A stretch of DNA of 55,000 nucleotides, from contig NW_004754926.1 of NCBI RefSeq assembly GCF_000188695.1, positions 1,061,249-1,116,248 on the forward strand, given 5' to 3'. This DNA is from Salpingoeca rosetta (taxonomy: Eukaryota; Opisthokonta; Choanoflagellata; Craspedida; Salpingoecidae). Positions within the stretch are counted from its first letter, which is position 1; the number at the start of each line of letters is the position of its first letter. Shown one piece after another: positions 1 to 55,000 of this stretch. Under the pieces are notes generated by a model that was not told the DNA's origin, searched no databases, and saw nothing but the letters and a program-made list of their open reading frames with translations. The translations under genes were made by a program, and so were the position numbers.

Positions 1-74
1 AACACGTTCTCGTACCACCCGTTCAGCGGTTCCCATCGCAGCGCAGCCACGAGCTCAACATCTCTCTCCTCATC

Positions 75-924
75 ATGGCGGTACGTGCATGTGAACGAGG
101 GATGGGACGCCGTACACGTGCGACTTTATTGTGATGTTGCAGAGTGTTGAAGTTTCTCCTTTCGTTTCAGCCGCCGACTGCATCTGTGCGTGTTCTGCCT
201 GTCGCCTTTCCTCCACTCATCACCTTGTGTTTGTCATATTCTTCTCTTCACTCTCCCCTCCCCCATGTCCACCTACCCCCTTTGTTTCCCCTTTTACTCC
301 TTGCTTCTCCCTCTCACAACGGTTTCCAGTCATCCATGTGGTGGCTTGTCGACGGCACGGCCGTTGGCCTGGGCACTGCCGTGGCTGTCACCAGCTTCGG
401 CATCACTGCGTCCCAGTACCTCAGCTACCTAGGCGTACTGGAGTGAGTCGTGTTGTGCACATGTTGTGCATGTGTTGAGCACGTGTATGCTTGTATTCAT
501 GTGTGTGTGTGGTGTACGAGCGCGTGTATGTGTTGCGCTGCTGCTGTTGCTGCTGTTGTTGTACGGTGTGCTGTGCACCTCAAAGGGCATCGTCTCTGTC
601 TCTCTACATCCCTCTCCCTGTATCTGATCTTTCTGTGATTTCTGACCGTGTTGCTTCATGTCTTTCGTGTCCCTCACCCATGGAAACACACACACACTCT
701 CTCTCACTCACACACACACACACTCACACTCACACACACTCACTCACACACATACACTCACTCACACACACACACACACACACATACAAATACTCAATCA
801 CTCACCAACACAAACCAGGTGGGCACAGCCGGACTTCTTCTACGTGCAAGCCACCCTGATCCCCATCTTGTTCCTAGCCACCATGTCCTTTGGCCTCCTT
901 GGTCGACAGCTCGCACGAAGATGA
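75..924 (+). CDS. Small two-helix membrane protein, unrecognised
   Basis: Three exons (75-80, 330-442, 819-924) join in phase to give about 74 residues ending in TGA. Donors are GTACGT and GTGAGT, and acceptors end in CCAG. The product has two hydrophobic stretches: a Gly/Ala/Thr-rich one around residues 11-33 and a stronger one around residues 48-68 (starting near YVQATLIPILFLA). It ends in Arg-Arg, the kind of basic tail seen on small ER or mitochondrial membrane subunits. The ATG at 75 is the only start that keeps exon 1 in phase, but the frame is also open back to the window edge, so a longer N-terminus is possible. The second intron is mostly (CA)n. I do not recognise the family. A small subunit of a larger membrane complex is a guess from size and topology only. 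Confidence 0.55.
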
Positions 925-981
925 CGCAGCAAGGGTCCCTGCACAGCACAACACCCCTAAGCAAGACACACACACACACAA

Positions 982-1036
<55 letters not shown>

Positions 1037-1466
1037 ATCACACACACCCGCGCCAGCTGTTGTAGATAATTAAGCAATATCATCACTAAACATTCTACAA
1101 AGCAATCCAACAACAGCCAGGAAGACGAAGCACCCCTTCTTGCTGCTCGTTCTTCTTCTTTGCGTGGCTGGAGGCAACAACTACAAACACTTTTGTTGGG
1201 GTGAACATCACATCTCACATCACCGCGTGTGAGCAGGGCTGGCTCACAGACACTGACTTGGCTTGACTTTGCAAACCAATATCAGTGCAGCACCTTTGAG
1301 AAAGAACGCTCAGCACAAAACAACGACGACGACGCCACCATCATCGACACCATCACCTCTCCCTGTAGCAACTGATTCAGGGCACGGGCTGCGTGTTGTT
1401 CAGTCCCGACCCACAATACAGCGCACACACAAAGCACAGTGGCGGCCGTTGGCCGCTACTGACGGC
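925..1466. other. Gap between the small membrane gene and the giant receptor gene
   Basis: This stretch should hold the 3' UTR of the upstream gene and the promoter and 5' UTR of the next. It contains a (CA)n run at about 967-1040 and otherwise unremarkable sequence. There is no ATG anywhere in it, which matters for the start of the downstream gene. Confidence 0.6.
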
Positions 1467-4400
1467 CTGTGGTGCTTGCTGCTCGCTGCTGCCCTCGTCC
1501 TCGCTGCCTGCGCTCCAGGTGACACACCCTACTCAGCATACCTGCTTGCCTTTGATTCCTGCACGTGTGTTGGGGTGGGGGCTTCGTGCACACCTACCTT
1601 CGCGCACACGCACATCCACACACACACACACACACACACACATCCACACAAACGCACACACATACACACGCAAACACACACACAACCACACACACACACA
1701 CACATACACACACATCCACACAAACGCACACACATCCACACGCAAACACACACACAACCACACACACACACACAAACGCACACACATACACACGCAAACA
1801 CACACACATCCACACACACACACACACATCCACACACACACACACATCCACACACACACACTCTCTCTCTCTGCCTCTGTCTCATTTCCACGCACAACCT
1901 CACTCATAAACACACTCACTCTACCCTCCTGCTTCCCCTCTTCATTCTTCTTGCACGTGGTTCTGCGCGACATTCACTTGCTCGCAGCGTCACTGGCAGC
2001 AGGACCACTGGCACCATGTACTGAATGCACAGCCGTGGCTGTGTTCGACTCCGCCGGCGTTACAGGCACCGTCGAGTTCCAACCATGTTGTGGCAACAAG
2101 TTTCTCGTGGATGCGCGTCTGTCCGGCCTCCCCGCCAACGACTCGTACACTCTGATGCTCCACGCGCGCCCTGCCATTCACACGTGCGACATCATCCGCC
2201 TCGGGCTCCCGTATGGCGCTGCCCCAAACAAGCAGCAGACATCCGTCCACGACTGGATGCAGTATGAAGCAGCCTGTGCCCGTGACGAGAACCTCTGTGC
2301 GGTGGGAGACCTGACTGGCAGCGCGGGCGGCGCATTTGATGCGTCGCAGTGCACGTCCGGTTCGTGCTTCTCAACCTTGGTGGACCAGGCTGACCTGCCC
2401 CTCCAAGGACCCGCAGCCATCGTGCACCTCGCCCTAACGGTGCGCTCCACATCTCTCCAGGCAGACGGCATCACGCCCAGCACCATCGCATGCGCCCATG
2501 TGCAGGCTGTCGCCGGCCAGCCCCCAAGGCTCGCCACGCACGACGTGCTGGAGGCTCGTTTCCGCGACTCGCCGTTCATCCTCGGATACATGCGCATGTG
2601 GCAGCCATCCAACCACTCCAACCAGGCCACCGCCGTGTTTCTGGAATACAGGTACCTCAACTCGCTGCAAGGCAGAAGCGAGGGCCACTCGTTCACATCC
2701 ACGCCAACCCAACAGGCGCAGACGCCGCAAGCGAAACGACGGTTTTCGGATCATGGACAACAGCACACATCCACACAAACGCACACACATACACACGCAA
2801 ACACACACACACACATCCACACACACACTCTCTCTGCCTCTGTCTCATTTCCACGCACAACCTCACTCATAAACACACTCACTCCACCCTCCTGCTTCCC
2901 CTGTTCATTCTTCTTGCACGTGGTTCTGCGCGACATCCACTTGCTCGCAGCGTCACTGGCAGCAGGACCACCGGCACCATGCACTGAATGCACAGCCGTG
3001 GCTGTGTTCGACTCCGTCGGCGTTACAGGCACCGTCGAGTTCCAACCATGTTGTGGCAACAAGTTTCTCGTGGATGCGCGTCTGTCCGGCCTCCCCGCCA
3101 ACGACTCGTACACTCTGATGCTCCACGCGCGCCCTGCCATTCACACGTGCGACATCATCCGCCTCGGGCTCCCGTATGGCGCTGCCCCAAACAAGCAGCA
3201 GACATCCGTCCACGACTGGATGCAGTATGAAGCAGCCTGTGCCCGTGACGAGAACCTCTGTGCGGTGGGAGACCTGACTGGCAGCGCGGGCGGCGCATTT
3301 GATGCGTCGCAGTGCACGTCCGGTTCGTGCTTCTCAACCTTGGTGGACCAGGCTGACCTGCCCCTCCAAGGACCCGCAGCCATCGTGCACCTCGCCCTAA
3401 CGGTGCGCTCCACATCTCTCCAGGCAGACGGCATCACGCCCAGCACCATCGCATGCGCCCATGTGCAGGCTGTCGCCGGCCAGCCCCCAAGGCTCGCCAC
3501 GCACGACGTGCTGGAGGCTCGTTTCCGCGACTCGCCGTTCATCCTCGGATACATGCGCATGTGGCAGCCATCCAACCACTCCAACCAGGCCACCGCCGTG
3601 TTTCTGGAATACAGGTACCTCAACTCGCTGCAAGGCAGAAGCGAGGGCCACTCGTTCACCATCCACGCCAACCCAACAGGCGCAGACGCCGCAAGCGAAA
3701 CGCGCCGCTGTCGCTCTGCGGGCTCCCTCTTCGACCCTTTCAACATCATCAACACAGCAGTGTGCACGGCAGAGTCCACCACCGCGCAGTGCCCCGTCGG
3801 TGCGCTGTCTGCGCGCCACGCCCCCCTCAACATTGCCAGCAACTGGTCAAGCGTGTTTGTCGTGGACGCCGCCCTGCCGCTCACAGGCGCAGCCAGCGTG
3901 CAGCAGCGCTCTCTCGTCATCAACGAGCTCGCTGACGTTGGCCGCCTCGCATGTGCGACGCTGGTGGCGCCAGAAGTGCGCACCGTCACGGCACACTTCT
4001 ACGGCGACGTTGCTGGCTCGATCGCATTTTCCCAGGCCAGCACAGACATGCACGCCACCATCACCGTCAGCCTGCACACCGCCACCAACGACACGCATCT
4101 GTTTGTGCGCGTGCACGAGCTGCCACTGTTACAGGGCGTGAGCAGCAGCGATGAGGGCGTGTGCAACACGACGGGACGCGTGTACAACCCCGACAGCTTG
4201 CCTGCATGCACGGCTGCCACAGCCAGTGCGGACGGGTGTGCCCCTGGCGACATTGGCGGCCGGTGGGGTGTGGTGAACGTGACAGCGACAGGCACCAGCA
4301 GCAGCAGCAGCAGCAGCAATGATGGCGGAGTGCTTGTTGATGGCGGGGTGACGCTGTTTGGGCCTCGAAGCATTGCTGGGCGGTCTGTTGTGCTGAGCAG

Positions 4401-7400
4401 GGCTGACGGGCGCGTTGTTGGGTGTGGGAACATTGGGTTTAGTGGGGGTGTGAAGACGCTTGTGTCGCGGTTTGTTGGGCCGCGCGTGTTTGGGAGCGTG
4501 ACGTTTCGGCAGCTTGTTGGGCGTGCTGAGACGGAGACGAGTGTGCTTGTTGATCTTGTTGACGCTGACGGGAGTGGTGCTGGGAGCGATGCTGGGGTTG
4601 TGTGGATGATCAGCGGGGAAGCACCTGAGGACGGGGTGAACTGTGAGGGGGCGTTGAGCGGGAGCGTGTTCAACCCGTTTGGGGTTGTGTGCGATGGCAG
4701 TGGTGACTGCGGTGAGCTGTGTGGTGGAGCCGATGAGCAGGCGCAGCTTGGGTGCCGTGTTGGGGACCTGAGCAGCAAGCATGGTGCAGCTGCTGTTGGG
4801 AGACGGTACATGGTGACTGACGTGCAGCTTCCACTGTCTGGCGCCAACAGCATCGAGGACCACGTCTTGACCCTGGGCAGCTCACAGGACAGTTCACAGG
4901 ACAGCACGGGCTCGTGTGCACGTGTGATGCCATTGAGGCCATCGCTCGCATCTCCGCTGGCTACCTGCACGGCGAAATTCGCCTCTCCCAGCTGTCCCCC
5001 TTCTCCCCTGTCGTCATCCAATCCAGCGTCTCTGGCGCCGACATTGCCCAGACGCAGTACACGGTGTCAGCTTACGACCAGCAGTCACCTTACTTCCTCT
5101 CGGAACGCGCCCCTTGTGCTGTCGATGCCACGGCTCCAGTCCTCCAGGTGCGCGTGCTTCTGTACACGCTTGTATATGATTGTTTGTGCTGCTTCTTTGT
5201 GCTTCTGTGTGCTTCTGTATGCTTGTGTGCGTTGGCGGGGGAATCCTCGCCTCCTTATCACAATGCAACTGTTGGTGGTTTTCCCGCTTCTCTCTCTCAC
5301 TCACTCACACACACACACTCTCTCTCTCACTCTCTCTCACTGACACACACACACACACACTCTCTCTTTCCCCACCTCTCACGCACACACAACCACCACA
5401 CCATGGTGCACACGCTCTTGCATGCGCACGCATCCACGCAGGCGCTGCTTGATCTTGGGCCGTTTCCAGTGTCATTGTCTTCCCAGGGCGACCCCACCAT
5501 TGCGCACACAGACACGTCAGTGAATGCCACGCTGTATGGACGCACATCGCTCCTCGGTCAGGCCCTCGGGCTGGCGGCTGGTGGCCACGGCGCGTGTGGT
5601 CGCATCACATACGCCAGCAGCGACGTGATCACCGCAGCGGCGTCCTTTGCTGAAAACTCAACCGTCACAGGCATTGTGCTCTTTGAGCAGGACCCGAGCG
5701 TGCTGCAGACAACTGTGACGGTCACCCTTGCGCTTGCCAACACATCTGCACACATGCCGGTAGACACGGCGCATGTGCGACTGTATGTTGTGGAAGGCGG
5801 TGGCGACGGCAGTGGCGTTGGTGATGCGGGCGCGCTGGAGGCGTGCCGCCGCGGTGACTGGCGGCTGTTCAACCCAACAGCAGCCGAGGTTGACAGCAGC
5901 AGCTACGCCGATGACTGTCGCAGTGACGCTGCCTCATGCGCTCTCGGTCAGTTGCTGGACACTGCGGAATTACTGTCTTGTTTACTGAGATGAAAGCGGT
6001 CATTTATTGCTTCTGTGTGTGCGAGCATGTGTGCGCATGCGCGTACGTTGCGGGGATTGATCTACACAGCAAGCTCCAAGCTTCACCTACCCACCGATTT
6101 ATTGGTCCATTCAACGCACACGCGTGCATACACGCGCATATGTGTGCGTCTGCACTCACACAACGATATGCGCTCACTCATACACGCAACCACACGCACA
6201 AACACACACTATCACACGCACATACAGGAGATGTTGCGGGGCGACAAGGGTACGTGACACTGGACACAACAACGCATTCGTCTTACGTGTTCAGCGATGG
6301 AGCACTTGTGCTAAGCGACAGCGAGGGCGAGAGCACCAGCATCGTCGGCCAGCTGCTGGCGGTTGTCGCTGAGGAGGACAGCGCCTTGCTGGGCTGCGCA
6401 CCGATTGGCCAGCTTGAGGAGCGCGTTGTGTCTGCCACAGCCGGCTCCTCCACCGTCACTGTTCGCCAGTCGTCGCCGCTGCTACCCGCCACCGTCACCA
6501 CGGACTTTACACAGGCTGCCCAGACGCTGGCCCAGTTTCAGGTGTCCTCGCGCCCGCTCGACGCCCGTCTGCCAGAGGAGCAGCCGTGTGGGCCTGCGTT
6601 TGTGGGCAGCACGTTTGCCCCGTACGCACCACGCGATTGCACGGTTGTTGCTGGCCGCCCCTGCGCGCAAGATGCGTTTGCTGCCGGAGATCTCAGCGGC
6701 AAGTTTGGGTTTGTGCAGGCGTTACGTCGCGCAAGGCACACGTTTGTTGACCACACGGTCACGCTGTTTGGGCCGCGGTCCCTCGCCTATCGCACGCTTG
6801 TGCTGATGCAGCTGGGCAATCTCCCTGCGGCGTGCGCGCAGCTGCTGCCCGTGGTTCCCGTCAACGCCAGTAGCAGCAGTGGTGCGGGAACAGAGGCCGT
6901 GTTCACCACCCCCAACGCGCCGTCTACGCTGTATCGTGGCAGCGTTGGCCTGCGCGCTGCATGGACAGACGCCCTCGCCAGCGTCGCTGTGCTTTCATCG
7001 CTGACCCGGAACGATGCGCACGTGTCGGCCCTTTCAGCAGCGATTGCTGTTGGAGAGGATGTGAGCGGCGCGACGTGGTCACAGCCGCCGCTGCCGCCTG
7101 CGCACGTGTGCGAGGCCTTCGTGAGCGACGCTGCCGCTGCTTTGACGCGGCCGCCGCCGCCACCCATGTGCAGCGAGAGCACGCTGCTTGGGCAGCTGGC
7201 GTGCGTGACTGCCAGTGCCATGGCGGAGCAGAGAAGCGCGCACGCGCTTGCATCGGACGTGCCGGTGCCCGCGTTGGAAGTGTTTGTGCTGCTATCAGTC
7301 CAGGAGGGTGACATTGGCATTGGCTCGTCGTTCACGCTGGACGACGCTGACGCTTCACCGTTCCCCACACTGGGCACTGTGGTCAGCCTTGTGCCAACAG

Positions 7401-10400
7401 CCACTGTTCCCCACAGCGAGGCGGCCGGCACGGAAGCGCCGACGCTCACGGCTCTCCGCGCCATGCTGAGCGCTGATGCCCCGTCCATCGTCGACTTGTC
7501 AGCACAGCAGCTCGCTTTCTCCAATGGCGCTCGCGCGGTGGTGCTGCGTGCTGTGGCCTCGGCGCCTCGCCTTCATTACCTGCAGTTTATGCATGTGTCG
7601 TCCCTGCCGCCAGCTGCCACGACTGCAGTCGCCAACACAACAGCTATTGGTGCTGGTGCTGGTGCGTCCTACGCACTTGTGGGCGTGCTGCTGCCATTGC
7701 AGCCTGAACCGCCAGCAGGTGCTGGTCGCGCGTGTGCTGCTCTGACGGCGGTAGGTGAGCAGCAGGCGTGCAGTCTCCTCTGCAGCGGCGGCTGCACGGG
7801 ACCAGCGCCCTCGGAGTGTGTGGGTGGGTGCCGTAGCCTTGAGTTTGCCGGCCAGTGTCTGGAGACATGCGAGCAGCTCAGCAACAGCTCCTTCACCCAG
7901 GGCGCAACGTGCAAGGCGTGCCACTTTGAATGCGCAGGTGGCGGGTGCACAGGTCCCACCCCACGCGACTGCGTTGGCGGCTGCCGTCACGCGTATGATC
8001 CCGCGGCTGAGGCCTGCGTGCGCGCTTGTCCGCTCGGCACGCTCGCTGGCGATGACGGCGTGTGTGCGGAGGACACACGCACTGGTCGCGTGGCGCAGGC
8101 AGTACTTCCCAGTGACGGTGAGCAGGAGCGCGTGGTGGAGTTCTGGCAGGTGTCGGGCAGCAGCGACACGACCATCAGCCAGCGCGGCCTCGACGCGTAC
8201 GTGTCGTCGTCTGCGTATGTGTGGGAGGTCCGTGAGCTGCGCACGTCGTTGCCGGTGTTTGGCGATGACGCGTGCAGGGACGACGTCGTTGGGGGCGTGT
8301 TCAACCCTGCGCAGTCCACTCGCGACTGCACCACCGCGGATCCCTTTGGCTGCCCCGTGGGCCAGCTCAGCCGCAGACATGCCAGCATGCCGCTGCAAGG
8401 CAGCACCATCACGGACGTCGCCAGCCCCTTGTTTGGCCAAGATCTCATCTCAGGCCGCACGCTCGTCATCACCAGCGCAGACGGCACGGAGCGCCTGTGC
8501 GCCGTCATCTCGGTGCCGCTTCACCACAGCACGCATGTCGTGCGGGCCGCCTTTACGTCGCCGTTGCAAGGCAGCGTGGTGGCGCGACAGGCAGTGCGCT
8601 TTGACGGCGTGGCGGCGGAGACGCTGCTTGCCGTTGACATGCGAGTGGTTGGTGCTGCGCTGGCGGCTCGCGGCCAGGTCACGCACGACTGGGAGGTGCG
8701 GGATGGCTCTGTGTTTCCACACGAGACGCTGCAGGCGGAGTGCGCTGCAACGGGCGCTCTGTTTGATCCATTCAACCAAGGCAGCAACGCCCGCTGTGGC
8801 CCAAGCACGATCCCTTCCTCCGTTAGCGGCTACCAGCAGAACTGCCGCGTCGGCGACTTGACGAGCAAGCACGGCGCCCTCGCCCTGAGCAGCGAAGTTG
8901 CGCTTCGGTTCCAGCGCGTGGACATCCAGCTGCCGCTCCTTGATGACGGAAGCGTCCTCAACCGCACACTGACTGTGTTGGATGGGGCGACGATGGATGG
9001 CGGTGGTGGTGAAGGTGGTGATGCTGGCGGTGTGCTGGCATGCGCTGGACTGATCACAGCCGAGCCGCGCCATCTCCTCGCCAACATCACGCTTGCGAGC
9101 AGCGGGCTGCTCACGGGTGCGGTGTCGTTCTTCCAGCGCACGCCTGATGACACACCCCTCGTTCGCATCGACGTCGAGGGCCTTGGCGGCGCCTTCGCTG
9201 ACTTTGGCGTGGTGGACGCTCCCCCTGCCGTTGCGTGTGCCCAGCACGGCGCGCCTGCGTGGTTCAGCCCGTTCACCTCCACCCACGACCCATCGCCCGT
9301 GGGCCTCCTGTCTGCCAAGGTTGGCTCGTTCGCTGGCGTGTTTGTCGGTGTGAGCGGCGCCGTGCTGCCAGACGCGGAACTGCCGCTCTCTGGCCCGCAC
9401 AGCATCGCTGGCCGAACACTCGTCGTGACAAACGCGACAACGGGCGCGGCAGCCGTGTGCGCGCGCATTGTGGACACTGAGTGGCGCAGGCGCGCCGTCG
9501 CCGATGTGCGTGGGAGCGTCGAGGGCAAGGTTGTGTTTGAGCAGCAGCACGACGTGTCGCAGGAGACGATGATCACGGTTTCGCTCGCTGCGAGTGCACA
9601 GGCGCCAGCGGGCCCCTTTGTGTGGCAGCTGCAGAGCGATGCGTACAACTGCACCGTGGGCACTCCCCTCAACTCGTACAACGTGTGTGTGGCTGAGAGC
9701 TGCGATTACGAGGCGCAGTGCGGGCTAGCCGCGCAGCAGCGCGGGTGCACTGTTGGTGATTTGACAAGCAAGCATGGTGTGCTTTCTGTTTCGCCAGCGG
9801 GCGTGTCTGGCGTGTTTTCCGACCTTCTCCTGCCTGTCAGCGAGGATGTGTCTGGGAGCGTGCTTGTTGTGTACACGGAGGACACGAGCGAAGTGGTTGG
9901 CTGTGGGAGTGTTCGTGTCGTGCAAGCTCCAGCAGACCGCACGACCACGACCACCACAACCACAACCACGACTACCACAACCACCACGACTACCACCACA
10001 ACCACGACTACCACCACGACTACCACCACAGCCTCGACGACCCAAGCCCGACCAACCACCACGACTGCCACACAGCGTATGTGTTGCCACCACCGCCTCT
10101 GTGTTGTTTGCACATAATGGTTACGTGCTGCATCATTTCTCGCTGGCAGCCTGCGTATGTTGTCTTACCTGCGAACTCGTTGCATTTTCAGCTCATGCAC
10201 GGTTGCAAACGCACATTCGCAAACTCACAAACGACACCCTGCACACACACTACACACACACAATGCACGCACATCGCCCACACATGGATTTGCACACACA
10301 TACACGCACACTCCACGCACGCACACTCCACACAAACACACACACACACTCCACACACCCCATACACACATACACACTCCACACACGCACACTCCACACA

Positions 10401-12319
10401 AACACACACACACTCCACACTCCACACACGCACACTCCACACAAACACACACACACTCCACACTCCACACTCCACACTCCACACTCCACACAAATACACA
10501 CACACACTCCACACTCCCCGCAGGTGTGACACGATATGCGCTGCTAGAGCTTGTTGGGCTTGGCTCCGTCACTAACAGCATGGTGGATACGCTTGCAAAC
10601 ACATTGCATGGCGAGATTGCATCAGCGTGCGCGTGCAGCGTGCAGGTGACGATTGTGGATATCATCAACACACGCGACAGCAGCAGCAGCAGCGGCAGCG
10701 GCAACCGTCGTCGTCGTGCCACAACGTCAATTCAGGTGTTGTATTCAGCGAGCAGTAGTGTTGTGTCTGGTGCGCTGCTGGCGGGCGCCATGGATGCTGC
10801 CGTGTCATCTGGTGGTGTGCTGACACGGCTACGCACAAGCAGCGGTGGTGGTACGTTTGCCGACGTGAGCGGCGTGTTTCAAGGGGATGTTTCTGCCACG
10901 GAGGCTGCGGCGCGGTCATCGGAGACGGGTGCTGACAGCGGCGCGAGCTCGGGTGGCGGATCTGGCAGTGTTCCCATCCCCATCATTGCTGGCGCTGCCG
11001 GCGGGTTTGTTGTGCTGTGTGCGCTGATCGCGTGCGTGGTTGTTCGGGGCCGCCGCCGCCGTCATCGTGGCGATGCGCTTCGCGACATCAAGTCGTGGAG
11101 CAGCGGTGGGCGGCACGGCACGGCGACCAGCACGGCGTCGGCGGCAACAACAGTGGGACACGGGGCGAGACCGTCACACTCGTCCTCCATTTACCTGCTG
11201 GGCAGCCAGAGCACCGACGCGCCGTCGCCACCCATGCGCGGCCGCACATACACCAACGGCGGCACAAGCAAGCTGCCGTGTCCAGACACCACGGACAGCG
11301 AAGGGTATGCCATCCCCTCTGTCATCTTTAGTCAGGGGCACAAGGCCGGCACGTCCGGCGAGGAAGGCGGGCTGGGGCTGGCAGACAACAACGCGGCCGA
11401 GCCTGCGACGGCATACATCAAGGCCATGCCACTCAAGCCGCTTCGGGGCGATGGCAGCGCTGGCGGCGTGGTGGACAAGAATGCGACATCGGCGTCGGCG
11501 TCACTGCCAGGCGGGGATGCGCGTCGCTCCATGCTGCTGCCACGCCCCAGCAGCTGCGTGGTTGCGCGTGCCCTGCACGACTATGATTCGGCCGAGGACA
11601 CGGTTCTTGCCCTCAAGGCCGGCGACATGGTGGAGGTGACGGAGAAGGCGGACAATGGGTGGTGGTGCGGGAAGATTGGTGCGCGCTCCGGCTGGTTCCC
11701 ATCGTCGTTTGTGCAGGTGGAGACGGTGGAGGAGACGGTGGTGGATGATCTGCCATCGCGCCTGCCCTCCGTTGTAGAGCGTGCAGAGCTTGAATCTGGC
11801 GACCGCACTGCCGGTCGTGACAGCAGCGGCGGCGGCAGCAGCAGCAGCAGCAGGGACAACAAGCGCACATCTCTTCTCCCTCCTCCTCCCCCGCGGCTCG
11901 CTGCAGCAACGGTAGCAGCTGGGGCGTCGAAGGCAGGTGAGGAGGAAAAGGCAACGAAAGACGGGCGCAAGCGGCCAACACCACCACAGCGCAATTCGTC
12001 CACAGCTGCCAGCCTGAACACGAGCAATACAGCACCACCTGCAACCTCAACAGCCGCGCGGGCACAAGGGCTGATGGGCGCCTTGAACAAACAGCTGGCA
12101 GCTCAGCTGGGGCAGCAGCAACAGCAACAACAGCAACGGCAAACGCGCGCTAAGCCTGTCAAGCCTGAAAGGAAGCAAAGCAAGTCTTCACCATCGTCAT
12201 CATCGCAGCCAGTCAGTGCCCCGACCAACACGACACAACAAGCATCCACACCAGCGGAGTCTGCTGTCGACAAGACTCGCGACAACAACAGCAGCAATAA
12301 CAGCACCAGCCATACCACC

Positions 12320-12392
<73 letters not shown>

Positions 12393-15124
12393 CAGCGAGC
12401 AGAGCGGAGAAGCCCTCGGGCCAGGAAGGGGCCAGCGAAACCACCACGACCGCCGCCGCCGCCGCAGCAGCAGCAGCAGTCACCGTGATGGTTGCGCAGT
12501 ATGCTTATGACCCTTCAGAAGGGGACGGATTGAAGCTGACATCTGGAGCAGAGGTGGAAGTGTCCCTTGTGCGTGATGATGGCTGGGCGTACGGCAGCTG
12601 CGAGGGCGCCGTGGGCTGGTTCCCTGCATCATATGTTGTGCCCAAGGACAGCGAACAAAATGCAGGTGGGCCCGGAAACCAGGGCAAGGGTACGCGGGCA
12701 AGCGACCTGTACGACAACGTGGGGGACGATGAGGAACTTGAGGACATGTATGAGCAGCTGTATGCGTTCCCGGTTGAGGCGGAGCCTGCTCCTTCTGGGC
12801 CGGATGCGTGCTACACTGCATTGTATGCGTACAGGCCAGTTGGGGAGGCGGATCTGGAGCTGCATGAGGACGACGTGTTGACGGTCATCGACAAGACAGG
12901 GGACTGGTGGCTGGGCAGGATTGGGGTGCGTGAGGGCTGGTTCCCGGGGACATATGTGAAACACACGCCTGAAAAGTACCGTCAACTCGCTGCGCAATCT
13001 GTCTTGCCGCCCCCGCCGTTGCCGCCTCCGAATCGCGGGAAGCAGCAGCAGCAGCAGCACAAGGAGGAAGGTGTACAGGGCGCGGGTCGTGCTAGCACGG
13101 AGGCAGCACCTGCAGCAGCAGCGGTGGCGAAGGACACGCCCTCCACCGCGCAGTTCCCAGCCTCTTCAGCACCGGCACCACCGCCAGCGCCGCCACCACC
13201 AGGGGCACCTTCGTCAGGAGCAGCGACCTCAACCGCCGTGTCAAAGAGCGTGAAGATGAAGGCAAAGCCACCACCTCCAAACAAGAGCAAGGCCAAGCAG
13301 CAACAGCAACAGCAACAGCAACAAGGAGGTACGCAATCGCCCGCCACCAACCCAATGGCCATACAGAGTGAGCTGGCGGCTGCTCTTGGGAAGCGGGGTG
13401 GTGCTGCCAATGAGTCCAACGGGGAGACTCACGACAGCAGCAGCAGCGGCAGCAGTAGCAAGGCTGGGAAACCGCTGCCAGCTGCGCTCCGCACTGCGCC
13501 ATCAGAGCCCAGTGGCAAGGGGGCACGTCGACTGCCGCCCCCCACGTCTGCGCCGCCGTCGCGCAAGCCACCGCCTCCAGTTGGGCAGGGCCGCAGCAGC
13601 AGCGGCGGGAAGCGCCAACAGCAACGGGGTGTGTCACGCCGTTCCCATGTGCGCAACCTGCGTCCACAGAGAGCCGTGCCTGCACCACCACCGCCGCCAC
13701 CAACCGCCGCACCTGCACAAGCGCCAAAGGCGGCGCCCACTGCAGCAAGTATGAAAAAGAAGCCGCCGCCGCCACAAGCGAGAGGAGCGGGGAAGCAGGA
13801 GGAGCAGCAAGATGCAGCGAAGATGCAGCTTGCCCCGCTGCCTGCAGCGCCTGCAGCGCCTGCAGCACAAAGTCCACATCAGCAGCCGTCAACGGGGGCA
13901 AAGACAGCACAGCAGCAGCAGCTCCGGGAACTGGCGCAGGTGGCAGCACAGCGGCATCCATCCTCCAGTGACGTGACTGCCAACAACAAAGCAACTGCTT
14001 TGACGTCTTCGTCGGCTGCTGCATTTTCTTCTTCGTCAACACAGGCGGCGTCGGTTGTCGTGCACGCGAAACCGCGTCCTCCACCGCCATCCAAGCAGGC
14101 GCCAACACGAAGCAGCGAAGCGCCTGCACCTGCTGCACGCGCTGCACCTGAACCAACCAAGCCTGCGTTGGCAGGCAGCGCGGTGAAGAAGGACGGCGCA
14201 CGTGTGAGCACCGCAGCAGCGGTGACGACTGCAAAGACGGATGGTGCGGATAACTCAGGTGCCGGGCGGCCGAAACCGCCACCGCCGAAGAAGCCAGGTC
14301 AACTTGCCGGCCACAAGGTCGCGCCCGCCGCCACCAAACCAGCACCTGCAGCCAGGGAGGGCGGCGTTGGTGGTGGTGATGGTACGAATGGCTATGGCAA
14401 CAATGGCAACAATTTGGTAAAGGAGCTGGGGAAATCCCTCAAGCAGCAAGCACCCGCGACATCAGGGGCAGCAGCTCCCCATGCTGACAAGGGCGCGAAG
14501 CACAAGCTGCCACCACCGCGAGCGACAGCAGCCGTCACGCAGGCGCCGCCGTCGAGTGCGCTGCCGCCCCCACGTCAAGCGCGCCCAGCCAAACAGCAGC
14601 AGCAACAGTCAGCACAGCCTGTACAGTCTGTACCGCCAGCTCAGCAGCAACAGCCACAGCGTGAGCAGCAGCCAGCGCAACGACCACAGCGCAAGCCGAG
14701 TGTGAGACCCACAACCAGGCCGGTAGGGAGCCCTGGGGTGAAGAAGCCCGCAACAGCGCCTGCGTCGGGCGCATCAACAGCGGCACCACGTGCAAGCGTG
14801 AAAGCGACACCAGCGCGTACAGCGCCTGCCCTGACCAAACCACAGGCGGCAGTGTCACCGTCAGCACCAGCTAAGCCGCGCGCCCCTGCACGGGCATCAA
14901 CAGCACGCAAGCCACCCGCTCACGCTTTGAGCCGAGACGGCGGAGACACCAAGACGAGCAGTTCCCGCACACCACCCGCACCCTCGTCGTCAACGCCGGC
15001 ATCAGCAGCATCTGCAACGACAACGGCAGCAACGTCAGGACCATCGCGGCCCTCGGCACCATCTGTGCGCAAGTCGGCACCAACAGCGACGCCACCCGCC
15101 TCCCGCAAGCACCCGAACCACCAC

Positions 15125-15176
<52 letters not shown>

Positions 15177-15379
15177 CACAGCGACGACCAGCACCGCGGG
15201 CGACTCGTGTGCCTGCGAGCTCGAGTTCTTCTTCGTCGTCGCCTTCGACTGCGGGGCCTTCACGCCCAGCTGCACGCGCAAGCACGCGCACAGGTGGCGC
15301 TTCGCAGGGTGCGCCGAGCCGACCACCAGCACGCCCATCTGCTGGGCCGCGCGCACGAACCAGCAACCAGGCCTCGTCA

Positions 15380-15410
<31 letters not shown>

Positions 15411-15667
15411 CTGTGGCGGCTGCACGGAAGCGTACAAACCCGGGCGAAGCGAGCACGGCGAAGAAAAACAAGGGGGGTGGCGACGGAGGTGGATCGAGCG
15501 TGTGCAAGGCGATTGTGACGTATGTGGCACGAACGGCGGAGGAGCTGTCGTTTGAGGAAGGCGAGGTGATTGTTCAGCTTTCACCCGCCGTGAATGGGAT
15601 CTGCAAAGGCATGAAACAGGATGGCACAGTCGGCACCTATCGTGCTGCTCACGTCGATTCCTTCTAA
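1467..15667 (+). CDS. Giant single-pass receptor-like protein: SOD-like repeats, furin-like Cys-rich block, TM, four SH3 domains
   Basis: Coding blocks are ?-1518, 1988-5147, 5442-5946, 6228-10076 and 10524-15667 (TAA). Phases agree at all four junctions. Exon 1 encodes a signal peptide core (LWCLLLAAALVLAACAP). Then come about a dozen repeats of roughly 150 residues with Cu/Zn superoxide dismutase landmarks: C.SAGSLFDPF, C.VGDLSSKHG, LPLSGPHSIAGRTLVV and a closing RLAC/GCG. A furin-like Cys-rich block interrupts the array, and a Thr-rich stalk and a transmembrane helix follow it. The cytoplasmic side has three typical SH3 domains, a long Pro/Ala/Gln-rich tail and a terminal atypical SH3. The likely role is a surface receptor or adhesion protein that recruits Pro-rich partners; this is inferred from architecture only. 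Oddities: no ATG is found (1467 is a CTG in the right frame), the first repeat is duplicated, and one base seems missing near 4926. The exon linking the two duplicate copies is unresolved. Confidence 0.75.
1519..1987 (+). repeat. Intron 1 of the receptor gene, a CA-based minisatellite
   Basis: Almost the whole intron is imperfect CA repeat with recurring ACATCCACACAAACGCACAC-type units at about 1609-1865, then a CT-rich stretch and the acceptor TTGCTCGCAG. Donor and acceptor are in phase 1, giving the join Ala-Pro|Ala-Ser. The repeat also reads open as His-Thr peptides, so a gene finder could wrongly include it as coding. Confidence 0.7.
1871..3703 (+). repeat. 963-bp direct tandem duplication
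   Basis: The block from about 1871 to 2740 recurs at about 2834-3703 at a constant offset of 963 bp (321 codons). It covers the tail of intron 1 and the first SOD-like domain plus the start of the next. I see about six substitutions, all in the first 190 bp. About 640 bp then show no visible difference before a one-base gap (TTCACATCC at 2694 against TTCACCATCC at 3657). The first copy ends abruptly at about 2740 in unrelated sequence and CA repeat. This is either a very recent duplication or two haplotypes assembled in series. Confidence 0.85.
1988..9940 (+). other. Array of catalytically dead Cu/Zn-SOD-like ectodomains
   Basis: Each repeat keeps the SOD fold landmarks and the disulfide cysteines: the Cys before the FNP-like turn and the Cys in the terminal RLACGVIG-like strand. 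The metal ligands are mostly gone. The HVHE position reads RVHE, WEVRE, WMIS or VWQLQ. GPHFNP becomes GSLFDP or GSVFNP. RHVGDL becomes RCRVGDL. The ligand His after GRTLVV is Thr or Ser. Good examples lie at about 3700-3960, 4450-4930, 8220-8520, 8520-9060 and 9480-9940. Substitution of the ligands rules out normal dismutase chemistry in these repeats, so a structural or binding role is likely. Confidence 0.7.
7750..8070 (+). other. Furin-like / growth-factor-receptor-type Cys-rich block
   Basis: About 105 residues contain two copies of C..GGCTGP.P..CVGGCR followed by further regular cysteines, ending near CPLGTLAGDDGVC. The spacing matches the furin-like repeats of growth factor receptors. 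It sits between SOD-like repeats rather than at an end of the ectodomain. Confidence 0.75.
9940..10076 (+). other. Poly-Thr mucin-like stalk
   Basis: Roughly thirty consecutive Thr codons, nearly all ACC, ACA or ACG mixtures, are followed by Thr/Ala/Pro-rich sequence up to the GTATGT donor at 10077. Such a stretch is expected to be heavily O-glycosylated and extended, holding the repeat array away from the membrane. Confidence 0.7.
10077..10523 (+). repeat. Intron with CACTCCACAC minisatellite
   Basis: The last intron of the receptor gene contains many near-identical units of ACTCCACACAAACACACACA or ACTCCACACACGCAC between about 10305 and 10510, ending at the acceptor CCCCGCAG. The join is phase 1 and gives Gln-Arg-Val-Thr. 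Confidence 0.7.
10970..11044 (+). other. Single transmembrane helix of the receptor
   Basis: The hydrophobic segment PIPIIAGAAGGFVVLCALIA and the next four residues are followed directly by the basic stop-transfer run RGRRRRHR. Combined with the signal peptide this predicts a type I orientation with the SH3 domains in the cytoplasm. Confidence 0.85.
11557..12966 (+). other. Three SH3 domains in tandem
   Basis: SH3-1 (about 11557-11721) has ALHDYDS, NGWWCGKI and GWFPSSFV. SH3-2 (about 12484-12642) has AQYAYDP, DGWAYGS and GWFPASYV. SH3-3 (about 12809-12963) has ALYAYRP, GDWWLGRI and GWFPGTYV. All keep the ALYDY, Trp and FP..YV ligand-binding signature, with SH3-2 having WA in place of WW. A poly-Asn run (about 12331-12390) and a poly-Ala run lie between SH3-1 and SH3-2. 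Confidence 0.9.
12967..15496 (+). other. Pro/Ala/Gln-rich cytoplasmic tail with SH3-ligand-like motifs
   Basis: About 840 residues are dominated by Pro, Ala, Ser, Lys and Gln. Repeated KPPPP, RPPPPSK and KPPPPK-type segments near 13265, 13560, 13755, 14075 and 14270 fit class I or II SH3 ligand motifs. Poly-Gln runs occur at about 13297-13326, 15127-15176 and 15382-15410. The tail could bind the protein's own SH3 domains or those of other receptors. Confidence 0.75.
15497..15664 (+). other. C-terminal degenerate SH3
   Basis: The last 56 residues follow the SH3 pattern (AIVTYVA, EELSFEEGEVI) but the Trp-Trp position reads Ile-Cys and the GLFP..YV end reads GTYRAAHV. The hydrophobic ligand groove is therefore altered. 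Confidence 0.65.
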
Positions 15668-17153
15668 TGTGCTACGTGTGTATTGTTATTGTTATTGTGG
15701 TTGTGTGTGTGTGTCGTGGGTTTGTGTGTATTGTGGCTGTGTGTGTGTGTGTGTGGAGGTGTGCGCCCTGCATTGCAGCACCCTTGCACTGCAACGCCCT
15801 GCATTGCAACGCCCTGCATCTCTGTTGGCGCTCCTTTACGTGTGCATTTCTTTTTCAGGTGTTTTGTCATTTTGGTGTTCTTGATCTTGTTTTTGTGAGT
15901 GGAGTCGAGTTTCCTTCGCTGCCACTCTTGTGCAGGCACAAGATGTGCTGTTTGTTGTGTTTATGGATTGACGATGACTGTAGTGCAAGCGAGAAGCGAG
16001 CGAGAGTGTTTAGTCAGCGACCCTGTTTGACGGCAACGTCACCCGAGTCAAAAACTACCATACATACATACATCCATCCATGGACTCGTTGCGAGCTCCA
16101 ATGTTGCAGAGCTCCAAACCAGGGTGATGAGGCAACGTCACACAACAACACCACACCAACAAACACGCCAACAAAACACAACAACGTGCAAAACTCGTTT
16201 GCGTGCCACCTGGCTGGTTGGCATAGGCATGCTAGGCATGGCATGTTGCTGGGGCCGTGGTTGTTGCGTGGGTGCGTGCCCTCGTTTGCGTCAACCGCCA
16301 GCACCCTCCAAGCAAGCAAGCAAGCCCAGCAAGCAAGTAAGCGTGTCGTTTCCGGACAAGCAGAACAAACGCCCAAACCGCACAACGCCACGTCATGGTA
16401 TTGTGCGGAATATTGACTGAAATCTTGTACAATTTATCGTCAACCGGGAGTCCTACCCCGGGTTTTTTTTGCGCCGGTGTGCTCATGCTTGGCTCGTCAG
16501 CACTTGTTCTGAAAGCAGCAAGGCAACCCAACGGCCAGCGTGGAAACGCAGAAGCCGCCAGCAGGGACACCGCAAGTGCGCATGCGCAAGCGAAAAGCAC
16601 TCCGAAGCCGCGCAGCAGCGCAGTTCCCGCAGCCCATCAGCACTCGCCCGCGCACGCTCTCGTCGTTGCTCTTGTGCGTCGTGCCGTGTGTCGTGCCTTG
16701 TTTGGAGTGCTGTGCGCGTGTGCGTGTGCGTGTGCGCTTGTGCGTGCTTCCTGGGCTGTGCTCACATTTTTCTCACCACCACCAAACCTCGGCAGCTTCG
16801 TCTCTTTTGCGAAGCGCACGGGGTTCCGGAGGGCTCCGAGACACGAAACCACCACCACCACACCCAATAGACTAGCTGCTGCCACAAAACATCACCGAGT
16901 TCCCATATTCCCCCTTCTGTCGTTCTCTCCCTCTCCTCCTCCTCCTCGTCCTTCCCTTCTTCTTCCATTCTTTCTGCCATTCTTTCCCTTCCTCCACCTC
17001 GACTCGTCTGCTACGACTGTTCGATCCCTGAACCAGCTCCCCCTATTCCACCCCCCCCCTTCCAACCTTTCTCTGTGTTTTGGCTTGAACCATCTATCTC
17101 CCTGGGTTGTTCTTGTTTGTCTTCTCCCTTGAGCAACGGCATTTTTTCCTGTG
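15668..17153. other. 1.5-kb intergenic region
   Basis: It holds the 3' UTR of the receptor gene and the promoter and 5' UTR of the bZIP gene. A (TG)n stretch lies at about 15690-15755. A short direct repeat (GCAACGCCCTGCATT, about 15770-15825) follows. AAGC tetranucleotide repeats occur near 16310-16345, and a pyrimidine-rich leader spans 16905-17050. Open frames here lack conserved content. I see no gene. Confidence 0.5.
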
Positions 17154-19220
17154 ATGCACAGAGTTTGCTTTGCGGGCCACTCCTCGACCCATGCATCTCC
17201 TTTCTGCTCCGTCGCTGGTGAGGAAGACGACGACGACGACGACGACAATCGGCGCTCACCGCTCAACCTCTTTGACGAAACACTTCACACTGCTTCAAGC
17301 GCAGGCAGCAGCAACAGTCTTCACTCTACTGACGCTGAAGCCTTCGTGAGCTTCCCGGACAGCACCAGCGCCGCCCTTTACTCAACCACCAAGCTTCCTC
17401 CGCCGCTCCCGCTTCCCTTGCCTCAGCAGCAGGAACAAGAAGAGCACGAAGATCTTGAGGACGACGAAGGCCTTGTCCTTAACCTCTCCCCTTTGTCCAA
17501 CTGCCCCGCCGAGTGCGACGCCACCTCTCTGCCTTTCCCCGACTTTGGGAACCCCTTCAAGACGGCAAGCCAACAAGAAGCACGCTCATCCTCCGACGCT
17601 GCCGCGCCAACCACCAATGTTGCGACGGCGCCAACGGTCGAGTTTTTCGACCTCCTAGCGCAGGATCAGCCTTCGCCAGGCTTCTTCCCCTTGCCGCCAG
17701 GCACCCCGCCTCCGGCCTCGTCCTCCGCCGCGGCCCAGACGACTGGCGCTACCGCCAGATCAGCCGTCACGACCAACGGCAACGGCAACGTCACGCCAGC
17801 CTCAGCTGCTGGCACGACCATGACTGATGCCGTGATGGTGGGCGGTTTGCAGGCGTCGGCCCAGGTGACGCAGATGTCTGTGAGCAGGGCGCAGGGCATG
17901 CCCCCAGGTGTGCCCGCCACGGCAACGCTGGACCTGTGGAACGTGGACTTTCTCAACGAGGCAGCGTGCTCGTCGTCGCCGACCCCGCCCGCCATGCTGA
18001 GCGCTCTGGCGCCCTACATGCCGCAGGACGCCATGGTGAACGGCGCTGCCGGCAATCAGGGTGTTGCGCAGGCATCGGCTCGCCGCTCGTGCCTAGCACC
18101 GCGCCGCTCTGGGCAGCACAGCATGCCGCCAGCCCTTTCGCTGGCCGCCAGCAACTACAACAACTACGCCAGTTACAGCACCTTCACGGCCAACGCCAAC
18201 CCCGGCAATAACAACACCAACAGCAGCAGCAGCGCAAATCCAGCGGTTTCGTACGCGTACTCGCCCAGCGGCGTGCCCGCCGTGCTGGTGCCGATGATGG
18301 CGCCACAGCACTCGGCAGCGGCCCTCACCCACGCTGGCAACATGGTGGAAGGCCGTGTCGCGAGCACCGGCACGGGCACCATCACGGGGAACAGCAGCAC
18401 GTACAGCGGGAGCGACCTCAAGACGGAGGAGCAGCTCTCCCCCTCGCCTGTCGCCAACATGCTCTCCGAGGACGATGAACAGGCGCTCGACTTTGCCATG
18501 TGCGGCGACCCCATGTTGATGGACACGCGCACGACAACGCCGCCGCCGCCAGCGAACCGGCTGCGCGCACCGATGACCCGCGGTCGCAGGCGCAGGCGCA
18601 GCAAGCGGCAGCAAGCAGCTGTCTCGCAGGCATCGCAGCCGCACGTGATGACCATGATGCCTGCAAGCATCAGCGCCATGGCGAGCAGCAGCATGTCCTC
18701 AGCGGGCTCTGCACCGCGGAGAAGCCTGCGCCAGAAGCAACAGGGCCAAGTGCACAAGCAGCGCAGCAAGCAGTCCAAGCGCCACCAGCAGCAGCAGGAG
18801 GAGGAGGAGGAGGAGGAGCAAGAGACCTCGCCTCCATCGTCCAACTCGAGTGATCACGGGCACAGCAGCGCCCATCACCCGCACAAGCGCGGCGTGAAGC
18901 TCGAGTCCAAGTACCAGTGGGACGAGCACCTCCTCACCATGCCACGTGCTGAATTTGTGCACTTTACGCGCACCAACAAGCACCTGACTGCGGATCAGCT
19001 GCAAGACCTGCGACAGACGCGCCGCCGCATGAAGAACAGGCTGTACCAGAAGGATGCCCGGGACAGGCGGTTCATCAGGGTTGCGCGGGAGCGGGAGTTG
19101 ACCCGCCACCAGCTGCAGGCGTCTGTGCGCCGTCTCTCTGCACGCTGCCTTCGTCTTGAGGCCATCATCCGCGCCCACTGCCCAGAACAGCTCACCACCC
19201 TCACCGAAGAGCAGCTGTGA
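17154..19220 (+). CDS. bZIP transcription factor, Maf/CNC-like
   Basis: One uninterrupted frame of 688 residues runs from the ATG at 17154 to TGA. The first ~580 residues are low-complexity (Ser, Ala, Pro, Asn), with an acidic run near residue 25 and acidic clusters that could serve as activation segments. A basic, Gln-rich linker precedes the conserved end. From about residue 586, DEHLLTMPRAEFVHFTR, then LTADQLQDLRQTRRRMKNR, resembles the extended homology region that precedes the basic region in Maf and CNC factors. The bZIP signature N-x7-R (NRLYQKDAR) follows, then a short leucine-heptad segment. The protein should bind DNA as a dimer in the nucleus. The weak, short zipper suggests heterodimerisation, which is an inference. 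A short N-terminal intron (GTGAGG at about 17218) cannot be excluded. Confidence 0.75.
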   Translation: MHRVCFAGHSSTHASPFCSVAGEEDDDDDDDNRRSPLNLFDETLHTASSAGSSNSLHSTDAEAFVSFPDSTSAALYSTTKLPPPLPLPLPQQQEQEEHEDLEDDEGLVLNLSPLSNCPAECDATSLPFPDFGNPFKTASQQEARSSSDAAAPTTNVATAPTVEFFDLLAQDQPSPGFFPLPPGTPPPASSSAAAQTTGATARSAVTTNGNGNVTPASAAGTTMTDAVMVGGLQASAQVTQMSVSRAQGMPPGVPATATLDLWNVDFLNEAACSSSPTPPAMLSALAPYMPQDAMVNGAAGNQGVAQASARRSCLAPRRSGQHSMPPALSLAASNYNNYASYSTFTANANPGNNNTNSSSSANPAVSYAYSPSGVPAVLVPMMAPQHSAAALTHAGNMVEGRVASTGTGTITGNSSTYSGSDLKTEEQLSPSPVANMLSEDDEQALDFAMCGDPMLMDTRTTTPPPPANRLRAPMTRGRRRRRSKRQQAAVSQASQPHVMTMMPASISAMASSSMSSAGSAPRRSLRQKQQGQVHKQRSKQSKRHQQQQEEEEEEEQETSPPSSNSSDHGHSSAHHPHKRGVKLESKYQWDEHLLTMPRAEFVHFTRTNKHLTADQLQDLRQTRRRMKNRLYQKDARDRRFIRVARERELTRHQLQASVRRLSARCLRLEAIIRAHCPEQLTTLTEEQL

Positions 19221-20077
19221 GGCTGTGTCGGCGTGTGCGTGTGTGTGCGTGTGCGTGCGAATGTTAGACAAGCTGCTGCTGCTCTTTGAACACGTTTTTT
19301 TTTTTTTGTGTGTGTGTGTGTGCTGCTCATTTCCCATGCCAGGTTATATCTGAGCCTGTGTTGTGATTTGTCTTTTTTCGTGATGCTGATCGATCATGAT
19401 TGGGGTGTTGATGACAAGCTTGACTGACAACAAGCTTGCGCGTGTGTACCTGCAAGCCTTCTGCTGACTAGCCCCTGTGCACATGTGTGTATGTGTGTGA
19501 ATGTGCGTAACGTCCATCCCTTCGTCTTACGCTACAATTGCTGACGCTTTGTATGTTAATTGAAAGTCGTGTTGACATTGAAGACACTCCCCGAGTCAAG
19601 TCAAGCCATGGTACAGGGTGCGGGTGGAAGGGTGAAGGCCGATAAGATTTGATTTGGTAGCTGTATTGAATGAAAATGAGATGGCACGTGATATGCACCC
19701 AAGCAGCAGCAGCAGCAGCTGCTGCTGCAAAGTGTGTGTGGGAGAGATTGAGGAGGGCAAAGCAAGCGTGCAGTGGGGTTCAACTATCAAGAAAGGAGAG
19801 GGAGCGGTAACGACATCGAAGGGTCAAGTGACCAAGGGAAAACGACCAACACAAGGGACACAGGCATACGCAAGCATGGACACGTACAAGCGCACACATA
19901 CACAAGCAGAAAAAGAACAACTAAAACCACACTCACACACAATACACACACAATACACACAAAGAAGCATACAAACACACACACACACACACACAAAGAA
20001 TCACACACAAAAACACACACACAATACACACACACACAATACACACACACAATACACACACACACACACGTGGAGCG
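19221..20077. other. Intergenic region between convergent genes
   Basis: 3' flanks of the bZIP gene (+) and the CXorf65-like gene (-). It holds a T-run at about 19295-19307, a CAG/CTG inverted run at about 19704-19728, and a long (CA)n with AATACACA interruptions at about 19930-20070. No gene is seen. Confidence 0.55.
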
Positions 20078-20659
20078 TCAGGAGGTGATGGAGGGGTGTT
20101 TTGATTTGGACTTGACAAGATTAACCCGAGAGATGCGGCGTGAAGCGCTCTTCTTCAATGAGCCTGTTTTGCCCGGGGGATGGATTTCAAACTGAGGGAA
20201 TCGAGAGGCGATGACATCCGCCTGCAACAGGGGCGAGAACCGGTACCGGCCGACACTCATGGACACGACGTCTTCCTCCTCCTCCTTCTTGCGTCGCCCA
20301 GATGTGGAGCGCGTTGAAGACGGTCTCGATGGTGGGGCAACGGATGCAGTCTCCGAATCAAAGCCATCACCCAGCGCCAGTGGCATCAGCAGCACCGGGA
20401 CCATCACCGAACGCGACTTGAGCACCGTGGTCACAGGCTGGCTGGAGTTGGCGAGCTCGGGCAACAGCGCCAGGCGGCCGCGGTCTGTGGCCAGGTCCAC
20501 CTTTGAATCCGGTGGGATGCTGCATATTTGTGCAACCTGGTCATAAAAGTGGCACACTTGGCAGTCCAGGTTCAAGTACGTCACCGTCCCAGCCCCATGT
20601 ACCACCTCCACAAAGTTGGCTTCCCCTCCACCACCGCCGCTGTTGTCGTCCGTGCCCAT
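20078..20659 (-). CDS. CXorf65-like protein
   Basis: An intronless frame of 193 residues starts at the ATG complementary to 20657-20659. The N-terminal ~70 residues match my memory of the animal CXorf65 family: a VVHG start, a conserved Cys, then C.IPPDSKVDLATDRGRLALL, which parallels HLPP...DL.DETG.LKLL. The middle is Ser/Arg-rich with an acidic-basic run, and the C-terminus is basic (SLKKSASRRISRVNLVKSK). The family has no established function that I know of. No signal peptide or membrane segment is visible. It lies 348 bp from the stop codon of EXO70 on the same strand, with its own start and no sign of being spliced to it. Confidence 0.6.
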   Translation of the reverse strand: MGTDDNSGGGGGEANFVEVVHGAGTVTYLNLDCQVCHFYDQVAQICSIPPDSKVDLATDRGRLALLPELANSSQPVTTVLKSRSVMVPVLLMPLALGDGFDSETASVAPPSRPSSTRSTSGRRKKEEEEDVVSMSVGRYRFSPLLQADVIASRFPQFEIHPPGKTGSLKKSASRRISRVNLVKSKSKHPSITS

Positions 20660-21007
20660 CGCGTCTGTTGACTGCGTCGTTGGCTGCTGGCCGAGTGGTC
20701 GTCAGGGCGAACAGGTTAGCGACATCAAAAAATGCAGTGTGGTCTGCTTGTTTGGTTGTCGCTGCTGCTGTGTCGCTGCTGTTGTGCTTTGTTTGCGACT
20801 ACCTGCTGCCTGCGTGTCTCACAACATCACAACACCACATCATTGTCCGTCCATATCCTTGTCACACTGTCACCATCAGTCTGCCTGTCCGTGCCAGTGT
20901 GACGTGACCACTGCACACCTGCGCGAGCCAGAGTGTTGTTCTCCCCCTACCCCGTTGTTGCGATCAAAAAAGTTGTTGTGTGGTTTACTTACTTACACGC
21001 GCCCTTG
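20660..21007. other. Gap between two minus-strand genes
   Basis: A 348-bp stretch containing the promoter of the CXorf65-like gene and the 3' end of EXO70. I see no conserved motif or coding sequence. Confidence 0.5.
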
Positions 21008-22790
21008 CTACGCCATGTCATCCCCGCCCAGGAGGGCCTTGAGCATGCGCTCCACATCATCTGGTGAGAACCGCAGATACTTGTGCGGGTTCTTCTGCGA
21101 GAAGCCCGATGTGCTGTATGCGTTGTTGAACGCCACAAAGCGCGGCAGCACCGTGTCAAGGTTCGTCTGCGTGAGCTCTTCCCGCAACGCCTGCGTATGC
21201 GTGCGTGTGTGTGCATGTGTGTGAATGTGCATGTGTGTGTGTGTGTTAAAGCAAGGCAGGAAGGGGCTGTTGTGTGCAGCAGGGCACGTGCTGCCAGTGA
21301 CACGGAGACCACAGCTACGGCAGCTCCATAACCACACACCTGGCTTGGAATGGCAAACTCCTGCTGTAGGGCCTGAATCCGTTCCAGCTCCGTGTTGAAC
21401 GTGGTGTAGCGCTCCTTGATCATATCCCTTTCCCGCTTCGACAGCGGTGTTGACACCGCCTCAACCTTCAACGCGCCCTGTAACCATGACGGTGACGATG
21501 GTGTTTGAGGGAGTGAGTGAGTGAGCGAGTGAGTGAATGCACGAATGGTGTGTGCAGTGATGCCAGTCAATGCGTCGAGTGGCACAACAGCAGATACACA
21601 CGTGCACGTACACGTACACGCACACACACACACGCGCACGTACACGTACACACACACGTACACGTACACAAACACAAACACACACGCACGCACTCGACGC
21701 CAATGAAAGCGGTAAAAGCAGTGTGCTTGAAAGCGCCACCACTGTTCGTTGTCAGCTGACGCTGCCAGGCGTACCAGAAGCGTTTCCCATGTCGTCTTGA
21801 GGTAAAGGTCCTTTGCCGTCTCCACAAGCTCCTCAAAGTGCACAACAAGCTGCAGAATGCACACACACACATACACACACAGGCAATCGTCAAATCTTGG
21901 CTGGTGTCACGTGTCGCAACGTGGCAGATGCCATACAAACAGCAGAGGCTGAACACACACACACACACGCACATACACAAGCAAACACACACGCGCGCGC
22001 GTACACACGCACACACCTCACGCAGTGTTTCCTCCGTCACATGGGTTTCAAATACGTTCCCCTTGAGTGCACTGCAACCATGGAGATAAAGAGCAAGCTG
22101 AGCATACGCACAACACAGCTTGCTTCGGCTTCCAACCACAACAGCCATGTAATCGCATCCACAAAACAAGTGGCGCGAACAAACATTGCGCAAACATTGC
22201 GCACAACAAACACAGCACCGTGCAACCGGCACACGCCCACCTGACAATGTACGCGTAGTTGTTCATGAGAAAGACGTTGAGGATGGTCGGGTCCTCGTAC
22301 GTCCGCGCCTTCAGCTCAAGATTGTCCTTCAAAGCCGTCAACACTTGAACGGCAAACATGCAGCAGCGGGAGCAGCGAGAGGATGTGTGCGTGTGTGTAA
22401 ATGTGTGTGTGTGTAAAAGTGTATGTGTGTGTGTGTGTAAATGTGTGTGTGTGTGAGTGTGTGTGTGTGTGTGTGAGTGGGTGTGTTGTGTGTTTGTGGA
22501 TGAGGGTCGTGAATGAGCAGAAAATGTTGATGTGAGCAGGAAAGCAGCAGGAGAAACATACACACGTACACCTACACCCACGCACACACCTGAGGAAAGC
22601 CAGTTTGTGAGGGTGACTTTGGCCTCTGTGCCCGCGATCCAGTGCATGCCGCGATCGGCGTTTGCGCTCTGCTTGTGGGCGAGCACAGACGCGGCTGCCT
22701 CATGATACTCCATGACACTCACAACAAACTTGATGGAGCGGCTTGTCAGCTCGTGCACTGTCCCGTCCTCAGGCAGCTTCTGCAGTGACG

Positions 22791-22863
<73 letters not shown>

Positions 22864-23332
22864 CGTGTTAGTATGTGACAACTGCTTCAGCACACAAATG
22901 CGCAAGTGCGCCACACAAGCTGCCTCCTGCCACCACTCACCCCTCCCCCCTCCCTTCATGTGTAATGTGGCAATCGCACGTGTGCCGGCGGATCGCTGCT
23001 CACGGAATCCTGGAACCCGAGCAGCACCGCCCGCACAACCGCTGCCAGGCTGTGCACACGTGAAGGTGTAAGCGAACAGCAGGGCATGTGTGTGAATAGG
23101 TGAGGAGCTAAGTCACAAAGTCAGTCGGTAAGTTTGGCTGAAGGAGCTTCGCATAGTGATGATCACCGTTTGGCACAGGAGACCGAAGATGGGTGGCGTG
23201 CAAACAATCGTGAGCATCTGCAGGTGCACATGTGTTGATCGTACTCGAGCTGCGCCTGGAAGAAGCGGCGTCGATGCTCCGATGTGTCCGTGGCGTCAAA
23301 GACGGCAACGAAATACGGCGCCTGATCATCAC

Positions 23333-23429
<97 letters not shown>

Positions 23430-24127
23430 GCGCGCGCAGGGGCAGGAGGCGATCGAAGAGGGGGAGAAGAGAAGGGAATTGAGGGTGAGCTGAAGTGGTA
23501 CACAACGCATCAATGCACTTCGCACCAATGCACGTGCCACAGGAATGTAATGCAAATCAACACAAGGGTGGGGGGTTCAGGTGGTGCATACGAGCGCATG
23601 GAGGCGGCGAAGAACATCAAACGCAGCCAGCGTGGAAAAGTACTGGTGTTGCGAGCTTTGCATGCTGCAAACAGACAACCGCCACAGAAACACATGTGGA
23701 AGTGCACACGGTGTCAGTCACAGCGTCAGAGACCCCCAGCCAACCCACGACGCCTTCATGGAGTGCTGAAATAGACCGCTCACCACCACATCAGGCGAAA
23801 TGCATGCACATTACATACACCCGCACATGTACACGCACACACACAGACAGACACATACAGACGAGGTTTCCACATGCGGGTGGTTATTAGTGTCGAACAC
23901 GACCGCACCCGGTAGCTGTGGTGAGTTTGCGAAGCTTGAGGAGCAGGGTGTCGAGTGTTTGATCGCACACGTCCGACAGCACACGCGCACAGTAACCTGA
24001 ATACACCACGAGTGTTGGAAATGAAAGAGGTGACAACGCTCGTGCAAACAACGACACGAACACACGCACACTCACATACACACACATACACATGCACACA
24101 CATACACACGGAGGCACGCACGTACAC

Positions 24128-24158
<31 letters not shown>

Positions 24159-26859
24159 TCCACATCCACATACACATACACATACACATCCACATCCACA
24201 TAGACATACAGACGTCAACCGCGCAGCAGCTTTATGGTCGTACGTCGAGGAAGGAAGGCGCAAAGGGTGGCGTGCTCATGGCGAAGGCATGCAAGACACA
24301 CGTCCAGAAACTCAAGCAACGGCTCTGTGCCCTGTGCAGCCCATGCATACAACACAGGTGAACGCATACATGCACATAGTGAGTGGATGACTGACACGAA
24401 CTTGAGAAACACACAGTGGATGTCCACATGCACGTGCTCCTAAACAAGTTGGTGTGTGGTGTGTGTGTGTGATGAGAGTGCATGGCAGCCTTTGTCATCA
24501 TCGTTCTCCAACTTTCTCGTAAGCGTCGGTGGCCGTCCGATCCGCGTCCGGTTGCGTCTGAATCGAAAACAAACAAGGAAAAGCGCAGCCAGACGGGTTG
24601 TGAGTGCTGGACTGAGGATTACACACATGTTTCCCACGGCGACCGCGGTAGCACACTCAAAGCGAACCGTGCAACACGCACGTATCACATACCACGCCTC
24701 ATATACCACACATGACATACCACGCATGACATCACGCTATCAACTGACCGCCCTGCCTGGCGACCCCATGATCTGGCTGTGTCTGCGAATGGAATCAACG
24801 CGGGATTTACGCAGCAGCGACGACGTACGATGCAGCACACCCTGGACCTGGTCGAGAGGGGATCACAGTCGATGGCAGTCGCGTGAGAACTCGCCCAGGT
24901 GGTGCTGGTGGCGGCAGCCGTGTTGGTGTTGTGCTCGTGACTAGCAAAACTCGGGATCACTGAAGCACTGAAGCACTGGAGCAAGAAACAACAAGACAAC
25001 AACGACAGTACGGACGAGCAACAGCGGCGCGCACGTGTGCATGTACCTTCTTGGCTGCGCGGGCGGGTGTCCCCGCCAAACCCTGCCTGCTTCGTCCCCT
25101 GGCATGCATAACGCAGTGGCGATACGTGAGCAGCAAGTGAGAAGGAAACTGGCTTGTCCAGGCAAGATGCACAACAGATAAGAGAGAGCATGAGCGCGTG
25201 CTATGCATACGGCCATGAATGCACAATGGCAGATAGAGACACCGACAATCAGACAATCAGACACACGCACATATACACCCGCACACATTCACACACTAGC
25301 ACGTACACACATGAGCACACAAACGAGCACACGCGGGTGCAGACGTACGCTGGCGTGGATGGGCGATTATCTGGGGCGAGACCGGCGAGGGTCAACTCCA
25401 TGGGAACGCGGCGCACCCTGGCGGTGATGTCAACGCACTCGTCAGCGTGTGTGGAGGTGATGATCATCCATTCAGCCAGCGTCTTCAGCGTGGTGATGGT
25501 TTCCGTTGACAGTGACGTGTGCACCTCTGGTGCTTCGTGTGGCGGCACCGCTGTCAGTGCAAACCCGCGCAATGCAACCGGGTGTGTGAGCTTGACCAAA
25601 GGGTATTTGTATGGATGATGTCGTGGTGGCTGAAGCAAGAAACAACAACCATTGTAGCACCATGTGTCTGTGTGTGTCTGTGTGTGTGTCTGTGTGTGTG
25701 TCTGTGTGTGTGTGTGTCTCCGTCTCTCTCTCTCTCCCTCTGTCTTTCTCTGTCACACACACACACACACACGCACGCACGCACTCTCTCTCATACACAC
25801 ACACTCACACACACACACACACTGTGTGTGAATACGGACCGGCCAGGCGCAGTTGCGTCTGCGAGTCGATGAGAGCGAGGATCTCGGCCTCCTCCAGTGG
25901 AAGACTGTACCGTTCCAGCACCTCGCCATACTCTTGGATGAGCGCATCGTGTGATCGCTTGCGCATGGTGCGTAAGCGGGAGAGCTCCGGGTTGTTGGCG
26001 TTGTTGTCTTCAAAGTAGGCGATGGCTTCGTCCATCTCCTTCACAGTGTCAATGTACTCCTCCAGCTCGTAAGAAGGCCCCCTGTCCAATCGCTTCTGCG
26101 CCACATGAGCCAGTCTGTAGTACCGCTCCACACCCGACAGCAGCTCCGACACTTGCTCAATGTTGTCACGTGCCCTGGTGAGTGAGTGAGTGAGTGAGTG
26201 AGTGAATGTATGAGTGAGTGAATATGAATGTGAGTGAGTGAGTGAGTGAATATGAATGTGAGTGAGTGAATGAGTAAGCAAGAGTGAGTGAGTGAGTGTG
26301 TGTGTGAGTGTGTGTAAGTGTGCATGCTTTCCTCTGATCATTGGGTGTGACACATGCCGAGACGAACCGAGTCAAGACAGACGTCTCCTCGTAGACGGGT
26401 TCGATCGAGTGCTGGAGATCTTCCAAGCGCTGCAGGAACGAGGACAGCAAGTTCTCCTGCAACCAAACACACAACGGTGCAAGCAGATGTGTGTTGATTG
26501 GAAGGCGCAGTGGAGAGGCTTCTCGCGCGACACCACAGCCAGATACCGCCTCAGACACAAGCACACGCGCATGCGCATGCACGCACGCATACCATGCGAT
26601 CTGTAGCCTGGGACAGGTTCTTTACATTCTCTTGATAGAAGCGAAGCTGCAATACAAGGGGGGGGGTGTGTGGGTGGGTGTGGTGCCTTTGGTGAGACAC
26701 AGTGCAACGCGCAAGTCAACACTGATACGTGCAGACGAACACACACACACACACACACATACATGGACAAACCTTCTCCTCGTCGTGCTTGAGCCGCTGC
26801 TGCGTCTTGTGCCGCAGGTCGGCCACACCATCGTTGCGGCGTTCAAACTCTGCACTCAT
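21008..26859 (-). CDS. EXOC7: Exocyst complex component EXO70 (EXOC7)
   Basis: Nineteen exons, in transcript order: 26859-26773, 26646-26593, 26456-26368, 26174-25823, 25629-25349, 25098-25047, 24847-24749, 24557-24513, 24331-24220, 23996-23909, 23664-23592, 23321-23245, 23049-23004, 22779-22590, 22343-22241, 22071-22017, 21849-21775, 21477-21340, 21190-21008. Phases agree throughout and give about 732 residues, close to the animal length. Recognisable EXO70 blocks are GPSYELEEYIDTVKEMDEAI near the N-terminus, GTVHELTSRSIKFV, the YEDPTILNVFLMNNYAYIV block, RERDMIKERYTTFN, and the C-terminal FSQKNPHKYLRFSPDDVERM. EXO70 binds PI(4,5)P2 and Rho-family GTPases and tethers secretory vesicles at the plasma membrane. 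Least certain are the end of exon 4 and the end of exon 13, where GTGCGA ten codons downstream is an alternative donor. Introns are largely CA/TG or GTGA repeats. Confidence 0.9.
22790..22859. repeat. (TG)n microsatellite in an EXO70 intron
   Basis: About 33 uninterrupted TG units, ten bases from the exon 14 acceptor on the coding strand, where they read as (CA)n. Confidence 0.85.
23336..23427. repeat. (CA)n microsatellite in an EXO70 intron
   Basis: About 46 uninterrupted CA units, among the longest pure dinucleotide runs in the window, between EXO70 exons 11 and 12. Confidence 0.9.
26175..26367 (-). repeat. Intron made of GTGA/GAGT tetranucleotide repeats
   Basis: EXO70 intron 3 is mainly (GTGA)n with GAATATGAATGT interruptions from about 26178 to 26310. 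On the coding strand the repeat runs as CACTCACTCAC straight into the acceptor CACCAG. Confidence 0.75.
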
Positions 26860-26935
26860 CTCCGTCGTGGCTGTCCTTTCGCCAACAATCGATTGGCATG
26901 AATCAACAACCAATCTCACGCTGACAACAACAACG
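26860..26935. promoter_or_regulatory. 76-bp shared promoter region of divergent EXO70 and ATMIN-like genes
   Basis: The two start codons face away from each other with only 76 bp between them. No TATA box is visible. Such a short gap implies overlapping 5' UTRs or a compact bidirectional promoter. This is inferred from geometry alone, and either gene could have an unseen upstream non-coding exon. Confidence 0.45.
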
Positions 26936-28294
26936 ATGCTGAGCGAGCGGATTAGGAGTGCTGTTGTTGGTGTGGGTGATGGTGGTGGTGGTGGCGGTGA
27001 GATGAAGAGGAAGAGAAAGAAGCAAAGGAGGGAAGTGGGAGGTGAGGCTGGGCGGGGAACGAAGGGTGATGGCGAGAGGCCAAAGTATGCATGTCGCAAG
27101 TGCAGGCGGGTGTTTATGAACGCGTCTGCTTGCCGCCGACACGCGCTGCTGTGCGGGACTGGGGTCCGCTTTGCATGCAGCTGCTCCCACACTCCATTTG
27201 CGTCCTTCGAAGCGCTCCGACTGCATGCCCGCCGCCTCAAGCACGACATCCCAGAGCACACGCAGGCCTTGCGCAGGCAGCTGGCCGAAGTGTCAGCTGC
27301 GAGCATCCCTGATGTCATCGTCCTTGGCGCTGCCCACAACACGGCAGCGACAACAGGAACAGCGGCAATGACGACAACAGAAACAGCAGCGAGAACCGCC
27401 ACCGCAACGCAGCTGACCACCACAACACCTGTGACGGTGACAACACAAACCATGGTAAGAATGGAGACGACTTCTGGTACGCCAAACCTGCGTGCGTCCT
27501 CCTCAACATACCCACAGAGGGCAACCCACACAATGACCAGCAGTATCGGGACCAGCACCGACTTTGGCAACCTCGCATCAACTCGACACGCAGACGCTGC
27601 AGCTGCTGCCACCTCGACCCATGGACAGGCACAAGTGCACGATGTTTGTCTTCAAGCTGGAGGCATGCTCGGTGGCCAGCCTGCGATGGCAGTACACGCT
27701 GCAAATACAAGCTTCAACAGCGTGAGCACGAGCACCAACACACCCAAGAGCGCGGTCGACATCGCTGCCTGCCACACGGAAACGCAAACGACGGAGCTGG
27801 ACATGCTTGCGGCAAGCCACCTCTTCTCCCTGCCACCAGGGCCCTCCCCAGACGTCTGCACGGCCACCTGCCAGACCGAGTTTGAACAGGACGGTGCCTT
27901 GCCGCTCTACCTGTGCTCCGATGACCAGCAGGAGGCACCACCAACCCCGTCGCTTCCTCCACTCGCTACGGCCCCGTCGACGTCAACACCTTCCCCACGC
28001 ACAACAACAACAACAACAACAACAACAAAGGCAACAGCGACGACAGCAACAGCGTCAAGCGCAGCGACGGCTGCAGGCATGACCTCTGTTGCGCTTGGTT
28101 GCAGTGAGCTGGACATTCTCGCGGCGACGGGTGTCGGGGCCACTGATCCACAACACATGGACAGAGGCACGTCCCCTTTGTTCCACACAGTGGGCACAGA
28201 CTGCTCAGAGCTCTTTCATGACATGGCGACAGACTGCGACGACCTTCTCTTTGCAGATGCCTCCACGGACTGCTTTGATCTCTTGTTCTCATAG
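26936..28294 (+). CDS. ATMIN/ASCIZ-like zinc-finger protein
   Basis: One frame of 452 residues runs from the ATG at 26936 to TAG. After a basic leader, residues ~50-107 hold two zinc-finger-like modules, YACRKCRRVFMNASACRRHA and FACSCSHTPFASFEALRLH, then a RLKHDIPEH end. This matches the last finger pair of animal ATMIN (KCSNSYGTEWDLKRH, CTCGCPYAS..AL..H, GHEIPAEH). The rest is Thr/Ser/Ala-rich and carries dynein-light-chain-type TQT motifs (HTETQTTELDML, TATCQTEFEQ) plus a C-terminal series of T-D-C-x-[ED]-L-[LF] motifs. Animal ATMIN is a nuclear factor that activates transcription of the LC8 dynein light chain and is restrained by LC8 bound to its TQT motifs. A short intron (GTAAGA at about 27454 to CAG at about 27519) is possible, but the frame stays open without it. 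Confidence 0.75.
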   Translation: MLSERIRSAVVGVGDGGGGGGEMKRKRKKQRREVGGEAGRGTKGDGERPKYACRKCRRVFMNASACRRHALLCGTGVRFACSCSHTPFASFEALRLHARRLKHDIPEHTQALRRQLAEVSAASIPDVIVLGAAHNTAATTGTAAMTTTETAARTATATQLTTTTPVTVTTQTMVRMETTSGTPNLRASSSTYPQRATHTMTSSIGTSTDFGNLASTRHADAAAAATSTHGQAQVHDVCLQAGGMLGGQPAMAVHAANTSFNSVSTSTNTPKSAVDIAACHTETQTTELDMLAASHLFSLPPGPSPDVCTATCQTEFEQDGALPLYLCSDDQQEAPPTPSLPPLATAPSTSTPSPRTTTTTTTTTKATATTATASSAATAAGMTSVALGCSELDILAATGVGATDPQHMDRGTSPLFHTVGTDCSELFHDMATDCDDLLFADASTDCFDLLFS

Positions 28295-28352
28295 CGCAGC
28301 AAGGTTGTGTGTGTGTGTGTGTGTGTGCGTATGTGTGTGCACGTGCGTGCGT

Positions 28353-28406
<54 letters not shown>

Positions 28407-28752
28407 ACGATCACGTCCTCTTTGCACGCGCTGCTGCCGCCGCTGTTGTGCGCTTGTTTGCCCATGGCTCATGGCTTGGTCATGTGTATTTGGCGTTGGA
28501 TTAGGGAAGGGTCAACGTGTCTGTTGTCTTCAACGGCAGTGATGATAACAAGCAAGACCAAGAACCAGAAAAGAAGAAGAAAGGGGAGGGGACGAAAGGA
28601 TGGAGGAACGGGGCGTGGGGAGTAAGGGAGAGAGAACAGAACGAGGTCTTGCGGTTTCGTATGCAAAGAGCGTGAGTTGTGTTTGTATTTGTGTGGGTGT
28701 GTGGGTGTGTGGGTGTGTGGGTGTGGGTGTGGGAGCGTGTGGTTGGAGGGAG
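28295..28752. other. Intergenic region between convergent genes
   Basis: It begins with a (TG)n array (about 28303-28405), followed by ordinary sequence and GGGTGT repeats at about 28695-28735. These are the 3' flanks of the ATMIN-like gene and the dioxygenase gene. No gene is seen. Confidence 0.55.
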
Positions 28753-29312
28753 TTAGTTTGGCGGGATGCAGCCGGGGGAGTCGCAGTGGAAGGCGGCGAC
28801 GTTGAGCTCCCAAGGGGTGCCACCCCACATGGACCAGTGCAGGTGATCCTGAATCTCGCAGCCAGAGTTGGGATGCACGAGGAGGTCGAGGCCGTCGCGG
28901 CGCTGCATGATCCACTGCACTGTCTCGCCGTAGAAGGAGCGGGGCACGAAGAACGAGTACTGGGCAGTTGGGAAGGGGCCGTCGGGCAGCCAGCTTGTCG
29001 GGTAGGCGCAGATGGACTTCTGTTCCGGGCGCGGGTCGCCGGCTGCAAACGAGCAGTTCTCCTTCTTGCCAATGGGAACCTTGAAGTGGGACGCAAACTC
29101 ATGCTGCAGAACCATGGCGCGGCTCACCTCATCCTGGTTGTTTGCGTTGAACAGAATGTGCTGCAACGAGGGGTGGGGGTGTGCGGAAAGGCGAGCACAA
29201 AGGAGAAACGGCAAAGAAGACCGCAGAGTGAACAGAGGGAGATCCAGTGTGAGGACGTGATGTGGGGGGAGAGGGCGGTGGGTTGAGGTCGAATTGTGGA
29301 CAAGATATCAAC

Positions 29313-29389
<77 letters not shown>

Positions 29390-29573
29390 ACACATAATCA
29401 CGGCATTCCTCGCAACTCACAATGTGGTAGGAGACGAGGTGGGGCGGGTGAGAGGAGTTGACGCACTGAGGGTCAATGGGCACCTGCGTCTGAGCATCAG
29501 TGCCACAGGCACCAAAAGCAACCAGCGCAGCCAGCGCCACCGTGGCGAGAACAGCAAGGCGGGCAGCGATCAT
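28753..29573 (-). CDS. Secreted DOPA 4,5-dioxygenase-like protein
   Basis: Two exons (29573-29421 and 29160-28753, TAA) join in phase 0 to give about 186 residues. Residues 1-27 form a signal peptide (MIAARLAVLATVALAALVAF, then Gly-Ala-Cys). The remainder has the hallmarks of the DOPA 4,5-dioxygenase family: SYHIHILFNA with its His pair, an AQYSFFVPRSFYGETVQWI strand, the R.DGLDLLVHPNSG motif, DHLHWSMWGG, and a final WELNVAAF strand. Family members cleave catechol rings extradiol, as in betalain and muscaflavin synthesis in plants and fungi; bacterial and other homologues are mostly uncharacterised. Substrate here is unknown. Export implies action in the secretory pathway or outside the cell. 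The single intron is largely (CA)n on the plus strand. Confidence 0.8.
29313..29378. repeat. (CA)n microsatellite in the dioxygenase intron
   Basis: About 32 CA units inside the only intron of the DOPA dioxygenase-like gene. Confidence 0.85.
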
Positions 29574-29975
29574 ATTGGGTGGTGATTGGTTGGTCTTGTT
29601 CTGTTGTGTGGGGGAAATGCGCTCGCATGTGTTGTCCTCCAAAAACTATTGCACAATCTCATCATTGGGCGTCAGATGAGTTTCATTGTGACATGATTTG
29701 TGCATGTGACACGTTTGTCGAACCCCCACCCCCCAGCTTCTAGCTTTCTCCACTCTTTCTCCACCCTGTCCCCCCCCCCGCCCACTTCCTTCTTCCTCCT
29801 GCACTCGTCCTTGCTTGCGTGGGTGTACTCAAAAAAAGAGAGACAGAGCAGGGGGGCAAAGCCATGTAAGTCCACGACACAACACACAACACACAACACA
29901 CAACACACAACATACAAAATCTCGCAGACACACAAAAACACACGCGGGCAGCACGAGTGCTGTGAGGTGAGTTAG
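29574..29975. other. Gap between two minus-strand genes
   Basis: About 400 bp holding the promoter of the dioxygenase gene and the 3' flank of NOL6. Contains CACAACACACAA repeats at about 29878-29910 and poly-C near 29771. No coding signal is seen. Confidence 0.5.
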
Positions 29976-32900
29976 TTACGCCTGAATGGTGGCCTTGGAA
30001 AGAACGCCAGTGCCAAGCTGCATGCACTCTGCGACAAACGACTCCATATCAAACACAAGCTGGCCATCCTTCTGCGTTGATTACCACACAAATCACAACC
30101 GGCAATGGAGTTGTGAGGGAGTTGAAGTGATCGAGGATGACATACAATGGGCGCAAGTGCGCGTGCACCATGAAAGAAAACAGTGACGCGATGAACAGCA
30201 ACAGGGACACGAAGCCAACACACCCACGGAAAACACACACACACACACAACATGCACGCATAAGGCGGCATCGTCGAATCGCACACGCACCTCCATGCGC
30301 GTGGCGGCAGTCTGCGTCATCTTGAACGGATGTGGCTGCTTCACCTGCACCAAGACCATCATCAAGCGTCTCAGTCGCTGAGATCATGCACGACGAATCA
30401 CACCCACCCCAACACAAGTAACGAGTGTGTCATGCAAAACGCACACCACGCACACAACACACACACAAAACGCACACAACACACAACACACGCACAAAAC
30501 ACATACAAAACAACACGCACACACACACACACACAAAACACACACAAAACAACACACACACACACACACAAAACACATACAAAACAACACACACACACAC
30601 CACGCACACCTTTGGGTTGACGGCTGCGCAGATGACAGGACCGCCGAGCTCGTCGTACCAGAACATGACCGTGTCCTTAAACTGCCGCTGCAGGTCTGCA
30701 AAGAGCTGCGCAACAGGGTCCCAGCCAGGCCGACCCGTGCCAACCTTGCCCTTGAGCTCAAGGTTCTTGAACTTGGGCTTGCTCACCCCACCTGACGATG
30801 ACGACGACAATGTGTCATCATCTGTGCCAGTCAGCGCCTGTGTGCGACGCACGTGCGCCTCGGGGGCAATGTCAAACACAACGTCGTACGCGGCGAGTGG
30901 CGTGGAGAAGATGGTGAGGGCGTTGCCGACGGTGCCGCCAACAAGGCCATCCCCAACAGAGCGAAGCGCAGCAGCCGCAGCCTCCTCTGCACTTCGCGCA
31001 AACCGCACTGGTGGGGATGGGAGAGGTGGTGTGGGAATGTGTGGGAATGTGTGGGAATGTGAGTTGCCTCGACATGACATGGTGGACAGCAAATACACTT
31101 GTGGATGTGTGCGAATGTGTGTGTGTGTGTGTGTGTGCGTGCGAATGTGTGTCTGCTTGCAGGCAACCAGCAAGCATGATTGGCGTGCATGGGTCAGGCG
31201 AGGTTGCGGGTGCACGCACCAAGGCGCTGGAACACAAGCTTCGATGGCGACTCGCGCGTCCACATAGAGTCCGGATCCTAATGGAAGAGAACACACAACA
31301 CACGCCCAAGCAATGACAAGCGCGCAAGCACGCACGGGCGGTGAGTCAACAAGCAGACAGCCGTCAACAGGTTGTGTTGCATGTGCGCAAGGAAGAACAG
31401 ACCTGTAAAGGCTCCCTGAAAGCACGCATCATCCACACAGATACGCAGATACGCACGCATGTACATGAGTACGTACCACTGATGTGGCAACAAACATGAT
31501 GGGCAGCTTCTGTCGCTGTTCACGGAAGCGCTCGCGAATGCTGGCCTTGGTGGCATCCGGCAACGAGGCTGCACATCAGAATCGGGGCAAGATGTGGTGA
31601 GTGGGAGAGAGGAGGAGGTGCTGAACGCGAGTGCATAAATTGTGCAACGACAAAGGGGCAGCCACACTCGCACAGATAACGCGTTTCTCGGCACTGTCTC
31701 GTATTCACAAACAAATACACACACTCGCGAGCATTCCCACAAAGTCCCACACAATTCCACACACAATCACTCATTCACTCACACACACACACACACACAC
31801 ACACACAATACACACAACACACAACACACAACACACACACATACACACACAAGCACAACGCCTGACCATCTGGGTCGACAAAGAGAGGGTCGTGGATCCA
31901 GTTGTGGGAGGCGAGGAGGTGGAGGAAGCGGAGAAAGCCCACGTCGGGGGTGCCCGGTGCGCCGTACGGCTGATCGTGGTTGTACAGCGACAGCACCAGC
32001 AGGTCAATCAGCTCGTCCGGCACGTATGACGAGAACATGTGCGCATGGATCTGCACAGGCACAGCGATTGGAGGAAGTGCAGTGTGCAACAGGGAAAGCA
32101 AGGGAACCGTGAGGAGGAAGAAACGCTCATGCAGAGCCACGCACCAGAACTCGCAACCACAAAGCACCACATGCTGCACTCTCCACAACACTTATCCTCA
32201 CAAACAATCTCCACAACAAGAACAATCTCCACAATAAGAACACATTACACATCTCGCCGTGTGTCCCTGCGTTCGGCCCACACCGGTCTCAAAACGCCAC
32301 CACAAGCAACAGCACAAACAAGAGCAGCAGGCAACCCACCCAGCGCTTTGCAAGACGGGTTGTGGGGCCATAGGAGGCCATCTGGACAGCAAATCCGCGG
32401 ATCCAGGCGGAGAGGCGGGGCAGCACCAGCATGTCCCGTCGCATCATACGCGCCAGTGACGACATGTCCTGTGCAGCAGCAAGCAGTTCTGTTCGCTGGG
32501 CACCCTGCACCTGCTCTGCAGATGATGTGTACTCCGCCGCCTGCTTCTGCACAAGCGTCAGCTCCTGTCGCACAAAGATGACAATGCGGAACACAAATCC
32601 GCGGAAGTGCACATCGAGGTACTGGCGTGTCAGCCGCGTCGTCAGCGCCTCGCTGCTGCCGCTCTCGCTGTTCTTCGCCAGGAGCCGCGCAATTCGAATG
32701 AGAAACGCCAGCTTCACCTGCTGCAGCGCGCCAATGTCGTCCGGCCACCGCGACGAGCCCTCAAACTGCAGAATCGCCTCCATGACAGGCTGCCACTCGC
32801 CGCTGGTGTTGACCGCCTTCCCTGCGTGCTCGGCAGCGCCGGCGACCGTGGCTGCCGTGGCCGCCTGCGGGAACGGGTCCGTGAGGCGGAATGTCGACGA

Positions 32901-33349
32901 CACGCAGCGCAGGTCGCGCACGAGCAGCGGGAGATCAAGCCGCCGCACCATCTTCACCAGCTCCGTAAACGCATCGGAGGCAAGCCGCGATGCTACCATG
33001 CCGTTGTCGTCACGGGGCTTTGGCGCTTCGTCCGTTGTCGGTGCCGATGACGCTGCCGCGAGTGCGCCGGGAGCGGGTACGCCCGCGCCCGCAAGGACGG
33101 GCTCAAAGAAGAACGGCTGCATGGCAACGTGCGCAGCGTCAAGCTTGGCGTGGCGAGCAAGCACGTGCAGGGCAATCCACTTGACGAGCAGGTGGCGCTG
33201 GTGGGGCGCGCAGTCCCACACGACACCGTGGCGAAGGGAGCCATCGGCCAGAGCCCGCAGCGTGGCCTTGTCACCCCAGAAGTTGACAAACGCCTCCACG
33301 TCGCTCTCGTCCGTGGACGGCAGAATGTCGGCGGTGCGGTAGCACGTCT

Positions 33350-33410
<61 letters not shown>

Positions 33411-35186
33411 TGCGTGTTGATAGGAGAGCGCGTGAGCATGCATTCGGTTCATGTCACCACAGCGAGGACGGCAAAGTACACACAAAAAGTGTGTGCACGT
33501 GTTTCGACGTGCAAATGTGAACAACAAGCACTTCATCAAGCGTGGGTGTCAGCCCTGCAAGCACGGTGCATTGGTTGCGGACCAGGTTGAGGAGAACGCC
33601 GATGCTGATGACATGCTCCTGTGCGGCGAAGATGGACGACGGCGGAGCGCCTGTGATCTTCCACGGCTGCTGCGGCGTGGGCAGCGCTACAACAACGGGT
33701 GCGCGGTCGCCGAGCCCGCGGCGAAGCAGGACGGGGAGGAGGCGGCTGGCAAGGTCAATCCAGTTGCCGGCACGGTCAAGCAGCTGCGCAGGGTACTTGC
33801 TGACAACCTCAGGCGAGAGGCGCGCGTGGATCATCGTGTCAAACTTGTAGTGCGGGTCAACGGGCGACAGGAACAGCGACGAAAACGCTGTGCGTTGTGT
33901 GTGTGTGTGTGTGTATGTGTGTGTGTGTGAGTGTGTGTGAGTGTGAGTGTGTGTGTGTGTGTTTGGGTGTGTGTGTATGTGTATATGTGAGCGTGAGTGT
34001 GGAGTAGGATGAGGGAGAGATAACAGTCTGAGCAAGATTCAAGCGGAGCAAGACCAGGGTTCAAGTTCAAGCGTGAGATGCATGTTTCAAATGGAGACCG
34101 ACACGCGGCAAAACCCGGAGCAAGAGACAGCAGGAATATGGGCTTGCACGTGTGACAACAAAGTGGCAAAGGAATGACGGCATGCGAAGACAAACCGTTT
34201 GTTTCGTCACTGTCGAGTAGTTTGATGGCGCGCGCTGCTTCAAACCGCAGCTCATCGTACTGGCCGCTGAACACATGCAAGCACATGAAACCAAACACAC
34301 GCACACATACACGCGAATGTACGAGTAGGGGGAGAGGTGCATGTGTTAACCAATGAGCTGGGCAACACTGGAGTGTAAGATGTTCAAAGGCATCCACAAA
34401 GCGCGTACGTTCACAAACACGCGCCACGACCATCAACAGCACCACGAACGCCGACACAAGTACAACCAATACAGCCACCATCAACGACATGCAAAGCGCG
34501 TACATGGTCATGTGGCCGAGGAGATTACAGAAGCCAGACGGGTCAACAAAGGTGACGAGGAAGGCCTGCTGGATGTCCTCAATTGGGGGCGGAACAGCGC
34601 CAACGTCAATGTAGTGCTTCATGGCGAGCGGCTCTTCGTTCCACTTGCTTGATGCAATCACTGCCATTGTCTTCCGCACCATCTGGTACGCGCTCGCCTC
34701 GCGAGGAACCTGAGGAGTGGGCGGCGGGGCGGGAGGTGCGGTGTGAGGGGAGGCGGGATGTAACATGCAAGATGGATCAAATGTTGGGGGTAATTGACGT
34801 CTCTCGCGCAAATTTCCACCGCACACACACATGCACACATACATTCACACATACATTCACACTGACAAGTACAGACAACCATACACGTAACGCACACACA
34901 AGCACACGCACACACCTGTCGCTGCTGGATGAGGTGGATGAGGAGCATGGTGGCGGTGAAACCGTTCATGACGCCAAATGTGCGCGAGTTCATGCCGCGC
35001 TGGCGCAACCACGTCTGCAGCACAACGAGCAGGCATTGGGTGACGGGTGGTGTGAGGTAGTGCAGCATCGGTATGGGGAGGTGCCGAATGACACGCACAC
35101 ACATGATTGTGCATGTTGTCATGAACATGAATGAACACACACATGCACACACACAGAGCAGCAGGAGGTGGCCAGACCACAATGCA

Positions 35187-35252
<66 letters not shown>

Positions 35253-35571
35253 GTGTTCAGGGTGCGTACCTTGAGCAGGAGGACGGCCTCCTTGAAGTTT
35301 GGCCCAAGATCCTTCGTCGCGTTGGCGACAAACTGCGACATTCATTGTGCACGCAGATGCGGACGCAAGCGTTTGTGTTGCACAGGGACATGGTGAGAAA
35401 GCAGGAAGCAAGCAACTGGACATGTGAACATCACCTGAATCATGCCAGTGGCATGACTAACATACACTCATGTGCAGCCAAGTACGCGGGTGTGGGCGCA
35501 CCTTTGCGTGCTCCATCATCAGCACATCTTGCAAGATGCGAAGCGTGTACCGCGGCGTCGCCGTGCCTGAT

Positions 35572-35615
<44 letters not shown>

Positions 35616-36918
35616 ATGTGGTAACAATGTCAGCACAGCACAATTTGTATTCAAGTAGTTGTGTGTGTGTGTGTGTGTGTGCTCTTTGTGTGTGCTGTGT
35701 GTGTTTGTGCTTGTTGGAATGGTTCACACTGTCGGGTTGCTGCGCGCTGCGTGGCGGCGGTTGCCATGTGTAGAATTCATGTCGAACCTGTGGTTTGTGT
35801 GCCAAAGTCGAGGTCCTTGTGCTGCGGGTACAGAAGGTGCAGATCTGGCCAGTCGAGTGTGTTGTGCTTCGGGCCAAGCTGGTTCGGCTGTAATTCAGCA
35901 ATCAACAGCAGCGCACGGATTAGAAATACACGATGTTCGACCCAACAACCATGGCGGCGGCTAGGGCACAGCACAGTCGTGTGCACAGTCGCAATCCCTG
36001 ACATTCGCCTACGCAACCCCATCATCTCACTTGTGTACACGCACGCACGCACGCATGCACTCGCGCAACAATTACCCATCTCCCTTGTGTACCTTGAAGA
36101 AGTCCTTTGGAGCGATGGCGTGGATGACAATACGGAAACGGCTTGGTCGCGGCTCGCCATCTGCCGTGTTGCCATTACCGTCGTTGTCGTCGTTGTCGTC
36201 GCCAGCGCCTTTTGCGGCCTTGCGCTGGCCCGGCTTCGGGCGCGCACTTGTGGCTGCGCTCTTGAGAGGAGTGATGCACAGCACGGGCTTCAGCTCATCC
36301 CCCTGCAGGCAGGCAGGCAAGGGCGGTGGTGGATGAGGAAGAGGGAGGACATGCAAGTGGTGGGCAGTGTGTGTGTGTGGGGGGGGCGGTGTTGAAGTTT
36401 CAATTCGGTGGGGAGATGCGCATGTGCATGCGCCCATGTCTGTCAGTCTGTCTGTTTGATTGGCTGGCTTTGAGTCTGTCTGCATCCAGCTCCTATGCCC
36501 ATATCTGTGTGTGTGTGTGTGTGTGTTTGTATGTATGTATGTATGTATGTGTGTGTTTGTGTGTGTGCGATGCGTACCTGGAATCGCTCATACGTGACGC
36601 TGTGGATGCCGTCAAGCTTAGCGGCAATGCCGGCGATGTGTGCAAGGAAGGCTGCGCGCTTGTACAGATACCGAAACCGCTTCCGGTCTTGGTGCTAAGG
36701 GGATATGCAACGCGTTGAATGTGTCGAGGCGAATAAAGCGCAAGCAGTTTGGGTGTGTGTGCATGTATGTGAGAGTGTGAGTGGACGAGAGATGAGCAGT
36801 GTGAAGTTGGTGAATGTGTGGAACCACGAGATGCACCGTGAGGTATGCGTGTGTGTATGTATGTGTGTATGTGTGTGTATGTATGTGTGTATGTGTGTGT
36901 ATGCGTGTGTGTATGTAT

Positions 36919-36951
<33 letters not shown>

Positions 36952-37632
36952 GCTTAGGGCGAGAGCAAGGACGCAATGCCGAAGCGAAACGAAATTGTGC
37001 GCGTGCGTGTGCGTCAGTCAGCACCTGCAGGAGGGCGCGCGGCATCTGAATGCAGACGTCCACGTCCAGCGTCGGCTGTGCAAGCAGCGACCGGCGAACG
37101 CTGCCAACATACTCAACTGCAACAGCACACACACACACAAGGGCAGGTACAGTCAACACCATGTCACAGTATGCGGACGTAAAGAAAAAAAAAAAACATT
37201 ATGCGCAGAAGACACTGCTGATCGCTCCGTGCAACGGACTGTGCAGTTGTCAGCAAGACACTCCTCTTTCCCATGATCCAACAAACAGCACATCTACACC
37301 CTTGTGAAAACAACATCAACATGCCCGCAAACGTCCTGCACACATTGCACATGTGAAGCCACACAACCCAAACTGACCGGCACATTGGCGGGATTCGGTC
37401 CCGCCGTTGAGCTTGAGGTCGAGCGCAAGATCGCCATCGAGGTCCTTTGGATGAAGCGGCGGTTGGAATGGAACCGGGTACTTGCCATCAACCTTGTTCT
37501 TTCGCACCTGCACACAACACATGCACGCACACGTGCACACATGTTGTGCATGGTGCCGTTGACATTAGCTGTGCAAACACACCAGATAGAGCTGTGTTCA
37601 AGCGGTTGCACTCGGCTCAAGAGCCGCATTTG

Positions 37633-37705
<73 letters not shown>

Positions 37706-38632
37706 CACACACACACGCACGCAGGCACACACACACCTTAATCTGCTTCATTGTCTCAAAGCAGGTGAGGGAGTCTGCAATGTTGTTGACGCACTCCTGT
37801 ACGTACTCGGGGACCTTGGCGGCCTTGACGTGCTTCAGCAACTCTTCCATCTGGTACGCAGGTTGCAAGCAAGCAACAAGTGTGAATCAGGCAAGTACGC
37901 ATCAACAGCGATGAGAAACAGCAAACAAGAGCGGCACGGGGGTGTGCTGCCGCAAGTGTGGCTGTCGCTGAGGTTGTGCACATATGTGTGTGTGTGTGTC
38001 TGTGTCTGTGTTCGTGTCTGTGCCTGTGCCTGTGCCTGTGTGCGCATCAAAGCAGCTCAGCAGCGACGCATGCCCACCTGGAAGCGAAAGAGGCCGGATT
38101 TGAAGAGGCTGTCTGCTTCGCGAAGCGTTTCCAGCTCCTTGCGTGATGGCAGGGCGTACAGCTGCTTTGTGGAGCGCAGGGCTGAGGGTCCAACTTGTTG
38201 TTGCTGCTGTTGTTGCTCCTCGGCGTCTGGTGCGGGGGCTGCGAGCTTGTTCTTGGCGACGTCGTCCTCGTCCCACACCTCGACGGCGGCGGCGTCGGCG
38301 GCCTTGAGGGGCTTCGGGGCCTTGGCGGCTGCCTGCTGCTTGGCCTTCTTCTTGCTCTTCTTTGACTGGGGCTTTGGCTTGTCGGCTGCGGCTGCTGGAC
38401 GCGCGTCGGACTCAAAGGTGCCCACCGTGGCCATGTTCTTGCTGATGGCCTGCACCTTGTTCAGGATGGCCGTGTGGGTCTGCTGAGGGTCCTCTGCCTG
38501 CTCATCCTTGGCTGGTGCCTGCTTGCCCTCCTTCTCTTCCTTCTTCTTCTTGTGCTGATACTTGGCGCCCTTTGTGCTCTTGCGAGGATCAATGCGATCC
38601 TTCGCAAACAGCATGTACGACTGCCTGCCCAT
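29976..38632 (-). CDS. NOL6: Nucleolar protein 6 / UTP22, SSU processome component
   Basis: Twenty exons, in transcript order: 38632-38078, 37850-37737, 37507-37378, 37116-37025, 36694-36578, 36302-36093, 35887-35788, 35566-35502, 35332-35270, 35014-34916, 34709-34504, 34266-34196, 33887-33583, 33350-32340, 32050-31867, 31568-31477, 31277-31220, 31007-30610, 30344-30291, 30071-29976. All phases agree, giving about 1,339 residues. NOL6 landmarks in order: RKELETLREADSLFKSGLFR, MEELLKHVK, the nucleotidyltransferase-like VEYVGSVRRSLL and LDVDVCIQMPRALLQ, RYTLRILQD, TWLRQRGM, FVNFWGDKATLR, TTRLAKRW, GFLRFLHLLASHNW, and FWYDELGGPVI near the end. In the family's best-studied members it works in the small-subunit processome in early pre-18S rRNA processing. 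The Lys/Gln/Ala-rich first exon makes this protein about 190 residues longer than the human one. Confidence 0.92.
33351..33582 (-). repeat. NOL6 intron whose acceptor is the end of a CA repeat
   Basis: On the coding strand a (CA)n run (about 33352-33409 on the plus strand as TG) continues directly into CACACAG|GAG, the acceptor of exon 14. The donor at the other end is GTCCGC. Confidence 0.7.
35190..35252. repeat. (ATC)n trinucleotide repeat in a NOL6 intron
   Basis: About twenty uninterrupted ATC units (GAT on the transcribed strand) lie 18 bases downstream of the exon 9 donor on the coding strand. A pure tract of this length is likely to vary between isolates. Confidence 0.85.
37634..37736 (-). 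repeat. CA/TG repeat forming a NOL6 donor site
   Basis: Exon 2 of NOL6 ends AAG and continues on the coding strand as GTGTGTGTGTGCC and a long (TG)n run, so the repeat itself supplies the GT donor. Confidence 0.7.
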
Positions 38633-38963
<331 letters not shown>

Positions 38964-41954
38964 TTAGAATCTTGTTGGGCGTTTCCTTCCGGAGAACTTT
39001 GAGTCGCGCTTGACAGAGTTTTCGCCGTATTTCTTGCGCCGAGACTCCTTCTTCTTCATCATCCATTCCCGCGACTTGACACCGGCCCGCTTCTTCCGTC
39101 GTGCTGCAGCGCAAACAAAGAAGCACACACACACACATGGAAGATACACGCGCACATATACACACACATATACACACACATACGCGCGCATACGCGCGCA
39201 CACAAACATAGAAGACACACGCACATACAAACACATACATACGCACAAGAGTACACGGCGACGTGAGTGACAACAAAACATATGAAACACGGCATGACGA
39301 TTGACAGGCGCAAGGCCAGGCCTGCCGGTGGTTCGTTGCAAGCAAGGGCATGCAGAAGCAGCAGTGCACCTTGCCGGCGGCGGTCTGCGCGTGTGTATGC
39401 AACCGTGCTCTGGCTCGCCGTGTCACGCATCATGTCAGACTTGCCCGCGGGTACACTGCCAACCACGCCGGCAAACAGGCACAGGAAGATTCTGCGCACA
39501 GTACGAGCACACCACATGCATTGGTAGGTGGTCAGCGACCCAACGGTATTCACACACATGCACATGTGTGTATTCTTCACAGACGTCTCGAGCACAGACG
39601 CAGGCATGCAGACACGCGTCAATCGCGCACGACGCCACGCCAATCACACAACGCCCACCACCAGAGGGCAGCACCCACACCACGGCCATCCACACGATGG
39701 CAACGCACTTCTTGGCGCGTGTGCTGTTCGGGTAGTCGATGACAATACCGCCAGTGAAGCCGCACTTCATCGCCTGCTGCGTCACAAGCTGCATCTGCTC
39801 GTGTCCGACCAAGACCCGCAGCCACAGCCATGATGTGGAGTACGTGTGTGCGTATGTGTATGTATGTGGGTGAGTGTGTGTGCGTGTGTGTGCGTGTGTG
39901 CGTGTGTGTGTGCGTGCGCGTGTGAATGTGAATGTGTATGTGCGTGTGTGTGTGTGTGTGTGTGCGTGTGTGTATGTATGGGTGTGGGTGTGGGTGTGGG
40001 TGAGTGTATGTGTGTGCGTGTGTGTGTGCGCGTGTGTTGTGCCTTTCCCTTGCCCTTCGCAGTGGTCGTCGACAGGTGAACCGAACAAGCGAGAGACAGG
40101 CTGCACATGAACCCCCCCCCCCAACACACACACACACGGACGCACCTGCTCCGGACTGTCTGGGTAGAACTGGAACACCGCCCTCGCTCCATGCGCCTGA
40201 ATCATCGCAACAGCAGCGCACAAGTCAAACGACGCCAAGTCAGAGCAGCGTGCATGTGTTTCGCTGTTGGTGTATATGTGTGTATCTGTGTGTTTACATG
40301 TGTGTATCTGTGTGTGTGTGTGTGTGTGCGTATGCATGTGCATGTGTGTGTGCACGCACCATGGCGCCGTAGAGGGTGGTGAAGAAGTGCTTAAGGCGCT
40401 TGATGGGGTTGTGTGATGATTTGTCCTGGTTGCAAAGCCACTGCAGCGCCGACACGCTGCACGAGCAAAAAGCAGACACAAACCAGTAAACGCGCAACCG
40501 CGCACAATCACACACGCGCAATCACACACGCGCAATCGCACAGTCCAAAACAAGCGGCAATGAGCGAACACAGCGAGAATATGGTGCGCGCGCCAGCAAA
40601 GAACAGGAAAGCGCAAGACTGCAGCATCCCCGACCGCCGTTGTTTGCACCTGATGACGCCATCAAAGGAGCCCGGCTGGAATGGCACGCCCTGGCCCATG
40701 TCCTGGTGAATCAGGTCGCCGCCACACTCCCGCTCGGCTGCAACCTCTGTCATGGCACACGCACAGAGGGGAGCGCAGGCATGAGACATGTGGACAGCAA
40801 CAGGCCGGGGGCCATGATTACAGAGTTGCGCAGTGTGGAACGGCATGAGTGGATTGAAAGACAAATCACACGTAAGACACAAGCGTAAAGACACAAGCAT
40901 CATCAACCGCGTCAAAGCGCACAGCGGCATTCCAGGCAACGGGCCAGATGCGGATGCTGAACGATGCTCCAGTCTTACCGAGCATGTCGCCAGAGATGTC
41001 AAAGCCAACCCAATGGTGTCCGTGATCGCTGATGGTTTCTCCGCTCAAGCCAGAGCCACACCTGTGACAACATTGGGCAGAAAGTCGAAGAGAAAAAAGG
41101 GTTGATATCAGATGCGCACAAACAAGTGTGCGTGTGCATGTGTGTGTGCATGCGTGTGTGTGTATGTGTGTGCGTGTGTGTGTTTGTGAATGTGTGCGTA
41201 TAAGAGCTTCTGTGCAACGTCACACACATACGAGGGCTGCGTGGCAAGGCACTGTGTCATGCGCGACGGTGCACTGCACTGTGGGCTTTCATGGGTGTGT
41301 CCACGGCCCACTCCACCTTGCCCCCCTCCCCTCCAACCCGGCTTCCACCATGCTGCCGATTATTCCGGTGTTCTCACCCGATGTCGAGAAGGAACCCCGG
41401 CGTGTCTTCGGGAAGTGCGAGCAGCTCCAAGCACCGTTCTGTCAACTCCCGCTGAATCTGGATCATACGAGTGCTGTGCACCAAAAGCAAAGAGAGTGTC
41501 ATGTTAAGTGTGTTGCTTACTCGTGTGTGTGTATGCGTGTCTGTGTGTATGCTTGTGTGTGTGTGTGTGTGTGTGTGTTGCTTGCTCGTGTGTGTGTGTG
41601 TGTGTGTGTTGCTTGTTCTTGCGTGTGTTACTTGTTCGTGTGTACATGTACAGTTGTGGGTCTGTGTGAACACAAATCCGCATCAGGGCGTTGTGGATTT
41701 ACACGATAGACCCAGCCACCCACACAAATCGAAACAACACGAGTTGTGGGCCTTACTTGGATGTGTACTTGCGAGCTTCCTCCGCATTGTAAAACTGACA
41801 ACGCACGTGTGCGGTGAGATGGCTGCATTTGATGAAGCAACAAACCAATCAACACAACACAGAAACATACACAACCACAACCACAAGCACAACCACAACC
41901 ACAAATAAGTACACTCACGATCTCCGGTGGCGCGGTGTACTCTGGGCGAGACAT
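38964..41954 (-). CDS. BUD23: 18S rRNA (guanine-N7) methyltransferase BUD23
   Basis: Ten exons, in transcript order: 41954-41919, 41794-41757, 41473-41378, 41061-40979, 40746-40650, 40456-40360, 40196-40146, 39794-39709, 39491-39370, 39103-38964. All phases agree and give 281 residues, the length I recall for human BUD23. The start MSRPEYTAPPEI resembles the animal RPEHGGPPE start. The S-adenosylmethionine site reads LLDIGCGSGLSG, with HHWVGFDIS after it. IHQDMGQGVPFQPGSFDGVI and SALQWLCNQDK follow. KCGFTGGIVIDYPNSTRAKK and the basic tail GVKSREWMMKKKESRRKKYG with SGRKRPTRF close it. The enzyme, with its TRMT112 partner, makes the m7G mark in 18S rRNA and is needed for 40S maturation. Its start is 378 bp from the divergent RPS9 start. 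Confidence 0.95.
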
Positions 41955-42332
41955 GGCTGGCTCTGCTTGCTCTCTGCTTGCTCTTTGCTTGCTCTCTGTT
42001 TGCTCTCTGCTTGCTCTCTGCTTTTGTTTGCTTGGGTTTGCTTTGCTTGGTGGTGTGTGTGTTTGGCTCTCTTCTTGTCTCGGCGTGCGCCCTTGTCCGG
42101 GGTGGGTCGAGGATTGGGTGGTGATATTGGTTAATTGTCCCAACTCAGCAAGTGGTAAAGCGGAGCCGAATATCTTTCGGAGATTTTCTGATGCGCGGCC
42201 TCGTGTTCACGCTACGGAGAGCAGGCGAAGAACAAGCACGGGAGTTCACTTTAAAGCGAGCCGGGGCTCACATGCAGTGCCTTTTTCCCTGATCTCGCAC
42301 ACGACCACCCGAGCACCACCACCAGCACAACT
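41955..42332. promoter_or_regulatory. Shared upstream region of divergent BUD23 and RPS9
   Basis: 378 bp separate the two start codons. The BUD23-proximal part is a run of TTGCTCTCTG-type repeats (41963-42025), pyrimidine-rich on the plus strand. The RPS9-proximal part is GC-rich and ends in a CACCACCACCAGCACAACT leader. No TATA box is seen. Co-regulation of two 40S genes from this region is an inference. Confidence 0.4.
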
Positions 42333-44138
42333 ATGGGTCGCATCAAGGGCGTGAAGGCAGCACCCAAGGTCTGCAGCAAGACCGCTGAGGGTCCCCGCCG
42401 CCCCTTCGAGAAGGAGCGTCTCGACCAGGAGCTCAAGCTCGTTGGCGAGTACGGCCTCCGCTGCAAGCGCGAGGTGCGTGGGCCGCCGCTGTTTGTGTGT
42501 GCGCGTGTGTGAATGTGTGTGTGTGCATGAATGTACATGTGTGTGTATGTGTGTGAATGTGCGTGTTTTTGCAAACCAGCCCAGCCCAGCCCAGCCAATC
42601 CCAGCATGCCGATGACATTGAAAACGATGAGAGTGATGATAGAAACGGAGCAAGCATCGTGTGCAGCAACACTCCTCCTACCAACGATGCGCTCCCCGCT
42701 GTTGCCGACGAACACACGCAGCTCCTCTGTGTGCATGCAGTGCCCGCGTGTCTGGGCTGAGGGAGACAACCGCAGCACGTGCACGTTGCAGATTCATCCC
42801 TGGTACACTACCACAGCAAGCAGTTCACCACACCAGCAGCCCGAATCTATCACATACATCAGCATCAGCATTGCCCAGCTTGGGTAGCAGTGCATGCCTT
42901 TTGGCCATGTGTGGTGGTGCATCCCAACACTCATCATCATCACTTTTTTGTCTGCTCTTGCACGTGGCTTCTGCTTCCTGGTTCGTAGGTTTACCGCGTC
43001 AAGCTGACCCTTGCCAAGATCCGTAAGGCAGCCCGTGTGCTTCTCACCCTTGAGGAGAACGTAAGTTTGTGTGTGTGTGTGTGTGTTGTGTGAAGTGCGC
43101 AACGTTGTTCCCTGTCTTCAAGCACGTGCTGCCTTGTTTCTTTTGCAGTCTGAGTTGACCGCATGAATCCCCTTTGCTGACGCTCCCATGTTCATGTTCT
43201 CCTTCTCTTCCTCTTCTGCTTTCTCTCATCATGTCTCACTTGTGGTTTCTTTCTTCTTCAGGACCCCCGCCGTCTTTTCGAGGGCAATGCGCTCCTCCGC
43301 CGTCTTCTCCGCATCGGCGTGCTCGATGAGGAGCACATGAAGCTCGATTACGTCCTCGGTCTTAAGGTGCGTTGCTGTTTCTGTTGTTGTCGTCGTGGCT
43401 GCGTGGGAAGCATGCGTTTTCTTGCGTATGCATGTGCTGTGCTGTGTGTGTATGCATATTTGTGTGTACAGTGTGTGTACCGCACGGCTGTCTTTCCTCG
43501 CGAAGAGTTACCCATGTGTGCTTGCTGAACTCACGCTGTTTGGTCTCCTATTGCGGGTTTTTGTACTTTGTGAACAGATTGAGGATTTCCTCGAGCGTCG
43601 TCTGCAAACACAGGTGTTCAAGCTCGGTCTCGCCAAGTCTGTCCACCACGCCCGTGTCCTCATCCGCCAGCGTCACATTAGGTTCGAACAAGCATGACAA
43701 TGCTCACGCACATCATGCATGCCGTGCCCCCCCCCCTGTTGTTTTGGTCCCCATCCTGCCGCGTGGTCGCAAGCCTCGTGTGCCCAGTCTTTTTATGTCC
43801 ATCAACATCCTTTGGTTGTTAGTTTGTTTTGGTGGTACATTGCATCGCGTGTTATCACCCATCATGACTCGCACGTGTGTGTACTGTCGTATCGTTCTTC
43901 AGCCTCCACACCTCACACCTTGTTTCACCCTTGCCGCCTCCGCTCCCGCTTTTTGTGTTTTTCTCGCCTTGACAGGGTTCGCAAGCAGCTCGTGAACGTG
44001 CCCTCCTTCACCGTGCGCGTCGACTCTGCCAAGCACATTGACTTCAGCGCGAAGAGCCCCTTCGGTGGTGGCCGCCCTGGCCGTAACAAGCGCAAGAAGA
44101 TTGCCGCCCGTGCCGAGGCTGCTGGCGACGAGGAGTGA
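42333..44138 (+). CDS. RPS9: 40S ribosomal protein S9 (uS4)
   Basis: Five exons (42333-42473, 42989-43060, 43262-43366, 43578-43681, 43976-44138, TGA) give 194 residues, the usual eukaryotic length. All junctions are in phase with strong donors such as GTAAGT. The sequence is typical uS4: [59 protein letters not shown], then the S4 RNA-binding motif across [19 protein letters not shown] and [19 protein letters not shown]. The end is basic then acidic ([19 protein letters not shown]). It binds 18S rRNA early in 40S assembly. Unlike its neighbours it has few CA/TG repeats in its introns. Confidence 0.97.
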
Positions 44139-45285
44139 TTGTCTCCGCGCTTTGGTGTTGTTCGTGTGACATTTTCTTGAATCCGTATCGCGCAGTAAAC
44201 AGCCTCCCCGCGCTACATCCCATTGAAGAAACAAAGACGGTGGCACCCTTGCGTGTGCCTGTGGGTGTGTTTGTGTGTTGGCGGTCATGGATGTGAAGGA
44301 CATCGTGTATCTGCAAAGTGTGCGTTCACACTGTGTTGTTTTACGTGTTCCCTCATCTCATCTCACAACAGATCAAATCAAGTGATTGTGGCCTTGTTGC
44401 TGTGTTTATCGTGGAAGTGGATGGATGGATGGATGAATTCACGGCTAGAGTGCGGTGGGTGAATATGTTGGTAAAGGGCAGGCAAAGGATGACAACAGCA
44501 AAGCCGCCGGCACCACCTGGCCCTCAAGCCACACACTAAGGCACGCAAAACATGGGGCCGGACACCACGCAAGCAAACGAAAAGCCAAGGCGAAGGTGGG
44601 AGCGATAACAAACGGGGAGAAAGGAAGACAAGAAGGAGGCTGTTGAACATCACACAGCGCACCTCCACTTTTTCACACGGACACTTGACACTTGACACTT
44701 GACACTGGGGTGGAGCCGCAACGTGAACACATGCGGCCTACACGCGCTCGCGACAAGGAAGAAGAAACAGGGCAGCCTATCACAGACAACCAACATACAA
44801 CAGGAACCACAGTGTGTGTGTGTGTGTGTGCGTGCGTGTGCGTGTGCCCTTCACCTTCAACTAACACAACGCACACAACTCACACAACTCACACAACTCA
44901 CACAACGCACGTTTCGAAGAAACAACAAATAGGAAGCGCATGCTAATATCAACCTGGCACGGCACAGAAACCGACGGCAGCAGCCAAACTATGCGTCACA
45001 TCGAGCATATCACAGCAAGAACATACGCCCGTTCAATGCGTTAAGCACGACGCCGCGCTGATGACGTTAAATTGACAACAGCAGAGCACACACAAAGACG
45101 TGCCCGTGCGTGCATGTTTGTGGGTGCGCGAGCACACGCACACACACACCACCAAACACACAAGCACATGTGCATGCATGCATGCACGTATCGACAACAA
45201 CCTCATCTTCGCTCACAGGCCAATCTAATCAAAGCCCTGTCCACGCCACACACATACACACCACACCACGCCACCCCACGCCACG

Positions 45286-45319
<34 letters not shown>

Positions 45320-45389
45320 CAAACGAGATACACACGCACCGACGACGACATGCGCACACATGTAGCTGTTGTTGCAGGTTGATGGCGGT
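44139..45389. other. 1.25-kb intergenic region between convergent RPS9 and eIF1A
   Basis: Contains both 3' flanks. Visible repeats are (GGAT)n near 44420, a tandem CACAACTCA array at about 44870-44910, and a CACGCCAC/(CA)n stretch at about 45245-45320. No conserved reading frame or RNA gene was recognised. Confidence 0.5.
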
Positions 45390-45854
45390 TTAGAGGTCAT
45401 CAATGTCGACGTCACCACCGACGTCAAAGTCCTCCTCGTCGCCTGCGTTGTCAACCTCGGCGAAGACAACGGTGTCGTCCTGCTCCTTGTCGGAGTCGCC
45501 GCCCTCGTTGAGCTTTGTGTCGGCTGGGAGCTGCCCGTTCTTGATGAGGTTTCGCGCCTCGTCCATGGTGTACTTGAGGATGATGTCGCACTTGCCGTCC
45601 TGGTAGTCGCGCAAGCTGACGAGAATGATGTCGTCCTTGTTGATCCACACCTTCTTGCGCATGGTGCCGCGGATGTGGCCAAGGCGCGTCGTGCCATCGA
45701 AGCAGCTGCACTCGCAGCGCCCGTTGCCGAGCATGCGCGTCACCAACGCGTACTCCTGGCCCTCATCCTTGAACACCAGCTCGCGCCTGTCCGGCTCGTT
45801 CTGGTTCTTACCGCGGCGGCGGTTCTTGCCTCCCTTGCCCTTGTTCTTCGGCAT
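45390..45854 (-). CDS. EIF1AX: Translation initiation factor eIF1A
   Basis: An intronless frame of 154 residues starts at the ATG complementary to 45852-45854. The basic N-terminal tail ([20 protein letters not shown]) leads into the OB-fold: [58 protein letters not shown], then [16 protein letters not shown]. The acidic C-terminal tail ends DIDDL, against DIDDI in animals. eIF1A binds the 40S A-site, promotes scanning and start-codon choice, and contacts eIF5B through its tail. Lack of introns is unusual among its intron-rich neighbours, although the sequence is fully intact. Confidence 0.97.
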
Positions 45855-46323
45855 CTTGGACGTGTGCTCTTTGCGGTGCTTCTACTTGCTTCTTCTGCTG
45901 CTGTTGCTGGTTGTAACGCTCGCTTGTCCTTGGGTGGATCGCTTGTGGAGGTTGTCTGCTGGCGCTTGGCGGGAGAGTTGTCAGCTGAAAAAAATGAACG
46001 ACCACCTCTCTCGCAAGCACACGTGTGCGTTGCAAATTGCCACCGACCGCGCAATTTCCTGCAAAGCATCAGTTACAACAAACGCACAAACAACAGCTTG
46101 GTGTGGATGGCAGCGCTGTGTCCTTCCTCCCACACGCGCGCGCTTCCTCTCTGGTGTATGTGACGTTGCTGGCGCATGCTGGGGACTTCCCTGTGTCTTG
46201 CTTGCAGCAAAAAGATTGAAAAGCTTCCTTGATTGCAGTCAGTCCAGGTGGTGGCGAAGCGGGACGGTGAAACTTGACACGGCGCTGTCCAAAACAGCAA
46301 ACAGGCAGCGTGCTGCTGAGACG
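45855..46323. promoter_or_regulatory. Region between divergent eIF1A and the 46-54 kb gene
   Basis: 469 bp lie between the two start codons. A CACGTG hexamer sits at 46020-46025 inside CACACGTGTG. The eIF1A-proximal part has CTTCTG/CTGTTG repeats. No TATA box is evident. Confidence 0.35.
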
Positions 46324-46677
46324 ATGGAGGAGGATCAAGCATCGCTGCGGGTGCTGGATGTGGTGCAAGAGTACTTGAAGAGCACGGGCTTCACACAGTG
46401 GTTGCGAGACAACGTACAAGCCCTCGTGACACAGCCCTTGTTGCCGTACAACCCTTACTCATGGCTCTTGACCAAGTGCATGGCCCGTGCCACCTTACCC
46501 AACCTGGATCGATCCTCCCATCCCCTGCCAGCCATAAACCACATCCACGAAGATGACCAACTCCCGGGCGATCTCGTCACGTTCAGTGGTGCGCACTAGG
46601 GGAGGAAGGGTGTGTGAGGGGGGGGGGTGTCTGCGCTCTTTTGTTCGTGTCTGTGCTCTTTTGTGCGTGTCTGTCTC

Positions 46678-46711
<34 letters not shown>

Positions 46712-47751
46712 AGCTCGCTGGTGTGTGCGATTTCATGCCTGCCTGCCTTTCTGTCTTTTTTGATCGCATCCCGGGTCTGTGTCTCGATAGCATTTGTGCT
46801 CGTGTGTGTCTGCCTCACTGCGCTGCCATTCCTTCATGTGTGCTGCCCAGGCCCTCTTGGGGAGGAAGCGTTTGGCCTTCGATCTGTCCTCTTGCTCACA
46901 AACGCACGCGTCGTACGCACTGCAAGGTGCGCCGCCGAGCAACATGGGCCACGCTTCATGTCTGTGTTGCCTGTATGTCGACCCACGTGGCTGCGCGTGC
47001 AATTTTGTTTTGTTTTGCTTCTTCAACACAAGAACTGACCTGAGCACACACACCCTGGTCATCATCATCCATCCCTCCAGCCTGATTGCCCAAGCCATTG
47101 AAGACACATGGATGGGTAAGTGCGACGCTTGTCATACATCGCTGTGTGTTTGTGTAGTTATATGGGCTGCCTGTAGCTGTTGTGTACATCTGCGCCTGTG
47201 CCTTCAGCTGGGTGTCTGTGGCTGTTGTGCTGCATTCACATGACTCACTTTGTTGTACCCCCACCGTCTCTGCCTCTCTTCCTCACCACCCACTTGACAG
47301 GTTGCATAAAGTCGAGCTTGCCGTTCAATGTGCTGCTGGCGGCAACCATACCTTCGCTATGGGGTCTCTCCAACACCGCAACCACAGACCTGTCGCTCGC
47401 TTGCGTACGTGAACTCACCTGCACGGGGACGAGCACCCGCGCTGATTCTGGTGGATTGCATTGCACAGTCACATGGGGGCACGCAAGCAGCACTCTCCCG
47501 GACGCACTCACCCACTCATACACTCACTCATACGCGTGCACGTGTGTCCCTACTGTAGGATTGCGTCATGCGGGGCATTGGCCCTGACGACGGAATCCTC
47601 GTGTTTGTGAGCATTCTGCAAAAGTTCACCGCCCGTCTCTCCACAGACACACACGCGCTGATGTGGGCAGACGTTGGCGATGAGCGGGTACGTGTTGCAT
47701 TGCCATGCTGTGTGTGTGGGGGGGGGCAGTGCAAGGTAACACCCCTCACGC

Positions 47752-47791
<40 letters not shown>

Positions 47792-48923
47792 GCAGTTGTT
47801 TGCGGGTGATGTGCAGTCAAAGCCTGCTGCTAGCAAACTCGTCAGTGCCCTCAAAGCCAACGCACCCGTCGTCCTTGCCGCCGTCTTCATCGACTCTGTA
47901 CGCTGGCCAATGGCTCAAGCACCGTGTGTCTGTGTCTGCGTGTCTGTGTGTGTTTGTGTGTGTGTGTGTGTCTGTCTGCCTGTCTGTCTGTCTGTCTATC
48001 TGTGTCTGTCTATCTGTGTGTCTGTGCACTTGAAACTGAACACACTCATACATCTGCACTGTGCCCGTGCGCTCATCCAACAGAGCACCCAGCGCGTGCA
48101 CGCATACCGCCTCTCCCTTGGCTTGCACATCATCGCCAATCAAATGGACGAACGTACGGCTTATGGGTGTGTGGGTGGGTGTGGGTGTGGGTGTGGGTGT
48201 GGGTGTGTGTGGGTGTGGGTGTGTACGAGATGCGCAGTGATTGTGCAACTGTGGCTGTTTTGTGAACTGCTTGTCCTCGTGTGTTTAATGGCACGCTCCA
48301 CCTCACCGCCATCATACCCTCCGCCATCGTTACCACCACCAGATGCTGCGCTGTCGACGCGACCGCCATACCACCTCGTCCTCACGGGCGCTCTCCTTGC
48401 CCGCAAGAGCGCAGCCCTCTACATGTCGCTCTTCACCGCAGACCGTACGTCCCGACACACACACACACACACGCACACGCACATGTGAACGACTCTCGTG
48501 TGTGTTTCTTCATGTGTGTGTGTGTGTGTGTGCTGTGCTGTGTGTTTGTGTTCCGCGGTTTGGACCTCCAACTGTGCTTGGCACTTGTGCAGGCACAAAC
48601 TCTCCCGCGTGAAAGATTGCTCTTGTACTGTCCCAAACCCAACACACACCGCACATAACGTGTGCGTCACATACCACCCCACCTCATGCCACCCGTTTAC
48701 TGTACGTCGACTGCAGCGGGTGGGCTTGAACAGCGATACAGAGCAACACTGACACAGTCGCTGGATGGATATCGACAGCAGCCAAGCGAGACCGCAGCAA
48801 ATGTCCTCCACGCTGTGAGTACACACACACACACATACACACACATGCGGCATGTGCGTTTGTACGTGTGTGGTGTGCGTTTGCTGACCTCTTCTCACAC
48901 GCGCGCGTCACGCACATATCCAT

Positions 48924-48997
<74 letters not shown>

Positions 48998-49835
48998 CCG
49001 CGCGCATTTCTGCCAATGAATTACAGTTGCTGGCCATGGCCGCTGTCGATTACAATGATGCCAACACCACCACCAGCACAAGCAGCAGCACGCATGCGCC
49101 GCCGCCACCCGACGTGAGCACGGACGTGTTTGGGGACCTCAGCTCGGTCGCTGTAGTTGGGCCGCAGCGCGTGCGTCATCTTCGACACATTGCCTCAACG
49201 TGCGTTCTATCACTACATCCAAAAGCCGCTGCGCTGCATTTCTCGCTCATCGTTTGCTTGACGTGATGCTTTATATTGTACACACCCTTGTCTGTGTTGC
49301 GTGCACGTTTTCCAGGTCACACACGTGACAGCGGTTGTCATTCACACTCCCGCCACAATATTTGCATTCCCAACCCACGTTGTGCCAACAATCTCAACCC
49401 CATCACGTCGTGCAAACCCCATCACGCATCACTGCACCGTTATCTACACTGCGCGCTTCTGAAGGCCATTTGTGGCGCTCGAGTCGTTTGCGCTGCAAGT
49501 CCAGACCATTTACTCCCTTGTGGTGGACGCGGCTGCTGTTGCCGGCGCGTGCGGCGCTCCAGTTGACCGGTACATTGCTGCTGTCTGTGAGAACATCACT
49601 TCCTTCTTCCGCACCCTCGCCCACCCGGGTATCGAGGTGCGCCCACACGCTTGCCGCCCTGCTTTGTTTGTCTCTTGCAGGCCGCGGTGGTGCGGTGCTG
49701 CTCGCCATGCGTCTGTGTGCCCATGTCACGTTTCGCATTCATTCGTCTTCCACAACCAATCATCGCACAAACATGCAACTGCACCCACTCATCCTACGCT
49801 CCTCTTCTCCTGGACTGCTCCATGCACGCGCGCCC

Positions 49836-49872
<37 letters not shown>

Positions 49873-50176
49873 TGTCTGTCTGTCTGTCTGTCTGTGTCTT
49901 TTTTGTGTGTGCGTGTGAGCAGGAGGTTGCGGAAGACGTTGCGCTGCTCTGTGGTGCAATTGCCGGTACCACCCGCACCGCCAACGAGTCAGTCGTGCCA
50001 CTCCAGATATCCGTGTACACCTGCATGTATCCTTGTTCCTTTGCTCATGTGTGCGTGTCGTTTGAGGTTGTATCTGCCCATCTGTCTGTCTTGTATGTAC
50101 ACGGATGCGTTAACAAGGGTACGCAGTTGATACAAACCTCGTGCCTCTCACTGCATCTTATGCATGTGTGTGTGTC

Positions 50177-50207
<31 letters not shown>

Positions 50208-50458
50208 CTGTAACCGCTTGTCTGTGTGTGTGTGTCTGGGTGCAGGCTTGAGCGGCTATTTGTGTATCTGCACTACTCGCGTGCTGTGTTGAAGCAGAGC
50301 GTGGTCGCGGACCTTGCAGCCGTGGGCGCCACCGCTCTCATTGAGGCGCAACACACCGCCATTGGTGACCGCGAGTATGCAGAGTACCTGCAGGGCTTTG
50401 ATCTCAGCACCATTGCTTGGGGTCTCAACAACGACCTCGTCCTCGATGTTCAACAGGT

Positions 50459-50524
<66 letters not shown>

Positions 50525-50787
50525 ATGACTGCTGATCGTGCACGTGCTGCGTGTGCTGTCGTTGAGTTCGTTTTGATATCTGCACGCTTTCTTTCTTTCT
50601 TTCGGTACACACCGGCTGTAATGGCTGCCCATCATTGCATCACGTCTGCAGATCACAAAGACGTCGCGACTGCCGCCTGATATCCGCCACAGCGCCGTCA
50701 TTACGCAATATCTCATTGACACGCGCATGGACGAGACGCTGCGCCAACTCCTGCTCGAGGTAAGCCCAGCGGGCGCGTGTGTCTGTC

Positions 50788-50825
<38 letters not shown>

Positions 50826-51526
50826 TGTGCGTGTGTGTGTGCGTGTCTGCGTGTGTGTGTGTGTGCGGGCACACATCATCTGCATGTGCACGTGGCAGCT
50901 TTGGTCTTCCTCATGCAAAGTTTCCTCCTGCCCCTCCTCCTACTGCAGGTGGTTGGGCAGACGTCCCTGCCGGCGAATCCGTACATGCGCGCGTGCACCG
51001 CTTTCCGCCGCGCAATGTGGCTCACTGAACTCTGCACAGAGACAGACGCCAAACTGCAGGCCAGAATCACGCGCACAGACCCAACACCCGCCGGCACCGT
51101 GAGTGCTGTGTTTCTGTGTGTCTGTCTGTCTGTCTATCTCGATGTTTTGCTTGTCTTTCCTTGTGTTGACGTGTTGGCTTGGTTCTTGTGTGCCTGCAGC
51201 TAATTTACCGCACCCAAACTTGCAATCGCCACCACCGATGGGACACACCACGAATGTGTGTGCATGCGTGCGTGCTTGTGCTCAGGAGGGCATGTACTCG
51301 CTTGGCCAGCCGCCCATCTTCGGCAGCAGTGCGGTGCTGACAGCCATGAAGCCGCAGGCATTCACGCAAGTGAGCGAGCTGTTGAAAGAGGTCAAGACAG
51401 ATGCAATGGCTGGTCGCGGAGAAGTGGACACATCCACCGCAATCTGGCTCTCAGGTGCGCCACTGTGCACTCATCACCACCATCGGCATCTGTGCTCCAG
51501 TCAATCACACTTGCACGCTCAGCGTA

Positions 51527-51590
<64 letters not shown>

Positions 51591-53740
51591 ACACACACAC
51601 ACTCACACACACACACACTCACACACACGCATGCACGCATGCACTCACGCACGCACGCAACGCACTCCGCCCAATTTCTCTGCGCAGCACATCAGGCGTT
51701 CTCTGTGTCGCACCGCGGGGTGCTGGTTGCCTTTGACTGCCACGAACACACGCATCTCATCTCCAGCAAGCGCGGGCGTGCACTTGAGCTGTTTGTTGAA
51801 CACCTCACGCAGGCGCTGCTGCGACTAGCCGGCGGCCGCTGTATCATCAGCAGCATCAACACCCCTGGCGCTTCTTGGTCCGTTGATGACGTCAAGTACA
51901 ACGCCATTGAGCTGAAGGTGCGACAGCCTCCCGCCACGACTCGCCCCGTGCTCTTGCGTCCGTTGATGTTCGTGCATTTGCACGTGTGTTTCCGCACCAT
52001 TGCTTGTGTTGTGCTTTGTTTTGGGGGTGTTCGTGCTTGTGTATGACAATTGGGTTTGCGCTCATTTCCTCCGCCCAATGTGTGCTGTTCGGTTTGTGGT
52101 GTGGCAGAGTGCAGTTCAGTTTGCGCTGCAAGCACGCGAAGCTGTGTCCATTCGGTACGCTAGGCTGTGGTTATGGACTTGCAAGCAATGTTACAGGCGG
52201 GTTGTTTGTACGACCACGTGCATGTGCACGCTCACTGTTTTAGCTCTCGCCTGACTTCACATGCTTATGACCACAAACGCATGCACAACACATTCACTGT
52301 TGCTTGACTCGCTGTTGCAGCATTCACAACTGGACGGGTGATCGGTTCATGTCGATTCGCAAGAACATCACGCTTTCTATCAGCACCAACGACGGTTCTC
52401 TTCTTCTCGCCCCAACAGCGCCTTCCCTCGGTGTGCAATACACAAATACACACAAACACACACACACACATACAAATACACACACACAAACACTAACACA
52501 CACACGTTGAGATGTTTTCTTGTCGTTTTTGATAGTGTTTTGGCGCGCCGTTTGCACTGTGCTTCGTTCGCACGTTTTCTACCCTTATCCCCTTCTCCCC
52601 TGCTCTTCCTCTCTACCCGTGTTCTGAAGCGCTATCAACACATCCACCGCGTAACACACAACATGCACAACCTCACCGCCACACGCCTGTGCTGCTGCTG
52701 CTGCTGCTTGATGCTTGCTTCATCAGGGCTTGCTGTCAAGACGGCGGTGTTCCCCACGCTTGATGATGCACACACGGCCCAGCGCTTCCCCACCGTGCAG
52801 AGTTAGTCACGTTCACAGACGGGACCTGTGACAAGTGGGGCATTGTGTGCAGGGAATAGTCAAAGTGACAATGCTTGATGCGTGTTCTAAGACTGTGTGA
52901 TTTGGTATCTACGTTGAACATGTTAAACAGTGGTACTGCAACTTGCTCAAACATTCATACACACCATGACTCCCTCACTCACTGATTCTCCCAAATGGTG
53001 ACACCAACACACTTCCATGTACACCCTGACTCACACTCACACACTCACCCACTCGACCGGTTGCAGGCACTTCGCGCGATGTGTTACTGACGCAGCTGGG
53101 CGGGCAGGTGGCAAACGCTCACGCGGACAACGATATGCATGCGGTGTTTGGGAAGACCGTTGTTCGCTGTGCACTGACGGGCGACTGGACGCTCTTGCCC
53201 TCGCTCGTGCGCTACTTCTCCAGCGCTGCCGACTCGTTGCTTGCATGCAACGAAGTGCTCACCACGCTCATCAGCCTGCAGGCGCTCGAGGTGGAGTCTG
53301 ACGAACTGGACGCCACGCTGCAGCGCCAGCGCCAGGCAACGAGCATGCAGGCACGCGGGCTCGTAACGCGCGTACTCAAGTACCACGCGCTGCACCTTCC
53401 ACACGAGCTACAGGCTCGCATTGTGTCGCACTTGCTCGGCCCGATGGGCAGCGAAGACCAGCGGCACATTCGGCACGTGCAGGGGTTCTTGCACGTGCTG
53501 CTGCGCGTGGTTGCGCATCAGCTGTTTGCCGTGCTCGATGATGTGCGGGATGCGGTGCGCGTGCAGCTGTCGGTCCTGCGCGCCGCTGGACTGAAGGACG
53601 AGCGAGACGACACAACAGGAAAGACAGTCGCAGGCGGTGCGCGGAATGCACGGCGCCAGTTTGCATCGGACAAATCATCCGACCGAACAAAGAAGACGGT
53701 CGTGTTGGAGGACGACCAGCCCAGCGGCTGGACTATTTAA
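46324..53740 (+). CDS. Large helical protein with possible N-terminal RIIa-type docking domain, unrecognised
   Basis: Twenty-one exons: 46324-46588, 46851-46926, 47081-47115, 47301-47404, 47559-47687, 47796-47897, 48084-48153, 48343-48444, 48717-48814, 49027-49199, 49465-49636, 49923-50026, 50246-50456, 50652-50759, 50949-51098, 51286-51454, 51688-51917, 52108-52154, 52321-52430, 52724-52801, 53067-53740 (TAA). All twenty junctions agree in phase, giving about 1,068 residues. The first 50 residues (VVQEYLKSTGFTQWLRDNVQ, then QPLLPYNPYSWL) resemble RIIa/DPY30-type dimerisation-docking domains found in axonemal and kinase-anchoring proteins. The rest looks like helical-repeat protein with no transmembrane helix, no catalytic motif and one Thr/Ser/Pro-rich insert near residue 345. 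The C-terminus is charged. I could not assign a family. A scaffold or ciliary role is only suggested by the docking-like start. Confidence 0.7.
48926..48996. repeat. (CA)n microsatellite in an intron of the 46-54 kb gene
   Basis: About 35 near-perfect CA units lie upstream of the acceptor at 49026. Similar pure runs occur in other introns of this gene at about 47759-47788 (TG), 50461-50520 (TG) and 51528-51590 (CA). Confidence 0.85.
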
Positions 53741-54125
53741 CCACCATGCATGCGTGAAAACGTTTACATGAGTGTGTGAGTGAGTGTCTGTGTGTCTGTG
53801 CATGTCTGTGTGTGTGTGTCTGTGTGTCTGTGTCTGTGTGTATGTGTCTGTGCCTGTGTGTCTGTGTTTGTGTGTTTATCTCTCTCGCCCTGTCCCGCCC
53901 CTTCATGTGCATGTCATCACTTTCATGCTGCGCTTGGTGTATAATTGCTGTGTGGTTGAGATGGCTGGTGTTGTTGGTGCATCCGCCCAAGGGGGAGCGA
54001 GTGTGTGTGTGTGTGTGATTGACGATAACAGCCTCTAATAAACTTGGTGCGTTACATCTTGATGGAGTGTGATGGGTTTCCGACGAAGCTCAAGTGCTGA
54101 CACCCACAAATGGGTGCACTGGGAG
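53741..54125. other. Short 3' intergenic region between convergent genes
   Basis: Holds the 3' UTR of the 46-54 kb gene with a TGTCTG repeat (about 53775-53875), and the downstream end of the minus-strand gene that runs off the window. Confidence 0.55.
54037..54042 (+). terminator. Polyadenylation signal AATAAA
   Basis: A canonical AATAAA lies about 300 bases after the stop codon of the 46-54 kb gene and before the end of the convergent gene. It is the only well-placed canonical signal I noticed in the window. Confidence 0.55.
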
Positions 54126-54312
54126 TCATCCCATGCTTGCCAGGTACCCGTGCAGTTTCGCGGCCTTCTTGCTCTCGCCAAACGAGCTCAGCGCCCCAAT
54201 CACTGTTCCGACTTGCTGCTGCTGCGGCAACTTGCGTGCATACTGCGTCAAAAACGCAGTGAACGGCTCCAGCTTTTGTCTGCAGTGTGTGTGTGCGTGT
54301 GTGCGTGTGTGC

Positions 54313-54384
<72 letters not shown>

Positions 54385-55000
54385 ACAGTAGTGAACGGAA
54401 CCTGTGCTATTGTGTGGCAGCCAACGCCCACATGAAGTCGCAAGTGAGTGCGTGCACGATGAAGTCTCACCTGATGGCGTCGCGGTGGGGATTGTTTTCT
54501 GCAGAGAACCAGTCACTCGGCAGGCACTGCACAATCTGTGGCGACGGGGATATGTGCACATGTGTGCAAAGCAGTGAGCTGCATGCAACAGCTTCACAGT
54601 AACAAGGACAACGGAACAAGTCACGCAATTGCACAACACACAGGGATACACGCACGAGCGCACGCAAGTTGCCAGTACAGAACGACGCAAATGTGTGCGC
54701 ACCTGCAAAAGGAGATAAACGCTGAGGTCTGCATCGCCACATGTGTTCATGGTGTGGAGAACAGATTTCGAGATGATTGACACTGATGGCAATGAAGGGG
54801 ACACGTGCACGGCGCGGATGCACAATGTGAGGACACGCGAAGGGAGAGCATTGGAAAGCGAGAGGGTGGCGACGGCAGCGAAAAGGTCGAGCGCAGAAGC
54901 TTGCATAGCACGCAAAGGACACCAGAAACCATTCACAACACACACACGCACATGAGCATGCGTACACACGCACACACGCACGTGCGCAACACACGAGAGG
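54126..55000 (-). CDS. C-terminal part of an unrecognised gene, cut by the window edge
   Basis: The last exons are 54535-54471 and 54279-54126 (TGA). They join in phase 2 and give a helical C-terminus (HRDAIRQKLEPFTAFLTQYA, ending KLHGYLASMG). The preceding exon ends at 54703 with GDADLSVYLLLQ before a GTGCGC donor, again in phase. It reads open upstream through SNALPSRVLTLCIRAV to about 54930, where its acceptor is unclear. The sequence looks like a helical-repeat protein end. I do not recognise the family, and the start lies outside the window. Confidence 0.55.

Follow-up and report, generated by a model that had tools for sequence, protein, structure and literature searches.

A predicted giant membrane protein of Salpingoeca rosetta with copper-less SOD-like repeats, a cleavable-looking juxtamembrane domain and an SH3 tail

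A gene for a giant protein is predicted on the plus strand at 1467..15667 of the window, by which we mean the whole stretch of 55,000 nucleotides that was analysed. Its five-exon model encodes 3915 amino acids. The explanation that we prefer, with a probability of roughly one half, is that one gene codes for a type I membrane protein some 3,900 residues long, a cleavable receptor with an array of superoxide dismutase (SOD)-like repeats and an SH3 tail. Most likely this receptor would be non-enzymatic. In the model, a signal-like exon is followed by the SOD-like repeats with a Cys module among them, a Thr stalk, a ferredoxin-like juxtamembrane domain, a transmembrane (TM) segment, three SH3 domains, a Pro-rich tail and a fourth SH3 domain. 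Every element named in an initial annotation of this DNA was found in the sequence and in the same order, and 15667 is the last base of the stop codon. The features are these:

1467..1518, +, part of exon 1: hydrophobic signal-peptide-like stretch without an ATG (hydropathy 2.32); its phase-1 donor CCAG/GTGACA leads into exon 2 in frame
1988..2738, +, extra copy of the exon-2 start, left out of the model; part of a 98% tandem duplication
2951..5147, +, exon 2: SOD-like repeats R01-R04 plus the first part of R05, with a one-base frameshift near 4924
5442..5946, +, exon 3: remainder of R05 and start of R06
6228..10076, +, exon 4: remainder of R06, R07, an unsupported stretch, the Cys module, R10-R13 and the Thr stalk
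6854..7723, +, the unsupported stretch, cut as R08 and R09 (1.2 and -0.9 bits, below shuffles)
7724..8074, +, EGFR-domain-IV or furin-like Cys module (Pfam, above cutoffs; EGFR at E 1.8e-6)
8075..8521, +, repeat R10, with a modelled SOD fold (AlphaFold pLDDT 90.2, pTM 0.86; best match Candida SOD5)
9941..10072, +, Thr-rich stalk
10524..15667, +, exon 5: juxtamembrane domain, TM segment, SH3 tail and stop codon; acceptor CCCCGCAG at 10523, in the phase of the exon-4 donor
10526..10879, +, juxtamembrane domain, ferredoxin-like and possibly of SEA type
10706..10717, +, RRRR furin-type motif in the beta2-beta3 loop, the sole RX[KR]R of the ectodomain
10970..11044, +, TM segment (hydropathy)
11546..11725, +, SH3-a (Pfam; SH3 domains of the PDB)
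12470..12649, +, SH3-b (Pfam)
12800..12976, +, SH3-c (Pfam)
12977..15490, +, Pro-rich tail, with SH3-ligand motif counts above shuffles
15491..15664, +, SH3-d, the fourth SH3 stretch in Pfam, its ligand groove degenerate by eye

About 12 SOD-like repeats had been counted in the initial annotation. We cut 13 segments by hand and scored each against HMMs of the other repeats, with the best of 200 shuffles as the threshold. Eleven exceeded it; R08 and R09 failed and were rejected as SOD repeats. Sod_Cu matches exon 4 with 47 bits (Pfam cutoff 28.9). A Pfam scan of the exon-2 frame gave no family at E 1, and when eight repeats were scanned singly, five were without a match at E 10 and the other three stayed below the cutoff; most repeats are visible only via their siblings. 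The barrel was modelled for R10 only, and the nearest solved fold in a search with this model is the fungal Cu-only SOD5.

Among the 11 supported repeats, the copper ligands H46, H63 and H120 are kept in none and H48 in three, so that each repeat has at most one of the four (R01 has a gap at H63, R05 at H120). The C57 column holds a Cys in 10 of the 11, and all 11 have one at the repeat end; two Cys are invariant in 14 of 14. Judged by their sequences, the repeats keep the barrel and a predicted disulfide and have lost the copper site, which makes superoxide dismutase activity very unlikely. The loss of the copper site had been overlooked in the earlier description. Beyond the H120 column the repeats have less sequence than SOD1, and their profile aligns with SOD5 up to position 157 and with the Cu/Zn SODs listed only up to 143-148. 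The extended loop VII (the electrostatic loop) is predicted to be absent, as it is in CSRP.

CSRP is the nearest known family, and the predicted ectodomain is of this known kind. According to PMC13017621, CSRPs are secreted or GPI-anchored proteins with 4-12 tandem SOD-like beta-barrel repeats, an intramolecular disulfide in each, and neither the extended loop VII nor the zinc site. In the same source, the copper site is intact in many repeats and species, not in all, and copper-less CSRPs are described; the family is known from animals and Capsaspora (whose CSRP has 12 repeats) and its role is called largely enigmatic (PMC13017621). The likeness consists of extracellular tandem SOD-fold repeats, disulfide Cys and a short last loop, some CSRPs also lack copper sites, and 11 repeats fall within the CSRP range. 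A copper site in many repeats, another CSRP trait, is not seen; no repeat here has more than one ligand. Instead of secretion or a GPI anchor, the one-gene model with its predicted splice has a TM segment and an SH3 tail, and the array is interrupted or followed by the Cys module, the Thr stalk, the SEA-like domain, the TM segment and the SH3 tail. Fungal SOD5, whose fold is closest to R10, is a single active enzyme, in contrast to the copper-less array. The Cys-rich insert, called furin-like in the initial annotation, scores above both curated Pfam cutoffs (GF_recep_IV 43.8 against 29.5 bits; Furin-like 38.1 against 26.8 bits); it resembles domain IV of EGFR/ErbB, with the difference that Pfam found no kinase domain in our model.

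The 2350-residue ectodomain contains one RX[KR]R motif, where 0.3 would be expected from composition. It lies in the juxtamembrane domain as RRRR/A (RRRR at residues 61-64), between strands 39-49 and 66-75 of a single-sequence AlphaFold model of middling confidence (five models 41.6-63.3) with the order beta-alpha-beta-beta-alpha-beta, which is ferredoxin-like. The domain had no SEA match in Pfam, and no SEA entry was recognised among the matches listed in a fold search with the model; the domain may nevertheless be of SEA type. RRRR/A may be a cleavage site in the SEA-like beta2-beta3 loop. It is in this loop that Notch-2 is cut and the GPR126 site was mapped, according to PMC6954182, which places the cuts of the SEA receptors Notch-2, Mucin-1 and GPR126 there. 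These receptors share with our model a ferredoxin-like membrane-near domain whose corresponding loop carries a furin motif; they differ in ectodomain and tail, and here the SEA type is only possible and the motif a candidate cleavage site. The earlier description had overlooked this cleavable-looking domain.

The hydropathy profile agrees with a single TM segment, as proposed earlier: it peaks at 2.59 over model residues 2355-2373 and otherwise exceeds 1.6 only in the signal-like exon and, weakly, at two places in the unsupported R08/R09 stretch (1.72 and 1.67). Three SH3 domains and a terminal one had also been proposed, and SH3_1 of Pfam finds four stretches on exon 5 (E 3.6e-34, 116.6 bits for the protein, cutoff 22.9). 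The Pro-rich ligands that had been seen in the protein's own tail hold up as well: counted over the entire tail without its SH3 domains, there are 9 class I motifs (shuffle mean 3.3) and 10 of class II (3.2). The tail also holds Tyr motifs. For SH3-a and SH3-b the top match is p47phox, but its score adds two SH3 domains, and we reject a link to NADPH oxidase for this reason; taken singly, its best domain reaches 47.2 bits, while a Rho-GEF chain has 47.7.

Two relatives of exon 4 were found, aligned over most of it and covering part of the ectodomain only. With exons 4-5 as the query (residues 1-1030 scored), none of the 7988 scored candidates of 1730-5504 amino acids reached E 0.001, and the 480 residues at the start of exon 5 gave 4 matches among 7985 scored, all of them animal SH3-containing proteins. 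None of these protein searches found a relative that carries the SH3 exon together with the SOD ectodomain. Exon 4, exon 5 and an upstream ORF matched none of the NCBIfam families. Exon 4 has no relatives in IMG/VR or GTDB contigs, and the SH3-a to SH3-c stretch none in IMG/VR; since the two collections cover viruses and prokaryotes, such misses say little. The initial annotation knew of no such architecture. This stands for the combination of SOD-repeat ectodomain and SH3 tail, which was seen in none of the proteins and papers searched, but not for the parts, since the ectodomain is of the CSRP kind and membrane proteins with SH3 domains exist. Yeast Sho1 and Fus1 are membrane proteins with a cytoplasmic SH3 domain. 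They have one such domain and no SOD repeats, whereas four SH3 domains and a SOD array are combined here, and Sho1 has four TMs (database listing) instead of one.

How might such a protein work? The SOD array would be a surface for binding or adhesion and not an enzyme. A furin-type protease might cut the SEA-like domain en route to the surface, with both pieces staying joined. Clustering or pull by a ligand (prey bacteria, matrix or a neighbour cell) could then open or shed the ectodomain, and the tail, kept closed until then by its own SH3-PxxP contacts, would open and recruit partners, for example actin regulators and tyrosine kinases. If correct, a SOD fold stripped of its metal has become the ligand-binding array of a cleavable receptor in the style of Notch and mucins that signals directly via built-in SH3 domains, a class described in none of the sources searched; we offer this tentatively, as a possibility that is less likely than not. 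A CSRP-like protein coupled to an SH3 tail would suggest a receptor function for such arrays, and a receptor role would explain why copper can be lost while the fold persists. With a cleavable-looking membrane-near module, activation by force or ligand becomes testable in a protist, and through its tail a receptor without its own kinase domain could reach actin and tyrosine-kinase networks.

Several other readings can be considered. The protein could be a membrane-tethered extracellular superoxide dismutase with an antioxidant role, as the SOD fold is present and certain CSRPs are active SODs according to PMC13017621. With the copper site present in none of the repeats, this is extremely improbable. 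A different form of the last step was suggested in the initial annotation, namely that receptors cluster through SH3-PxxP contacts between tails. Ligand motifs at about three times the shuffle mean and the four SH3 domains would suit it, but the same motifs would equally fit a tail closing on itself or binding external partners, and the groove of SH3-d is, by eye, lost; we regard such clustering as unlikely. Yet another reading splits the cleavable receptor into two neighbouring genes, one for a secreted SOD-repeat protein whose last exon is exon 4, the other for a TM-SH3 protein of its own, encoded by exon 5. The exon 4-5 junction is predicted from genomic sequence, an in-frame stop lies 39 bases past the exon-4 donor, and both relatives hold part of exon 4 only. 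However, coding signal in a codon test begins at the exon-5 acceptor and the intron before it is negative in all frames (the test is imperfect, since it scored the Thr stalk as non-coding), the phases of exon-4 donor and exon-5 acceptor agree (a one-in-three chance), and the earliest in-frame ATG beyond the acceptor, at 10580, is inside a predicted helix. Because of codon usage, junction phase and the missing start codon at the exon-5 onset, we favour one gene via the predicted 10076/10524 splice and hold two genes to be quite improbable. The earlier view that one gene encodes a receptor-like, single-pass surface protein bearing SH3 domains is supported.

The 5' part might be damaged or misassembled, whether the locus is decaying or the assembly is at fault, and the true N-terminal part would then be unlike the model. 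Three defects (a missing start, a frameshift and a duplicated exon) lie inside the first 5 kb, among CA repeats. There is no ATG from 922 to 2015, which leaves the signal-like exon without a standard start; the signal peptide proposed earlier is seen as a hydrophobic stretch. The exon-2 frame has a 1-bp shift near 4924, and a tandem duplication over exon 2 (1800-2738 / 2760-3702, 98% identical) means that this stretch is counted twice when reading along the DNA. On the other hand, the open frames of exons 4 and 5 extend over 3.8 and 5.1 kb, and the two relatives show conservation of exon 4. Such damage seems to us rather unlikely, and it is compatible with the one-gene receptor. We rejected an intron in place of the frameshift, as it would by eye remove the first strands of a repeat, and also the inclusion of the extra exon-2 copy, whose donor-like site at 2652 would by eye enter copy 2 out of frame. 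The aligned coding parts of the two copies differ at 4 of 708 positions, and the last difference results from a 1-bp deletion in the extra copy.

The gene at 1467-15667 probably encodes a cleavable receptor that joins SH3 domains to an ectodomain like that of the CSRPs, a known family of Cu-only SOD repeat proteins. Given a model of five exons, the parts named in the initial annotation are present in the order it proposed. We assembled it manually, using splice sites, phase and the resemblance of the repeats to one another, having read the DNA of the gene's 5' two thirds and of its end and listed the reading frames.

Exons of the hand-built model
?-1518, plus strand, exon 1, start undefined
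2951-5147, plus strand, exon 2
5442-5946, plus strand, exon 3
6228-10076, plus strand, exon 4
10524-15667, plus strand, exon 5

All four junctions are GT-AG and preserve the frame, and the resulting protein, counted from 1467, is a stop-free 3915 residues.

The 5' end is irregular in three places. There is no ATG on the plus strand from 921 to 2016, which leaves the signal-like exon without a conventional start codon; a further exon upstream, initiation at a non-AUG codon or an error in the sequence would each account for this. A one-base frame shift near 4924 falls inside a SOD repeat of exon 2, where an X was entered in the model. Finally, 1800-2738 and 2760-3702 form a tandem duplication (98% identical, unit about 940 bases) spanning the end of an intron and the start of exon 2. 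Its copies differ at 4 of 708 aligned coding positions, two of which change residues, and the last stems from a 1-bp deletion in copy 1; copy 1 was excluded from the model. Since CA repeats occur around these sites, misassembly is the easiest cause, with a decaying locus as a possible alternative. CA or TG runs of at least 12 bases are numerous on both strands of the whole window, and CA runs occur in this gene's introns. Directly upstream, at 351-921 (plus strand), lies a spliced-looking frame with hydrophobic stretches and a stop near 921, by eye like a small membrane protein.

Do exons 4 and 5 belong to one gene? Codon log-odds trained on SOD-like repeats R10-R12 and the first three SH3 domains (SH3-a to SH3-c) mark exon 5 as coding, in its own frame, already in the first window past the acceptor (0.27 at 10520-10698), and the windows up to 11418 score 0.23 to 0.56. 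Windows inside the intron between exons 4 and 5 are negative in all three frames; the Thr stalk is negative too, which shows that unusual coding sequence can escape this test. The earliest in-frame ATG past the acceptor, at 10580, falls within helix 1 of the juxtamembrane model, a predicted ferredoxin-like, possibly SEA-type domain with a furin-type motif, RRRR. Exon 5, coding from its acceptor on, therefore begins in mid-protein and requires an upstream exon, and exon 4 is the closest one with a matching phase. The evidence for one gene is good, though indirect.

A search with exon-4 residues 500-1240 gave two relatives among 7993 scored candidates, P0001 (E 3.0e-159) and P0002 (E 1.6e-141). 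Aligned one at a time to exon 4, they show identities of 47% over 1096 columns and 39% over 1018, the Cys module included. Both alignments start at exon-4 query residue 1, and by eye the residues upstream bear no likeness to exon 3, suggesting that the intron at the start of exon 4 is common to all three. Both relatives also diverge from the window protein near the same point inside exon 4, 9270-9300, where both alignments end, which suggests an extra intron there that this gene lacks. The SH3 part is absent from both sequences, and searches with it returned other SH3 proteins only, or no match. The conservation visible in these sequences is that of part of the ectodomain, not of the whole architecture.

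Copper ligands were scored on an alignment of the 11 supported repeats with one SOD chain, to whose columns we assigned the conventional His and Cys numbers (H46, H48, H63, H120, C57, C146). H46, H63 and H120 are kept in none of the 11 (R01 has a gap at H63, R05 at H120), and H48 only in R01-R03. The C57 column holds Cys in 10 of 11, R06 being shifted; a Cys stands close to the end of every repeat, its equivalence to C146 resting on pattern because the reference stretch stops before that residue. Two Cys positions are shared by all 14 of 14 sequences compared. The repeats retain the SOD fold and, on this alignment, have lost the copper site, which makes it very unlikely that they act as an enzyme.

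The furin-like Cys-rich insert of the initial annotation holds up: 7724-8074 passes the GF_recep_IV and Furin-like profiles and matches EGFR domain IV (E 1.8e-6). So does its single-pass topology with an SH3 tail, since one TM and four SH3 stretches were found. By eye, ligand-binding residues are mostly retained in SH3-a, SH3-b and SH3-c and gone in SH3-d. Among the matches p47phox ranked first for SH3-a and SH3-b, though per single domain no better than other SH3s (47.2 vs 47.7 bits), and intersectin 2 for SH3-c. The Pro-rich ligands proposed for the tail exceed shuffled expectation outside the SH3s: 9 class I motifs (shuffle mean 3.3, reached by 1 of 500) and 10 of class II (3.2; 3 of 500). 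PPPP occurs 12 times against 0.5 (0 of 500), a contrast flattered by plain shuffles, which break Pro runs. Apart from the SH3 domains the tail has nine Tyr, in motifs that include YAIP, YDNV, YEQL and YAFP; such motifs could suit SH2 domains. The tail also contains pure runs of CAA (20 units, 12334-12392; poly-Asn) and CAG (16 units, 15128-15175; poly-Gln). Within 15400-15490, directly before SH3-d, an RKR and a KKNK cluster, separated by some ten residues, resemble a bipartite nuclear signal.

Several steps can be suggested for how such a protein might work. The SOD array would bind something outside the cell, and furin-type cleavage would yield a two-piece receptor. Pull or clustering could then shift the tail from closed to open, and the opened tail would recruit partners, the self-association envisaged in the initial annotation being one possible form of this final step.

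According to the accessible text of a review (PMC13017621), CSRPs have 4-12 SOD repeats and occur in animals and Capsaspora, whose protein has 12 repeats, 9 with copper; some lack copper, as does the SOD-like oyster dominin, which has a role in recognising bacteria. CSRPs are secreted or GPI-anchored (PMC13017621), whereas our model has a TM and an SH3 tail; for this reason we do not class the gene as a CSRP, and the likeness is one of description. In the main text of the review the words choanoflagellate, transmembrane and SH3 do not appear. In the searchable literature, outside which most subscription papers lie, nothing was found on choanoflagellate Cu-only SOD repeats or on a choanoflagellate receptor with cytoplasmic SH3. 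As judged from the openings of the abstracts, choanoflagellate superoxide dismutase with SH3 and transmembrane led only to work on Mint PDZ domains, and choanoflagellate SH3 domains and transmembrane receptors only to work on FGFR docking proteins, Src and MAGUKs.

Elsewhere in the window, 20992-21906 (minus strand) resembles Exo70_C weakly, its 20.8 bits falling short of the 24.1 cutoff, and two ORFs at 32292-34844 (minus strand) carry Nrap domains D2, D3 and D4. The next ORF downstream of the gene, 17133-19217, has a bZIP_Maf domain (77.9 bits against a cutoff of 22).
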